The notes under the pieces are model-generated. The model was not told where the DNA came from. It worked only from the letters and a program-made list of their open reading frames with translations, and did not search any database. Positions 1-45,977 of a stretch of 45,977 nt of DNA are shown here, piece after piece. Both the position numbers and the translations under genes were made by a program. How positions within the stretch are numbered: the stretch's first letter is position 1; every line of letters starts with the position of its first letter. Origin of the DNA: a virus; IMG/VR virus record IMGVR_UViG_3300032265_000714, positions 1 to 45,977 of that record; one strand, written 5' to 3'.

Positions 1-42
1 CCTATCGGATGGAACTCCTCTTCTGGAGCGAAAAATGGTAGC

Positions 43-118
43 GTATTAAAGCATATTATAGGGACGGCCAAATCTATAGTCTGGTACGCATAGCGGCGTT
101 ATTAGTATGCTTTAATAC
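43..118. ncRNA. Candidate structured RNA or processing hairpin before the tRNA array
   Basis: Bases 43-58 pair with 103-118 (13 perfect pairs, then one G-U and two more pairs), closing a 44-base loop. No ORF or tRNA fits here. It lies just upstream of the promoter at 149-177, so it would belong to the preceding transcript, which enters from outside the window. Bases 1-42 hold only a small CTCC/GGAG hairpin and no recognisable gene. The long stem is directly visible; that it is an independent RNA, rather than an RNase III-type processing site or terminator, is inference. Confidence 0.4.
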
Positions 119-148
119 ACACTTTCTCAAAACTACCTGAAATAGTTG

Positions 149-177
149 TTGACATAGTCAAGAGAGAGTGTTACAAT
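149..177 (+). promoter_or_regulatory. Sigma70-type promoter of the tRNA array
   Basis: TTGACA at 149-154 and TACAAT at 172-177 are separated by 17 bases. Transcription would start about 184, two bases before tRNA-Tyr at 186, so the first tRNA needs almost no 5' trimming. Confidence 0.8.
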
Positions 178-185
178 TAAAACTT

Positions 186-270
186 GGATGTGTAGGAAAA
201 CTGGTAACCCCAGGAGACTGTAAATCTCCCGCCTCTGGCACTGTTGGTTCGACTCCAACCGCATCCACCA
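186..270 (+). tRNA. tRNA-Tyr(GUA)
   Basis: Class II tRNA with a long variable arm. The acceptor stem GGATGTG pairs with CGCATCC, the anticodon loop CTGTAAA gives GUA, the T loop is canonical and CCA is encoded. It is the first gene after the promoter at 149-177. GUA is a queuosine-target anticodon. Confidence 0.96.
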
Positions 271-275
271 AATTT

Positions 276-350
276 GGCTTCATAGTATAATGGTCAGTAC
301 GGTGGCTTGTCACGCCATTAATAGGAGTTCGATTCTCCTTGGAGCCGCCA
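276..350 (+). tRNA. tRNA-Asp(GUC)
   Basis: Cloverleaf with acceptor GGCTTCA/TGGAGCC, anticodon loop TTGTCAC (GUC), T arm with TTCGATT and encoded CCA. It follows tRNA-Tyr by five bases in the same transcript. Confidence 0.96.
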
Positions 351-355
351 AATTT

Positions 356-431
356 GCTCCGTTCGTCTATCGGTTAGGACACTCGCCTTTCACGCGGGTA
401 AGGAGGGGTTCGATTCCCCCACGGAGCACCA
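356..431 (+). tRNA. tRNA-Glu(UUC)
   Basis: Acceptor GCTCCGT/ACGGAGC, anticodon loop CTTTCAC (UUC), canonical T loop, encoded CCA. It sits five bases after tRNA-Asp. Confidence 0.96.
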
Positions 432-437
432 AACTAT

Positions 438-511
438 CGCGGGATAGAGTAACGGTAATTCAGAAGTCTCATAAGCTTCAGATGGTGGTTCGATTCCGCC
501 TCCCGCAACCA
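438..511 (+). tRNA. Initiator-like tRNA-fMet(CAU)
   Basis: Anticodon loop CTCATAA gives CAU. The acceptor stem CGCGGGA/TCCCGCA has a C1-A72 mismatch, the hallmark of bacterial initiator tRNA that permits formylation and blocks EF-Tu, and the stem resembles the initiator CGCGGG/CCCGCA. The three G-C pairs usual at the bottom of the initiator anticodon stem are absent (stem GAAGT/GCTTC), so the P-site determinant is incomplete. CCA is encoded. Assignment as initiator rests mainly on the first base pair. Confidence 0.85.
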
Positions 512-542
512 AACGTTCCAGGTGTCTCTGGATAGTGTGACC

Positions 543-652
543 CACACGATGAGAAGTACAGTGACATGTACGGGTGGTAGTCTTTGAACCGAAAGGCCGC
601 TGGCAGTGCGATAACGGTCCCTGTTTCGGGAAGCGGGTGGAAGGTTCGTGTG
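543..652 (+). ncRNA. Candidate structured RNA between tRNA-fMet and tRNA-Ile
   Basis: The 223 bases between tRNA-fMet and tRNA-Ile contain no credible ORF. CACACGA (543-549) pairs with TCGTGTG (646-652), enclosing several small hairpins such as GTACA/TGTAC near 556-571. A short GTGTG/CACAC hairpin at 535-547 competes with the outer stem. I do not recognise a known RNA family. T4 also has stable RNAs of unknown role in its tRNA cluster, which is only an analogy. Confidence 0.35.
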
Positions 653-679
653 ATGAAAGACTAATTGGTGAGTGAAAAC

Positions 680-709
680 TTGCTGACCAAATTTCTGATG
701 TACTATAAT
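680..709 (+). promoter_or_regulatory. Probable sigma70-type promoter inside the tRNA array
   Basis: TTGCTG (680-685), an 18-base gap and a consensus TATAAT (704-709) lie 25 bases before tRNA-Ile. The -35 box is weak, so this is less certain than the other promoters. Confidence 0.55.
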
Positions 710-734
710 TACCGCCGGGGGACGTCAGAGCTTT

Positions 735-811
735 GCCTCAATAGCTCATTTGGTTAGAGCACCGTCTTGATAAGGCGGGGGTGCCTAGTTCGAATCTAGG
801 TTGAGGCACCA
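735..811 (+). tRNA. tRNA-Ile(GAU)
   Basis: Acceptor GCCTCAA/TTGAGGC, anticodon loop TTGATAA (GAU), standard D and T arms, encoded CCA. Confidence 0.96.
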
Positions 812-833
812 AATTTTTAAAAGGAGAACTGTC

Positions 834-872
834 ATGGAAAGTGACAAGAGTGGCAAGATGATGGGGGTATAA
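834..872 (+). CDS. Possible 12-codon leader peptide overlapping tRNA-Lys
   Basis: An ATG at 834 is preceded by AAGGAG (821-826) at normal spacing and opens a 12-codon frame, MESDKSGKMMGV, that stops with TAA at 870-872, seven bases inside tRNA-Lys. The strong ribosome-binding site in a tRNA array is the only reason to list it. It may be a leader peptide, a decayed gene end or chance. Confidence 0.3.
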   Translation: MESDKSGKMMGV

Positions 873-937
873 CTTAACGGCTAAAGTAACTGGCTTTTAA
901 CCAGTAAATCAGAGTTCGATTCTCTGTGCCCCTACCA
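863..937 (+). tRNA. tRNA-Lys(UUU)
   Basis: Acceptor GGGGGTA/TGCCCCT (G1-U72 and one further wobble), anticodon loop CTTTTAA (UUU), T arm with TTCGATT, encoded CCA. Its last five bases also form the start of the 5' arm of the long stem at 933-951/1023-1041, so the mature 3' end and that hairpin are mutually exclusive. Confidence 0.94.
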
Positions 938-1041
938 TATGTAAACATACTTTAATCTGTAAAAAGATCAGGTTTGGTATCCCAGGAGCTCTTTGACATA
1001 GTCATAACTCTTAATACACCTTAGTGTGTTTACATATGGTA
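933..1041 (+). ncRNA. Long hairpin or structured RNA starting in the tRNA-Lys 3' end
   Basis: Bases 933-951 pair with 1023-1041 over 19 pairs (one G-U), enclosing 71 bases. The 5' arm contains the last five bases of tRNA-Lys. The loop contains TTGACATAGTCA (993-1004), identical to 12 bases of the promoter at 149-160, but lacks a good -10 box. No ORF is present. It could be an RNase III-type processing stem or a separate RNA; the sequence alone does not decide. Confidence 0.42.
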
Positions 1042-1094
1042 TTACCATTGACGCTGGAATAGACAGCTATGGCTCATGATTAATTCTGTAAACG

Positions 1095-1121
1095 ATACTA
1101 GGGTTGGGCTGTGCCTAGTAT
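1095..1121 (+). other. Small perfect hairpin in the spacer before tRNA-Met
   Basis: ATACTAGG (1095-1102) and CCTAGTAT (1114-1121) form an eight-pair stem around an 11-base loop. There is no T tract, so it is not a typical terminator. The rest of the spacer 1042-1153 holds nothing else I can identify. Confidence 0.4.
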
Positions 1122-1153
1122 ACCGGATGATTATAACACGTAACCGGTGTAAT

Positions 1154-1228
1154 GGTAATGTAGCATAATGGTAGTGCAACACCTTCATACGGTGTCCGGT
1201 GAGAGTTCGACTCCCTCCATTACCACCA
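1154..1228 (+). tRNA. tRNA-CAU (elongator Met, or Ile2 if modified)
   Basis: Acceptor GGTAATG/CATTACC is fully paired, unlike the initiator at 438. Anticodon loop TTCATAC gives CAU, and CCA is encoded. Whether C34 becomes lysidine, which would make it an AUA-reading isoleucine tRNA, cannot be read from the sequence. Confidence 0.92.
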
Positions 1229-1234
1229 AACTGT

Positions 1235-1308
1235 TGGGGGTTAGTTAAATGGTATAACCGCGGATTTTGATTCCGCTATTAAAGGTTCGATTCCTTTACC
1301 CTCTGCCA
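1235..1308 (+). tRNA. tRNA-Gln(UUG)
   Basis: Anticodon loop TTTTGAT (UUG), discriminator G and CCA. The acceptor TGGGGGT/ACCCTCT has an unpaired U1-U72, in keeping with the weak first pair preferred by glutaminyl-tRNA synthetase. Confidence 0.93.
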
Positions 1309-1314
1309 AACAAT

Positions 1315-1390
1315 GGTGTTAGTAGTGTAGTGGTCTGCACATTGCTCTGTGAAAGCGATAGTATGGGATCGTTCCCCATCTAACACCCCA
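1315..1390 (+). tRNA. tRNA-His(GUG)
   Basis: The extra G-1 (1315) opposes discriminator C73, the histidine identity pair. Acceptor GTGTTAG/CTAACAC, anticodon loop CTGTGAA (GUG), encoded CCA. Queuosine-target anticodon. Confidence 0.95.
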
Positions 1391-1397
1391 AGGATTT

Positions 1398-1482
1398 GCG
1401 ACTGTGGTGAAATAGGTAGACACAAGAGACTTAAAATCTCTCGCTCACGGGCGTGCCGGTTCGATTCCGGCCAGTCGCACCA
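1398..1482 (+). tRNA. tRNA-Leu(UAA)
   Basis: Class II tRNA: acceptor GCGACTG/CAGTCGC, anticodon loop CTTAAAA (UAA), variable-arm hairpin after the anticodon arm, T arm CCGG/CCGG and encoded CCA. Confidence 0.96.
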
Positions 1483-1543
1483 AGACAGACCCCCGCTTTG
1501 CCAGGTTGTGCGGTGAACAACTTGGCACTTTATTAAATAAAGT

Positions 1544-1793
1544 TATTAGTAGAAAGCACAAGGCATACAAGCATTTCGAAAGAACAAGTACTAAAGGACC
1601 GGAAGTCCCAAGGGAAAAGGCAATTATAAATTGCATGTGAGCCGGCTGATATAGGTGTGAGTGTTTACAGCGCAATATAACTAAGGTGCGGCAAAGGTGC
1701 TCCATGTTTGCTAGACAAATAAAGCGGAACTGTATAGTCCGGGTAGCCAAATGTTTCGAATAGGACCAAAACTTTTGGTGCTTTCTACTAATA
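1544..1793 (+). ncRNA. Candidate 250-base structured RNA closed by a perfect 16 bp stem
   Basis: Bases 1544-1559 pair perfectly with 1778-1793. Inside are further hairpins, for example GCAATT/AATTGC (1620-1634) and GGAC/GTCC (1597-1609). The 318-base gap between tRNA-Leu and tRNA-Gly has no credible protein frame. The fragment GTATAGTCC near 1733 resembles the S element of group I introns, but no matching R element or interrupted gene was found, so an intron is not claimed. The closing stem ends seven bases before tRNA-Gly. The function is unknown. Confidence 0.48.
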
Positions 1794-1800
1794 TCTTTAT

Positions 1801-1876
1801 GCGGGAGTAGCTCAGCTGGTAGAGCATTACCTTGCCAAGGTAAATGTCGCGAGTTCGAACCTCGTCTCCCGCTCCA
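1801..1876 (+). tRNA. tRNA-Gly(GCC)
   Basis: Acceptor GCGGGAG/CTCCCGC, anticodon loop TTGCCAA (GCC), canonical D and T arms, encoded CCA. Confidence 0.96.
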
Positions 1877-1931
1877 AACAACACGGCCACCGTCTCTGCA
1901 ACATAGTTGTACACGGTGGTTTTTCTTTTAC

Positions 1932-2009
1932 ACCCCCATGGACAAATTGGTAAAGTCGCTTCTCTCAAAAGGAAGAGGTCTCTCTGTTCGAATCAGAGTG
2001 GGGGTACCA
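1932..2009 (+). tRNA. Atypical tRNA with CAA anticodon (Leu-type, but short variable arm)
   Basis: Acceptor ACCCCCA/TGGGGGT, T arm CTCTG/CAGAG with loop TTCGAAT, and encoded CCA are sound. The anticodon stem CTTCT/GGAAG presents CTCAAAA, that is CAA (leucine UUG). The variable region is only six bases, whereas bacterial tRNA-Leu is class II with a long arm. The first pair is A-U. Charging identity is therefore uncertain. Confidence 0.75.
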
Positions 2010-2011
2010 AT

Positions 2012-2103
2012 GCCAGCGAGACTTGGTAGTCAGAGAGGTTTTATAAACCTTTTAGCGCCAGATTAGCGTTCTTGAGAGGGTTCGATTCCCTCCGCTGGTA
2101 CCA
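2012..2103 (+). tRNA. Atypical class II tRNA-like gene with apparent UAU anticodon
   Basis: Acceptor GCCAGCG/CGCTGGT, T stem GAGGG/CCCTC with loop TTCGATT, and encoded CCA fit a tRNA. The anticodon stem GAGGT/ACCTT presents TTTATAA, giving UAU (isoleucine AUA). A 24-base variable region with a GCGC/GCGT stem makes it class II, which is normal for Leu, Ser and Tyr but not Ile, and the D loop is very short. It starts two bases after the previous tRNA. It could be a re-coded Leu/Ser-type tRNA or a decaying copy. Confidence 0.65.
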
Positions 2104-2104
2104 G

Positions 2105-2180
2105 GCAACTTTAGCTGATGTGGTCATAGCGGCGGTCTGAAGAACCGTTGAACCAGGTTCGATTCCTGGAGGTTGCACCA
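2105..2180 (+). tRNA. tRNA-Phe(GAA)
   Basis: Acceptor GCAACTT/AGGTTGC, anticodon loop CTGAAGA (GAA), T stem CCAGG/CCTGG, encoded CCA. It begins one base after the preceding tRNA-like gene. Confidence 0.95.
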
Positions 2181-2185
2181 AATAA

Positions 2186-2260
2186 CTGGCGTTAGTATAA
2201 TGGATAATACAGTGGTCTTCTACACCACGAATATGGGTTCGATTCCTGTACGCCGGGCCA
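2186..2260 (+). tRNA. tRNA-Arg(UCU)
   Basis: Acceptor CTGGCGT/ACGCCGG, anticodon loop CTTCTAC (UCU), discriminator G, encoded CCA. The 5' base is C, less usual than G. Confidence 0.94.
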
Positions 2261-2266
2261 TACAAT

Positions 2267-2343
2267 CGGTCCTTAACTCAATTGGATAGAGTGCCAGTCT
2301 TCGAAACTGGAAGTTGGGAGTTCGAATCTCTCAGGGCCGGCCA
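2267..2343 (+). tRNA. tRNA-Arg(UCG)
   Basis: Acceptor CGGTCCT/AGGGCCG, anticodon stem CCAGT/ACTGG with loop CTTCGAA (UCG), discriminator G, encoded CCA. Its last 13 bases are overlapped on the other strand by the stop end of the gene at 2331-3104. Confidence 0.94.
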
Positions 2344-3104
2344 TTTAAAATTTGCATTTCTTTTAATTTAGGAATTAAAATTTCCGTAGTCCATTGTAAA
2401 TGACAATCTTGGTTAGGATGCATATTATCCGATGCTAACTTTTTAGTAAAATAAGCATACTCTCCTAGATACTGCTCGTGACGTAAGTCAAGCCAATTAA
2501 CTTTATTTTGAGTAAGTCCTATTCTTGCTAATTCAGCAGTATAGTAATATTCATGTTGAGGAGTCCATTCTGAATTATGTTTAATAAGGTCGGACCCGTT
2601 CAGATAATCTAAAAATATCGTTTGAAAAAAAATAAATTTGTTAGCTAACAAGTAAGCAATAGTTGATTCGACGTAAGTCCACGTTTCAAAAGTATGTGCA
2701 GACCTGTTGTAATTTGACAGTACTACAGTATTCTTATATACTTCCTCCCTAACAAGAGGATGTGACATATCTAACTTGCCGTAGAAGTCAATATTAGTTA
2801 CCGCTCGATTGTATTGATCGTACTCATACTTGTAAATTGATGTATCAGCATAGCTAGAGTTAAATTCGATAATTTGATGGCGACGCATAGGATGCGACCA
2901 CATTATTCCAATTAGTGTTGTTTCGGGATCTACATTATTTTTTGTAAGATATGACAACAACGAAAATAAAATATGCCTATTACCAACACCGGGTACTGCA
3001 AGGTTTACCAATTCTAAATTATATTTAGAAGCTAATACGTATGCCCAGCTTCCTGAATTTTCTGTGTAACTGCAACCTGAAACGATTAGTGTTTTATATT
3101 TCAT
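2331..3104 (-). CDS. SGNH/GDSL-hydrolase-like protein
   Basis: 257 residues from the chosen start. The N-terminal beta strand leads into GCSYT (residues 10-14), the nucleophile block of SGNH-fold esterases. PGVGN (38-42) fits block II with its Gly and Asn, and a C-terminal DNMHP segment supplies the Asp/His pair, so all four blocks seem present. The ATG at 3104 is preferred over in-frame starts further upstream because the paralogue at 7990 also begins just before its GCS motif. Neither start has a good ribosome-binding site. It is the only protein gene on the minus strand within the tRNA array, and its stop codon lies inside tRNA-Arg(UCG). The substrate is unknown; sugar or lipid deacylation would be typical of the fold. 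Confidence 0.7.
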   Translation of the reverse strand: MKYKTLIVSGCSYTENSGSWAYVLASKYNLELVNLAVPGVGNRHILFSLLSYLTKNNVDPETTLIGIMWSHPMRRHQIIEFNSSYADTSIYKYEYDQYNRAVTNIDFYGKLDMSHPLVREEVYKNTVVLSNYNRSAHTFETWTYVESTIAYLLANKFIFFQTIFLDYLNGSDLIKHNSEWTPQHEYYYTAELARIGLTQNKVNWLDLRHEQYLGEYAYFTKKLASDNMHPNQDCHLQWTTEILIPKLKEMQILNGRP

Positions 3105-3130
3105 AATGATATTTAACATCAATATAAAGG

Positions 3131-3159
3131 TTGACATTTACTTGTGATAGCTATATAAT
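3131..3159 (+). promoter_or_regulatory. Consensus sigma70 promoter before tRNA-Leu(UAG)
   Basis: TTGACA (3131-3136), 17 bases, TATAAT (3154-3159): a full consensus. It restarts the tRNA transcript after the minus-strand gene, with a predicted start near 3166 and tRNA-Leu at 3178. Confidence 0.9.
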
Positions 3160-3177
3160 AACAATATAAAGAAATAT

Positions 3178-3260
3178 GCCCCGATGGTGGAATTGGTAGA
3201 CACGCTGGTCTTAGAAGCCAGTACTTCGGTGTGCGAGTTCGAGTCTCGCTTGGGGCACCA
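3178..3260 (+). tRNA. tRNA-Leu(UAG)
   Basis: Class II tRNA: acceptor GCCCCGA/TTGGGGC, anticodon stem CTGGT/GCCAG with loop CTTAGAA (UAG), variable-arm hairpin, encoded CCA. Confidence 0.95.
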
Positions 3261-3273
3261 TATTTCCCGGAAC

Positions 3274-3458
3274 TACTGGCCGTAACCTAAGTAGCGTAAT
3301 TACAGTAACGAGAACTGTACGGTGCATTGGATCTACCGCAAGGCCTTCCTTAGAGGCGACTTGAGAAATCACAAAGGCAGAGCACATACTGTCTAAATGG
3401 AAAAATGCGGTACGGACACCACGCCCAGTCTAGGGCCTTCGGGAGAGGGTAGCTAGAC
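3274..3458 (+). ncRNA. Candidate structured RNA spacer after tRNA-Leu(UAG)
   Basis: No ORF fits between tRNA-Leu and tRNA-Ser. Successive hairpins are visible: CTACT/AGTAG near 3275-3295, TACAGT/ACTGTA (3301-3319) and GTCTAG/CTAGAC (3428-3458). The last abuts the 20 bp stem described separately. I do not recognise the RNA and its ends are approximate. Confidence 0.33.
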
Positions 3459-3553
3459 ACTTTTATCAAGTACACTTAACCAACACCTAGTGCGGGTAGC
3501 AAGGACAGGGCACCATCGTTTAGAAAAAGCCATGAGTGTATTTGATAAAAGTG
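3458..3553 (+). ncRNA. 20 bp long-range stem ending on base 1 of tRNA-Ser(UGA)
   Basis: Bases 3458-3477 pair with 3534-3553 without a mismatch (two G-U pairs), around a 56-base loop. The last paired base, 3553, is also the first base of tRNA-Ser(UGA), so the helix would be coaxial with, or compete with, the tRNA acceptor stem. Long uninterrupted duplexes are RNase III substrates, so a precursor-processing role is plausible. A regulatory RNA is an alternative. Confidence 0.45.
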
Positions 3554-3642
3554 GAAATGTGGCAGAGTCCGGTTTATTGCAACAGTCTTGAAAACTGTCG
3601 TGTCGAAAGGCACCGTGAGTTCGAATCTCACCGTTTCCGCCA
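3553..3642 (+). tRNA. tRNA-Ser(UGA)
   Basis: Class II tRNA: acceptor GGAAATG/CGTTTCC, anticodon stem ACAGT/ACTGT with loop CTTGAAA (UGA), long variable arm, discriminator G, encoded CCA. Confidence 0.95.
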
Positions 3643-3647
3643 AGTTA

Positions 3648-3758
3648 TGCTTGCTGAGTAGCTACACTGGAACACCGAAATACTTGTCAATGTCGACCAT
3701 GTACAAGGACCGGCCAGGAAGAGTAGGGCTATCGTGGATTCAAGCGCCACAGCGAGCA
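3648..3758 (+). ncRNA. Candidate structured RNA between tRNA-Ser and tRNA-Trp
   Basis: TGCTTGCTG (3648-3656) pairs with CAGCGAGCA (3750-3758), nine pairs with one G-U, enclosing 93 bases that include a CTTGT/ACAAG hairpin. It starts five bases after tRNA-Ser and ends nine bases before tRNA-Trp. It has the same plan as the element at 543-652 (short closing stem, enclosed length about 95). Confidence 0.38.
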
Positions 3759-3767
3759 CCGTTGTAA

Positions 3768-3841
3768 GTCTCATTAGTATAATGGCAGTATAGCGGTCTC
3801 CAAAACCGTTGGTCGGGGTTCGAGTCCCTGGTGGGACGCCA
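3768..3841 (+). tRNA. tRNA-Trp(CCA)
   Basis: Acceptor GTCTCAT/GTGGGAC (two wobble pairs), anticodon stem GCGGT/ACCGT with loop CTCCAAA (CCA), T loop TTCGAGT, discriminator G, encoded CCA. Confidence 0.94.
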
Positions 3842-3857
3842 CTTAAAGGAAAGCTGT

Positions 3858-3998
3858 ATGACACGTAAAGAAACGTTAGACAAGGCATACGGTAACGTGC
3901 CTAAAGAAGTTGGGTTTAGCATAGTATGGGATTTCCTGCCAACTTGGCGTGGTGTTAAATACTATTGGCATAAATTAATACGTAAGGTAACAAGATAG
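3858..3998 (+). CDS. 46-residue basic protein of unknown function
   Basis: An ATG follows AAAGGA (3845-3850) at good spacing and opens a 46-codon frame between tRNA-Trp and tRNA-Ser(GCU). The product is rich in Lys, Arg and Trp: a Lys/Glu-rich start, a central hydrophobic GFSIVWDFLPTW stretch (residues 19-30) and a basic end (KLIRKVTR). It could be a small membrane-associated or nucleic-acid-binding protein. I recognise no family. Clear ribosome-binding site, biased composition and fit between two tRNAs support it as real. Confidence 0.6.
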   Translation: MTRKETLDKAYGNVPKEVGFSIVWDFLPTWRGVKYYWHKLIRKVTR

Positions 3999-4003
3999 AA
4001 CAT

Positions 4004-4093
4004 GGAGCGGTGGCCGAACGGTAAGGCAGCGGATTGCTAATCCGTACAACGTGTTAAAGCGTTGACTGGGTTCGACTCCCAGTCGCTCCGCCA
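4004..4093 (+). tRNA. tRNA-Ser(GCU)
   Basis: Class II tRNA: acceptor GGAGCGG/TCGCTCC, anticodon stem GCGGA/TCCGT with loop TTGCTAA (GCU), variable arm ACGTGTTAAAGCGT, discriminator G, encoded CCA. It lies five bases after the stop of the 46-residue gene and six before the next start codon. Confidence 0.95.
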
Positions 4094-4099
4094 AATATT

Positions 4100-4831
4100 A
4101 TGAAAACATATACTGTTGAAACATATGACAATTTGATAGAAGATACACTTCAACAACAAGTTTGGGACTACATACAGAACCAAAGTTTTCATTCAACTAG
4201 AAAAGATGTACCATATCCTAAACCAGGAAGTATTATTTGGTACAAGCCTATAGACGGCAAAAAGGAATATTTAGATGATTCAATTCCTAGCGTAAACAAC
4301 CAGTACATGCATCGTTGTGTATTTGGTAATAACGAACAGGATTTAGAACAGCATACTCCTATCAAAGATTTATGGAATGCTATTAATAGTAGATTAGGCA
4401 ATCGCTGGACCATAGATGGTGATCCAGAAGGTATTGCAGATCGCATAAATCATACTGCTCGTGTTTATGTAAATGCACAACCAGATGAAACAATTAAACG
4501 TAGTCATGGTATTCATCGTGATACGGTAGATTTGATTACAGGTACAAATTATACATTACTTTATTTTGCTAATCCAGAATGGTATCCCACATGGATGGCT
4601 GAGAATATTTTTTACAGTGATGACGACACGACTGGCGATACACAACAGTTTCAAAAAGGCCGAGGACAATGCCGTTACTTTAATGTAGGCTGGCCATTTG
4701 CCACAATTAGTCCATTGCCAGGTCGTGTAGTATTATATGATGGCAGAGCATTACATACAACTAAACCAACAGCACCGTGGGCAACTGCCATGCGTTATGC
4801 TGTAGTTTTTAGAATTAAAAAGAAACAATGA
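4100..4831 (+). CDS. Fe(II)/2-oxoglutarate-dependent oxygenase-like protein
   Basis: 243 residues. The metal facial triad of the double-stranded beta-helix oxygenases is visible: H139-R140-D141 in GIHRDTVD, distal H219 in DGRALHTT, and a likely 2-oxoglutarate-binding R232 in MRYAVVFRI. Spacing and length fit the prolyl-hydroxylase/2OG-FeII family. It would hydroxylate an unknown protein, sugar or small-molecule substrate in the cytoplasm. It starts six bases after tRNA-Ser and its stop overlaps the radical SAM gene start (ATGA at 4828), so the two are translationally coupled, suggesting consecutive steps. Confidence 0.8.
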   Translation: MKTYTVETYDNLIEDTLQQQVWDYIQNQSFHSTRKDVPYPKPGSIIWYKPIDGKKEYLDDSIPSVNNQYMHRCVFGNNEQDLEQHTPIKDLWNAINSRLGNRWTIDGDPEGIADRINHTARVYVNAQPDETIKRSHGIHRDTVDLITGTNYTLLYFANPEWYPTWMAENIFYSDDDTTGDTQQFQKGRGQCRYFNVGWPFATISPLPGRVVLYDGRALHTTKPTAPWATAMRYAVVFRIKKKQ

Positions 4832-6357
4832 CACAGTGTATTATACTCACCGGTGGTGTGGAACTAACTCCCGGTGCTCCTTTACTACAACGATCATTGG
4901 GTCCATATAGAGTCTCCACAGCATTAGAAAATGCAGGGTACACAACTTTTGTATTAGATTTCCTAATACATCTTTCATTAGAAGAAATTAAAGCGGCTCT
5001 AGCATTACATTTAGGCCCGGATACATTATGGGTTGGATTTAGTAGTACATTCTTTTTCAAGCAGAACAAAGGCAGTGACTCAAGAGCCAATATGTATTAT
5101 ACAGAGTTAGCATTTATTCGTGCTATTATGGAATTCATAAGAGCTAATAGTAATGCTAAAATAGTTTATGGTGGCGCAAATACGCCATATGGACTAGCAG
5201 ATGATGAAATAGATTATTACATTATGGGCTATGCCGATATCGCTACAGTATCATTTACCAATTATATCAAACACAACGATATTTCCTATCTTGGGCCTTA
5301 CGAAATGGTCAAGACTGGTGAAGCAGAACGAATGTTGATAGATTCTGCTAAGTATCCTGAACCTGCAATGGACGACATATCGACACATTGGTGGAAGCCG
5401 CATTATAATGTATTACCAGGTGAAGGTCTTCCGGTAGAACTAGCTCGTGGTTGTATTTTTAGATGTAAATTTTGTAGCTACCAATTGTTGGGAAAGAAAA
5501 AAGGTACGTATCTTAGACCTAGTGAACAAGTTCGAGACGACCTTATACGGATGTGGGAAACTAACGGTACAGATAGTTATTACATTACAGACGATACCTT
5601 TAATGACGACAATGACAAAATAGAAGAACTACACCGTATCTTTACTAGTTTGCCATTTAAACCAAAATTTAGTTGTTACTTACGAATTGATCTTATTAAT
5701 AAGTATCCACATCAAGCAGATTTACTAGCCGAAATGGGACTAGTAGGCAACTACTTTGGTTTAGAAACTATGCAACCTAAAAGCGCAACGGCTATAGGTA
5801 AAGGCCTACATCCAAACAAAGTAAAAGATCGATTATACTGGCTTGGAGAAAAGTGGCACATGAAAGTAAACATGGCCGCTGGATTTATTCTAGGACTGCC
5901 GTACGATACTAAGGACTATTTTAAAGAGTTATACGAATGGGCGGGAAGAGATGATAATCCGCTAGGATATATTGATTTTTATCCTTTATTCTTGTATAAT
6001 AGAAAAGGACAAAACATAGAACGTTTGGCCGCATACAGTAGTGAATTTAGTTTGAATCCAGAAATTTATGGATATGAATTTCCTAATGATGAAAAGTATA
6101 AAGAATGGGTACTACCTGCAAACGATTTAACAGTTGAAAAGTGTACTCAAACAGCTAATTGGTTTAGGCATCAGATGAAGTTTAGAAATAAGTTTTCAGA
6201 GTTTCAAATGATCACTGCAATGAACGTTGGAATAACACGAGAAGATTTGCATACTATGACAATCAAAGAGTTAATGCGTAAGTATCCAATTGATAAGATG
6301 AATACTCTTAAATTACAAGAATACAAAAATATTATTGGCATAGGAGATATCAAGTAA
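4828..6357 (+). CDS. B12-binding-type radical SAM protein
   Basis: 509 residues. C209-x3-C213-x2-C216 (in RGCIFRCKFCS) is the radical SAM 4Fe-4S motif. The N-terminal ~190 residues have the look of a cobalamin-binding Rossmann domain (LLQRSLGPYRVSTALENAGY near the start, then VGFSSTFFF and a VYGG segment), as in B12-dependent radical SAM enzymes (methyltransferases, ring-contracting enzymes). The C-terminal part (~residues 400-509) is of unknown role. Coupled to the upstream oxygenase and followed two bases later by another oxygenase gene. The substrate is unknown; methylation or rearrangement at an unactivated carbon is typical of the class. Confidence 0.85.
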   Translation: MTQCIILTGGVELTPGAPLLQRSLGPYRVSTALENAGYTTFVLDFLIHLSLEEIKAALALHLGPDTLWVGFSSTFFFKQNKGSDSRANMYYTELAFIRAIMEFIRANSNAKIVYGGANTPYGLADDEIDYYIMGYADIATVSFTNYIKHNDISYLGPYEMVKTGEAERMLIDSAKYPEPAMDDISTHWWKPHYNVLPGEGLPVELARGCIFRCKFCSYQLLGKKKGTYLRPSEQVRDDLIRMWETNGTDSYYITDDTFNDDNDKIEELHRIFTSLPFKPKFSCYLRIDLINKYPHQADLLAEMGLVGNYFGLETMQPKSATAIGKGLHPNKVKDRLYWLGEKWHMKVNMAAGFILGLPYDTKDYFKELYEWAGRDDNPLGYIDFYPLFLYNRKGQNIERLAAYSSEFSLNPEIYGYEFPNDEKYKEWVLPANDLTVEKCTQTANWFRHQMKFRNKFSEFQMITAMNVGITREDLHTMTIKELMRKYPIDKMNTLKLQEYKNIIGIGDIK

Positions 6358-6359
6358 AT

Positions 6360-7043
6360 ATGACTATGAATAATGGAAGCGTAACTCATCTAAAGTGCGA
6401 AGGCGAAGAAACTATACATCAGTTGTGGTCAACACCTATTGGCGTGACTCGTCCGTTTACTCAAGACTTTATCGAACGATTAAAAGACGATGTGTACAAG
6501 TATGTTCTTCCTCGTGCTAATAAAAATAGTGTAGATGTTTGGAGTTTACCAGACCTTCCGGATACTATGCTAGAAGTACAAAAGAAAAAACTAGAGCTAG
6601 CAGAAAAGACGTTAACATTACAAGCCGAAATGCCGTTACCTCCTATGCGTATAGCTAAAGGATATTTTAGACATATACAGGCAAATGTTGAATATCGTAT
6701 TACTCCACACCAGCATGGTTCAACTCTAGGAGTTGGTGTGTTTTATATTAAACTGAATAATAGCAATCCTGGCAATATGATCTTTATGGATCCCCGCGGA
6801 GGAGTTAATTGGACTAATCAATTCAGCCCATTTAAAAGACTACGCTTAGAAGAAGGCATGATGGTTGTTAGTCCTGGCTACTTACTACACTTCATCGAGC
6901 CTACGGACTACATGAAGCCAATATATCAGGAAAGATTATTAATCGTTTCTAACATACACAGAATGTATGAAGATTGGGTTAAGGTATTGGAAGATGCCGA
7001 CAACGAAAAAATGATTAAGAGCATGGGCCAGCATGAGCTTTGA
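6360..7043 (+). CDS. Putative 2OG-Fe(II) oxygenase-like protein
   Basis: 227 residues. HQHGS (H117, H119) sits where the HxD motif normally lies, followed by a GVGVFYIKL strand, and H177 lies in YLLHFIEPT. This resembles the TIGR02466-type putative oxygenases seen in phages, in which the acidic ligand is atypical. Two bases separate it from the radical SAM stop codon, and its own end overlaps the next gene by 11 bases. Whether it binds iron with a His in place of Asp is unclear; some halogenating relatives also lack the Asp ligand. Confidence 0.65.
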   Translation: MTMNNGSVTHLKCEGEETIHQLWSTPIGVTRPFTQDFIERLKDDVYKYVLPRANKNSVDVWSLPDLPDTMLEVQKKKLELAEKTLTLQAEMPLPPMRIAKGYFRHIQANVEYRITPHQHGSTLGVGVFYIKLNNSNPGNMIFMDPRGGVNWTNQFSPFKRLRLEEGMMVVSPGYLLHFIEPTDYMKPIYQERLLIVSNIHRMYEDWVKVLEDADNEKMIKSMGQHEL

Positions 7044-7593
7044 AATTATTGACAACATTGTTGATCTTGATATACAAAATGAGATAGAATCTGCGTTACT
7101 AGGATCTGAAGCAAATTGGCGATTCAGTAGGAGCAGTGCATATAACCCAAAACTATATCCCGATGTGTCAGATGAACAGCGTCGACAGATTACACAATTC
7201 AATCACATAGTGTTCGATGGACAAATTCGTAATCCTAACTATGACTTATATACTCGTGTAGCACACGCAGTAGCAGATAAGAAGAATCAAAAAATACTAG
7301 CAATTACCAATATGCGAGCACACTTGCAGTTACCAATACACAATAAACCTATTGGTATTCCACATGTGGATAAACATGATCCTAATCCTTTTAGTGTAAT
7401 TGTTTACTATGTAAATGACACAGATGGCGATACTGTTTTGTACAACCAAGATAAAACAGAGTTAGTAAGAATATCACCAAAAAAAGGACGGTGCGTAGTA
7501 TTTGACGGAAATATATATCACAGAGCCGGCATGCCGACTATTGACATTAGATGTATAATCAACTATAATTTATATACAAAGGAAAGAACATGA
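7033..7593 (+). CDS. Fe(II)/2-oxoglutarate-dependent oxygenase-like protein
   Basis: 186 residues. H111-V-D113 in GIPHVDKHD, distal H163 in YHRAG and an Arg about ten residues later (IDIRCIINY) give the complete facial triad with co-substrate Arg. It lies third after the radical SAM gene in an operon where all neighbours overlap or nearly touch, so the three oxygenases and the radical SAM protein probably act in one pathway. A consensus promoter for the next gene sits inside its 3' end. Confidence 0.8.
   Translation: MSFEIIDNIVDLDIQNEIESALLGSEANWRFSRSSAYNPKLYPDVSDEQRRQITQFNHIVFDGQIRNPNYDLYTRVAHAVADKKNQKILAITNMRAHLQLPIHNKPIGIPHVDKHDPNPFSVIVYYVNDTDGDTVLYNQDKTELVRISPKKGRCVVFDGNIYHRAGMPTIDIRCIINYNLYTKERT
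7541..7569 (+). promoter_or_regulatory. Consensus sigma70 promoter inside the preceding gene
   Basis: TTGACA (7541-7546), 17 bases, TATAAT (7564-7569), lying in the last codons of the oxygenase gene. It would drive the 73-residue gene at 7590, tRNA-Asn and the genes beyond independently of the oxygenase operon. Confidence 0.82.
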
Positions 7594-7811
7594 AACCAGG
7601 TAAGACGTTTAATTTAAGTAAACAAACAAAAAGATTGATGTGTACTATTGTTGATCCAGTTGCTCGTAATCAATACAAGCGTATGATGATTGATGCTCAG
7701 TTGTGCAGTGAGATTGTTATTAAAGCACCACAACGCGATAAGAATGCGCCACGAGGTACTGCTAACTATCAAACAAATGATACCGGTACAGCTAGTACTA
7801 CTATAGAGTAA
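7590..7811 (+). CDS. 73-residue protein of unknown function
   Basis: The ATG overlaps the preceding stop (ATGA) and is preceded by AAAGGAAAG. The N-terminal half is basic (SKQTKR, YKRMM), and the C-terminal third is Thr/Asn/Gly-rich and probably disordered. No family recognised. It lies eight bases before tRNA-Asn and has its own promoter at 7541-7569, so it is probably expressed early. Confidence 0.75.
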   Translation: MKPGKTFNLSKQTKRLMCTIVDPVARNQYKRMMIDAQLCSEIVIKAPQRDKNAPRGTANYQTNDTGTASTTIE

Positions 7812-7818
7812 AGAATAT

Positions 7819-7894
7819 TCCCTGATAGCTCAGTCGGTAGAGCGACGGACTGTTAATCCGCAGGTCGGTGGTTCGAACCCACCTCGGGGAGCCA
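7819..7894 (+). tRNA. tRNA-Asn(GUU)
   Basis: Acceptor TCCCTGA/TCGGGGA, anticodon stem ACGGA/TCCGC with loop CTGTTAA (GUU), discriminator G, encoded CCA. The U1-A72 start matches bacterial tRNA-Asn. Queuosine-target anticodon. Confidence 0.96.
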
Positions 7895-7900
7895 AACATT

Positions 7901-7993
7901 ATGATAGCATTTATTAAAAATTTAATATATCGTTTTCGATTATGGAAAAGGTTGCGAGAAGTTCGTAAGAATGACCCGCATATTTACGAATGA
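7901..7993 (+). CDS. 30-residue small protein, possibly membrane-associated
   Basis: An ATG six bases after tRNA-Asn opens a 30-codon frame. It has a short hydrophobic start (IAFIKNLIY) followed by an Arg/Lys-rich amphipathic stretch and ends DPHIYE. Its TGA overlaps the ATG of the SGNH-like gene (ATGA at 7990), so it may couple that gene's translation. No strong ribosome-binding site is visible, which lowers confidence. Confidence 0.45.
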   Translation: MIAFIKNLIYRFRLWKRLREVRKNDPHIYE

Positions 7994-8742
7994 AAATATT
8001 ATTAGCAAATGGATGCAGTCATACCGCAGGTGTCGATATAGATCCCAATAAATTACATAAATGTCCAGAATTAACTTGGCCGCGATGGGTTGCTGATTAT
8101 CATAATTGGCAATATATCAATATTGCAATGGGCGGTGCAGGCAATGAACAAATTAGTCGAAGTACTATTGTAGCCATAGGCAATATGATAGAATTAGAAA
8201 AGAAAGACCCTAAAGATATTGTTGTTGCTATATGCTGGAGTGGATTTAATCGATATGAATATTGGCATGCTGAAGATCAAAAACATAAATCTTTTTCATT
8301 GAATATTACAAAAAGCCCATATACTCCGGAAGAAATTTATTTAAGGTATATAGAATCACGTTCTATGGTAGAACCAGAAGATTATGCCAATTATAAAAAT
8401 TTATACTATATACACACACTAGCTAAAGTATTAGAATCTTATGGGGTTGAATATTACTTTGCGAATTGTTTACAAACATTTATTGATCCTAGAAATTTTA
8501 AAGGGTCTACTAACTTGCGAAGCGAATATTATAATTTGCTAGAATTATACGGGTCAAGGATTGGAAAACATTTAGGGTTTTTTGATAAAAGTAAAACTTT
8601 TTTTGAATACTTAAAAGGAACCCCGAAAAGTCCGTATGGGCTGGGTATGCATTGGGGCGAAGAAGGGCAAAAGAAATACGCTGAGTTGTTTATTCAGCAT
8701 ATAGGGACACATGGGGGATTAGCTCATCTGGGAGAGCACTAG
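7990..8742 (+). CDS. SGNH/GDSL-hydrolase-like protein ending inside tRNA-Ala
   Basis: 250 residues. It starts with a beta strand and GCSHT (residues 8-12), then GGAGNEQ with the block II Gly/Asn, a block III-like CWSGFNRYEYW and a C-terminal GMHWGEEGQ that could carry the catalytic His. It is a paralogue of the gene at 2331-3104. Its frame does not end before the next tRNA: the last ten codons and the TAG stop lie in tRNA-Ala (8713-8742), on the same strand. Cleavage of the tRNA 5' end would leave a stop-less mRNA. Confidence 0.75.
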   Translation: MKILLANGCSHTAGVDIDPNKLHKCPELTWPRWVADYHNWQYINIAMGGAGNEQISRSTIVAIGNMIELEKKDPKDIVVAICWSGFNRYEYWHAEDQKHKSFSLNITKSPYTPEEIYLRYIESRSMVEPEDYANYKNLYYIHTLAKVLESYGVEYYFANCLQTFIDPRNFKGSTNLRSEYYNLLELYGSRIGKHLGFFDKSKTFFEYLKGTPKSPYGLGMHWGEEGQKKYAELFIQHIGTHGGLAHLGEH

Positions 8743-8788
8743 CTTTGCAAGCTAGGGGTGATCGGTTCGAGTCCGATATCCTCCACCA
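8713..8788 (+). tRNA. tRNA-Ala(UGC)
   Basis: Acceptor GGGGGAT/ATCCTCC, anticodon stem CTAGC/GCTAG with loop TTTGCAA (UGC), canonical arms, encoded CCA. Its first 30 bases are also coding sequence for the upstream SGNH-like gene. Confidence 0.95.
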
Positions 8789-8795
8789 ATTTATT

Positions 8796-9284
8796 ATGAA
8801 TCAAGAATTAATTGTAAAACACCTTCATCAATGGATGAAAGACTTTATTGAGCAACCTAATGAAAAATTGAATGGGTGGGCTCCGTGTCCGTATGCACGG
8901 CAGTCACGGATAAACAATAAGATTCAAATATTATTCAATGATCCTGCACACTTTGATCAAGCTATAGACCAATCCATTGATATGTTACAAGATAAGGAAG
9001 CTGTGATCGTTGTGTTTGATCATACATTAATAACACATGAAGATCTTACAATCTTTGTTCGTAGTAAAAATTTAGAATTGAATAAAGATAATGTTGTAAT
9101 ATTGAGAGATCACCCCGATGATCCTGAATATATTAATGATGTAAAAATGAACTTTGACTTGTGCGGATTACTTGTTATACAACAATTATCTGAATTAAAA
9201 AAAGCATCGGTATTTTTAGAATCAAAAGGATACTACAACTCCTGGAATACTGAAACATATCAAGCTATGACAGCCTGGAGATAA
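8796..9284 (+). CDS. Protein of unknown function next to an amidinotransferase
   Basis: 162 residues from the ATG at 8796, the first start after tRNA-Ala; the longer open frame runs through the tRNA and is not used. A conserved-looking GWAPCPYARQS segment near residues 28-38 contains a single Cys, followed by an alpha/beta-like region (AVIVVFDHTL, NVVILRDHP). It is followed one base later by the amidinotransferase-like gene, so they probably form a functional pair. I do not recognise the family with confidence; a DUF1415-like relationship is only a guess. Confidence 0.7.
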   Translation: MNQELIVKHLHQWMKDFIEQPNEKLNGWAPCPYARQSRINNKIQILFNDPAHFDQAIDQSIDMLQDKEAVIVVFDHTLITHEDLTIFVRSKNLELNKDNVVILRDHPDDPEYINDVKMNFDLCGLLVIQQLSELKKASVFLESKGYYNSWNTETYQAMTAWR

Positions 9285-9285
9285 T

Positions 9286-10413
9286 ATGACAAAGTATTCA
9301 GTATATCAACATTGGGATCCTTTAAAAGCATGTTTAGTAGGAAAGAGTTATAGTCCAGAGTTTTATTCATTCATTAAAAACTCTAAGGTACGTGCAGTTA
9401 TGGAACAAATTGCCTCTGAGACTGAAGAAGATTATCAAAAGTTAGTAGACTTGCTTGAGAAATTTGGTGTAAAGGTATTACGCCCGGTTCTTAGCGATAA
9501 TTACAAAGACTATCTAGTAGATGGTAAAATTTTGCCTCCGCCTATGTGTCCTAGAGATTGGACTATCATGTTAGGTGATAAATTTTACTTTAAAAGTCAA
9601 TTTGTTAACACCGGTGGTGAAGACGGATTTAGACTTGCTTATGTTCCAGTAACTGATCATAGTATATGGGGTCATGTTTTAAGTGATATCCGAGCACAAG
9701 GTAACGAAATTATAAATGATATTAAGGTAGTAAATCCTCCTAAAGATCCAGATTTATTAAGATGGTGGAATACTGCTACTACTACACGAATTGGAAAAGA
9801 CTTATACTTTGGAACTAATAAAGGGTGGTGGACCGAAGGCAGGGATATGCCAAATGAAAAAGAAATGGCATTAAATTTAAAGAAAGCACACTTGCAAGAA
9901 CAGTTTCCTAATTATCGTTGTCATGTAATAGACACATTAGGTCACGCAGACGGAACTTACAGTCCAGTAGTGCCTGGTTTAATTATTAGCGGATACAAAG
10001 TTTCGACCTACGCAGACACATACCCAGGATGGGAAGTACTGCATGTACCAAAAGCAAACTGGGATCACATGAAACCATTTCTAGATCTTAAAATTAAAAA
10101 CAGGGGCAAATGGTGGGTACCAGGACAAGAACTTAACGACGAGTTTACAGACTTTATAGAGTCTTGGCTTAATCATTGGGTCGGTTATGTAGAAGAAACT
10201 ACATTTGATGTTAACATGCTAATCATAGATAAAAAGAATGTGGCATGCTGTAGCTATAATAAAGAAGTGTTTGATAAGTTTGCAGAATACGGTATTACTC
10301 CCCATATTGTTAACTTTAGGCACAGATATTTTTGGGATGGTGGATTACATTGTATAACATCAGATATACATAGAGAAGGTATGTTAGAGGATTACTTCCC
10401 TGAAAGATCATAA
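9286..10413 (+). CDS. Amidinotransferase-like protein (pentein superfamily)
   Basis: 375 residues, close to the usual length of glycine or inosamine amidinotransferases. The N-terminal strand carries DPLKACLVG, typical of the superfamily. H220 and D222 lie in LGHADGTYSP, and C356 lies in GGLHCITSDIHREG, the position of the nucleophilic Cys. The reaction would be transfer of an amidino group from arginine to an amine, or arginine hydrolysis. Preceded by an unknown partner gene at one-base spacing and followed by a sigma70-type promoter. The acceptor is unknown. Confidence 0.85.
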   Translation: MTKYSVYQHWDPLKACLVGKSYSPEFYSFIKNSKVRAVMEQIASETEEDYQKLVDLLEKFGVKVLRPVLSDNYKDYLVDGKILPPPMCPRDWTIMLGDKFYFKSQFVNTGGEDGFRLAYVPVTDHSIWGHVLSDIRAQGNEIINDIKVVNPPKDPDLLRWWNTATTTRIGKDLYFGTNKGWWTEGRDMPNEKEMALNLKKAHLQEQFPNYRCHVIDTLGHADGTYSPVVPGLIISGYKVSTYADTYPGWEVLHVPKANWDHMKPFLDLKIKNRGKWWVPGQELNDEFTDFIESWLNHWVGYVEETTFDVNMLIIDKKNVACCSYNKEVFDKFAEYGITPHIVNFRHRYFWDGGLHCITSDIHREGMLEDYFPERS

Positions 10414-10420
10414 TTGCTGG

Positions 10421-10449
10421 TTGACAGATAATAATTTTATAAGTAAAAT
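10421..10449 (+). promoter_or_regulatory. Sigma70-type promoter
   Basis: TTGACA (10421-10426), 17 bases, TAAAAT (10444-10449). It begins eight bases after the amidinotransferase stop and serves the small gene at 10468 and tRNA-Thr. Confidence 0.82.
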
Positions 10450-10467
10450 ATACGATAGGAGAGTAGG

Positions 10468-10686
10468 ATGGCAACGAAAGGAAGCAATCAGAAGAATCAA
10501 GTAAACGACCCAATGAAAACAAAAACAGGTAAAACACGTTTAGGACCATTGAGTCTTGCACAATTAGAAGATATGTTAGAAAAGTCTAGTCGTCCAAAAG
10601 AAAAAGGTAAAATTGTTAATCGTATAACACAATTAAAGAAAACCTTGAATGTAGGTAAATTTAAAGTAATAGAAACGTTCAAGTAA
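10468..10686 (+). CDS. 72-residue basic protein of unknown function
   Basis: An AGGAGAG ribosome-binding site precedes the ATG. The product is highly basic with a Gly/Asn/Gln-rich N-terminus, then a predicted helix (LSLAQLEDMLEKSS) and a basic segment (PKEKGKIVNRITQLKK). It could be a nucleic-acid-binding phage protein. No family recognised. It has its own sigma70-type promoter and lies six bases before tRNA-Thr. Confidence 0.78.
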   Translation: MATKGSNQKNQVNDPMKTKTGKTRLGPLSLAQLEDMLEKSSRPKEKGKIVNRITQLKKTLNVGKFKVIETFK

Positions 10687-10692
10687 AAATTT

Positions 10693-10768
10693 GCCCCTTT
10701 AGCTCATCTGGTAGAGCAACTGATTTGTAATCAGTAGGTGGTCTGTTCGAGTCGGACAAGGGGCACCA
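10693..10768 (+). tRNA. tRNA-Thr(UGU)
   Basis: Acceptor GCCCCTT/AAGGGGC, anticodon stem ACTGA/TCAGT with loop TTTGTAA (UGU), canonical arms, encoded CCA. Confidence 0.96.
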
Positions 10769-10774
10769 AATAAT

Positions 10775-11236
10775 ATGTTACAAGTATATCCAAATTTTTT
10801 TACTAAAGAAGAAGTTTCGAGACTTGTAGCGGTTTTTGACAAAGACGCTGTACAAGCAGTTCCAATAGACTACAGCAAAGATGTTGTAGCTTGTCCTAAT
10901 AGGCAATTTCCGTTTGGCAAGCGACTAGCACAGTTTGGACGACAACTTTATAACGAGTTGTTATTTTATCCTACTGGTGCTTATAGCTATCCTCACATCG
11001 ATATAGGACCACAAGATCATAGTACTCCATGGGCACGTACTGCGCTAATTAATTGTACAGACGAATATGAAGGTGGAGAATTATATTTTCCTAATTTAAA
11101 ATTAGAGATGAAACTACCAGTCGGAACTATATTAGTATTTCCAGCTGGCAATTACGAAATGTATATGCATGGAGTAAGAGAAATAAAAAGTGGAAGTCGA
11201 ATGACTGCGGTTGTTCGATTTGGCACAGAAGTATAA
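10775..11236 (+). CDS. Prolyl-4-hydroxylase-like 2OG-Fe(II) oxygenase
   Basis: 153 residues. H74-I-D76 in YPHIDIG, distal H132 in YMHGVREI and R142 in GSRMTAVVRF complete the facial triad and 2-oxoglutarate Arg. GGELYFP between them is typical of the P4H family core. A single compact catalytic domain. It sits between tRNA-Thr and tRNA-Gly, and its stop codon is immediately followed by the first base of tRNA-Gly. Confidence 0.85.
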   Translation: MLQVYPNFFTKEEVSRLVAVFDKDAVQAVPIDYSKDVVACPNRQFPFGKRLAQFGRQLYNELLFYPTGAYSYPHIDIGPQDHSTPWARTALINCTDEYEGGELYFPNLKLEMKLPVGTILVFPAGNYEMYMHGVREIKSGSRMTAVVRFGTEV

Positions 11237-11310
11237 GCGGGGTTAGTTTAATGGTAAAACAGCAGATTTCCAATCTTCGGTCGAGAGTTCGATTCTCTCA
11301 CTCCGCTCCA
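11237..11310 (+). tRNA. tRNA-Gly(UCC)
   Basis: Acceptor GCGGGGT/ACTCCGC, anticodon loop TTTCCAA (UCC), T stem GAGAG/CTCTC, discriminator T, encoded CCA. The anticodon stem GCAGA/TCTTC has one mismatch. It begins on the base after the upstream stop codon. Confidence 0.93.
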
Positions 11311-11314
11311 TAAT

Positions 11315-12139
11315 ATGATATCATTCAATACAATTAAAGCATTGTTTGATACAAGTTGTTGGGACGTAGGCGTAATAAGTGCAGAGCAATTAAAGCAAGT
11401 ATCTAATTACCCTATAAAAAATAAATTCCATGTTCATGGAATGGATTACACAAACACATATAGATTTCCAGAACTAGTTAACACTATTGTTCTTGTTAGG
11501 AAAGGACATACATGGGACTATGGTCACTATGATGAGTCCATCGACATTATGAAAGCAAGTGGTATACCAAATTGGTTTCCACTTTACACAAACTATAAAG
11601 AAGCTGTAATGTTTGCAGGTCTAGGAGTAAAAGCAAGAAACTCATTGATATACAGTTATGAGTTTGGCTTTGACTTCCACGCAGTATGCTATGGTTTTTG
11701 GGAAGAGATAACTGACATACCTACTAACACAAGGATCAATCACAAACTGTGGAGTAGATGCACAAACTGTTATGATTGTGTCGATGCATGCCCAGCCAAA
11801 GCTATACATGCTCGTCAAGAACCATTTTGGTTAGATGGTGCGGCTTGTGAAGATTTTATTTTGTTTTCGGATCATCCAACAGTTCCATCAGTTAAAAAGT
11901 TTTGGCATGAAAAGGTTCATCCAGAGTTTCCTATAGAAGTTGTTACGCAAGTAAAGACGGCAGAAGATGCAGACAGACTACTTGGAGGGATGAAGGTTGA
12001 TGCAAACGGATATACATACGACGGCAATCAAACCAAAAAAGATGGCGAGCCTGTGTATGTCTATCATTGTAGAGAATGTACATCACAACCTAGATGTAGT
12101 AAGTGGGGCGGAAAGTATCCCTACAATGGTTCAGATTAA
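11315..12139 (+). CDS. QueG-like 4Fe-4S protein (epoxyqueuosine reductase family)
   Basis: 274 residues. C149-x2-C152-x2-C155-x3-C159-P (in RCTNCYDCVDACP) is a bacterial-ferredoxin 4Fe-4S site; the preceding GLGVKARNSLIYS and FGFDFH stretches and the following AKAI resemble QueG. A second Cys group near the C-terminus (YHCRECTSQPRCSKW) could complete another cluster. QueG performs the last step of queuosine synthesis on tRNA with GUN anticodons, four of which (Tyr, His, Asn, Asp) this phage encodes. The protein is shorter than typical QueG, so a related reductase or a DNA-base-modification role is possible. Confidence 0.7.
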   Translation: MISFNTIKALFDTSCWDVGVISAEQLKQVSNYPIKNKFHVHGMDYTNTYRFPELVNTIVLVRKGHTWDYGHYDESIDIMKASGIPNWFPLYTNYKEAVMFAGLGVKARNSLIYSYEFGFDFHAVCYGFWEEITDIPTNTRINHKLWSRCTNCYDCVDACPAKAIHARQEPFWLDGAACEDFILFSDHPTVPSVKKFWHEKVHPEFPIEVVTQVKTAEDADRLLGGMKVDANGYTYDGNQTKKDGEPVYVYHCRECTSQPRCSKWGGKYPYNGSD

Positions 12140-12174
12140 CAATAACTTATATAAACGCAGAGTAAATAAATTCA

Positions 12175-12251
12175 CGGAGTGTAGCGCAGTCTGGTAGCGC
12201 ACCTGGTTTGGGACCAGGGGGTCCAAGGTTCGAATCCTTGTACTCCGACCA
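12175..12251 (+). tRNA. tRNA-Pro(UGG)
   Basis: Acceptor CGGAGTG/TACTCCG with the C1-G72 pair usual in tRNA-Pro, anticodon stem CCTGG/CCAGG with loop TTTGGGA (UGG), encoded CCA. Confidence 0.96.
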
Positions 12252-12271
12252 ATTTTAAAAGAGAGAAAGAA

Positions 12272-12532
12272 ATGAGAGCAAGTCATATTTTAGTAAGTAC
12301 AAAAGAACAAGCTGAAGCAATCCTAGCAGAAGCAAGTCCATTAAACTTTGGACAACTAGCAATGCAACATAGTTCGTGCCCAAGTAAAGCACGTGGCGGC
12401 GACCTTGGCGACTTTGGGCCAGGACAAATGGTCAAGCCATTTGAAGATGCTACTGTAGCAACACCAGTTGGTGCTATTAGCCAGCCAGTACAAACACAAT
12501 TTGGATTTCATTTAATTCACCGTACAGGATGA
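12272..12532 (+). CDS. Parvulin-type peptidyl-prolyl cis-trans isomerase
   Basis: 86 residues, the size of a free-standing parvulin domain. ASHILVST at residues 3-10, GGDLGDFGPGQMVKPFE in the middle and QFGFHLIH at the end are hallmark segments. It catalyses proline cis-trans isomerisation, probably in the cytoplasm as there is no signal peptide. GAGAGAAAG precedes the ATG. Its TGA overlaps the start of the next gene, an oxygenase, suggesting joint translation. A phage parvulin may aid folding of virion proteins. Confidence 0.9.
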   Translation: MRASHILVSTKEQAEAILAEASPLNFGQLAMQHSSCPSKARGGDLGDFGPGQMVKPFEDATVATPVGAISQPVQTQFGFHLIHRTG

Positions 12533-13089
12533 TAATTGATAGTAACGAGTTAGTCCGCAAGTATGATTACAGTAGCTTAATTACAGCTACCGAAAACGAC
12601 ACAGCTATAGGCATTATCAAAAGTATAATCGAAAGCGGCAACTACTTTAAAAACAGTCCTCCTTTCCAAACACAAGAAAATTTGTTTGGAAGACCAGAGG
12701 CTGTTTGGTTAAAATATCGTATGACATTTTTAACTAGTGTGTTTTTATATTTAGGACACGAAGCTCGTGTAAGTAATATGATGGCATGGTCGTTTATGAC
12801 TAATCAAAAAACACAGGAAGATAGAAACAAATATTGGCATCACCATGATAAGCATAGTGGCAAAAGTATCAGCGGTATTATGTATTTGCATATTCCCGAA
12901 GATGTCAAAGATTGGGATACATGCGGTACAGAACTAGCACCAAATGGCCCGGAAGGTGATGGCAAGTTTTTTGTACGCCCAAGTTACTATAGCTGGATCA
13001 TATACCCTAGTGAAACTTGGCATCGTCCCGGTATTGCCCAAAGTGATAATTATAGATTTATTTTAGCCGCAGACGTTGACTATATCTAG
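12529..13089 (+). CDS. 2OG-Fe(II) oxygenase-like protein
   Basis: 186 residues. H105-H106-D107 within YWHHHDKHS fits the HxD motif, distal H165 is in TWHRPG and R176 in NYRFILA. GIMYLHIP follows the first motif as the usual beta strand. It resembles the putative 2OG-Fe(II) oxygenase group found in phages. Overlaps the parvulin gene by four bases. A promoter for the next gene starts inside its last codons. Confidence 0.78.
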   Translation: MIIDSNELVRKYDYSSLITATENDTAIGIIKSIIESGNYFKNSPPFQTQENLFGRPEAVWLKYRMTFLTSVFLYLGHEARVSNMMAWSFMTNQKTQEDRNKYWHHHDKHSGKSISGIMYLHIPEDVKDWDTCGTELAPNGPEGDGKFFVRPSYYSWIIYPSETWHRPGIAQSDNYRFILAADVDYI

Positions 13090-13104
13090 TAGTTGTGTTA
13101 AAAT
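13076..13104 (+). promoter_or_regulatory. Sigma70-type promoter of the omega-like gene
   Basis: TTGACT (13076-13081), 17 bases, TAAAAT (13099-13104), with an extended -10 TG at 13096-13097. It overlaps the 3' end of the oxygenase gene and leads to the gene at 13126. Confidence 0.75.
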
Positions 13105-13125
13105 ACTATTTTACAAAGGAATTAT

Positions 13126-13359
13126 ATGAAAACACTAGTTGCTAGTCGTGGTCCAGAATTGGACAATCAAAAACTTGTACTGAATTGTAATGATTTTAGA
13201 TACGATCTAGTTCTCATTGCCGCGGCAAGAGCTAGAGAAATTCGCCGCCAAAATAAAGGCAGTGAAAAGTATGAACACAATTTTCCTATTGTAACAGCAT
13301 TGCTAGAGATACAAGAAGGATTAGTAGATCCCAGAAAGTATCTACTCAAAGTAAAATAA
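13126..13359 (+). CDS. rpoZ: RNA polymerase omega subunit homologue
   Basis: 77 residues. RYDLVLIAAARAREIRR (residues 25-41) and IVTALLEIQEGLVDP (57-71) match the two conserved helices of bacterial omega, which in the family read RFDLVLVAARRARQ and ALREIEEG. Omega binds the beta' C-terminus and aids RNA polymerase assembly. Good AAAGGA ribosome-binding site and its own sigma70-type promoter, so it is probably made early. A phage copy could replace or compete with host omega on the host polymerase. It is followed by tRNA-Val. Confidence 0.85.
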   Translation: MKTLVASRGPELDNQKLVLNCNDFRYDLVLIAAARAREIRRQNKGSEKYEHNFPIVTALLEIQEGLVDPRKYLLKVK

Positions 13360-13366
13360 GAATACC

Positions 13367-13442
13367 GGGTCCTTAGCTCAGTTGGTAGAGCGGCACGTTT
13401 ACACCGTGTAGGTCGGCGGTTCGAACCCGTCAGGACCCACCA
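13367..13442 (+). tRNA. tRNA-Val(UAC)
   Basis: Acceptor GGGTCCT/AGGACCC, anticodon stem GCACG/CGTGT with loop TTTACAC (UAC), canonical arms, encoded CCA. Confidence 0.96.
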
Positions 13443-13448
13443 TTTAAT

Positions 13449-14435
13449 ATGCATCAAGTTCATTACGACAACACAAACAGCGTAGGAATGGGCGACTTGC
13501 TATGTTTTGTAAGTCTCATATGTAGTGCCCCAGATCCTATAGAAATTAGTGTAAGCAATGAACATGGTACATACGATACATTGTGTACTATCAAAAGAGT
13601 ATTAAATATACCTGATTATCGATTTGTACTAAGATTAGTAAATTCAACAGGTAATTTCCCCAATTACGGCTGGCCTTTAAAATTATTTTCCGATTATTAT
13701 CGTACTGATAGTGTAAATATTTTTGGAAAAAACTTACCAGTAGTCGGTTCAAAATCTAGTAAAGGCTACATTGGGCTAGTTTGTTACAATGGGTCCGGTA
13801 ATTACATGAATGACGACCGACATTTGATGCAATGGGATTATAATAAACTAATTGTAGCCGCTGAAAAAAACGAATGGCCGCAAACTAGATATAGACCTAT
13901 TAGTTATTATACTAGATTATTTGAATATTGTAAGACACATGACTATGATGTAATTACATTAGACAGCGGCACTACGACTTTCGAAGAAAAAGTAGAGCTA
14001 ATGATCAAATACTGTAAAGCAATTATAGGATTTGAAGGCGGGATTGCCCATCTAAGTCATGTGCTAGGAATACCTTACTTTATGTTAGATTGGAAATGGC
14101 CAAACAATAGTACCAGACTTAACGATTTGCATTGTGAAATCGTACATCAAAGTAGTCATATGTATATGTTAAGAGACGATGAAGAAATATTTTCCTGGTC
14201 CAAAGAACAATTTAATCATCATATTAGCCAATTAGAAATGGGACTTGGTAATAATCGATTTATTACAGGTGAACGTAGTTTTAAACTTGATAGCAACATA
14301 CTAGGCAATATACAGGTAGTAGATCGAGAAGGTAAAAACATTTTGGACATGGGGTCGTTATATGGCCAAAATGAGTTAGGCAAATTTATGCAACGGTGGC
14401 AGAGAGGTCCAATGCAACGGATTGCAAATCCGTAA
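13449..14435 (+). CDS. Glycosyltransferase-9-like protein ending inside tRNA-Cys
   Basis: 328 residues. The segment GFEGGIAHLSHVLGIP in the C-terminal half resembles the donor-binding GG-x-x-HLxxxLG-P motif of heptosyltransferase-type (GT-B, family 9) enzymes. The N-terminal MGMGDLLCF-like segment fits their first glycine-rich loop. It would transfer a sugar to a glycan or virion component; donor unknown. Like the gene at 7990, it has no stop before the next tRNA: the last 15 codons and TAA lie within tRNA-Cys (14390-14435) on the same strand, adding an unusual tail to the protein. Confidence 0.65.
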   Translation: MHQVHYDNTNSVGMGDLLCFVSLICSAPDPIEISVSNEHGTYDTLCTIKRVLNIPDYRFVLRLVNSTGNFPNYGWPLKLFSDYYRTDSVNIFGKNLPVVGSKSSKGYIGLVCYNGSGNYMNDDRHLMQWDYNKLIVAAEKNEWPQTRYRPISYYTRLFEYCKTHDYDVITLDSGTTTFEEKVELMIKYCKAIIGFEGGIAHLSHVLGIPYFMLDWKWPNNSTRLNDLHCEIVHQSSHMYMLRDDEEIFSWSKEQFNHHISQLEMGLGNNRFITGERSFKLDSNILGNIQVVDREGKNILDMGSLYGQNELGKFMQRWQRGPMQRIANP

Positions 14436-14467
14436 AACCGGGGGTTCAAATCCCTCCCGTTGCTCCA
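14390..14467 (+). tRNA. tRNA-Cys(GCA)
   Basis: Acceptor GCAACGG/CCGTTGC, anticodon stem ACGGA/TCCGT with loop TTGCAAA (GCA), discriminator U as usual for Cys, encoded CCA. The motif GCAACGG recurs in the anticodon arm. Its first 46 bases are also the end of the upstream protein gene. Confidence 0.95.
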
Positions 14468-14497
14468 ATTCTGTTGTACTAATACAACACTCATAAT

Positions 14498-14526
14498 TTG
14501 ACATTTGGCTAGTCTTATGTTACAAT
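14498..14526 (+). promoter_or_regulatory. Sigma70-type promoter of the small-gene operon
   Basis: TTGACA (14498-14503), 17 bases, TACAAT (14521-14526). A small TTGTA/TACAA hairpin lies just upstream at 14473-14486. It starts the operon from 14557 to 16445. Confidence 0.85.
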
Positions 14527-14556
14527 ATACACATACTAGCAAAACAGGAGCGTAGA

Positions 14557-14748
14557 ATGGGATTCAAAATTTTGGGTAAGACAGCAGACTTGTATCAAGG
14601 CTACGGTCCTTTGCCAAAAATGGAAGGCCCGTTTTTAGTTGCAGGACGTATCCTGTACTACGATCCAAAAGAAGGCAAGTACTGGGATCCCAAAACGGAT
14701 TTCTATGTACCGCATGACGAGTATTTTAGAATGGTAGGTTTAATGTGA
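14557..14748 (+). CDS. 63-residue protein of unknown function
   Basis: Starts after CAGGAGCG. Rich in aromatic and Gly/Pro residues, with the segments PKMEGPFLVAGRILYYDPKE and KYWDPKTDFYV, which suggest a small beta-rich fold. First gene behind the promoter at 14498. The last codons overlap the GTG start of the next gene. No family recognised. Confidence 0.75.
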   Translation: MGFKILGKTADLYQGYGPLPKMEGPFLVAGRILYYDPKEGKYWDPKTDFYVPHDEYFRMVGLM

Positions 14749-15293
14749 TTGATCAAATTCGTCAGGTATTTGAGCAGTTGGGCTACGACTGGGTCGAGCC
14801 TTACTCAACTACCGAAGGCGCAATTAACAGACAAGAAGTGGGCAACCACAGAGGCTTGTATTATATCTATCCAGAAAAGAATTTTTATTTTGGCAAGGCA
14901 GCGACTAATACTGTTATTAATCGTCATCAGACACATCGTCCTAAGTTGGATTGTGATTTGGCTACATTGTATGGCCCTGCTAGAGAAAAGAAGGAACCGC
15001 GCTGGCAGTTCCCAGAAGGTTTTAAGGAGGGTGTATGCAAATATCTATTAGAAGACGTAGAGTCAATTCCAGCCCACTGGATCCGAATCCAGAAAGGAAA
15101 GGTAGGACCCGGGGTCCTAAATTTCCCAGTAAAGCACCGGGTCGAGGTAGACACCCTACCTGTACTAGTTTGGAATCTTGATCACTTGACTGCTGAACAA
15201 ATCAGCGAAATTGAGGATGCAGTAATACCAACTATTTGGCCTTACTGCAATAATGAAACATATTTGAAAAGAAAACGAGAGAAGAATGTATAG
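14745..15293 (+). CDS. GIY-YIG-fold-like protein
   Basis: 182 residues from a GTG start overlapping the preceding stop (GTGA). GLYYIYPEKNFYFGKA (residues ~37-52) followed by VINRHQTHRPK resembles the GIY...YIG core plus the Arg/His region of GIY-YIG nucleases. The catalytic Glu downstream cannot be placed with confidence. The family includes homing endonucleases and restriction- or repair-type nucleases. In an early small-gene operon a role in host DNA attack is conceivable, but the similarity is limited to one motif. Confidence 0.5.
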   Translation: MIDQIRQVFEQLGYDWVEPYSTTEGAINRQEVGNHRGLYYIYPEKNFYFGKAATNTVINRHQTHRPKLDCDLATLYGPAREKKEPRWQFPEGFKEGVCKYLLEDVESIPAHWIRIQKGKVGPGVLNFPVKHRVEVDTLPVLVWNLDHLTAEQISEIEDAVIPTIWPYCNNETYLKRKREKNV

Positions 15294-15516
15294 TGTAGTG
15301 TTTAGCGATATTGAAGTAGAACGATTTATAACCTTAAATGAGGCAATGACCTTTGCTAAGACTATAGATGCGTTTGTAACTATTCGAGGCGAAGACTTTG
15401 AAGTAGTTGGACGTTTTGGAGTAGATAGCGTTCAAAATGGTGTATGCCCCGATGGCATTGCATACGATTGGAATAAAGCTAGCCGTATTGGCCGTGTAAA
15501 GAAAGAGAGAGTATGA
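15286..15516 (+). CDS. 76-residue protein of unknown function
   Basis: Overlaps the preceding gene by eight bases and the next by four. Acidic N-terminal half, with alternating hydrophobic residues (FVTIRGEDFEVVGRFGVDSV) suggesting beta strands, and a basic end (RIGRVKKERV). Member of the compact early operon. No family recognised. Confidence 0.75.
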   Translation: MYSVVFSDIEVERFITLNEAMTFAKTIDAFVTIRGEDFEVVGRFGVDSVQNGVCPDGIAYDWNKASRIGRVKKERV

Positions 15517-15830
15517 TGGAAAAACTAATTCGAGATGGTAAAGTTGGTGTGCTATATAGCCCTGGCTACGGTGCCGGTTGGTACTCTTGGAATAGTTCAA
15601 ACTACGGTGAAGAATTGTTGTTTGATCCTATGCTTGTAGATCTTATTGAAAACGAAAAGTTTGACGAAGCTCGTAGCTATGTTACTTTACGATTTCCAGA
15701 AGCCTACGATGGCGGATTAGAAGACTTGCAAGTAGAGTGGATTCCAGTAGGAACAGCCTTTCGTATACACGAGTATGACGGTAATGAAAGTATTGAAATC
15801 AAAGAAGATATGGATTGGGTAGTATCATGA
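15513..15830 (+). CDS. 105-residue acidic protein of unknown function
   Basis: Start MM at ATGATG, preceded by GAGAGAG. Glycine/tyrosine-rich opening (LYSPGYGAGWYSWN), then an acidic helical part and the ends FRIHEYDG and IEIKEDMDW. It resembles small conserved phage proteins with the YSPGYGAGW motif that I cannot name. The TGA overlaps the next ATG. Confidence 0.78.
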   Translation: MMEKLIRDGKVGVLYSPGYGAGWYSWNSSNYGEELLFDPMLVDLIENEKFDEARSYVTLRFPEAYDGGLEDLQVEWIPVGTAFRIHEYDGNESIEIKEDMDWVVS

Positions 15831-16288
15831 AAAAGATATATTACGAAAAAATTGGGCGCAAGTATGTGCCGGTAGCCGAGTATGACAACGACTTTTTAGA
15901 TAGTTTCCCCAAGGGTAATCATTTAGTTATGAGTTATCCAGGTGGTGTCTCACGCAGGTTTAACATTGATCCAAACTATGCGGCTATGATTGCCGCTGGC
16001 CGTGTAGCAGAAGATGCTATCTGCAAGGCCATATCAAAGGCTAGCGAGCTTAGACCACAGAAGACTCCTATTACTGTAGGACAGAAGCGGGCGTGGGAAA
16101 AGTTGGCCAAAGAGTTCGGTGACGAACTTTGCACACTAACCGGGCTCAGTGTGCATGACTGTGCCGAAGCAGGAGTCAAGGCCATGATGGAGGAAGCTGA
16201 TAAGTTGTTGGCGGCTCCTAGTGTACGCCTAGCATACGAGAAGTTTTTATTTGTAGCAGAACTATCAAAGGACCATAATGAAGATTAA
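15827..16288 (+). CDS. 153-residue protein of unknown function
   Basis: The ATG at 15827 overlaps the previous stop (ATGA) and is preferred to an upstream TTG. The N-terminal part holds beta-like segments (KKIYYEKIGRKYVPVAEY), and the C-terminal two thirds is helical and Ala/Lys-rich. Similar conserved proteins of unknown role occur in large phages, but I cannot assign a family. Confidence 0.78.
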   Translation: MKKIYYEKIGRKYVPVAEYDNDFLDSFPKGNHLVMSYPGGVSRRFNIDPNYAAMIAAGRVAEDAICKAISKASELRPQKTPITVGQKRAWEKLAKEFGDELCTLTGLSVHDCAEAGVKAMMEEADKLLAAPSVRLAYEKFLFVAELSKDHNED

Positions 16289-16445
16289 ATTTGATAAAGA
16301 CACTATGCCCGACGAACTGTACAATGCGCTCTTACAACACTTTGTAAACGAAGCAGTTGGTTTGGGTGTAGAAGTAAACAAGTTTACTCAGTTTGACAAT
16401 TGGGTAGTGGAGTGCGAAGTGGATGCAAAAGAAAGTGTCCACTGA
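16278..16445 (+). CDS. 55-residue acidic protein of unknown function
   Basis: ATG at 16278 overlaps the end of the preceding gene by 11 bases, the style used throughout this operon. The 55-codon frame starts MKIKFDKDTMPDELYNALL and ends in an acidic stretch, EVDAKESVH. No homology recognised. Last gene of the operon; the next promoter begins one base after its stop. Confidence 0.7.
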   Translation: MKIKFDKDTMPDELYNALLQHFVNEAVGLGVEVNKFTQFDNWVVECEVDAKESVH

Positions 16446-16474
16446 TTGACTGATTGTTAAATAACTGTTATAAT
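16446..16474 (+). promoter_or_regulatory. Sigma70-type promoter
   Basis: TTGACT (16446-16451), 17 bases, TATAAT (16469-16474), immediately after the stop at 16443-16445. Drives the gene at 16502 and the metallophosphoesterase. Confidence 0.85.
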
Positions 16475-16501
16475 ACATTATTAAACAATGAAAGGTACTC
16501 A

Positions 16502-16675
16502 ATGGCTGGCAAAGCAAAATCGGTTTATCTAACGATAACCAAAAAGAACTCATTTAAAACAGAATTTCATAAGATGTTTTTTGATGCTAAATCATTTAAT
16601 GACTATGTAAAGACTGATGAATTTAAAGCCAAATGGCCCGCTAGCGAGTACAATATTGTAAAAGAAGTTTATTAA
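16502..16675 (+). CDS. 57-residue basic protein of unknown function
   Basis: The ATG at 16502 lies after GAAAGGT and downstream of the promoter; the longer open frame begins inside the promoter and is rejected. Lys-rich, with the aromatic segment EFHKMFFDAKSFNDYVK. No family recognised. The next gene starts 16 bases later. Confidence 0.75.
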   Translation: MAGKAKSVYLTITKKNSFKTEFHKMFFDAKSFNDYVKTDEFKAKWPASEYNIVKEVY

Positions 16676-16690
16676 TGAAAGGAGGCGAAT

Positions 16691-17296
16691 ATGCCAAGTG
16701 TATTCTTAGTAAGCGACACGCACTTTGGACACACCGGTGTATGTCGCTTTACACGTAACGATGGTGTTACAAAACTTCGTCCATGGACTGATCCAGATGA
16801 AATGGACGAAGCAATGGTTAAGGCGTGGAACGAACGGGTAAAGCCCACTGATAAGGTCTACCATTTGGGTGATGTTGTTATTAATCGGAAAGCGTTAAAA
16901 GTCTTATCCAGACTTAACGGAGACAAAGTTTTGATTCGTGGTAACCACGATATCTTTAGGGACGACGAGTATCGTATGTACTTTAGAGAACTTAGAGCTT
17001 ATCACGTTATGAACGGTATGATCCTTAGCCATATTCCTGTTCACGCAGAAAGTCTTGGACGTTTTGGTACTAACATTCACGGACACTTACACGCAAATCG
17101 TGTTAAAAAAGCCCGTGGAGTAGATGCTAGAACTGGAGAAGTTTTATACAGCAATGAAAACGATGTCCGTTATCATTGCGTTTGCGTAGAACAAACACCA
17201 GACTTTGCGCCTATCTTATTTGAAGATGTCATTAAGAACATCGAAGCAGAAGGCGGATCAGTAGGATTTAAGAACGGAAACGGTCCTACTATGTAA
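16691..17296 (+). CDS. Calcineurin-like metallophosphoesterase
   Basis: 201 residues with every metal-binding block in order: DTHFGH (residues 9-14), GDVV, GNHD, a SHIP segment and HGHLH. This is the compact bacterial/phage phosphoesterase type that acts on nucleotides, RNA ends or phosphoproteins with two metal ions. An excellent AAAGGAGGCGA site precedes the ATG. Last gene before the terminator at 17312. Confidence 0.92.
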   Translation: MPSVFLVSDTHFGHTGVCRFTRNDGVTKLRPWTDPDEMDEAMVKAWNERVKPTDKVYHLGDVVINRKALKVLSRLNGDKVLIRGNHDIFRDDEYRMYFRELRAYHVMNGMILSHIPVHAESLGRFGTNIHGHLHANRVKKARGVDARTGEVLYSNENDVRYHCVCVEQTPDFAPILFEDVIKNIEAEGGSVGFKNGNGPTM

Positions 17297-17311
17297 TATA
17301 GTAGCACTTTA

Positions 17312-17337
17312 ATAGGGCCTTAGGGCCCTATTTTTTT
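17312..17337 (+). terminator. Rho-independent terminator
   Basis: ATAGGGCC (17312-17319), loop TTAG, GGCCCTAT (17324-17331), then seven T. It ends the early-type transcripts before the tail-fibre region. Confidence 0.93.
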
Positions 17338-17360
17338 GGCTCAAGCTTCTGTGCGTAGAG

Positions 17361-17368
17361 AATAAATA
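17361..17368 (+). promoter_or_regulatory. T4-type late promoter of the tail-fibre gene
   Basis: AATAAATA differs at one position from the T4 late consensus TATAAATA. With the T4 geometry the transcript would start at 17374, leaving a 20-base leader with CGGAGA before the ATG at 17394. Confidence 0.6.
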
Positions 17369-17393
17369 TACTATAGAATACCGGAGATAGTAC

Positions 17394-18881
17394 ATGTCGC
17401 TACAAATTAGACGCGGAATAGAGAGCCAAAGAACTGGAGTTGTTTTTGACGAGGGAGAGATCTCTTGGACAACAGACACCAAGAAATTATACGTTGGTGA
17501 CGGAACAACCGCCGGTGGCATTAACGTGGTAGCCAGCGCGGCTGGTACAGGTCTTACTTGGGACTCTGGAACACAGACTTTAAATTTTAGTGGTGCAGGA
17601 TTAGGATTGACTACAGACGTAGTTACAGAGGGTGTAACATACGGTCGCATATATTTTACCAATGCTAGAGCAAAAACTGCTGTATCAAGCATGTTCACTA
17701 CATTAGGTACAGCACCTGTAACTGGTAACGTGACAGGTGCTATTAGCCCAAGTCAAATCACTGTAAGTGGCGGAACTAGTGGAATGAACCCATACATTCC
17801 ATTTACAGTGACAGGCACAGGCGGACAAGGACTTACCGCTGGTACATATTATGTTTGTACTATTGTAGATGCTACACACGTTACATTAAGTAGCACTTTA
17901 TTGCTAGCTCAAGCAGGAACTGCTATTGCTTCATTTACTACAGGTAGTATTACAGGAACAGCATATAGTGCAGGTGGCGGTGGGGGTGATGTATATTTTA
18001 CGTATAATCCAACTACTCAAACTATAAGTGCCAATGTAACACTAGACGGTGTTGGTATTACAAGTGTTAGTCAAGATACTAGTCCAGCATTGGGCGGTAA
18101 CTTAAACATTGGTAACTTCAACGTTACTAGTTCAGGTACAGGCGCAATCAGCATTGTAGGTGCGATTACTGCATCAACTGGTGCAATAACTGCAACCAAC
18201 GGCAATATTGTTGCAACTAATGGTAACATTACTGCTACCGCAGGCAACATTACTGCAACTGCTGGCGGTGTTTATACCAACAACATTTTTGCTGTTTCCC
18301 CTGCAACACAAATTTACATGGGATCCAACACTACTACTGCTAACGTACAAGTCATTTCTGATACATCTGTATCAAGTACAGCAGGATTTACCGTCAAAGG
18401 ACTTACATCAGGAAGTTCTGGTATTGGGCAGTTTGTAAGTGCAATTAGATTGAAAGGCCAAAAAGGCACACTTGCTACTCCTTCGGTGCTTGCAACAGGA
18501 GACGGTATTGGTCAAATTTACTTTACTGGTTATGTTAACGGTGGCGGCTTTGGAGCATTGCCAATTGACTTGGCAGTAATTAAAGCAACTATTTCAAACG
18601 GCGGCGACTTAGTTTCAAACGTTGCAAAAACTAAAATTGAATTTATTATCAATACTGATAATACTCCATCAAACATTGTAACAGCATCTTTTGGTGCCAA
18701 TGGTGCATTTACAGCACCAGTATTCCAACTAACATCTTATGCAAATGATGCCGCAAGAACTACTGCAATTCCTACACCAGTAGCAGGCATGATGGTGTTT
18801 ATGGCTTCTGGTACGAGTCCATCAGTAACTAACAAAGCTGTTATTTACAACGGAGCGGCATGGGCATTGTTACCGGGTTAA
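17394..18881 (+). CDS. Phage tail-fibre / receptor-binding protein
   Basis: 495 residues. The N-terminal segment LQIRRGIESQRTG and LYVGDGTTAGGI (to about residue 43) is the conserved attachment module of many phage tail fibres. The middle is Gly/Thr/Ser-rich with short repeats such as NGNIVATNGNITATAGNITA (near residues 265-285), typical of a trimeric beta-structured shaft. The end, with AVIYNGAAWALLPG, resembles fibre tips. It lies outside the infected cell as part of the virion. Flanked by a terminator and late promoter upstream and by a terminator directly downstream, so it is probably monocistronic and late. Confidence 0.88.
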   Translation: MSLQIRRGIESQRTGVVFDEGEISWTTDTKKLYVGDGTTAGGINVVASAAGTGLTWDSGTQTLNFSGAGLGLTTDVVTEGVTYGRIYFTNARAKTAVSSMFTTLGTAPVTGNVTGAISPSQITVSGGTSGMNPYIPFTVTGTGGQGLTAGTYYVCTIVDATHVTLSSTLLLAQAGTAIASFTTGSITGTAYSAGGGGGDVYFTYNPTTQTISANVTLDGVGITSVSQDTSPALGGNLNIGNFNVTSSGTGAISIVGAITASTGAITATNGNIVATNGNITATAGNITATAGGVYTNNIFAVSPATQIYMGSNTTTANVQVISDTSVSSTAGFTVKGLTSGSSGIGQFVSAIRLKGQKGTLATPSVLATGDGIGQIYFTGYVNGGGFGALPIDLAVIKATISNGGDLVSNVAKTKIEFIINTDNTPSNIVTASFGANGAFTAPVFQLTSYANDAARTTAIPTPVAGMMVFMASGTSPSVTNKAVIYNGAAWALLPG

Positions 18882-18899
18882 TAGTTTAACAAAAATACT

Positions 18900-18951
18900 A
18901 ATCCCTAACTTAGCGTCTATAAATAGTTTGATGCTAATTTAGGGATTTTTT
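18900..18951 (+). terminator. Terminator with a late promoter in its loop
   Basis: Bases 18900-18908 pair with 18939-18947; after one C/T mismatch, 18910-18917 pair with 18930-18937 (one G-U). Together this is a 17-pair stem with a 12-base loop and a six-T tail (18946-18951) after the tail-fibre gene. The next ATG starts on the base after the T tract. The loop begins with the full TATAAATA late element. Confidence 0.82.
18918..18925 (+). promoter_or_regulatory. T4-type late promoter inside the terminator loop
   Basis: Exact TATAAATA. With T4 spacing the start would be 18931, giving a 21-base leader that contains only the 3' arm of the hairpin, so the new transcript could not form the terminator. 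It serves 18952-20546. Confidence 0.75.
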
Positions 18952-19686
18952 ATGGATAGATATATCGAAGACTCAACAGGACTTACATACGAAGATCTTC
19001 AAAATGATGACTGGGATGTAATTAAACTAAACATAACCGTTGATACAGTCTCAGCAATGGAGTGGGTCAACTCTGTAGAAAAAAATAATCAAGATTCAAT
19101 ATGGAACTTTGAATTAGTTAACCTTGTAGACGAGTCACACAAAGAAAGATTCCTAGCAACACAGCAGAACCTACTAGTACGCACTGCTACTGCACAACCA
19201 GAACAATGGGGACTACAATGGTCATTTCAACGAGAAGGTGTAATACCTTTTATTGTCTATGCTTGTAAAAAACAGTTCCCGGAAGTTTACGAAGAAGGAT
19301 TTCATCAAAACTGTAATCAGAATTTAGAAAAGTATATGTTTGGATTTTGGAAAAGGTATTACGAATTGCTAGGTCCTGATGTATTTCAAATAGCACGTTT
19401 GGTAAAGTTTCCTAAAGAGTGCGGACTAAACGCACATAGAGATACAAATAAAGGACAACTAATACGTATGCATACCATTCCGCAGATAGGAGCTAATCAT
19501 TATTTTGATTATATGAGCGATCCAAGTAGACAATATAAATTAGAATCTGGATGCACATACTTACTCAATACTGGCATGACACACTCTGCTGTTAATCACG
19601 ATGATCAAGATTGGTGGATGCTACACAATAATCCAAAGAACGAAGTAATAACAAAGTTATGTAACTTAAAGGTACACGTACAATGA
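18952..19686 (+). CDS. Asp/Asn beta-hydroxylase-like 2OG-Fe(II) protein
   Basis: 244 residues. H162-R-D164 (LNAHRDTNKG), the strand HYFDY and the YLLNTGMTH segment with H211 match the Asp/Asn/Arg-hydroxylase variant of the 2OG-Fe(II) fold. It is a paralogue of 27057-27785; both start with a DWDxIxLN-type segment. Uses Fe(II) and 2-oxoglutarate to hydroxylate an unknown substrate. Late promoter directly upstream and a four-base overlap with the next gene. Confidence 0.75.
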   Translation: MDRYIEDSTGLTYEDLQNDDWDVIKLNITVDTVSAMEWVNSVEKNNQDSIWNFELVNLVDESHKERFLATQQNLLVRTATAQPEQWGLQWSFQREGVIPFIVYACKKQFPEVYEEGFHQNCNQNLEKYMFGFWKRYYELLGPDVFQIARLVKFPKECGLNAHRDTNKGQLIRMHTIPQIGANHYFDYMSDPSRQYKLESGCTYLLNTGMTHSAVNHDDQDWWMLHNNPKNEVITKLCNLKVHVQ

Positions 19687-20546
19687 ACGTAAAAAAATCA
19701 ACAGCATATTTAGATTTAAACTGGAAACACGACTTTTATCAATGGCCACTGCTACACCCGTCCATACCAAAAAGTACACAATTAAAATTCTGGGCGACTG
19801 ACTCTGAATCGCTTTTTAAAAAGAATCAAGAAACTGTATCTGCTGATTGGATATATCATAATAAAGATATCACTTATAATTTTAATTCGCACGGCTTACG
19901 ACAAAAGAAAGAATTGGCAGACATTGATCAAGATAATTATATCTTTGCAACAGGCGGATGTATTGCTATGGGTGTTGGTATTAATGAGGAAGAAAGATAT
20001 ACCGATATTGTTGCCAACACACTAGGTATGGATTTAATTACCTGGGGCAGTCCTTTGGGGTCCTTAAAATTTCAAACAATAAATTTTATGAATATGCTTA
20101 ATGTAGCACCTAAGCTACCTAAAATAGTTATAGCATATCATGCTCCTTATGCAAATACTATTTTTTATTCTCAAGATGAATTTTTACTTTATACGAAAGA
20201 CATACTGGCCGCAGATCCAGAAAAATATCCGCATCATTTAGAAGCGTACAAGGCACTATTAAATACGGACTATGCAATACAGGAAGGACATTTGTGGAGA
20301 CACATAATGAAAACTACATGTCGTAGTTTAGGAATTAAATTTGTAGACGTATCATTCTTTGCAGATGACCTATATGTTTTAGAATCTGAAACTCTTAGAG
20401 TCGACATGAGAAAGAAAATGGATGATATTAATTATACCTGGGCTAGAGATTATAAAATGGAAGCATTAAATGGAACTCCTTATGCTTCTCATGCTGGAGT
20501 TGGTATACATAAAGAACTGGGCGATCTAATTTTAACTCAATTATAA
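19683..20546 (+). CDS. SGNH-hydrolase-like protein
   Basis: 287 residues. An N-terminal extension of ~85 residues precedes FATGGCIAMGVG, which fits the nucleophile block though the Ser is replaced or shifted. LITWGSPLGSLKFQ fits block II, and ASHAGVGIH near the end could hold the catalytic His. Same general class as 2331 and 7990 but more diverged; catalytic activity is uncertain because the expected Ser after GGC is Ile. Overlaps the hydroxylase gene start-to-stop (ATGA) and meets the ligase gene tail to tail with a six-base overlap. Confidence 0.6.
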   Translation: MNVKKSTAYLDLNWKHDFYQWPLLHPSIPKSTQLKFWATDSESLFKKNQETVSADWIYHNKDITYNFNSHGLRQKKELADIDQDNYIFATGGCIAMGVGINEEERYTDIVANTLGMDLITWGSPLGSLKFQTINFMNMLNVAPKLPKIVIAYHAPYANTIFYSQDEFLLYTKDILAADPEKYPHHLEAYKALLNTDYAIQEGHLWRHIMKTTCRSLGIKFVDVSFFADDLYVLESETLRVDMRKKMDDINYTWARDYKMEALNGTPYASHAGVGIHKELGDLILTQL

Positions 20547-21902
20547 ACGGTATATTGTTCCTTGCATTGTGTTGTCGGTAATAGCGGCACGTATTTTATT
20601 TTTTTGTATTTTTCCTAACTGGGTCTTAGGCAAAGTTTCAAACACCATAAGGGTAGTTGGCTTTTTGAATGTTGCTAGTTGTTTAATACTTTCCTTAATA
20701 TTTGCAATATCAAACTTGTCATCTGCAATAATTACAGCACATACTGATTCACCAGCATCAATATCGGGCAAGCCTATTACAGCCACTTCTGTTATTCCTG
20801 CACAATGCTCTAATACAGTTTCAACTTCTGACGGAACAACTTTAAGACCTTTGTGAATAATAATGTCTTTAGTCCTTCCAAAAATTGTTAAGAAACCATC
20901 TTTGTCAAACACGCCCTGGTCTCCAGTATTGAACCAGCCGTCTTCTGTAAATGGTGACGGGAGTTTATGATATCCTAAAAATAAACTATCGCCCTTAATT
21001 TCTATTTCATCTCGGTCATTAATACGTACACCCATTCCTGGGATAGTCTTACCAACTGTTCCACGCTTAACATTGTCAATAGGATTACTTGTTATACGGA
21101 GCGATTCAGTAGTGCCATATTGCTCAACTATTTCTTTTCCTGATTGCAGGTAAAACTGTTCTGCTGTAATAGAAGGTAACGGAGCCGACGCTGAAATAAA
21201 TGCCTTCATATGCTTTGACACTTCAGGAGTGATAGAATTTAACAGTCTATTATAAATTGTAGGCACTGCCATCATTATAGTAACTTTTGGCAATGCTTGA
21301 ATACAATCCGACACACTAAATTTATCTAACCAAATACAACTGCTACCTCTGTATAACATAGCATGTGTTGCAATTAATAATCCGTGAGCATGAAACACCG
21401 GCAAACAATGTAACAGCCTATCACTAGGCTGCCAATCTAAAACTTTATCAAATGCTAACAAGTTGCCTCTCATACTACCGTGACTTAATATTGCACCTTT
21501 GCTTTTACCCGATGTACCAGAAGTATATAACATTACTGCCGGATGTGTATCGGACACATCTATAGTATGAAATACTGTTGGCATATCTTGCCATATTTCA
21601 GGTAATAAGATACCGCCACTATCATTTAGAAAAAATTCAACTTCAGTCTTAGTAAATGTAGGATCAAGAGGAAAATATACCATGCCTGCACGTATAACTC
21701 CTAAGTAGATAAAAATGTTGTTAACAGACTTTGGTAATTGTGTTACAATTACAGATCCTTTTGGGAGGCCTAAGTTTGCAACACAGTTTGCTACCTTGGC
21801 CGATTCTCTCTCGAGATCATTATATGTCCATTTTTTACCGTCAAGCATTTCAAAAACAGTTCCGGTGTTAAAATGATTAGATAGGAATGAGTATAAATTC
21901 AT
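20541..21902 (-). CDS. Acyl/amino-acid adenylate-forming ligase (AMP-binding)
   Basis: 453 residues with the full set of adenylate-forming motifs: YTSGTSGKSKG (A3), YGTTES (A5), NTGDQG (A7), FGRTKD (A8) and a C-terminal KTQLGKIQKN with the catalytic Lys (A10). Slightly shorter than standalone acyl-CoA synthetases. It activates a carboxylate with ATP for transfer to a thiol or amine. No carrier protein gene is visible nearby, so CoA or a direct acceptor is likely. Monocistronic, with a late element five bases before the ATG and no ribosome-binding site. Confidence 0.9.
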   Translation of the reverse strand: MNLYSFLSNHFNTGTVFEMLDGKKWTYNDLERESAKVANCVANLGLPKGSVIVTQLPKSVNNIFIYLGVIRAGMVYFPLDPTFTKTEVEFFLNDSGGILLPEIWQDMPTVFHTIDVSDTHPAVMLYTSGTSGKSKGAILSHGSMRGNLLAFDKVLDWQPSDRLLHCLPVFHAHGLLIATHAMLYRGSSCIWLDKFSVSDCIQALPKVTIMMAVPTIYNRLLNSITPEVSKHMKAFISASAPLPSITAEQFYLQSGKEIVEQYGTTESLRITSNPIDNVKRGTVGKTIPGMGVRINDRDEIEIKGDSLFLGYHKLPSPFTEDGWFNTGDQGVFDKDGFLTIFGRTKDIIIHKGLKVVPSEVETVLEHCAGITEVAVIGLPDIDAGESVCAVIIADDKFDIANIKESIKQLATFKKPTTLMVFETLPKTQLGKIQKNKIRAAITDNTMQGTIYRL

Positions 21903-21907
21903 ACGTC

Positions 21908-21915
21908 TATTTATA
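21908..21915 (-). promoter_or_regulatory. T4-type late promoter giving a leaderless mRNA
   Basis: TATAAATA on the minus strand, five bases before the ligase ATG. T4 geometry puts +1 on the A of the ATG. The element lies in the perfect 14-base palindrome GTCTATTTATAGAC (21905-21918). Confidence 0.72.
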
Positions 21916-21965
21916 GACAGGTTTCACGATGGATTGCAATAGTGATATACACAAGTAAATACACT

Positions 21966-22607
21966 ATGAAATTAACATTGTATACCTCCGGAAGCACTAA
22001 AGAACCAAAACAGGTATTCCACACGGACATGTTAAGCCATATTAAAAGAAGTATTAGAGAAATTGGACTTACATCATCAGACATAGTACTTGACGTGTTT
22101 CCAGCAAATGTTATTGCACACTATACGGTTACAGCACAGCCTGCTATTGCCGCTGGAGCACATTTAATATCTATGCAGTTTGATCCTTACAAGTATGTAA
22201 AACTGTTTAATGAATATAGACCTACGTACATTTCATTGTTGCCAAAACATTTTGAAATTTTAGAAAAAACAAAAGAGTGGCGTGAACTAGATATGTCGTG
22301 TGTGCGCTATATGGTAACCGGCAGTCAAGCTATACAGCAATCAATGATAGATACATTTAGAAATAAAGGTGTGCAATTAGTAGCAAACTGGTATGGCATG
22401 ACAGAACAACCACCACCAGTGTTCGTTGGGTACAATACTGCGTCATTTGATTTTACACCTAAGGACGGATACTTGGTAGAATTCACCGACGAGGGCGAGT
22501 GTGTTGTCAACGGTGTACCTACTGGGGATATATTTGATGTTACTAATAGAGTATTTTTAAAACGAAAAGACCATGCAACTAACGATACCTGGAAAACCCA
22601 ACCTTGA
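21966..22607 (+). CDS. Truncated adenylate-forming domain protein
   Basis: 213 residues from the ATG at 21966, chosen because the protein starts directly at the ATP-binding loop LTLYTSGSTKEPK (residues 3-15). A5-like ANWYGMTEQ is present, but the N-terminal region before A3 and the C-terminal lid with the A8 and A10 motifs are missing, so it is about half of a normal enzyme. It may bind an acyl-adenylate, partner with the complete ligase at 20541, or be a remnant. Overlaps the next gene by 35 bases. Confidence 0.7.
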   Translation: MKLTLYTSGSTKEPKQVFHTDMLSHIKRSIREIGLTSSDIVLDVFPANVIAHYTVTAQPAIAAGAHLISMQFDPYKYVKLFNEYRPTYISLLPKHFEILEKTKEWRELDMSCVRYMVTGSQAIQQSMIDTFRNKGVQLVANWYGMTEQPPPVFVGYNTASFDFTPKDGYLVEFTDEGECVVNGVPTGDIFDVTNRVFLKRKDHATNDTWKTQP

Positions 22608-23187
22608 AATTAGATTGTTACAAGAGTCTGATTATAAAAAATTACTAGACTTTTGTAACACTTGTAAAGAATTTGGTTGGCAAAATAACGAAAGCTTCAA
22701 GGCTATTAAATTAGACCAAATAGTTATGCCTTACGGACAATACTTTATTGGTTACGATAACGATAAAGATATCATTTGGAACTTAGCAGGAGTACACCAG
22801 TTTCCCGAAGTTGGGCCTAATGCGTGGCGTTGTTTATTTCGCGGAGCCCAACTGCCAGGATACACACTTACATCTGGATTAACTAAGGATGTATTTAAAA
22901 TTGGATTTCATCTTAGTTATTTTTTACCCATGCAGATAAAATTTATAAAGGAACAGTATCCTAATAGTGAGTTTTATATGACTAGTAACACCAAGTCTAA
23001 TGAAACACACTTTGCTAAAAGCCAGCAGTTGGATAGTGTTATAATGCCACGACTAGCATCTAGAGGTGTATTTGTACGAACACACGATAATTTTATGCTG
23101 TACAATACAATACAAAGTGTATGGCAGATACAAGAAGTTAATTACTGGGAACAACGAAATAAAGTACTACCCATGGATATTCTTTAA
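22573..23187 (+). CDS. Putative GNAT-like acyltransferase or unknown protein
   Basis: 204 residues. The opening LEIRLLQESDYKKLLDF resembles the first strand and helix of GNAT N-acyltransferases, and PNSEFYMTSNTKSNETHFAKS could be the region of the later helix and strand, but no clear acetyl-CoA-binding R/Q-x-x-G-x-G/A loop is visible. The start overlaps the truncated adenylation gene, suggesting an activation-transfer pair. Ends overlapping the halogenase gene by 21 bases, tail to tail. Confidence 0.45.
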   Translation: MQLTIPGKPNLEIRLLQESDYKKLLDFCNTCKEFGWQNNESFKAIKLDQIVMPYGQYFIGYDNDKDIIWNLAGVHQFPEVGPNAWRCLFRGAQLPGYTLTSGLTKDVFKIGFHLSYFLPMQIKFIKEQYPNSEFYMTSNTKSNETHFAKSQQLDSVIMPRLASRGVFVRTHDNFMLYNTIQSVWQIQEVNYWEQRNKVLPMDIL

Positions 23188-24696
23188 TCGTTGTTCAATA
23201 GTTAAATTATTTTTATTTAAAAAAGTATAATGCTGTTGTAACATATCAGCATAGAACTTGTATTCTTCTAGTTGTCTTTCACTTAGGTCTGGTAGTTTAT
23301 TTACATACTGCTTATCAAACCCCAATAGCATACTAGTCCAGTTCCATCCATTAAGAACTGTTTCTCCCTTGTTAACCCAGCTCATAGCTAGTCGTCTATC
23401 TATACGATCTGAGACTTCTTGCAATACATTTGGATTTTTATAACTCATCCAATAATCATTATCAGTTCTATTGCTTAGTTCGTAATGATATCTAACAAAA
23501 TCTTTAGTATCTTCTAAGAACTGTTTCATCATAGTGCTTAATACTTGACTAGAACGTGGACTCCAGTCTTTATGTTTGTTATATTGTCTTGCAAACGCCA
23601 TAACTGTTACACAAGTAACCATAATACTAGTAGCTTCTAACGGTTCAATAAAACTTTGGCATAGTCCGTTACTTGCTATATTTTTAATGGCAATGTCTTC
23701 TAAGCGGCCGCCAACAAACTTAACAGTCTTTTGGTGCTCCCACTTTAAGCCTTTGCTTGCCCAATAATCAGAAATAGTTTTAACAGCATGTTCTTCGGTT
23801 ATAAAATCAGAAGAGTAAACATACCCAGATCCTAATCTATTTGCTGTAGGGATAGCCCATATCCATCCGGCTTCTTGTGCAATAGCTTCTGTAGCAGGTT
23901 TAGTAGATTTATAATTTTCAATACCCCCAAACACTGCTTGATTATTTCTAAGGTCCTCGTATTTTTTATATGATGTATAGTTACCAATTAGTAATCTTTT
24001 TTGTCCAGTACAATCAAAGAATATATCTCCAAAAACTTCTGTACCATCTTTTAATACAACAGATTTGATACCGTCGTCTGTATGGTTAACTTTAACAATG
24101 GTATCTACTATTTCTGTATACTTGTCTTTAGATGTAGCTTCTCGCAGACTGTTGCCAAATTCAAATGCGCTAATATGATATCCGTATCCTGGAAAATCTC
24201 CTATATTAACATTACCATCTTGTCCGTACGGGCTAAGACGATTTTCAAAAAGATACTGATTAGATCCGTGCATCCTGTTATACAAATCACTATTGTATTT
24301 GGTAGGATCTTGTTCGCGTAACTTTAAAAAGTACTCAACACTTGTTAACCCTCTAGGGTATACTTCTTTTCCGTTGTGCGATAATGCTTGGTGAAAGCAA
24401 TGGCTTGGAATTAAGTCGTCAAATGTATGGATCCAGCTAGATCCTTTTTGATTAAAATCAATAAAGTCAATGCCGTATTTGTAAGTTGCACGGCCGTCCT
24501 TCATCCATTTAGTTTCGTCAACGCCTACTGTTTGTGCAACGTATCGTATAGTGGGTGTTGTACTTTCCCCCACACCTATTATTTCAATCTCGTTACTATG
24601 TATAATAGTTAAATCTAAATCAGTTGTTGCGGCCAAATAAGATAATGTAATCCATCCTGCGGTTCCACCGCCCACTACTACTAATTTCTTTTTCAT
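23167..24696 (-). CDS. Flavin-dependent tryptophan-halogenase-like protein
   Basis: 509 residues, near the usual 510-550. GGGTAGW (residues 9-15) is the FAD-binding glycine loop, GVGESTTP (41-48) follows, K73 in ATYKYGIDF occupies the catalytic-lysine region and GWIWAIP (277-283) is the WxWxIP motif that separates halogenases from monooxygenases. It would chlorinate or brominate an indole or phenol using FADH2, O2 and halide. No flavin reductase is nearby. Last gene of a six-gene minus-strand operon with a late-type promoter at 27831; it overlaps the desaturase-like gene by four bases. Confidence 0.9.
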   Translation of the reverse strand: MKKKLVVVGGGTAGWITLSYLAATTDLDLTIIHSNEIEIIGVGESTTPTIRYVAQTVGVDETKWMKDGRATYKYGIDFIDFNQKGSSWIHTFDDLIPSHCFHQALSHNGKEVYPRGLTSVEYFLKLREQDPTKYNSDLYNRMHGSNQYLFENRLSPYGQDGNVNIGDFPGYGYHISAFEFGNSLREATSKDKYTEIVDTIVKVNHTDDGIKSVVLKDGTEVFGDIFFDCTGQKRLLIGNYTSYKKYEDLRNNQAVFGGIENYKSTKPATEAIAQEAGWIWAIPTANRLGSGYVYSSDFITEEHAVKTISDYWASKGLKWEHQKTVKFVGGRLEDIAIKNIASNGLCQSFIEPLEATSIMVTCVTVMAFARQYNKHKDWSPRSSQVLSTMMKQFLEDTKDFVRYHYELSNRTDNDYWMSYKNPNVLQEVSDRIDRRLAMSWVNKGETVLNGWNWTSMLLGFDKQYVNKLPDLSERQLEEYKFYADMLQQHYTFLNKNNLTIEQRLKNIHG

Positions 24697-25316
24697 TTGT
24701 AATAACCTTCGCTTTTAAGTTTATGGAATAGTTTGTTCCATTCAAAGTCTTGTAAGTAATATCCGTTAACAGATTCTGAACGCCAGAACCAAAACCAAGA
24801 CATTTGTGCTAGCCACGGAATTATACCTACAACACCTAGTAGTAAGTACAATAGAACTAGATATACAATAGGTCCCAATAACGGCATAGTATAATATACG
24901 TTTCTATCAATCCAGGTGTTTGGTGTTTCAATACCATAATCGTTTACTAATGAGATATTGTTTGCTTGGCCTGCATATAGTTTAGCTCTACCAAGCCTAG
25001 TTTCAGGTCTGCCGTCTATCCATTTGTTATCTGCATGAATGTGATTGTGACGGTGTACTGATGCCCACTCTCTTAAATTTGTACCTGTAGCTAGCCACCA
25101 CCAACCTCTGATGACATGCGCTACTAATCCGTGTACTGGCACAGGAATATCTTTGTAGTCCCACCATTTGTGTTTAATAGTATCCTTCCACGGAACCAAT
25201 TGTTTGGAGTCTCCGTACCCCCTATGCGAACCAGGATGCACATATTTGATACCGCAAAAAATAGTAAATGCCATAGACATAAACGCAATAATAATAGCTA
25301 ACAAAAATCCTAACAT
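24693..25316 (-). CDS. Short fatty-acid-desaturase-like membrane protein
   Basis: 207 residues, much shorter than the ~280-370 of acyl desaturases. A hydrophobic N-terminal helix, EWASVHRHNHIHADN with a His cluster and PETRLG resemble the second His box (HRxHH...D..DPHSP) of Delta-9-type desaturases. A second pair of membrane segments follows (~residues 140-175). The first and third His boxes are not clear. It could be a minimal di-iron membrane hydroxylase or desaturase, or an inactive relative. Overlaps the halogenase gene. Confidence 0.65.
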   Translation of the reverse strand: MLGFLLAIIIAFMSMAFTIFCGIKYVHPGSHRGYGDSKQLVPWKDTIKHKWWDYKDIPVPVHGLVAHVIRGWWWLATGTNLREWASVHRHNHIHADNKWIDGRPETRLGRAKLYAGQANNISLVNDYGIETPNTWIDRNVYYTMPLLGPIVYLVLLYLLLGVVGIIPWLAQMSWFWFWRSESVNGYYLQDFEWNKLFHKLKSEGYYK

Positions 25317-25317
25317 A

Positions 25318-26043
25318 TCAAAGTCCTAATTTAATTACATCTTCGGTATAAATCTTACCGTATAAATTTATCCTAGGCTCGTCTCCGTCATTCCATACAG
25401 TATGCGGTAGAGAGGTGTTTACCAAGTATACCCAGCCGTCATCGGGTATGTTCATTTTTTCACCATCTATAATCCAATGTGCATCTTTATTGTTGTACAA
25501 GGATATATGGAATCTAAACTTGTCAGGAGCATCTTGATGCTCAATTAGACGTGTGCCTTTTGTCAGTATACTTATAACAACTTTTTTTATTCTAGCCTGC
25601 TTTTGGATAACCTCGCAGATTTCTAAACCATAGCCTTTAAAACATTCTCTAGGATTCAAATCGTTATTATCTTCAACTTCTCGATACTCAGGTTTAGTGT
25701 TACTACGCTCGGGTGGAACAACACCTACTCGATCTACTGGGTTCCAACACAAATTATACCATGCAGTGTCTGGCATTAAACAATGCCCTTTGGTAGCTGT
25801 GGGGTCGTGCGGGTTAGTAGACCACATGTAATCATGTTCGCCTTGTATAAATTTCCAATCGCTGTAGTCGCGTTCTAGATCAGAGTACCAAGCTCTTAAT
25901 TTTTCTAGATCTATTTGGAACCAAGGTTTAATTTTCCACCCTACATCAATCTTAGGAAACGTTCTAATATAATGGTGGCTACCTGGAACTTGCACACCTT
26001 CGGTATCTAATGCAGAAAAATCAATTTGACTAGCAGGTATCAT
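25318..26043 (-). CDS. Asp/Asn beta-hydroxylase-like protein
   Basis: 241 residues. H-Q-D in IEHQDAPDKFRFH, the segment WVYLVNTSLPHTVWN with the distal His, and an Arg in EPRINLYGKI form the 2OG-Fe(II) site of the Asp/Asn hydroxylase family. The central Cys/Pro-rich insert (~residues 90-150) distinguishes it from its paralogues. Overlaps the upstream gene by four bases and is separated from the desaturase-like gene by one base. Confidence 0.75.
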   Translation of the reverse strand: MIPASQIDFSALDTEGVQVPGSHHYIRTFPKIDVGWKIKPWFQIDLEKLRAWYSDLERDYSDWKFIQGEHDYMWSTNPHDPTATKGHCLMPDTAWYNLCWNPVDRVGVVPPERSNTKPEYREVEDNNDLNPRECFKGYGLEICEVIQKQARIKKVVISILTKGTRLIEHQDAPDKFRFHISLYNNKDAHWIIDGEKMNIPDDGWVYLVNTSLPHTVWNDGDEPRINLYGKIYTEDVIKLGL

Positions 26044-26633
26044 ATAGTGTAGTCCGTAGTTAATATAGTATCAATATCGCTAGCTGAAAATTTAAAAATT
26101 AAATGTATTCTATCTGTAGTGCCTAGGTTATCTGTACCGTGAGGTATAGCGGTATTAATCATATAAGCAGACCCTGCTTCTAAATTAAATTGTTCATCTT
26201 CAAAACAAAACCATGCATCTGGGTTAGTCTTAATTGGAATATGTATTTTTAAAAACTCGTCATTGTCAAGATGCAGATCAATCTTAGTCCCTGGAGGATG
26301 TCCAGCAATACTGGTTTGCCTAATAGTAGGAAATGCATTTATTATTTTTTCTGCAAAACCAAATATCAATGCCGTCGGCACATTAAATCGATCCTGCTCG
26401 CTTACATTATCTATGCCGTCAATATGATACGGAGGGCAAGGCATTGTAGGGTCGTTTAAGTTACTTTGTATTGCCCAGCTATACATTTTAGATACAGTAT
26501 GGGTCTTAGTATCAACAGTAGTCGGAACTATCCAGCGCAACTGATCGAAATTCAATTCTACTGCATTGTAATATGCAATTAGTTCTTGTATATCAAACTG
26601 TATGTTAGGTAACTTTTTAACTTTAAAATTCAT
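26040..26633 (-). CDS. Asp/Asn beta-hydroxylase-like protein
   Basis: 197 residues from the ATG at 26633, which overlaps the upstream stop (TAATG); an ATG four codons earlier is possible. H-L-D in IDLHLDNDEFLKIHIP, AYMINTAIPHGTDN with the distal His, and TDRIHLIFKF with the Arg complete the facial triad. Close paralogue of 27057-27785 (same NT-x-x-PHG pattern). Unknown substrate. Confidence 0.77.
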   Translation of the reverse strand: MNFKVKKLPNIQFDIQELIAYYNAVELNFDQLRWIVPTTVDTKTHTVSKMYSWAIQSNLNDPTMPCPPYHIDGIDNVSEQDRFNVPTALIFGFAEKIINAFPTIRQTSIAGHPPGTKIDLHLDNDEFLKIHIPIKTNPDAWFCFEDEQFNLEAGSAYMINTAIPHGTDNLGTTDRIHLIFKFSASDIDTILTTDYTI

Positions 26634-27064
26634 TAGATGCTCCATAACAAATTATATACATGTTTGTTATAAGTAGAATAACTTAGATTATTCATACCTT
26701 TGTATTCGTTTATAAACTTTGCTACAGCAGGAGACCTTGATTTACCTTTTGCACAATAGATATGCACAGTAGAATTGTCTGGGATTGTGTCTACAAATTT
26801 TTTAATTGTTCGTGCTTGCTCTACAGTACATGCAACTGCATAATATATTATATCCCCAGATACCTTAATACGATTAACATCTGTATCATCAAAGTACATA
26901 TTTAACACATTGTAATGTTCAAATTTAAAATGCGGTATGCTATGTATATTGCCAGAGGAATTTAAGCAAATAAAAAAGTCATGGTTAAACTGCTCTACAT
27001 TGCTATCGTTGAACGCTGTAGTTTCACAAAATTCAAATTGAGGGTATACTTTAATTTCATTCAT
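26633..27064 (-). CDS. Protein-tyrosine/dual-specificity phosphatase-like protein
   Basis: 143 residues from the ATG at 27064, which overlaps the upstream stop codon. HIYCAKGKSRSP carries the Cys-x5-Arg phosphatase loop with C104 and R110, followed by the usual helix AVAKFINEY. The general-acid Asp cannot be placed. It would remove phosphate from protein, RNA 5' ends or a sugar phosphate in the cytoplasm. Unusual company: it lies between two hydroxylase-like genes in a late operon. Confidence 0.78.
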   Translation of the reverse strand: MNEIKVYPQFEFCETTAFNDSNVEQFNHDFFICLNSSGNIHSIPHFKFEHYNVLNMYFDDTDVNRIKVSGDIIYYAVACTVEQARTIKKFVDTIPDNSTVHIYCAKGKSRSPAVAKFINEYKGMNNLSYSTYNKHVYNLLWSI

Positions 27065-27785
27065 TAACAAGCGATAGTAAAGACATCATACTAGTTCTTG
27101 TTACTCTACTAAGCAAATGGCTTCTAAAGTTATCAGTATCATTACTAGTACCGTGCCAATCGCCTGTGTTGAGAATGTAGGCTTTGCCTTCTTTTAAATG
27201 GTACTTGCGATCACGAGCTTCGCCAAAATGAAAATACGACCCATCATCGGCTTCAATTGGAATATGTAATTTTAAAGTTTTGCTATCTCTATGTTGTCTG
27301 ATATACATACCTGGGTAGTGTCTTGATACAATAGCTTGTCTAAATGCATCTATACCTAGTACTTCAGTTAGAGTAGCAAAGTATCCAAATTTAAACTTAG
27401 ACATTATCTTAGCATCGTCAATAAACGTGGATAAATTGACTTCAGGAAACTGTATAGGATCACACTGGAAAGGCGGAGGTAGCCCTTCATATCTTTCAGC
27501 TGGCCATGCTAGTGTTATACCGTCAATAGGTCCGCAATAATATCCGCAGAATCCTTCCTCGACCATTTCTTTACTTTTTTCTAAATTAAGTTTTTCGTGC
27601 TGTTCATTAAAATTAAACAGGCACTCAGGAAATTGTACCAGCATAGAGGCCCACCATTCTTTAAGTAGTGTGCTATCAACATTATAGTTCAATTCGATTA
27701 GATCCCAATCGTTGGTATTGTACAGAAAATCTTCTGTTATTCCATGATTATTTGGGTCATAATCTTTGATTACCCTTGCTGTCAC
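27057..27785 (-). CDS. Asp/Asn beta-hydroxylase-like protein
   Basis: 242 residues from a GTG start with a strong AGGAGAAGG site. H165-R-D167 (IRQHRDSKTLKLHIP), YILNTGDWHG with H211, and R221 in FRSHLLSRV give a full 2OG-Fe(II) triad and Arg. Closest in layout to 18952-19686. First gene of the six-gene minus-strand operon reaching the halogenase. Confidence 0.8.
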   Translation of the reverse strand: MTARVIKDYDPNNHGITEDFLYNTNDWDLIELNYNVDSTLLKEWWASMLVQFPECLFNFNEQHEKLNLEKSKEMVEEGFCGYYCGPIDGITLAWPAERYEGLPPPFQCDPIQFPEVNLSTFIDDAKIMSKFKFGYFATLTEVLGIDAFRQAIVSRHYPGMYIRQHRDSKTLKLHIPIEADDGSYFHFGEARDRKYHLKEGKAYILNTGDWHGTSNDTDNFRSHLLSRVTRTSMMSLLSLVNE

Positions 27786-27830
27786 TATTGCCTTCTCCTA
27801 ATAACTTAGCAGTTAAATATATTGTATCAC

Positions 27831-27838
27831 TATTTATT
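27831..27838 (-). promoter_or_regulatory. Late-type promoter of the halogenase operon
   Basis: AATAAATA on the minus strand, one base off the T4 late consensus. The predicted +1 near 27825 leaves a ~40-base leader with AGGAGAAGG before the GTG at 27785. Confidence 0.55.
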
Positions 27839-27853
27839 ACATACTATAACCCT

Positions 27854-28288
27854 ATGAAACTAATCAGAGAAAACAAAGAAAAACAACGTTCGGTGTTTCT
27901 TGACGGGGATCGCTATGTAAAAGTATGGGGTAATCGTCCAACCATGTGGATACAAGAGCATGTGCAATTATTGCAAACTCATGTTCCTGGTTTTGTTATA
28001 GACTGCGGTGACAATTGGATTTCATATAACATTATACCCGGAGTGCCGGCAAGCGAGTTCCCGCATACTTTAGATTTTGTAAAACGTATACACGACTTCT
28101 GTATTGGACAGATTAAAGAAACCCATCCTTGGTATCACGGGGATTGGACATTAAGCAACATGATTATCGATGGTAATACTATTACTATGGTTGACTGGGA
28201 TAATCTAGGGCAGTACCCGGAAGACGAAATGCAATCAAAACTTAACTCAGATCTAAAATCGGCATTCGGTGACCTTTATGTTTTTTAA
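27854..28288 (+). CDS. Small phosphotransferase-fold kinase-like protein
   Basis: 144 residues from the ATG at 27854; the longer frame upstream lies in the divergent promoter region. H95-G-D97-x4-N102 (HGDWTLSN) followed by D114-W115 (MVDWDNLG) is the catalytic and metal-binding core of aminoglycoside-, choline- and fructosamine-kinase-type enzymes. The N-lobe is reduced to ~60 residues, so it is a minimal kinase. Substrate unknown. First gene of a plus-strand operon of five; overlaps the PP-loop gene by 11 bases. Confidence 0.7.
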   Translation: MKLIRENKEKQRSVFLDGDRYVKVWGNRPTMWIQEHVQLLQTHVPGFVIDCGDNWISYNIIPGVPASEFPHTLDFVKRIHDFCIGQIKETHPWYHGDWTLSNMIIDGNTITMVDWDNLGQYPEDEMQSKLNSDLKSAFGDLYVF

Positions 28289-29354
28289 TATTAGTCGAAA
28301 TAAAAATATAGAATTTCCTGTGCATGTCCAGTATGCTGGGTTGTTCATTGATCTTGACAACGGATGGACTAACGACAACGGAGTTATAAGCAAAGGGTTA
28401 AAAGATAACAAATGTATTATTACATGTAAAAATAATACAATTACAATAACTGTTGACCGACGTAGAACATTTCCGTTATTTTATGACGAAGAACATATCA
28501 GTAATATCATCAACTATACTAATGAATTTTTTACTAACGAAGATTTAAGTGTTTTAAATGATATTGTAACTGTTATTAAAAGTAGCGAGCCTAGAGAGTT
28601 TACAGATCTTAAAATGAACGATGATCAATTGTTTGACTACCTATATGATTACTTAGACGATAAGGTTGGTAACTTTGAAGACCAAGCACCAATAAAGTTC
28701 TTTCCAACAGGGGGTGTTGATACTGGTGTTATTATGTCATTTGTATTAAAGCACAAAATTCCATTTGAACTATTAACTGCTGAATATAAAGATATGGATT
28801 ACTTTACTTGCCATACTAGATCACGTATAGGTAAGTTTTGGGCATACAGAAACATACACCATTGGAAAGAACCTAGTATACTGTTGTCTGGAACCAACGG
28901 TGATGAAATGATGCTACGTAATCCACATGATGCATATTTGATAGGTAAAATACACGGAGAGGATATCTTACAAACACTAGAAAACTCTAATACATATCAT
29001 AGTCATTATTTTCTTAGAAACAAACATAAGCCAGGATATGACGAAATTGATACACTAGACTTAACATTAGCACAAGCAAGACAGCGTGTCATTGATAGAA
29101 ATTACTGCGACTATCAACACTGGCACCTGGGTAATACATTAACATGGACTCCGCTGAATGACCTTACCTTAGTTAATATAATGTTAAATTTTAGTTACCC
29201 TTATGTAAGAACTCAACTACTTGATGCTGGTATTAGTAAGCAATTGATTATACGTAATAACCCCGATCTTTTAAAGTTTGTGTCGCCCTCCAAAAATAAT
29301 ATAAATTTTCAGCACCTACATAAAGTGTTTGAAGGTTTGGAAAGTTTTAAATGA
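28278..29354 (+). CDS. PP-loop amide-forming ligase, asparagine-synthetase-like
   Basis: 358 residues from the ATG at 28278 (a GTG three codons upstream is possible). FPTGGVDTGV around residue 145 is the ATP-pyrophosphatase loop of asparagine and beta-lactam synthetases, with Thr in place of the first Ser. LLSGTNGDEMM resembles their GxGGDE segment. The N-terminal ~110 residues lack the catalytic Cys of the glutaminase domain, so ammonia or an amine would be the direct nucleophile. It probably adenylates a carboxylate and forms an amide. Confidence 0.75.
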   Translation: MFFNISRNKNIEFPVHVQYAGLFIDLDNGWTNDNGVISKGLKDNKCIITCKNNTITITVDRRRTFPLFYDEEHISNIINYTNEFFTNEDLSVLNDIVTVIKSSEPREFTDLKMNDDQLFDYLYDYLDDKVGNFEDQAPIKFFPTGGVDTGVIMSFVLKHKIPFELLTAEYKDMDYFTCHTRSRIGKFWAYRNIHHWKEPSILLSGTNGDEMMLRNPHDAYLIGKIHGEDILQTLENSNTYHSHYFLRNKHKPGYDEIDTLDLTLAQARQRVIDRNYCDYQHWHLGNTLTWTPLNDLTLVNIMLNFSYPYVRTQLLDAGISKQLIIRNNPDLLKFVSPSKNNINFQHLHKVFEGLESFK

Positions 29355-30574
29355 CTCCGCAATCATTCAGCTACGGGGTTTTAGGCAAGGACGGACTTAT
29401 CTATTTGCCTCCTTATGGTCTAAACGAATGTTTAGATTACATGCTCAGCCTTGACCCAGAAACGTATGCTATTAAGAAAATTCCCGTAATTGTAGATAGT
29501 AGTTTTGAAAAATGGGTCGTTAGTGTAGTAGTCAGAGATAAGATTTACGTGTTACCTTACAACGAAAGCTCTATGCTGATTATAGATACAGATAGCAATA
29601 CTGTTAATACAATTAATCTTAATCTAGCAGGCAAAGGCAAATATACATCGGCTCATGTTTACAAAGATAAAATTTATGCTTTACCCTTTGGGATTGATAG
29701 CGAGTTTAACCAAGTACTAGTTGTTGATACTATAACTGATACATTTCAAACCGTTGAATTAGACATTCCTACAAACAATGAAAAGAAGTGGCACACCACC
29801 CAGATCATCGATAACATAATATATGGCATGCCGCGTGGCGAACTTGCTGATCCGTATTTTCCATATCGCATTGAATTCGATTGTGACACATTAGATTATC
29901 AGTTATCAGACATCAGTAACCTGTGGAGTGATATCGACAAACAAGGTTACGCTACAGCCAAGTACACAACTATGGCTGTATATAAAGATAAACTGTTTGC
30001 ACCGCCGTATTGCAGAAATCCTAATTTTGATTTGATGGCAATGTTTATTAACGGCCAATGGAGTTATACTCATACAGGGCAAACCGCAACTAGCAGAAAA
30101 TACTATACACATACAGTATCTAAGAATGGAAAGATATATTTTCCTCCAGCAGGGCATGACGAAGATTGGTCTGAATTGATGATAGTCAACGGTGAGACAA
30201 ATCAGATAACTATTAAAGATTTAGGCATAGGGAAAGAAAGTAAAAAATACTTTGCAGGTTGCGAAAATAGCCAAGGTAAAATTTATTACATACCTAGAGG
30301 TGGCTGCGTTTGTATGCCAGAAGATTCGTGGAAAGAGTTAGGCGACTTGACTGAAATACTAGTTGTCGATACCGCAGACGATTCTACATATACTATTGAT
30401 GTTAGCGAGCATTATAAAGACAGCACAACTATAGAAAAATATAACAACTGTGTTATTGTAAACAATAAGATATTTGCATTGCCGTATGGGGAAAGCGCAG
30501 GCTTTCAAGACATACTTGTGTTTGATACAATAACAGAGCAGGTAATTAAAAAGATAAACTTAGATGACTTATAA
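29351..30574 (+). CDS. Beta-propeller-like repeat protein
   Basis: 407 residues with about seven repeats of ~50 residues of the form KY-x(4,6)-V-x(2)-D-K-I-Y-x-L-P-x-G followed by a strand such as LVVDTITDTF. Examples are YKDKIYALPFG, YKDKLFAPPY and NKIFALPYGES. Such repeats are typical of a beta-propeller. No catalytic motif and no signal peptide are visible. Tandem paralogue of the next gene, with a 4-base overlap upstream and an 11-base overlap downstream. Probably a scaffold or ligand-binding protein for the neighbouring enzymes. Confidence 0.7.
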   Translation: MTPQSFSYGVLGKDGLIYLPPYGLNECLDYMLSLDPETYAIKKIPVIVDSSFEKWVVSVVVRDKIYVLPYNESSMLIIDTDSNTVNTINLNLAGKGKYTSAHVYKDKIYALPFGIDSEFNQVLVVDTITDTFQTVELDIPTNNEKKWHTTQIIDNIIYGMPRGELADPYFPYRIEFDCDTLDYQLSDISNLWSDIDKQGYATAKYTTMAVYKDKLFAPPYCRNPNFDLMAMFINGQWSYTHTGQTATSRKYYTHTVSKNGKIYFPPAGHDEDWSELMIVNGETNQITIKDLGIGKESKKYFAGCENSQGKIYYIPRGGCVCMPEDSWKELGDLTEILVVDTADDSTYTIDVSEHYKDSTTIEKYNNCVIVNNKIFALPYGESAGFQDILVFDTITEQVIKKINLDDL

Positions 30575-31718
30575 AGCATTTGAAGATTACTATAAAGAAG
30601 CAAAGATAAAACACCTTGTACTGTTTGAGCACAACGGGTATTTAATCAGCCCTCCATTTTGTACAGACACTTGTAAAGACTACAGTAATGTAATGGTGTA
30701 TAAGGATGGAGAGGTTGTGTACATAGATATAGACACACCCCCTGCAACTAGCAAGTATAACTCAATGGCAGTTGTTGGCGATAGTTTATTTTTTGCACCC
30801 TATGGTATATGGGATAATTTTAATACTGTACTTGAATTAAAAAATTGGAAGCCTATATATCATACGATAGACAGTGCAGGCAAAGGACAATTTTATAACA
30901 TGGCCAGCAACGGCACAACAGCATTTGCCGCACCTCTTGGCTACGACCCAGTCAGCTTTGGGTTGTTTATCAAAGACGGAGAGGTAAAACAAATTCCAAT
31001 ACCTGCTAGCCCCGCATTAAAACGACATATGGGTTGTGTGCTTGCCAATGGAAATTATTATAGTCCTCCAAGAGGAGAAACATTAGACTACGATACCATT
31101 TTAAAATTTAATCCTACTACTGAAGAAGTTACAATGATTGAAATTGATAATCTTCCTTTAAGTAAACGCAAATACAGTGACTTCATACAAGCAGGTAATA
31201 AGTTATTTGCTTTACCGTTTGGGCGCGAACAGGAATTACATCATATGCTAGTATTGGACACTATTACAGATAGTACAGAACTTGTAGAATTAGCTGTTCC
31301 ACCTTTTATGAAAAAATACAATGTAGGTGTGTTGCTTGATGATATTATCATAGCAGTGCCTTATGGGCATAAAGATGACGGTGATGCTAACTGCGGACTT
31401 GTGTTTAATACAACTACATATGAACACACAACATTTGATGTTGGTCAATCTTTTGGCGGTAAGTATAGATTCCGTTGCGGTATTGTTTATAATAGCAACG
31501 CCCTGTTCTTTCCTACAGGAACACCTAATGCTGACATTATTGCTATAGACAAAACTGGTACTGTTGTATTTAGAAAATCATTGCCTGAATACATTTTAGG
31601 AAGACCTATAGAACATACAGGGGTGGTATATACATTAGCATATCAAGTAGTAACACAAACACATTGTTTAATGACGCTAGATAAAGATTACAATATAAAT
31701 TTTGAGGTATTGTTTTAA
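30564..31718 (+). CDS. Beta-propeller-like repeat protein, paralogue of the preceding gene
   Basis: 384 residues with six to seven repeats sharing KY or KR, then a strand and a P-x-G turn (for example GDSLFFAPYG, GNKLFALPFG, LDDIIIAVPYG). Same architecture as 29351-30574, so the pair arose by duplication and then diverged. Its last base is shared with the next radical SAM start (TAATG). Confidence 0.7.
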   Translation: MTYKAFEDYYKEAKIKHLVLFEHNGYLISPPFCTDTCKDYSNVMVYKDGEVVYIDIDTPPATSKYNSMAVVGDSLFFAPYGIWDNFNTVLELKNWKPIYHTIDSAGKGQFYNMASNGTTAFAAPLGYDPVSFGLFIKDGEVKQIPIPASPALKRHMGCVLANGNYYSPPRGETLDYDTILKFNPTTEEVTMIEIDNLPLSKRKYSDFIQAGNKLFALPFGREQELHHMLVLDTITDSTELVELAVPPFMKKYNVGVLLDDIIIAVPYGHKDDGDANCGLVFNTTTYEHTTFDVGQSFGGKYRFRCGIVYNSNALFFPTGTPNADIIAIDKTGTVVFRKSLPEYILGRPIEHTGVVYTLAYQVVTQTHCLMTLDKDYNINFEVLF

Positions 31719-32809
31719 TGCCACAATGTAATGCTCTGGATAATCATCTATGTACTGATACCGATGTCAGGTTCAGACCCTGCTGTGTATTTCGTAAACG
31801 TAGCAACGGTACTATTGAATCAGGTGGGTTAGATTGGGCAACATATAAACATACGTTTATTAGCAATGTAAAAGATACAATGCAAGATGGTTGGCATGCA
31901 GGTTGTGAAAGTTGTCGAATTGATGAGGAATCTGGTAAGGAGAGCCAACGTATGCAATACAATCAAATACTAACCGGCACTACTGATCAATTAGAATTTC
32001 TAGATATTAGTTTTGCAAACGAATGTAATTTAACTTGTAAGATGTGCGGACCACCGGCCAGTAGTAAATGGGAACGACTAGTAACTAAACATGCAGATTT
32101 AAAAACATATCCCCACTACCAGTTGAATAATTACGCTGATAAATCAGTACACGATATACTAAGATCCATAGATTTTAAATATGTAAACACAATAAAACTA
32201 CAGGGCGGAGAACCGTTTATTGGTAATAGCTTAGAGCTAATGTTACAGGAAATTAAGAATAAAGGTTCTTTAGAAAATATTTCTCTACGTACTAGTACTA
32301 ATTGTACAGCATTTCCCAAGTCCATAATCAACGATTTATTAAAATTTAAAAATGTATCAATAGCATTAAGTGTAGACGGTATTGACGAATTGTGTAATTA
32401 TATACGTACTGGATGTTCTTGGGCAAAAGTATATAAAGTGATCAAGCAATGGATTAAACTTGCCCGTACAAATCCGCAAATAGATCTTAGTATATCTTTT
32501 ACATTGCAGGCTTTAAACTTACATCAATTCTTATTAGTGAAACAATGGGCGACAGATCATAACATACGATTTAGTTTTGATGTGCTAAAAGGACCTATAG
32601 AATTATCCATTTATAGTTTACCTAAAGACTATATTATGGAATTAGATCATAATGGTATGCTTGACGAAGAACTAATAAGATTGCTAGTTGCTCCTAGCTA
32701 CGATCCTGCACAATTACTAAAATTATTGACAAGCCAAGATGTTGCTATGAAAACTAGTATCCAAGAAGCGATACCGGACTTACACAAAAGTTTAATTAGA
32801 TTTTCTTAA
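31718..32809 (+). CDS. Radical SAM protein with an N-terminal Cys-rich domain
   Basis: 363 residues. C103-x3-C107-x2-C110 (CNLTCKMC) is the radical SAM cluster; LQGGEPF follows. Unlike most SPASM/Twitch enzymes, where auxiliary cysteines follow the barrel, here they precede it: C4, C12, C22, C23, C63 and C66. The same order is seen at 36396 and 39524. Substrate unknown. Last gene of the plus operon; ends overlapping the convergent radical SAM gene by 18 bases. Confidence 0.85.
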   Translation: MPQCNALDNHLCTDTDVRFRPCCVFRKRSNGTIESGGLDWATYKHTFISNVKDTMQDGWHAGCESCRIDEESGKESQRMQYNQILTGTTDQLEFLDISFANECNLTCKMCGPPASSKWERLVTKHADLKTYPHYQLNNYADKSVHDILRSIDFKYVNTIKLQGGEPFIGNSLELMLQEIKNKGSLENISLRTSTNCTAFPKSIINDLLKFKNVSIALSVDGIDELCNYIRTGCSWAKVYKVIKQWIKLARTNPQIDLSISFTLQALNLHQFLLVKQWATDHNIRFSFDVLKGPIELSIYSLPKDYIMELDHNGMLDEELIRLLVAPSYDPAQLLKLLTSQDVAMKTSIQEAIPDLHKSLIRFS

Positions 32810-33694
32810 ATAGATATCACTTAAACAAGTACATTTAGTATTCCCACATATAATTGGCTCTGTAGGTAATACATACTCCTCAAGTGTTCCAATCTTGCCG
32901 CCATATAAACAATCGCTACGATAAATGTCGCCCCAGTGGTCTATACAGATCATGTCAATGCCTGCCCAGCATTGCCAGCCTTTATGATTATTCTTGCCCG
33001 ATATGATCAATTCATTAGCACTAATTTCAACACCATCTAATAAGAGTTTGCCTCTATGTAATTTTTGATCTGGTAAGTTACGTAAAAACTTCCATTCTTT
33101 AATTGTCTTAAGTTGATCTACTGAGAACTCTCCAGGGTTGTTAGTATACGATCCTTCTTGTTTGTCTAGTACTACCTTAGGCCATATTGCAACTGTTGGC
33201 GATGCATTATATAAAGTTTCAGCAATGTCTAACATACTGTCAAAGTTATCCGGAGTAAACATAACATTAACTCCCTTTAGTACTTCGACGTTTTGTAAAA
33301 TAGAAACAAAATGATTTATATCAGCATACTCTGGGTGATAGCTTAGAATCATACCATCAGTATACTGCGATAGTTTTTGATAATACTCTACAGTTTGACT
33401 ACCGTTAGTTAAGTAACTAAAGATGTGTCCTTTACTTTTAACTAGTTCGGCAAACGCAAGAAAGTGTTTCCAATATGTAGGCTCCCCTCCACTTATTCTA
33501 TAACACACTTCTTTACCTGGGTAATCGAAGTTTTCCACAAACTGTTTAACAACAGCCCACTCAGGCCATCCCGAAGATCCGTCATGTAAAAATGTTGGGC
33601 AGTAACTACATCTGTAGTTACATTTGTTTCCTAAAGTCCAACTGACTAAGAACCAATTCGCCTTAGCGGGATCATAATATGTTAGCGTACTCAT
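32792..33694 (-). CDS. Radical SAM protein, CNYxCxYC family
   Basis: 300 residues. C25-x3-C29-x2-C32 (CNYRCSYC), ISGGEPTYW and a C-terminal Cys group (WAGIDMICID, CLYGG, CGNTKCTC) that could bind an auxiliary Fe-S cluster. Paralogue of 37678 and 42339, which share the spacing from the N-terminus or the W-x-L-G-x-x-CNY segment and a conserved WP after the motif. Last gene of a four-gene minus operon that starts at 35838. Confidence 0.87.
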   Translation of the reverse strand: MSTLTYYDPAKANWFLVSWTLGNKCNYRCSYCPTFLHDGSSGWPEWAVVKQFVENFDYPGKEVCYRISGGEPTYWKHFLAFAELVKSKGHIFSYLTNGSQTVEYYQKLSQYTDGMILSYHPEYADINHFVSILQNVEVLKGVNVMFTPDNFDSMLDIAETLYNASPTVAIWPKVVLDKQEGSYTNNPGEFSVDQLKTIKEWKFLRNLPDQKLHRGKLLLDGVEISANELIISGKNNHKGWQCWAGIDMICIDHWGDIYRSDCLYGGKIGTLEEYVLPTEPIICGNTKCTCLSDIYLRKSN

Positions 33695-34347
33695 TGGCTC
33701 ATCATATGTTTTACAATCGTACTAAAATTCTTTTCAGTTACCTTTACTGTAAGTATTAAAGAGTAAACACTATCTGAAAAACTAAACACACTATGCTCTA
33801 ATTGAAAATTAGCAAAGTACAAAAATCCTGGATCAAAATATACAGGTTTGCCATCTATCATTTGTACAAAGTTTTCTGGCTTGCACTTACCAAATACAAG
33901 AATCAATCTAATATATTCAGGAGCAAACCCTGGATGATCAATATGTGGAGGGAAATAGCCACCAGCACCTATCTTTAAAAAATGTACGCGACCGATATCA
34001 GATCCAAACATATCTACAATTTTTTGAATCTGTGGTAATGCATGATATACTGCCGTAGGAGTCACAAAGTTATCTTCACGCATTTCTATATTGTGATATT
34101 CTTGCATATAACCAAAACTATTAAGATGATAGTTGTCCATAACATCACCAGAGTGGCTAGTAACAGGAAGTCCCCATCTGTTATTATGAGTGTCTTTCTT
34201 TGCGTTATACGGACACCAGTTGTTTTTAAATTGTTCTAGACCTTGTTCTAACTCTATAGGATCAACATATAGTTTTAATTTAATATATTGTCCCATATTA
34301 GCAAGACTATTGAACAGTAGACCTCTTTCAATTTCAGACGGAGTCAT
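33691..34347 (-). CDS. 2OG-Fe(II) or Asp/Asn-hydroxylase-like protein
   Basis: 218 residues. H-I-D in FPPHIDHPGF, the strand IRLILVFG, FLYFANFQLEHSVFS with the distal His, and a closing SLILTVKV strand. An Arg for 2-oxoglutarate is not obvious at the usual place. Overlaps both neighbours (4 and 14 bases), so it is translated with the radical SAM protein downstream. Confidence 0.7.
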   Translation of the reverse strand: MTPSEIERGLLFNSLANMGQYIKLKLYVDPIELEQGLEQFKNNWCPYNAKKDTHNNRWGLPVTSHSGDVMDNYHLNSFGYMQEYHNIEMREDNFVTPTAVYHALPQIQKIVDMFGSDIGRVHFLKIGAGGYFPPHIDHPGFAPEYIRLILVFGKCKPENFVQMIDGKPVYFDPGFLYFANFQLEHSVFSFSDSVYSLILTVKVTEKNFSTIVKHMMSQ

Positions 34348-35089
34348 TTTTTTCCTTTTGATAGTTTGTGAAACTAGAACACGCTAGTTGCATGGCATCA
34401 AAATCCCAACCATTCTTGTTAGGTGTAATAATCAAATGTGCTCTAGGTTCGCTACCTGTGTTACGAATACTGTGAAAACTACCAACATCCATAGTACGTA
34501 TATCTCCTTCTTTCCACGGAACTAGGCCGCCAGCTTCCAACACAAATTCAGCACCTGGCGGGTTAATGATTGCAACATTAACAGGCCCGCACAGCATTTG
34601 ACCTTTTGCGTAATCTCTATGAGGAATTGCAAATCCATTGGGTTCTAAGATCATTATCCTAACTCTGACATAATCTTTGATTGGGCTGTTTTTCTTAACC
34701 CACTCAACTGTCTTAGGAAAAAACTTACAAATATCAGTCCACCCAAGCAAGTCATTATCTGTTACTATTCCCTGCTGTTTGTAATACTCGTATGAGTTGG
34801 TCATAATAGAAGAGTACCCGTATAGTGTAATTGATAACCATCCAGTATGTTCCCTATGCGATACAGCTAATGATGTTTTATTTTTAATTTCTTCTTTTAA
34901 TTCTGTGACATCGGTATCTATATCTAATCGAAGAGATTTACATTTACTTTGTGTCTGTATCCATTTAAAATAAGCTATAATTTCTTCAGGAGTTCGTGCA
35001 GTTGTAAACTCTTTGGGGATTTCTAAGATATCACGATTATGCGGTATATCTTTATGTAGATTAAAAAAATCAGTTACTATTTGATCCAT
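34334..35089 (-). CDS. Asp/Asn beta-hydroxylase-like protein
   Basis: 251 residues. H-R-D in FAIPHRDYAKG, TMDVGSFHSIRN with the distal His, and RAHLIITPN with the Arg give the full triad. PGAEFVLEAGG lies between them. Overlaps the gene at 35077 by 13 bases. Part of the four-gene minus operon. Confidence 0.77.
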   Translation of the reverse strand: MDQIVTDFFNLHKDIPHNRDILEIPKEFTTARTPEEIIAYFKWIQTQSKCKSLRLDIDTDVTELKEEIKNKTSLAVSHREHTGWLSITLYGYSSIMTNSYEYYKQQGIVTDNDLLGWTDICKFFPKTVEWVKKNSPIKDYVRVRIMILEPNGFAIPHRDYAKGQMLCGPVNVAIINPPGAEFVLEAGGLVPWKEGDIRTMDVGSFHSIRNTGSEPRAHLIITPNKNGWDFDAMQLACSSFTNYQKEKNDSV

Positions 35090-35838
35090 GGGAATACTTT
35101 AAACCTTTCATCTAGTATTTTGTCTTGTATATCTTTTGCCCTAACACAAGGATAATAAGTACCGTCAGCTGTAAACATAGTAACATACCAATCAATTTTA
35201 TCATTGGCTAAAATCTTGATAAATTCGTTTTGCATCTTCAATCGCAGTTCCACATCATATAGTAACGAGTTAATGATATAACGAAAACAGTTACTAACTA
35301 CAAAAAACCCTTTAGTGCCTTCACAGTTACTTAAAAAACTTTTAACAGAATCAGAATTGAAAATATCTAATTGTGTAAAGTTAGTGATAGTATCTTTATA
35401 CAAGCTCATACTTTTATGTATTGCTGTAGGACTTATATCAATCACATAATGATTAGTTGTAGTTAGTCCTACGTCTGCCGGATTAGTTGCAATCATTTCG
35501 CCTGCTGCCAGGGAAACTAAACAATCAAATGTGCCTTTTAATTCAGGTGCTATATCTAAAGTTTCAGTATTCTGTGGAAAATAGATATTGTAGTTAAAAA
35601 TATCGTTTATAAGATGTGTATCAGATACTGTAAACCCAAAATTCTTTGCTCTAGCTTTGTCACTGATTCCCACTTGCCCAACCATTGCGTATTCTGCGTC
35701 TGTAGGAATTTCTGTAGTGTATTCTACTGTATAGTTTTCCAATAATAAGTCCGCGGTAAAGTACTCGGCTAGGCGTTGGGCCAACCCATTTAAACTACGG
35801 TTGCCGTAATCTTTTCCAACCCAACAAAATTTTTTCAT
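35077..35838 (-). CDS. Protein of unknown function, possibly methyltransferase-like
   Basis: 253 residues. The region VIDISPTAIHKSM and FTQLDIFNSDSVKSFL resembles the acidic loop and following strand of class I SAM-dependent methyltransferases, but the upstream glycine-rich loop is weak (VSLAAGEMIATNPAD). A separate N-terminal domain (~residues 1-95) opens with KKFCWVGKDYGNRS. First gene of the minus operon. Function not established. Confidence 0.45.
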   Translation of the reverse strand: MKKFCWVGKDYGNRSLNGLAQRLAEYFTADLLLENYTVEYTTEIPTDAEYAMVGQVGISDKARAKNFGFTVSDTHLINDIFNYNIYFPQNTETLDIAPELKGTFDCLVSLAAGEMIATNPADVGLTTTNHYVIDISPTAIHKSMSLYKDTITNFTQLDIFNSDSVKSFLSNCEGTKGFFVVSNCFRYIINSLLYDVELRLKMQNEFIKILANDKIDWYVTMFTADGTYYPCVRAKDIQDKILDERFKVFPWIK

Positions 35839-35850
35839 TATATACGCACT

Positions 35851-35858
35851 TATAAATA
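35851..35858 (+). promoter_or_regulatory. T4-type late promoter of the second fibre gene
   Basis: Exact TATAAATA. T4 geometry gives +1 at 35864 and a nine-base leader without a ribosome-binding site before the ATG at 35873. Confidence 0.75.
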
Positions 35859-35872
35859 GCTATGAGATATTT

Positions 35873-36433
35873 ATGAGTTTTTTAAACAGACAAATAATTT
35901 GTAGTGCGGAACCGGGCACTGGATTACCAAAACATATAATTGGTAATGTAATCATACGGTCTGACGATAATAGCGAGCACTTATATATAGACGGCGCCGC
36001 CGACGGTGGCTCTCCTATTTTTGTAGGTATAACTAAATCCAGAGGAACCCAAGAAAATAAACTACCTGTAGGTGCTGGTGATATTCTGGGCGGGCTACAA
36101 GTCTATGCTCGTATTAAGGCAGGAGACAGTTTAGGCTACTGCCATGAGGAAACTCCTTTGCACGGTAGTATAATGTTTAGAGCATCCGAGGACACTACTG
36201 ACGTACTATCAACTGAGTTGTTGTTAGCAGTTAATAGCAAAGATGGACTACGAGTTAAACTAGTATTAGACTCGCAAGGTCACCTAAATGTCTCTGGTAA
36301 TATAAAAACAGGCGAGTTACGAATTACCGACGAGGAAGTAATTGCAGACAAGCCTGTTAAATTTGTTAAAGCAGTTTATGAAGATGTTGAGTACGCTATC
36401 CCATTGTACTCAATTCAGGAAAAACTTTCCTAA
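35873..36433 (+). CDS. Probable virion fibre or baseplate-associated protein
   Basis: 186 residues. Beta-rich sequence with HLYIDGAADGG near residue 35 and LVLDSQGHLNVSGNIKTGELRI near residue 125, phrases common in phage fibre proteins. No signal peptide or catalytic motif. A lone plus-strand gene between minus-strand operons, under an exact late promoter, as expected for a structural protein. Its last 38 bases overlap the radical SAM gene tail to tail. Confidence 0.65.
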   Translation: MSFLNRQIICSAEPGTGLPKHIIGNVIIRSDDNSEHLYIDGAADGGSPIFVGITKSRGTQENKLPVGAGDILGGLQVYARIKAGDSLGYCHEETPLHGSIMFRASEDTTDVLSTELLLAVNSKDGLRVKLVLDSQGHLNVSGNIKTGELRITDEEVIADKPVKFVKAVYEDVEYAIPLYSIQEKLS

Positions 36434-37694
36434 AATCAGTACCACGTTGTTGATCACAGCTTTCTAAATATTCTATGGTAGAGGGCAACTTACTAGACCA
36501 ATCTTCTGCCATCATATATTGAACTAACCCTAACCAACGTTGTTTACCATATGGGTTGTTAACGAACTCATCTCCGTACTGGTTTCTGGCACAAAAATAT
36601 ATAATACGTTTTTCTATTTCTTTTTTAAGATGTAGGGGCAATACTCTGACATTCAAGTAACTAGGCAAATAAACTAAATGTGTTCCAACCAATCCGGCGC
36701 CATACGGAGGCAGATTAATCTTTTTGAAATTCATACTAGTTTTCCAATGAACCAATTCAGGTAAATTCATTATATTCAAAAGCTGTACTGCACACGCTAT
36801 GTTTACCACTATGTGATCCGGAGTGTCATCTAGACGATGTAGATTAGTAACGATGTCTCGCCAGTTGCTAGGGTATCGAATATAATCATTTCTATCGCCA
36901 ACTGCATCAATACTAAAATTAAATTTAACTTGTTTGAAATGATTCCATAATTCAAATAATTTTTCAGGAAGTTCTACCCCGTTAGAATTGTATCTAAGTA
37001 TGCAGTTTTTAGAAGCTCCGGTTTCAACCATAAATTCTAATATTTTATAATGTTCAGGAATTAGTAAAGGTTCGCCTCCTGCAAAATATAATTCTTTAAT
37101 ATAAGTTGCTTGCGAACGCATTGTGTCTAAGAAGCTACCTTTCTGATACCAAGTATAATCAAACGACGAATCCCATCCTTGGTCCTGTTTAAGCTCAACA
37201 GTTTTATATTTAGGATATTGTATCTTCCATTCTTTAATCCAACTACTACTATCATGTGGGCTACACATGATACATTTAAGTTGACACATATTTCCTAGTC
37301 TTAAATCAAAATATGGAATATTAACTGGTAGGCTGCCGTCCGGGGAAGTTTGTGCTACAATGCTGTTAATATCTAATCTATCTTGCCAGACCATTGTTTC
37401 CCAATTACGTTTGCTCGTAATACCTTTTTCTTCTTCTTGAAAACATTTAGTGCAACTGTTTGGAATTTTATTATCAAGCATTTGTAATCTTACATTACGC
37501 ATAAAATCACTGTTCCAAACTTCTGCAACAGTATGGGTTTTAAGATTCATATCTTTTACTAAGCCAGCATCCTTTACATCGATAATACCAGCACCGCTAG
37601 CATTGGCTGTACAACATACACGAACATCACCATTTGGGCGTGTAGCAAGATGTATCCACGGAAGCGGGCAGAATGTTTTACTCTGGTTTAGCAT
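36396..37694 (-). CDS. Radical SAM protein with an N-terminal Cys-rich domain
   Basis: 432 residues. The N-terminal domain carries FCPLPW with C9, C27-C28 and C81-x2-C84 (SCTKC). The radical SAM motif C137-x3-C141-x2-C144 (CQLKCIMC) follows, then FAGGEPLL. The N-terminal placement of auxiliary cysteines matches 31718 and 39524. End gene of a seven-gene minus operon (43298 to 36396) in which all neighbours overlap by 4-17 bases. Confidence 0.87.
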   Translation of the reverse strand: MLNQSKTFCPLPWIHLATRPNGDVRVCCTANASGAGIIDVKDAGLVKDMNLKTHTVAEVWNSDFMRNVRLQMLDNKIPNSCTKCFQEEEKGITSKRNWETMVWQDRLDINSIVAQTSPDGSLPVNIPYFDLRLGNMCQLKCIMCSPHDSSSWIKEWKIQYPKYKTVELKQDQGWDSSFDYTWYQKGSFLDTMRSQATYIKELYFAGGEPLLIPEHYKILEFMVETGASKNCILRYNSNGVELPEKLFELWNHFKQVKFNFSIDAVGDRNDYIRYPSNWRDIVTNLHRLDDTPDHIVVNIACAVQLLNIMNLPELVHWKTSMNFKKINLPPYGAGLVGTHLVYLPSYLNVRVLPLHLKKEIEKRIIYFCARNQYGDEFVNNPYGKQRWLGLVQYMMAEDWSSKLPSTIEYLESCDQQRGTDFRKVFPELSTMG

Positions 37695-38694
37695 TTTTAT
37701 ATTTTGTTAGTTTAACGTCTGAATTACAACTACAAATTAGTTGCTCGCACGTTACAGGTTTAATAATATCTTTAGTAAATTTTTCTATAAAGTTGTCATC
37801 GAATATATTTAACGTTCCTATATCAAACAAAGTACGTTGGCCGCAACTACCATATATCTCCCCGTCTGCTTGTACTACAAGTCTATCGGTTACTAAATTA
37901 CAAGTCCACCCATAAAAGTTATTCATGCGGTTTGACATTATGTCAAATGTTTTAAACTGTTGTCTAGTACCATCGTCGAAGTAGGTATATGCCTCTGTTC
38001 GATCAAGTTGGATAGCACCCAACGATTTCATTTTTTCTATATAATCAGATGGGGGTATACGTTTTATCTTATCTTCAAGAAATTCTAAATCTTCTTTTGA
38101 ATAAGTGTCTTTAACTATATGATCGTTTTCGTCAACTAACATCCAAGATTTAACTAGCCAAGGGATAGGATGTGCTATTAAATTATCAAGTATGTTTTTA
38201 CATTTATCCCATGATTTAGGATCCATCATAACTGCGGCAGATACCATAGTATTATTTTTATTGTAGATCAAATCAGCAACGGCTTTTATATGTTCAATAT
38301 CGCAAAACTCGTGATGCACACTAATCATAACATCGTCAAAGTAGTCAGAATACTCTTCCCACCAACGTAGTGTTCGACTTCCGTTAGTTGACATGGTTAT
38401 CCTACAACCGTGCTTTTCATATATGAATTTGGCAAACTCTCCTAACTTTGGCCATAAGGTTGGCTCACCGCCTTGAAAGTGCAGACGTATTTTCTTTTTT
38501 CCAATATCGTATTTGTAAACTGAGATTATATGATCAAAGCTCTTACATACTTTATCATAATCGGGCCAGCGACTTGTTCCGCTATGAGCATACGGCCAGC
38601 AATAGTTACAGCTATAATTACATACATTAGTAAATGAATATTCAAGATTTAAAAAATCTTCTTGGGTTTTGTTTATAATTGCTACAGGCTTCAT
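37678..38694 (-). CDS. Radical SAM protein, CNYxCxYC family
   Basis: 338 residues. C25-x3-C29-x2-C32 (CNYSCNYC) at the same position as in 32792, followed by WPYAHSG and FQGGEPTLW. C-terminal cysteines (WTCNL, GSCGQ, CEQLICSC) may hold another cluster. Overlaps the N-terminal-Cys radical SAM gene by 17 bases, so each type is made with the other. Confidence 0.87.
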   Translation of the reverse strand: MKPVAIINKTQEDFLNLEYSFTNVCNYSCNYCWPYAHSGTSRWPDYDKVCKSFDHIISVYKYDIGKKKIRLHFQGGEPTLWPKLGEFAKFIYEKHGCRITMSTNGSRTLRWWEEYSDYFDDVMISVHHEFCDIEHIKAVADLIYNKNNTMVSAAVMMDPKSWDKCKNILDNLIAHPIPWLVKSWMLVDENDHIVKDTYSKEDLEFLEDKIKRIPPSDYIEKMKSLGAIQLDRTEAYTYFDDGTRQQFKTFDIMSNRMNNFYGWTCNLVTDRLVVQADGEIYGSCGQRTLFDIGTLNIFDDNFIEKFTKDIIKPVTCEQLICSCNSDVKLTKYKNAKPE

Positions 38695-39536
38695 TTCATC
38701 AAGTACCTTAACAAAGGACTAAGACCGACAAAGTTGCCATCTTTAGTGTAAGCCATATGGATAGCATTAGAAGGAGTTAAATCAAAATCCCTACAAACTT
38801 TAGCATTTAACTCGCTGTATGTTTTCCATAAGTAGTCAGATTCAACATTAGCTAGAACATGATTTCCTACCATAGTTAACATTCTACAATTCATATTAAA
38901 ATCGTTCATAATTGAAATACTATCGTTCACAGCATCCTTATGCCAACGTAAGCCAATTCTGTTCCAACCTAATCCTAATCCTTTGCTTAAACTTATCCCG
39001 ACAGACCTAATCGATGGATGAGATAAATCAAAGTCGATTCCGCGGCAGCAAGTAAGCCAAGCGCCGTCCACATGTATACTAATACCTTTGTCTTGCGCTT
39101 CATCTAATATATCCTCCATATCAATATGTACTGTTCCTGTACTAGGAAAAGGCATAGCAATTATTAACGGGACACCTTCCTTTAATAGCCCTGGCCTAGT
39201 ACCCCAATTACCTAGTCTATCATGATATCTATAATCCCCGACCAATACTTGGGGTTGGCACTGCATATAGATATTATCGATAAATTGTGTACACCCGATA
39301 ATTACATCTAGCCGATTAAAGTTATCAAATCCAGATAACTGGTTCAGTGTAGAAGATAAAATCCAGTTTGATGCTTGATGTTTAAATTCATCAATACCTG
39401 CTAGTGTGTGGTCTGCGGTCCAACCTGTAGTTATTTGTTCAAATAACGATTCTAAATAATTGTCGCACAGAGCTTGTGGTCTATCAACTTCTAGCCACTT
39501 GCTTGAATACTCGGGTGCTATTTTTAATCGTTCCAT
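38691..39536 (-). CDS. PLP-dependent aminotransferase-fold enzyme
   Basis: 281 residues, short for fold type I (usually ~390). D157 in SIHVDGAW matches the Asp that contacts the pyridine nitrogen and K185 in ISLSKGLG the Schiff-base Lys. The C-terminal small domain is reduced. It could transaminate, decarboxylate or desulfurate a small substrate. Overlaps radical SAM genes on both sides (4 and 13 bases), suggesting one pathway. Confidence 0.78.
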   Translation of the reverse strand: MERLKIAPEYSSKWLEVDRPQALCDNYLESLFEQITTGWTADHTLAGIDEFKHQASNWILSSTLNQLSGFDNFNRLDVIIGCTQFIDNIYMQCQPQVLVGDYRYHDRLGNWGTRPGLLKEGVPLIIAMPFPSTGTVHIDMEDILDEAQDKGISIHVDGAWLTCCRGIDFDLSHPSIRSVGISLSKGLGLGWNRIGLRWHKDAVNDSISIMNDFNMNCRMLTMVGNHVLANVESDYLWKTYSELNAKVCRDFDLTPSNAIHMAYTKDGNFVGLSPLLRYLMK

Positions 39537-40792
39537 TCTTGTATCATCTTATAGCATTTAGGAAAAATTACAGACCAATCCTTATTTTGTATTGCAGACA
39601 TTTTTACAAAAAACTCTGCTAATTCTTTTCTACCTTGTGAAATTTCAGATTCTGTCAACGGCATGCTTTTAGCATATATGTTCCATTGAAGTAGTTTTTC
39701 CTTAATATCTGTATCAGTAGTTATCTGATTAAGATAGGCAAACATACGGGCATGCTGTTGTTCTGTCATTAAACCAATATTTAAATACTTAGGGTTCATT
39801 ACAGGATGACTTACCATTCCTGCAAAAGTATCCTTGTTGATTTTTTTAAAATTCTTATCTTTTAACCACTGCATCCAGTCTACGAGAAATTCTAAATTTA
39901 GTATAGATATTGTTGTACTAGTAAACACTGTAATATTATCTGGCAGATTATCTAATAGTTCTAGATTTTTTTCTACGACACTCCACTTAGTTGGAAAACG
40001 AATAGCTTCGTCAACTATGCCTATACCATCTACGCTGGCGCATAACTTAACTAACTTAAATTTATTAAACAAATCAAAAACATAATTTGGAAGGACTGTT
40101 ACATTGATACTGTATTCTAACTCCACATCCTTGGCCAGTCCTTTAGTAATTAATCCTTCGAGTAGTGTAATATGCTGTTTTTCCAAGAAAGGTTCACCAC
40201 CGCCAAACTTAATCTTTTTAACATACTGAGAATGCTCTAATAATAACTTGTAGTAGGATTCTTGCTCACTCCAAGTAAAATCTTTGTAATTGACATCATA
40301 AGTTATATCATCTATTAGAAAAACTTTAGAACCTGTAATTTGTTCTTGTATCTTATACCATTGATTGCTTTCGCCTGGATAGCACATAACACATTGTAAA
40401 TTGCACTTATTACCTAGTCGCAAATCCAACGATAATATCTTATGTTCCGTAATAGTGCCATCTTCTAAAGTAATGCGTTTAGCATCATCTTTGGTAAAAT
40501 CGTACATGGTTGCTTCCCACTCATTGCGAGAACGCTTACCAGATTCTTTTTCTATCTTGCATCTACGACATTGTTCAGGCCATTTGTTATTAATAATCTG
40601 TTTACGAATATCTTTAAGGGTATTACAATTTAAGACATCTGTATCTTTGAGATCGTCAATCCGTAAATGCTCAAGCAGTGTATTTTTATTACCACCGCTT
40701 TGACTGTGAGAACACACTCGTAGATAACCATTGCTTTTTACAGCAACATGACTCCAAGGTAATGGACACCATAGGTTATTTGAACTGTTCAT
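39524..40792 (-). CDS. Radical SAM protein with an N-terminal Cys-rich domain
   Basis: 422 residues. WCPLPW with C9, then C27, C75-x2-C78 (QCRRC) and the motif C130-x3-C134-x2-C137 (CNLQCVMC); FGGGEPFL follows. Clear paralogue of 36396 (same Cys order, similar spacing and length). Shares 17 bases with the next radical SAM gene upstream in the operon. Confidence 0.87.
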   Translation of the reverse strand: MNSSNNLWCPLPWSHVAVKSNGYLRVCSHSQSGGNKNTLLEHLRIDDLKDTDVLNCNTLKDIRKQIINNKWPEQCRRCKIEKESGKRSRNEWEATMYDFTKDDAKRITLEDGTITEHKILSLDLRLGNKCNLQCVMCYPGESNQWYKIQEQITGSKVFLIDDITYDVNYKDFTWSEQESYYKLLLEHSQYVKKIKFGGGEPFLEKQHITLLEGLITKGLAKDVELEYSINVTVLPNYVFDLFNKFKLVKLCASVDGIGIVDEAIRFPTKWSVVEKNLELLDNLPDNITVFTSTTISILNLEFLVDWMQWLKDKNFKKINKDTFAGMVSHPVMNPKYLNIGLMTEQQHARMFAYLNQITTDTDIKEKLLQWNIYAKSMPLTESEISQGRKELAEFFVKMSAIQNKDWSVIFPKCYKMIQEWND

Positions 40793-41762
40793 TTAATTTG
40801 TCAAAACTACCACATTGTTTTCCGCACTCTCTCAACCCAGTAGTAGTCCAGCAATTTGCAATTTTATTGAAGTAACCCGAATTAAAAATTTCTTCTAACT
40901 TGGTCTTCTTTAAATTAGGGTATACTCTGATTTTGTCTTTATAATCAATTCTAGTTAGATTAAATGGTTCATCCCATTCGTTATCTAACCAACAACAAGG
41001 TGTAACATTACCAGTTGCACTAACATACAGTTGATTACTTTGTTTAGCCTTACATGTGATTGTTGGCAGTACTTCCTGCTTTGTCTTATTAATTTTTGGA
41101 AGCATTGCTTCGCTTTTTTCAGTAGGATATAAGACATGAGTAGTTCTGCCTTCTTCATCTATTACTGGCATATAATCGCCACGGAACCGACTAGTGTTCT
41201 TTGCTTTAAAGTCTGTAAATCCAAGTTGGTTACTTAACTCTCGACATTTGTCCACCTGATGCATGTTATGCTGAAATATTAACATGTCCCATCTAGCATC
41301 ACCCCCAGCACTAATAAAAGCTGTAGCGTTATCAATAATTGTTTGCCAGTTTGTTGAAACACGATATAAACTATGAGTATCTGCGAGGCCGTCAATTCCA
41401 AACACTACAACTACATTTAATTTTGCAAGAGACTTCCACCAATCTAATGACCTAGCACTACCATTGGTATGCATGTTCAATAATATATCTGGATTGTGTG
41501 TTCTAATATATTCAAAAATTTCCAATGTGTCTTTGGCGATTATCGGATCACCTAAATTACCACACATAAAAAGTTTAGATAGCTGTTTAATAAATTCTAT
41601 ATCAAACCATTCTTTAAATTGCTCGAGTGTTATTTCTTCCAATGTTATATACGGATTGATAGGGCCGCCTCCAGGACGACGCGGACACATTGGACACCGT
41701 GCCTGACATTTAGATGTAACCTCTAAATGGACTTCGCGAATATCAGAATAGTTATACATCAC
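40776..41762 (-). CDS. Radical SAM protein, SPASM/MoaA-type
   Basis: 328 residues. C19-x3-C23-x2-C26 (CQARCPMC) near the N-terminus and a C-terminal SPASM-like region (ATGNVTPCCWLDN, NCWTT, CGKQCG). This is the conventional order and belongs to a different subfamily from its neighbours. Overlaps the methyltransferase-like gene by 11 bases. Confidence 0.87.
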   Translation of the reverse strand: MMYNYSDIREVHLEVTSKCQARCPMCPRRPGGGPINPYITLEEITLEQFKEWFDIEFIKQLSKLFMCGNLGDPIIAKDTLEIFEYIRTHNPDILLNMHTNGSARSLDWWKSLAKLNVVVVFGIDGLADTHSLYRVSTNWQTIIDNATAFISAGGDARWDMLIFQHNMHQVDKCRELSNQLGFTDFKAKNTSRFRGDYMPVIDEEGRTTHVLYPTEKSEAMLPKINKTKQEVLPTITCKAKQSNQLYVSATGNVTPCCWLDNEWDEPFNLTRIDYKDKIRVYPNLKKTKLEEIFNSGYFNKIANCWTTTGLRECGKQCGSFDKLNEQFK

Positions 41763-42348
41763 GTCTACCTATTATCATGTACCTAGTATACAACTGTGTT
41801 TGGAATTCACCACGCCATATCACACGTATATGACTTTGATTTTCAAATTCTTCCATGCTGTTACAAATTCTTATATGTTCAGGAATATCATAGTTGTTAC
41901 TTTGTAAAACAAGTAAACTGCTCGGATCAATCATTTCTAACCAATGGTCATAATGCTCTTGGCTGATATGTTCGCAACTTGTATTGATAACAACATCTGC
42001 ATCACTGGGTACATTAACCATGTCTTCGCATATTGCTTCAAACTTTCCAGTGATGTGTTCGCCTTTATTCATCATCTCCGCGATAGGCTTACATTCAGGA
42101 TCTATATCGATACTGTTAATCTTTATAATTTCAATTTCGCTTTGAAACAATAAGCTGGCTAGTGTGCCTACCCAACCTCCGTATACATCGATAGTAACAG
42201 GCTCAAACATCTTATCTGCCAGTTTGTTCACAAGCCATATCTTACTATCAATTTGTCCGCGCCAAAAGGCTTCCAGTGTTTGTTTAGGATCTCGGCTATC
42301 GCGGATAGCACACATCCAATAGTGTAGGTGGTCGGTATCTATTTGCAT
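41752..42348 (-). CDS. Class I SAM-dependent methyltransferase-like protein
   Basis: 198 residues. IDVYGGWVGTLAS (motif I-like loop), SIDIDPEC (acidic motif II) and DVVINTSCEHI (motif IV region) fit the class I Rossmann methyltransferase fold. It would methylate a small molecule or a protein. Overlaps radical SAM genes on both sides, so it probably works on their product. Confidence 0.75.
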   Translation of the reverse strand: MQIDTDHLHYWMCAIRDSRDPKQTLEAFWRGQIDSKIWLVNKLADKMFEPVTIDVYGGWVGTLASLLFQSEIEIIKINSIDIDPECKPIAEMMNKGEHITGKFEAICEDMVNVPSDADVVINTSCEHISQEHYDHWLEMIDPSSLLVLQSNNYDIPEHIRICNSMEEFENQSHIRVIWRGEFQTQLYTRYMIIGRRDV

Positions 42349-43298
42349 TTTGGTATCTTTGAATCGGCACTACTTACACACTTAGGAGTAACACACTTCT
42401 GTGGGGCGGAAAACAAAGTAAATTTTTCTATCGTGCCCAAACTTTCTTCCTTACAACTGTATGCTCGTTTGACCTCATTACCTTTTATTATAACACTTTG
42501 GTACCCACTATTACAAGTCCAATTGGTAAAACTATTAAACCCTAATGCGTTGAAACGTTCTGCTTGATCAATGTAATAGTCCTGTGTTCCGTCAGTCAGT
42601 CTAATCTGATGCTCGCCTTGTTGTTCAAAATCATTTTGCATTATAGCAATCATATCAGGAGTATAGCCCTCTACAATAGCAGTAGCAGTATCATTGCTTT
42701 GTGGTTTGAGTGTTACATTGATTCCACGATTACGCAACCGCTCACAACGTTCAAGTGTTTCATAGAATAATGCAGGCATCATAACTTGGTTAACAGTCAC
42801 TAATACCATGTCATACATCAACTGCAAACACTTGTCTCCAAATTCTTGTTCTCGAGCAAACTCTGCATGATAACTAGCCGTAATGCTCCTACGCTGTAGT
42901 AAACAAGTAGCATTGTGCCAATTGCGCCACCAAGTCAGACTAGGACTCAAATTGGTAGTCATGTGTACAGTTTGGTAAGGAGTCTCTGCACCATCGTCTA
43001 AATGTTTGGTTAATTCTAACAAGTGTTTATAAGCAGTAGGTTCACCTCCGCTGAACGACCAATGGAACTGGTTAAACCCATTGGCTCGTGCTTGACGCTT
43101 AATCTCGTCTACAGTAGATTTATATACTTCAAGCGGTTGGTGATCAGGAACATCGGCTCTAGCATAGGGCCAACAGTAACTACATTTATAATTACAAAAT
43201 CTGCCCAAGATCCAACTTACGTTAAATAATGGACGATCCAGCATGGTTAGCTGTCCAAAATGAGTAATCTTTTCGAAAGGTATGGTAGAAAATTGCAT
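42339..43298 (-). CDS. Radical SAM protein, CNYxCxYC family
   Basis: 319 residues. C35-x3-C39-x2-C42 (CNYKCSYC) preceded by VSWILGRF and followed by WPYA and FSGGEPTAY. C-terminal cysteines (WTCNSG, YSCKE, CVTPKCV) may bind an auxiliary cluster. First gene of the seven-gene minus operon. A weak CTTAAATA six bases upstream of the ATG could be a diverged late element. Its start codon lies against the promoter of the tRNA-like gene on the other strand. Confidence 0.87.
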   Translation of the reverse strand: MQFSTIPFEKITHFGQLTMLDRPLFNVSWILGRFCNYKCSYCWPYARADVPDHQPLEVYKSTVDEIKRQARANGFNQFHWSFSGGEPTAYKHLLELTKHLDDGAETPYQTVHMTTNLSPSLTWWRNWHNATCLLQRRSITASYHAEFAREQEFGDKCLQLMYDMVLVTVNQVMMPALFYETLERCERLRNRGINVTLKPQSNDTATAIVEGYTPDMIAIMQNDFEQQGEHQIRLTDGTQDYYIDQAERFNALGFNSFTNWTCNSGYQSVIIKGNEVKRAYSCKEESLGTIEKFTLFSAPQKCVTPKCVSSADSKIPKCK

Positions 43299-43326
43299 TG
43301 ACAGTATTTAAGTGCGAGTATATAAT
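43298..43326 (+). promoter_or_regulatory. Consensus sigma70 promoter of the odd tRNA
   Basis: TTGACA (43298-43303), 17 bases, TATAAT (43321-43326): a full consensus. The expected start (~43333) coincides with the first base of the tRNA-like gene. Confidence 0.9.
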
Positions 43327-43332
43327 TACAAT

Positions 43333-43428
43333 GTAGACGTGAGTGGAACATGGTATACCTCCGGCTTGCCGGGTTAGGGCCTTGCCCTTAGGGTGGCTTT
43401 GTAGGTTCGAATCCTACCGTCTACACCA
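43333..43428 (+). tRNA. Atypical class II tRNA-like gene, anticodon unclear
   Basis: Acceptor GTAGACG/CGTCTAC, T stem GTAGG/CCTAC with TTCGAAT and encoded CCA are perfect, and the long variable arm folds (CCC TTA GGG core). The anticodon arm is abnormal: CCGG-CTTG-CCGG forms a four-base loop. A seven-base loop TTGCCGG would give GCC but needs a stem with a C-A mismatch and two G-U pairs. 96 bases in total. It may be a tRNA-like RNA with a non-decoding role. Confidence 0.7.
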
Positions 43429-43455
43429 TTTTAACATAGGCACAGAAAGGCTGGT

Positions 43456-43779
43456 ATGAAAAAGATATTAATTTTGTTAGCATTAGTAAGCGGCAGTGCG
43501 TTTGCATACGATGATGATCCAACGGCACTATTTTCTTCTGCTTATAACAAAACCAACCAAACTGTTGTTAATTGGATAGCGGTAGACGATGTTACTGCTG
43601 TCTGTGATAGAGAGCGTAAGTCCAAAGGTCAAAATGGGTTTGGCTATGCTGTAAAAGCCTGTAGCTTTTGGGACAACGATTTCAAAACATGTACTATCAT
43701 TACCAAAAAAAATACTAATATGCACACTTTAGGTCACGAAATGCGCCACTGTTTTCAAGGTAATTGGCATGGCGATTAA
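43456..43779 (+). CDS. Small exported protein with an HExxH motif
   Basis: 107 residues. A classic signal peptide (MKK, hydrophobic core, cleavage likely after SAFA, residue 17) is followed by a ~90-residue mature domain with several cysteines. LGHEMRHCFQG near the C-terminus has the HExxH zinc-metalloprotease motif. It would act in the periplasm or be released. It could be a minimal peptidase, for instance in exclusion, lysis or envelope remodelling, or a protein that kept only the metal site. Overlaps the next gene by 11 bases. Confidence 0.72.
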   Translation: MKKILILLALVSGSAFAYDDDPTALFSSAYNKTNQTVVNWIAVDDVTAVCDRERKSKGQNGFGYAVKACSFWDNDFKTCTIITKKNTNMHTLGHEMRHCFQGNWHGD

Positions 43780-44176
43780 GTACGATTTAGTCGAAGACAT
43801 ACGTAATTCTCCAGAGGTAATGGCAAAGCTTCGTGCCGAGGATCGACGTTATGCCCAGAACTTATACGCCGCTTGGTGCAATATGCAATGGTGTAAAAAA
43901 GACCTATGGCCTGTACTTAAAGAGGATTATTGGCATGCTAGCTGGCGTAGTGCTGGCGGCATTGTAGCAGACCTTCGCAACGAGGGTGAGGACTATATGG
44001 ACTATTACTGTTCAGGCATGCGTGGCGGCATGAGCTTTGATGGCAAAGATGACGACGAGTATTTTGAGCGTACCGGATTCCAATCCGAAGGAGTAGTTAC
44101 AGATGAAATACTCGACGACCTTGACAAACTTGGTTGGTTTCCTGTACCATACAAGGATGAAGACTTAGGACCATAA
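43769..44176 (+). CDS. 135-residue acidic protein of unknown function
   Basis: Overlaps the HExxH gene by 11 bases. Trp-rich middle (AAWCNMQWCKKDLW, DYWHASWRSAGG) and an acidic C-terminus (DGKDDDEYFE). A GMRGGMSFDG segment suggests a defined fold. Similar conserved phage proteins exist but I cannot assign a function. No signal peptide. Confidence 0.75.
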   Translation: MAIKYDLVEDIRNSPEVMAKLRAEDRRYAQNLYAAWCNMQWCKKDLWPVLKEDYWHASWRSAGGIVADLRNEGEDYMDYYCSGMRGGMSFDGKDDDEYFERTGFQSEGVVTDEILDDLDKLGWFPVPYKDEDLGP

Positions 44177-44179
44177 ATA
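44172..44179 (+). promoter_or_regulatory. Late-type element just before the AbrB-like gene
   Basis: CATAAATA, one base off the T4 late consensus, four bases before the ATG at 44184. T4 spacing would give an essentially leaderless mRNA, as at 21902. It overlaps the stop codon of the preceding gene. Confidence 0.4.
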
Positions 44180-44183
44180 AATT

Positions 44184-44354
44184 ATGACACATTGGACCGT
44201 AACAGTTGAAGAAGCAGATGATGGCAGTGGAGATTTGGTTTTACCATTGCCTCAAGAACTATTGGATTTACAAGGGTGGGTAGAAGGCGACTCACTCAAT
44301 TGGATAGATAATAAGGATGGCTCGTGGAGCATTTCGAAAGTAACTAATGGCTAA
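44184..44354 (+). CDS. 56-residue AbrB/SpoVT-like protein
   Basis: SGDLVLPLPQELLDLQGWVEGDSLNW (residues 15-40, in two overlapping motifs) matches the swapped-hairpin AbrB-type DNA-binding fold of transcription factors and antitoxins. The GD-x-L turn is diagnostic. It probably binds DNA as a dimer. It overlaps the IF-1 gene start by eight bases, so the two are co-translated. No toxin gene is adjacent, so a regulator is more likely than an antitoxin. Confidence 0.7.
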   Translation: MTHWTVTVEEADDGSGDLVLPLPQELLDLQGWVEGDSLNWIDNKDGSWSISKVTNG

Positions 44355-44565
44355 AGACGATATTTTAGAACTTACAGGAGTCGTCGCAGAAGTATTACCC
44401 AGCAACATGTTTCGAGTTCAAGTCGAAAATATGCCAGACCTACTTCTTTGTTATATGGGTGGTAAACTCAAACAGAACAAGATTAGGATCATTTTGGGCG
44501 ACAATGTTAGAATTGAAGTCAGTACTTACGATTTATCCAAAGGCAGAATTACCTACAGACTCTAG
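44347..44565 (+). CDS. infA: Translation initiation factor IF-1 homologue
   Basis: 72 residues, exactly the length of E. coli IF-1, and collinear with it: MAKDDILELTGVVAEVLP, NMFRVQVEN, GGKLKQNKIRIILGD and YDLSKGRITYR match the OB-fold protein from end to end. IF-1 sits in the ribosomal A site and with IF-2 and IF-3 selects the initiator tRNA. A phage copy could favour initiation on phage mRNAs, some of which look leaderless here. Overlaps the AbrB-like gene; a new promoter starts directly behind its stop. Confidence 0.93.
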   Translation: MAKDDILELTGVVAEVLPSNMFRVQVENMPDLLLCYMGGKLKQNKIRIILGDNVRIEVSTYDLSKGRITYRL

Positions 44566-44594
44566 TTGACAGGTCGCTCAAACGGTGTTATAAT
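44566..44594 (+). promoter_or_regulatory. Consensus sigma70 promoter
   Basis: TTGACA (44566-44571), 17 bases, TATAAT (44589-44594), starting on the base after the IF-1 stop codon. Drives the genes from 44622 onward. Confidence 0.9.
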
Positions 44595-44621
44595 ATCTAT
44601 TATTAACTCAACGAGCGAGCA

Positions 44622-45314
44622 ATGGCAAATAAAGAGTTCCCTACACACCAAGTACTAGAACTGGCCTGTGCGGCCCAGCGTGTAAATGGTGCTTATATCA
44701 AAGAAGCTGAATCTGTATATGCAGAGGATGGTGTTTACATGTACACCAAACAGACTAATAAGATGCAGATGCTCTGTACACTTGAACCCAATATTTGGAC
44801 AGCTAATCCAAAAGATGCTCCAATGCCTTTGAGAGTACTGCCCGAAGATGTTGCACAAGCAGAAGAAATTCGAAAGTATTTCAGAAAGTTTATGTTCAGT
44901 GCCATCGATGGCGAGAACGAGTTTCAAACTAATGTAAACACAATCTTGTCAGGCGACACAGTAAAACAAAACCAATTTGGTTATGTGGCTTGTTTACCTA
45001 GCGTATATGTACGAGACGTGATGCAGAGCAAGGTTAAAAAGGCTGTTCGTTCTGTAGAGTCGGGTTACATTGGAGAAATTGGTGAACAGCTTTTAGATTT
45101 AGATGCAGAAATTATTTCCTCAGTTAAGTCAAAAAACTTTGAAGGCTATAATATCGATGCTATAATAAACAGTAGGATGGCATCTTGGCTCAATAAGTCT
45201 AATCTAGAATTAGGCCCATGTGTTATTGTGAAAGCCAAAGTGAAAGATCATAGCAAACACTGGAAACACGGTACTGATGTTACCAGACTTAATTATGTAA
45301 AGGCAGTGCAATGA
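44622..45314 (+). CDS. 230-residue protein of unknown function
   Basis: Starts 28 bases after the -10 box with only a weak GAGCGAG site. N-terminal ~80 residues mixed alpha/beta (MYTKQTNKMQMLCTLEP), then a helical middle with YFRKFMFSAIDGENEFQ and a basic C-terminus (VKAKVKDHSKHWKHGTDVTRLNYVKAV). Conserved-looking phage protein. I do not recognise it. Confidence 0.78.
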   Translation: MANKEFPTHQVLELACAAQRVNGAYIKEAESVYAEDGVYMYTKQTNKMQMLCTLEPNIWTANPKDAPMPLRVLPEDVAQAEEIRKYFRKFMFSAIDGENEFQTNVNTILSGDTVKQNQFGYVACLPSVYVRDVMQSKVKKAVRSVESGYIGEIGEQLLDLDAEIISSVKSKNFEGYNIDAIINSRMASWLNKSNLELGPCVIVKAKVKDHSKHWKHGTDVTRLNYVKAVQ

Positions 45315-45562
45315 GTAAAGAAAAACATATTCCAAAATTGTTTATTGACGGCGAGACTGCCGATCGCATCACAGCACTTACCCTGCGTGACTATCGAGCG
45401 TATCTTAAGAAAGAATTAAAACAATGGAAAAAGAATCCTAAGACAGATAGTAATCCAGACGGTTACTGGTTGCATCCCGAAGACGTAGCCCTTAACACAC
45501 GTACTATTGAAGCATTGAATTTGATTATCAGCCATTATATAGAAGTACCGGAGATTAACTAA
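45311..45562 (+). CDS. 83-residue protein of unknown function
   Basis: The ATG overlaps the preceding stop (ATGA). Helical and charged, with LTLRDYRAYLKKELKQWKK in the first half and WLHPEDVALNTRTIEALNL in the second. It resembles small helical phage proteins and has no recognised family. Next gene starts on its last base. Confidence 0.77.
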   Translation: MSKEKHIPKLFIDGETADRITALTLRDYRAYLKKELKQWKKNPKTDSNPDGYWLHPEDVALNTRTIEALNLIISHYIEVPEIN

Positions 45563-45783
45563 TGTACAAAACAGTTTACACAGAAGTCGAAGTTGATGTT
45601 GACTTGGGTGATTTTGAAACAGATGACTTGATTGAAGAATTAGAAAGCCGTGGTGCCGGTGCTACAGACTATGGCGATGGCAAAGAAGTGCTTGAAGCCA
45701 TCTATCAAAAGCGCAGACTAGGCCAAGATTATCAAACTGAGTTGGAAGCATTGATCTATTTAGGATTAGGAAAAATTATATGA
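45562..45783 (+). CDS. 73-residue acidic protein of unknown function
   Basis: Very acidic N-terminal half (VEVDVDLGDFETDDLIEELE), compatible with a nucleic-acid mimic or a small helical binding protein, and a neutral C-terminal helix. Overlaps neighbours at both ends by 1-4 bases. No family recognised. Confidence 0.75.
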   Translation: MYKTVYTEVEVDVDLGDFETDDLIEELESRGAGATDYGDGKEVLEAIYQKRRLGQDYQTELEALIYLGLGKII

Positions 45784-45977
45784 AAAAAGAACACGACGAG
45801 TATCTATGTAAGGTATACCCAAAGATGATGGTGAACCGCAACAAGCACATGCAGGAAACTTGTATGTGTTGGGGTTTTGAATGTGGTGATGGTTGGTTCC
45901 AGATCCTAAATCAACTCATGGGCAATATCCAGCATCACATTGATTGGAAGGAACGTCAGCGCGAAGTTGCTATCAAA
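45780..45977 (+). CDS. Partial protein of unknown function, cut by the window edge
   Basis: Starts with ATG at 45780 overlapping the preceding stop; 66 codons are visible without a stop. The segment ETCMCWGFECGDGWF near residues 26-40, followed by IQHHIDWKERQRE, occurs in conserved large-phage proteins of unknown role. The three Cys suggest a metal site. The 3' end is missing. Confidence 0.72.
   Translation, partial: MKKEHDEYLCKVYPKMMVNRNKHMQETCMCWGFECGDGWFQILNQLMGNIQHHIDWKERQREVAIK

Follow-up and report, generated by a model that had tools for sequence, protein, structure and literature searches.

At least four radical SAM (rSAM) enzymes and a methyltransferase form a compact set in many uncultured water-dwelling phages, usually downstream of visible tail-fibre genes, which suggests an undescribed pathway that decorates a surface. 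We give about an even chance to the reading that this conserved cassette of uncultivated phages, at least some of them T4-like, encodes one late C-H-functionalising and methylating pathway acting on the surface of the virion or of the infected cell. That the cassette works as one pathway is a prediction from sequence, and a well supported one. The window, which is the whole stretch of DNA that was analysed, is the IMG/VR virus record IMGVR_UViG_3300032265_000714 (45,977 nt, positions 1 to 45,977). An earlier note on this DNA had taken it for a phage, in agreement with its source as a virus record and with the presence of a T4-type gp23 in 5 of 15 long relatives (mostly fragments), and the open reading frames that it named are all present where it placed them. 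The genes of the window that are referred to below are the following.

4828-6357, plus strand: eighth rSAM, B12-binding type, outside the cassette
17394-18881, plus strand: probable tail-fibre protein with an Mtd_N domain
27776-28288, plus strand: small APH-like protein; accessory, 37 loci with the window counted
29351-30574, plus strand: K1, kelch-like repeat protein; accessory, 38 loci with the window counted; co-varies with K2 (r 0.76)
30564-31718, plus strand: K2, repeat protein with a recurring PxG motif, putative beta-propeller; accessory, 42 loci with the window counted
31718-32809, plus strand: Twi3, N-terminal-twitch rSAM, convergent with B2; close relative in L009 only
32792-33694, minus strand: B2, rSAM, CNYRCSYC, C-terminal auxiliary Cys motif
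33691-34347, minus strand: OxA, 2OG oxygenase akin to L-proline cis-4-hydroxylase; co-variation with B2 at r 0.86
34334-35089, minus strand: OxB, 2OG oxygenase of the aspartyl/asparaginyl beta-hydroxylase family
35077-35838, minus strand: MT2, looks like a methyltransferase by eye, without a Pfam match
35873-36433, plus strand: small fibre-like protein with no profile match; homologues in 10 other loci
36396-37694, minus strand: Twi1, N-terminal-twitch rSAM; core, about 70 viral loci at 65-80% identity
37678-38694, minus strand: B1, rSAM, CNYSCNYC, C-terminal auxiliary Cys motif; adjoining partner of Twi1
38691-39536, minus strand: probable fold-type-I PLP enzyme; accessory, 14 loci with the window counted
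39524-40792, minus strand: Twi2, N-terminal-twitch rSAM; rare clade, the window and 4 close viral relatives
40776-41762, minus strand: SPASM, rSAM with a C-terminal SPASM domain (Pfam); core
41752-42348, minus strand: MT, predicted class I SAM-dependent methyltransferase fold; core, present in 145 of the 157 loci and co-varying with B3
42339-43298, minus strand: B3, rSAM, CNYKCSYC, C-terminal auxiliary Cys motif; best-conserved core member, 66% mean identity

Seven rSAM genes lie between 31718 and 43298, all of them above the Pfam Radical_SAM cut-off in a profile search of the window ORFs: three with an N-terminal twitch, three with a CNYxCxYC signature and a C-terminal Cys motif, and one of the SPASM type. 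B3, MT, SPASM, Twi2, the PLP enzyme, B1 and Twi1 are seven successive minus-strand genes with overlaps of 4-17 bp. The three proteins in which the earlier note had seen auxiliary cysteines ahead of the rSAM domain (31718, 36396 and 39524) all score above the curated cut-off for NF033640 (NCBIfam, twitch domain-containing radical SAM protein, N_Twi_rSAM; 170 bits), at 413.5 bits for Twi1, 286.2 for Twi2 and 203.5 for Twi3. Pfam SPASM matches cover residues 9-84 of Twi1 and 9-79 of Twi2, and in an alignment of 25 sequences C9, C27, C81 and C84 of Twi1 are invariant ahead of C137xxxC141xxC144. The CNYxCxYC signature is borne out as CNYSCNYC in B1, CNYRCSYC in B2 and CNYKCSYC in B3. In this type a C-terminal group of cysteines (C265, C284, C316 and C321 in B1) is invariant as well, so that the two types truly have reversed domain orders, as had been proposed. 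The one added SPASM-type protein is that at 40776-41762, with Radical_SAM at 38.2 bits (Pfam cut-off 29.5) and a C-terminal SPASM at 26.6 bits (cut-off 21.5).

The model of Twi1 has an rSAM fold (pLDDT 89), and its best VIA match is anSMEcpe (Z 12.7, rmsd 3.8, 224 residues), with BlsE and viperin-like enzymes less than 1 Z unit behind. The likeness of Twi1 to anSME, CteB and BlsE resides in the rSAM core (Z 12-12.7 over about 215-224 residues) at only 14-15% identity, so that their substrates are not transferable; in these enzymes the auxiliary domain is C-terminal, unlike in Twi1. Twi1-3 share with the NF033640 family an N-terminal twitch followed by a radical SAM domain, but here they belong to a fixed viral cassette in which MT, SPASM and C-terminal-Cys rSAM proteins are their partners; for the family, no function backed by experiment was found. 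Several named families were rejected by score: prokaryotic viperin (NF038283) for B1, B2 and B3 (55.6, 36.1 and 34.4 bits, cut-off 180), AhbD heme b synthase (TIGR04545) for the protein at 40776 (25.6 bits, cut-off 500), tungsten-cofactor oxidoreductase maturase (TIGR04317) for the same protein (52.8 bits, cut-off 380), and MoaA and other named rSAM families for the cassette proteins (far under their cut-offs).

The same core, B3-MT-SPASM-Twi1-B1/B2, appears again in 98 non-redundant IMG/VR loci, 41 found with Twi as bait and 57 with B as bait, usually with overlapping stop and start codons (median overlaps of core pairs, -4 to -12 bp). SPASM, B3 and MT are present in 40, 37 and 36 of the Twi-baited loci, and MT, Twi and SPASM in 53, 52 and 50 of the B-baited ones. 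The cassette thus comprises B3, MT, SPASM, Twi1 and one or two of B1/B2, nearly always in one overlapping operon, with 2OG oxygenases, kelch-like proteins, the PLP enzyme and a protein termed c6 as interchangeable accessories; the contigs carrying it hold 6-15 rSAM genes each. Values of pN/pS against the closest relative (0.09-0.41) indicate purifying selection, and together with the recurrence in 98 loci they show that the gene set is more than a chance assembly. When family labels were shuffled 200 times among the cassette genes, Twi and B1 were expected as neighbours in 22 loci (maximum 35) and were observed in 56 of the 98; c7, another N-twitch clade, and B2 were expected in 15 (maximum 23) and observed in 34. 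The c7 and B2 proteins also co-vary (Mantel r 0.80-0.82; other combinations 0.25-0.37), which speaks for a partnership between the two rSAM types, and r is 0.71 for B3-MT, 0.86 for OxA-B2 and 0.76 for K1-K2. The idea that the two rSAM types are never linked elsewhere therefore falls away, and the set is best read as a phage pathway of several enzymes. Of 63 testable loci, only 6 have a tRNA in the 1.5 kb upstream of B3, and a tRNA integration site was rejected on this count. No cassette-carrying isolate was found in the INPHARED collection.

A methyltransferase in the set, as first noted, is upheld by structure prediction. The sequence of MT has no Pfam, NCBIfam or PDB match, and its model (pLDDT 95) gives 1185 Foldseek matches at E<=0.001 and VIA Z scores of about 17 to ChlM and NodS; MT is thus a predicted class I SAM-dependent methyltransferase with a Rossmann methyltransferase fold. 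Outside the viral loci, MT and an N-twitch rSAM stand alone as a two-gene unit in Pseudobdellovibrio. Bacterial MT homologues are found near GT28 genes in Alphaproteobacteria; these are convergent and not co-operonic, and this neighbourhood was therefore left out as evidence. The PLP enzyme of the earlier note is probable: its best profile match is weak (E 0.028), and an SLSKG lysine is conserved. It occurs in 13 loci besides the window, and Twi2 and Twi3 are likewise rare, in 4 relatives and 1 relative, respectively. Hydroxylases of PF05118 are present in 12 of 14 cassette contigs, and in one locus (L226) an ORF bears an MT2-kind sequence, recognised by eye, upstream of an Asp_Arg_Hydrox domain. 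The accessory c6 is conserved and bears a DxD motif; since profile searches with c6 alone gave nothing significant, a single Pfam glycosyltransferase hit below cut-off, also in L226, makes a glycosyltransferase nature only a weak lead. Neither c6 nor K2 has a usable PDB profile match.

The position of the cassette may point to a surface. MT lies 8-25 kb downstream of the tail-fibre trio, on the same strand, in 16 of 17 relative contigs in which the trio was detected, with fibre and virion-structure matches assigned by PHROGs; several of the 16 are near-identical or share one genome plan, and the position thus counts about once per lineage. The exception is a 353-kb contig (G005) in which the cassette is far from the fibres. 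The profile of the trio matched no called ORF of the window or of the fetched loci, most of which end short of that region. Beyond the fibres there is a very large virion structural protein; models for gp14 and gp8 had a match in no contig and are uninformative. The host recognition cluster of pelagimyophages, which has VrlC and the neck protein gp14 at its edges (PMC7029224), is an island beside T4-like tail fibres, and the cassette of the relative contigs is in a matching place. GT2 glycosyltransferases exceed the cut-off in one of 14 contigs, and this near absence weakens a plain glycan reading and led to the rejection of a plain O-antigen cluster.

In the proposed pathway, the cassette would be expressed late, together with the tail-fibre region. 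The paired rSAM enzymes, one with an N-terminal and one with a C-terminal auxiliary cluster, would abstract hydrogens from a common substrate and oxidise or rearrange it, MT would methylate the same substrate, and the hydroxylases and lineage-specific enzymes could add variation. The product might end on the tail fibre or virion or on the envelope of the infected cell, where it may alter adsorption or exclude competitors. It is possible, though unlikely, that the enzymes serve post-translational maturation of the tail fibre, with N-twitch and C-terminal-twitch rSAM enzymes in pairs, MT and Asp/Asn/Pro-type hydroxylases at the end of the tail-fibre operon installing unusual carbon-centred modifications on the fibre or an attached group; if so, phages would have a chemical route to vary host recognition.

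Clusters of rSAM genes in phages have been noted before. Pelagimyophages, which are aquatic and T4-like, carry 'cassettes related to radical SAM' in their variable host recognition cluster (PMC7029224); as far as the available part of that paper goes, it mentions the genes without gene order, pairing or mechanism, whereas the core and its position are resolved here. The large virulent Campylobacter phages CP220 and CPt10 carry an interchangeable block that holds five rSAM genes along with nucleotide-diphospho-sugar transferases and a glycine amidinotransferase (PMC2853527). Their rSAM clusters are non-orthologous to the cassette, with a SPASM-type match only (26%) and no match to Twi1, B1, B3 or MT at E 1e-5. 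The T4-like environmental genome TARA_ERS488813_N000010 has 12 radical SAM genes, read as Fe-S related metabolism (PMC5332604), and resembles the cassette contigs in carrying many rSAM genes in one T4-like marine phage. Vibrio phage K566, the cultured phage closest to an analogue, has four N-twitch-type proteins interleaved with GT8 glycosyltransferases, but these form their own clade in the tree, and no MT, B3 or B1/B2 members were found. Hence the claim of an undescribed pathway holds in part: phage rSAM clusters were already on record (PMC2853527, PMC7029224), whereas neither this gene set nor the pairing within it was found described. Such genes are repeatedly listed as odd phage auxiliary genes under borrowed names; one example is ahbD in viral contigs from the Baltic Sea, an inference that its authors called speculative. 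If many phage rSAM genes belong to one fibre-side cassette, they would be parts of a dedicated pathway that probably decorates the phage or host surface, and not scattered metabolic boosters. The cassette offers a fixed enzyme set, defined partner pairs and a place to seek the product.

Other readings have to be weighed against surface decoration. It is unlikely that the cassette and its accessories, with the 2OG oxygenases, the PLP enzyme, a halogenase, acyl-adenylating enzymes and an amidinotransferase-like protein among them, make a free small molecule, a secondary metabolite or cofactor that diffuses and either benefits the infected cell or damages competitors. Fitting enzymes are plentiful in the window, namely a Trp halogenase (278 bits), an AMP-binding protein (188 bits), several PF05118 hydroxylases, the B12-binding rSAM and an amidinotransferase-like protein resembling that of CP220, but most of these are specific to the window and not core (11 loci for the halogenase, very few for AMP-ligases). 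Moreover, no export genes were recognised, and the adjacency to tail fibres would be left unexplained. An improbable reading, too, is a RiPP-like system in which the rSAM enzymes act on a precursor peptide made by ribosomes or on a larger phage protein (for example a tail fibre or K1/K2). SPASM/twitch rSAM enzymes often act on peptides, anSME, CteB, SkfB, SuiB and EpeE are among the best structural matches to Twi1, and the fibre-gene neighbourhood fits a protein substrate; however, BlsE and viperin-like enzymes, with small-molecule substrates, score about equally, and there is no conserved small ORF inside the cassettes, where a search for 25-110 aa turned up nothing but IF-1, other phage-core ORFs and tRNA read-through. 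A precursor that is shorter or encoded at a distance may exist, and a large-protein substrate may apply, which would overlap with surface decoration.

General auxiliary metabolism, in which the genes boost the host and are unlinked to virion or surface, was proposed for CP220 and CPt10 (PMC2853527), whose clusters also combine several rSAM genes with an amidinotransferase. It is quite unlikely here, as the gene-for-gene conservation of B3/MT across diverse contigs and the fixed fibre position suggest a dedicated product, and no host pathway was matched above cut-off. DNA hypermodification by rSAM and PLP enzymes is known in phages, the window has 28 tRNA genes, and the flank of one contig holds an ORF that looks QueE-like by eye. 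Hypermodification of phage DNA or tRNA is still very unlikely to be the role of the cassette, since none of the seven rSAM proteins exceeds the cut-off of a nucleic-acid-modifying family and the cassette sits after the tail fibres, not with replication genes.

The earlier note had also read the set as a two-enzyme module, N-twitch plus CNYxCxYC, duplicated in this phage, and a recent local duplication of this kind, which is extremely unlikely although the two types adjoin far more often than under shuffled labels and c7 and B2 co-vary at about 0.8, was rejected because Twi1, Twi2 and Twi3 belong to three deep, well-supported clades of the N-twitch tree, each with orthologues in other viral contigs, and B1, B2 and B3 are separate orthologous groups, each in more than 110 loci. 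An ancient co-duplication of the two types may have taken place. Besides c7 and B2, the most conserved and co-varying core is B3 with MT, and not an N-twitch/CNYxCxYC pair; the partner of B3 is thus the methyltransferase.

The window is a virus record of IMG/VR, 45,977 bp long. Seven genes within 31718-43298 give Pfam Radical_SAM matches above the curated cut-off, and an eighth radical SAM (rSAM) gene encodes a protein of the B12-binding type:

4828-6357, eighth rSAM, B12-binding type
31718, Twi3, cysteines-first type, NF033640 match of 203.5 bits
32792, B2, CNYxCxYC protein
36396, Twi1, cysteines-first type, NF033640 match of 413.5 bits
37678, B1, CNYxCxYC protein
39524, Twi2, cysteines-first type, NF033640 match of 286.2 bits
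40776, SPASM protein, seventh rSAM
42339, B3, CNYxCxYC protein

The three Twi proteins all score above the 170 bits that NCBIfam requires for its family NF033640 ("twitch domain-containing radical SAM protein"). B1, B2 and B3 fall short of every curated rSAM family (the closest is prokaryotic viperin, for which they score 34-56 bits where 180 are needed) and have an invariant C-terminal Cys set in common. The order of the auxiliary Cys domain is thus truly reversed between the two types, as the earlier note had proposed. B3, the methyltransferase MT, the SPASM protein, Twi2, a probable PLP enzyme, B1 and Twi1 form an uninterrupted gene run with overlaps of 4-17 bp. Between the window and its nearest relative L009, in which B1 has no counterpart, pN/pS is 0.09-0.41 for the compared cassette genes, which are therefore maintained.

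Profile scans of IMG/VR with both families yielded 156 fetched loci, which fall into 98 non-redundant groups. Among non-bait genes, SPASM is present in 40, B3 in 37 and MT in 36 of the 41 groups found with Twi, and MT in 53, Twi in 52 and SPASM in 50 of the 57 found with B. B1, B2 and B3 occur in 117, 122 and 131 loci, respectively, and cassette contigs carry 6-15 rSAM genes (14 viral records searched). Tandem neighbours, with median overlaps of 4 to 38 bp, are SPASM-Twi (51), Twi-B1 (49), MT-SPASM (34), c7-B2 (32; c7 is another N-twitch clade), B3-MT (31) and c6-B3 (26; c6 is a DxD-bearing protein). When family labels were shuffled 200 times within cassettes, adjacency exceeded every shuffle for Twi-B1 (56 loci vs 22 expected), c7-B2 (34 vs 15), B3-MT (31 vs 16) and c6-B3 (26 vs 7). 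The linkage of the two rSAM types thus recurs outside the window, with both Twi-B1 and c7-B2 beating all shuffles across the 98 groups. The cassette is very probably one functional enzyme unit.

Distance matrices correlate at 0.80-0.82 for c7-B2 and at 0.25-0.32 for Twi-B1, Twi-B2, c7-B1 and Twi-c7 (all loci or the same 48); the common ancestry of the contigs feeds every correlation, and the contrast between partners and non-partners is the informative part. Adjacency is the sole basis of the Twi-B1 partnership, whose co-variation is no higher than that of non-partners. Other correlations are 0.71 for B3-MT, 0.86 for the 2OG oxygenase OxA with B2, and 0.76 for K1-K2. The best-conserved core members are B3, MT and Twi (mean identity 66%, 56% and 55%). 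K1 and K2 (29351-31718), encoded on the strand opposite the cassette, are repeat proteins in which PxG motifs recur; both are conserved, and they co-vary with each other.

Local duplication of a two-enzyme module, as suggested earlier, is contradicted by phylogeny. When 80 N-twitch proteins were placed in a maximum-likelihood tree, Twi1, Twi2 and Twi3 came out in three distinct, well-supported sets, and every set includes orthologues from other viral contigs. Twi1 belongs to the common Twi1 clade; Twi2 groups with four close relatives and Twi3 with one, the deep position of Twi3 being unsure owing to long branches. B1, B2 and B3 likewise form separate groups (B2 is paraphyletic in a quick tree). 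A duplication in the distant past may have taken place.

In two of the cassette-bearing records, genes for three fibre-like proteins and for a giant virion structural protein lie upstream of the cassette on its own strand. Profiles of the fibre N-terminus and MT were run on 34 records, of which 17 give full-strength fibre matches. All of these but one, the 353-kb G005, have MT 8-25 kb downstream of the fibre genes on the same strand; several of the 16 are near-identical lineages. T4 gp23 is found in 5 of 15 long records, most records being fragments. The fibre trio is not in view within the window, so the window's own fibre-side placement is drawn from cassette homology; at 17394 it has a probable fibre gene with an Mtd_N domain. 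The placement in the relatives corresponds to the pelagimyophage "host recognition cluster", an island in which PMC7029224 locates tail fibres and glycosyltransferases together with radical SAM cassettes.

Sequence comparison establishes the composition, order, overlap, co-variation, selection and position of the cassette. We give roughly even chances to a late, fibre-linked rSAM/methylation pathway with its product on the fibre, virion or infected-cell envelope. The cassette would be transcribed with or after the tail-fibre genes, the rSAM proteins would act as N-twitch/C-twitch pairs on a shared substrate, MT would methylate it, PF05118-type enzymes (in 12 of 14 cassette contigs) could hydroxylate it further, and the final product would reside at one of these three sites. 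A plain glycan pathway would accord with cultured analogues, in which rSAM genes are interleaved with glycosyltransferases (GT8 in Vibrio K566; nucleotide-diphospho-sugar transferases, as annotated, in Campylobacter CP220), but is weakened by the near absence of GT2 enzymes from the 14 contigs.

The description of an undescribed phage pathway holds for the gene set of the cassette, of which no description was found in open-licence literature, but not for phage rSAM clusters as such. Campylobacter phage clusters hold five rSAM genes and an amidinotransferase (PMC2853527), a T4-like Tara genome has 12 rSAM genes (PMC5332604), and pelagimyophages are likewise known for such clusters (PMC7029224). 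Among 50,697 phage records, Twi1 matches only three Vibrio phages and the SPASM protein only Campylobacter phages, both at ~25% identity, and B1, MT and B3 have zero matches. A Baltic Sea study made 261 viral "ahbD" calls, termed speculative (PMC9301287), and SPASM or N-twitch proteins of this cassette may account for some of them.

In many Alphaproteobacteria MT has relatives, next to which no cassette members were found. In two Pseudobdellovibrio genomes, MT and an N-twitch rSAM form an overlapping two-gene unit (L204, 1142-3231; L238, 9911-11916), possibly a minimal cellular version. A 13.5-kb contig binned as Neisseriaceae carries c6-MT-SPASM-B1-Twi-Twi and could be a misbinned phage. Another contig binned as a bacterium (L169; genome G015, contig C34; 349 kb) carries cassette members and many rSAM genes. 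The MT model adopts a class I methyltransferase fold (mean pLDDT 95), with nicotianamine synthase and natural-product methyltransferases as top Foldseek matches and VIA Z of ~17 to ChlM and NodS, all tied. The Twi1 model has a radical SAM fold (pLDDT 89), and its best VIA neighbours anSMEcpe (Z 12.7), CteB (12.3), BlsE (12.1) and a viperin-like protein (12.0) are tied within one Z unit; therefore, peptide and small-molecule substrates are not separable by structure.

A phage-encoded IF-1 translation initiation factor (44347-44565, +; E 3e-20 to solved IF-1 structures) is kept beside the cassette in about 13-20 viral loci. A perfect 12/12 sigma-70 consensus (TTGACA, 17 nt, TATAAT; 43298-43326, +) lies just ahead of tRNA-Gly at 43333 and points away from the cassette. 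The window has 28 tRNA genes, 27 of them within 186-14467 (the first 14.5 kb), many scattered among protein genes. The stretch 23167-28288 encodes a Trp halogenase (278 bits) and, after it, a series of aspartyl/asparaginyl-hydroxylase-family proteins; a possible membrane desaturase-like protein was seen by eye at 24693. In L226, a 651-aa protein (11513-13468) joins an MT2-like sequence, as judged by eye, to a C-terminal Asp_Arg_Hydrox domain, and would tie the window's methyltransferase-like MT2 to the 2OG oxygenase OxB as fusion partners. An amidinotransferase-like protein (9286-10413, +) bears a weak likeness (E 9e-6) to the glycine amidinotransferase of the CP220 rSAM cluster, and a ferredoxin-type 4Fe-4S protein (11315-12139, +) resembles epoxyqueuosine reductase by eye.
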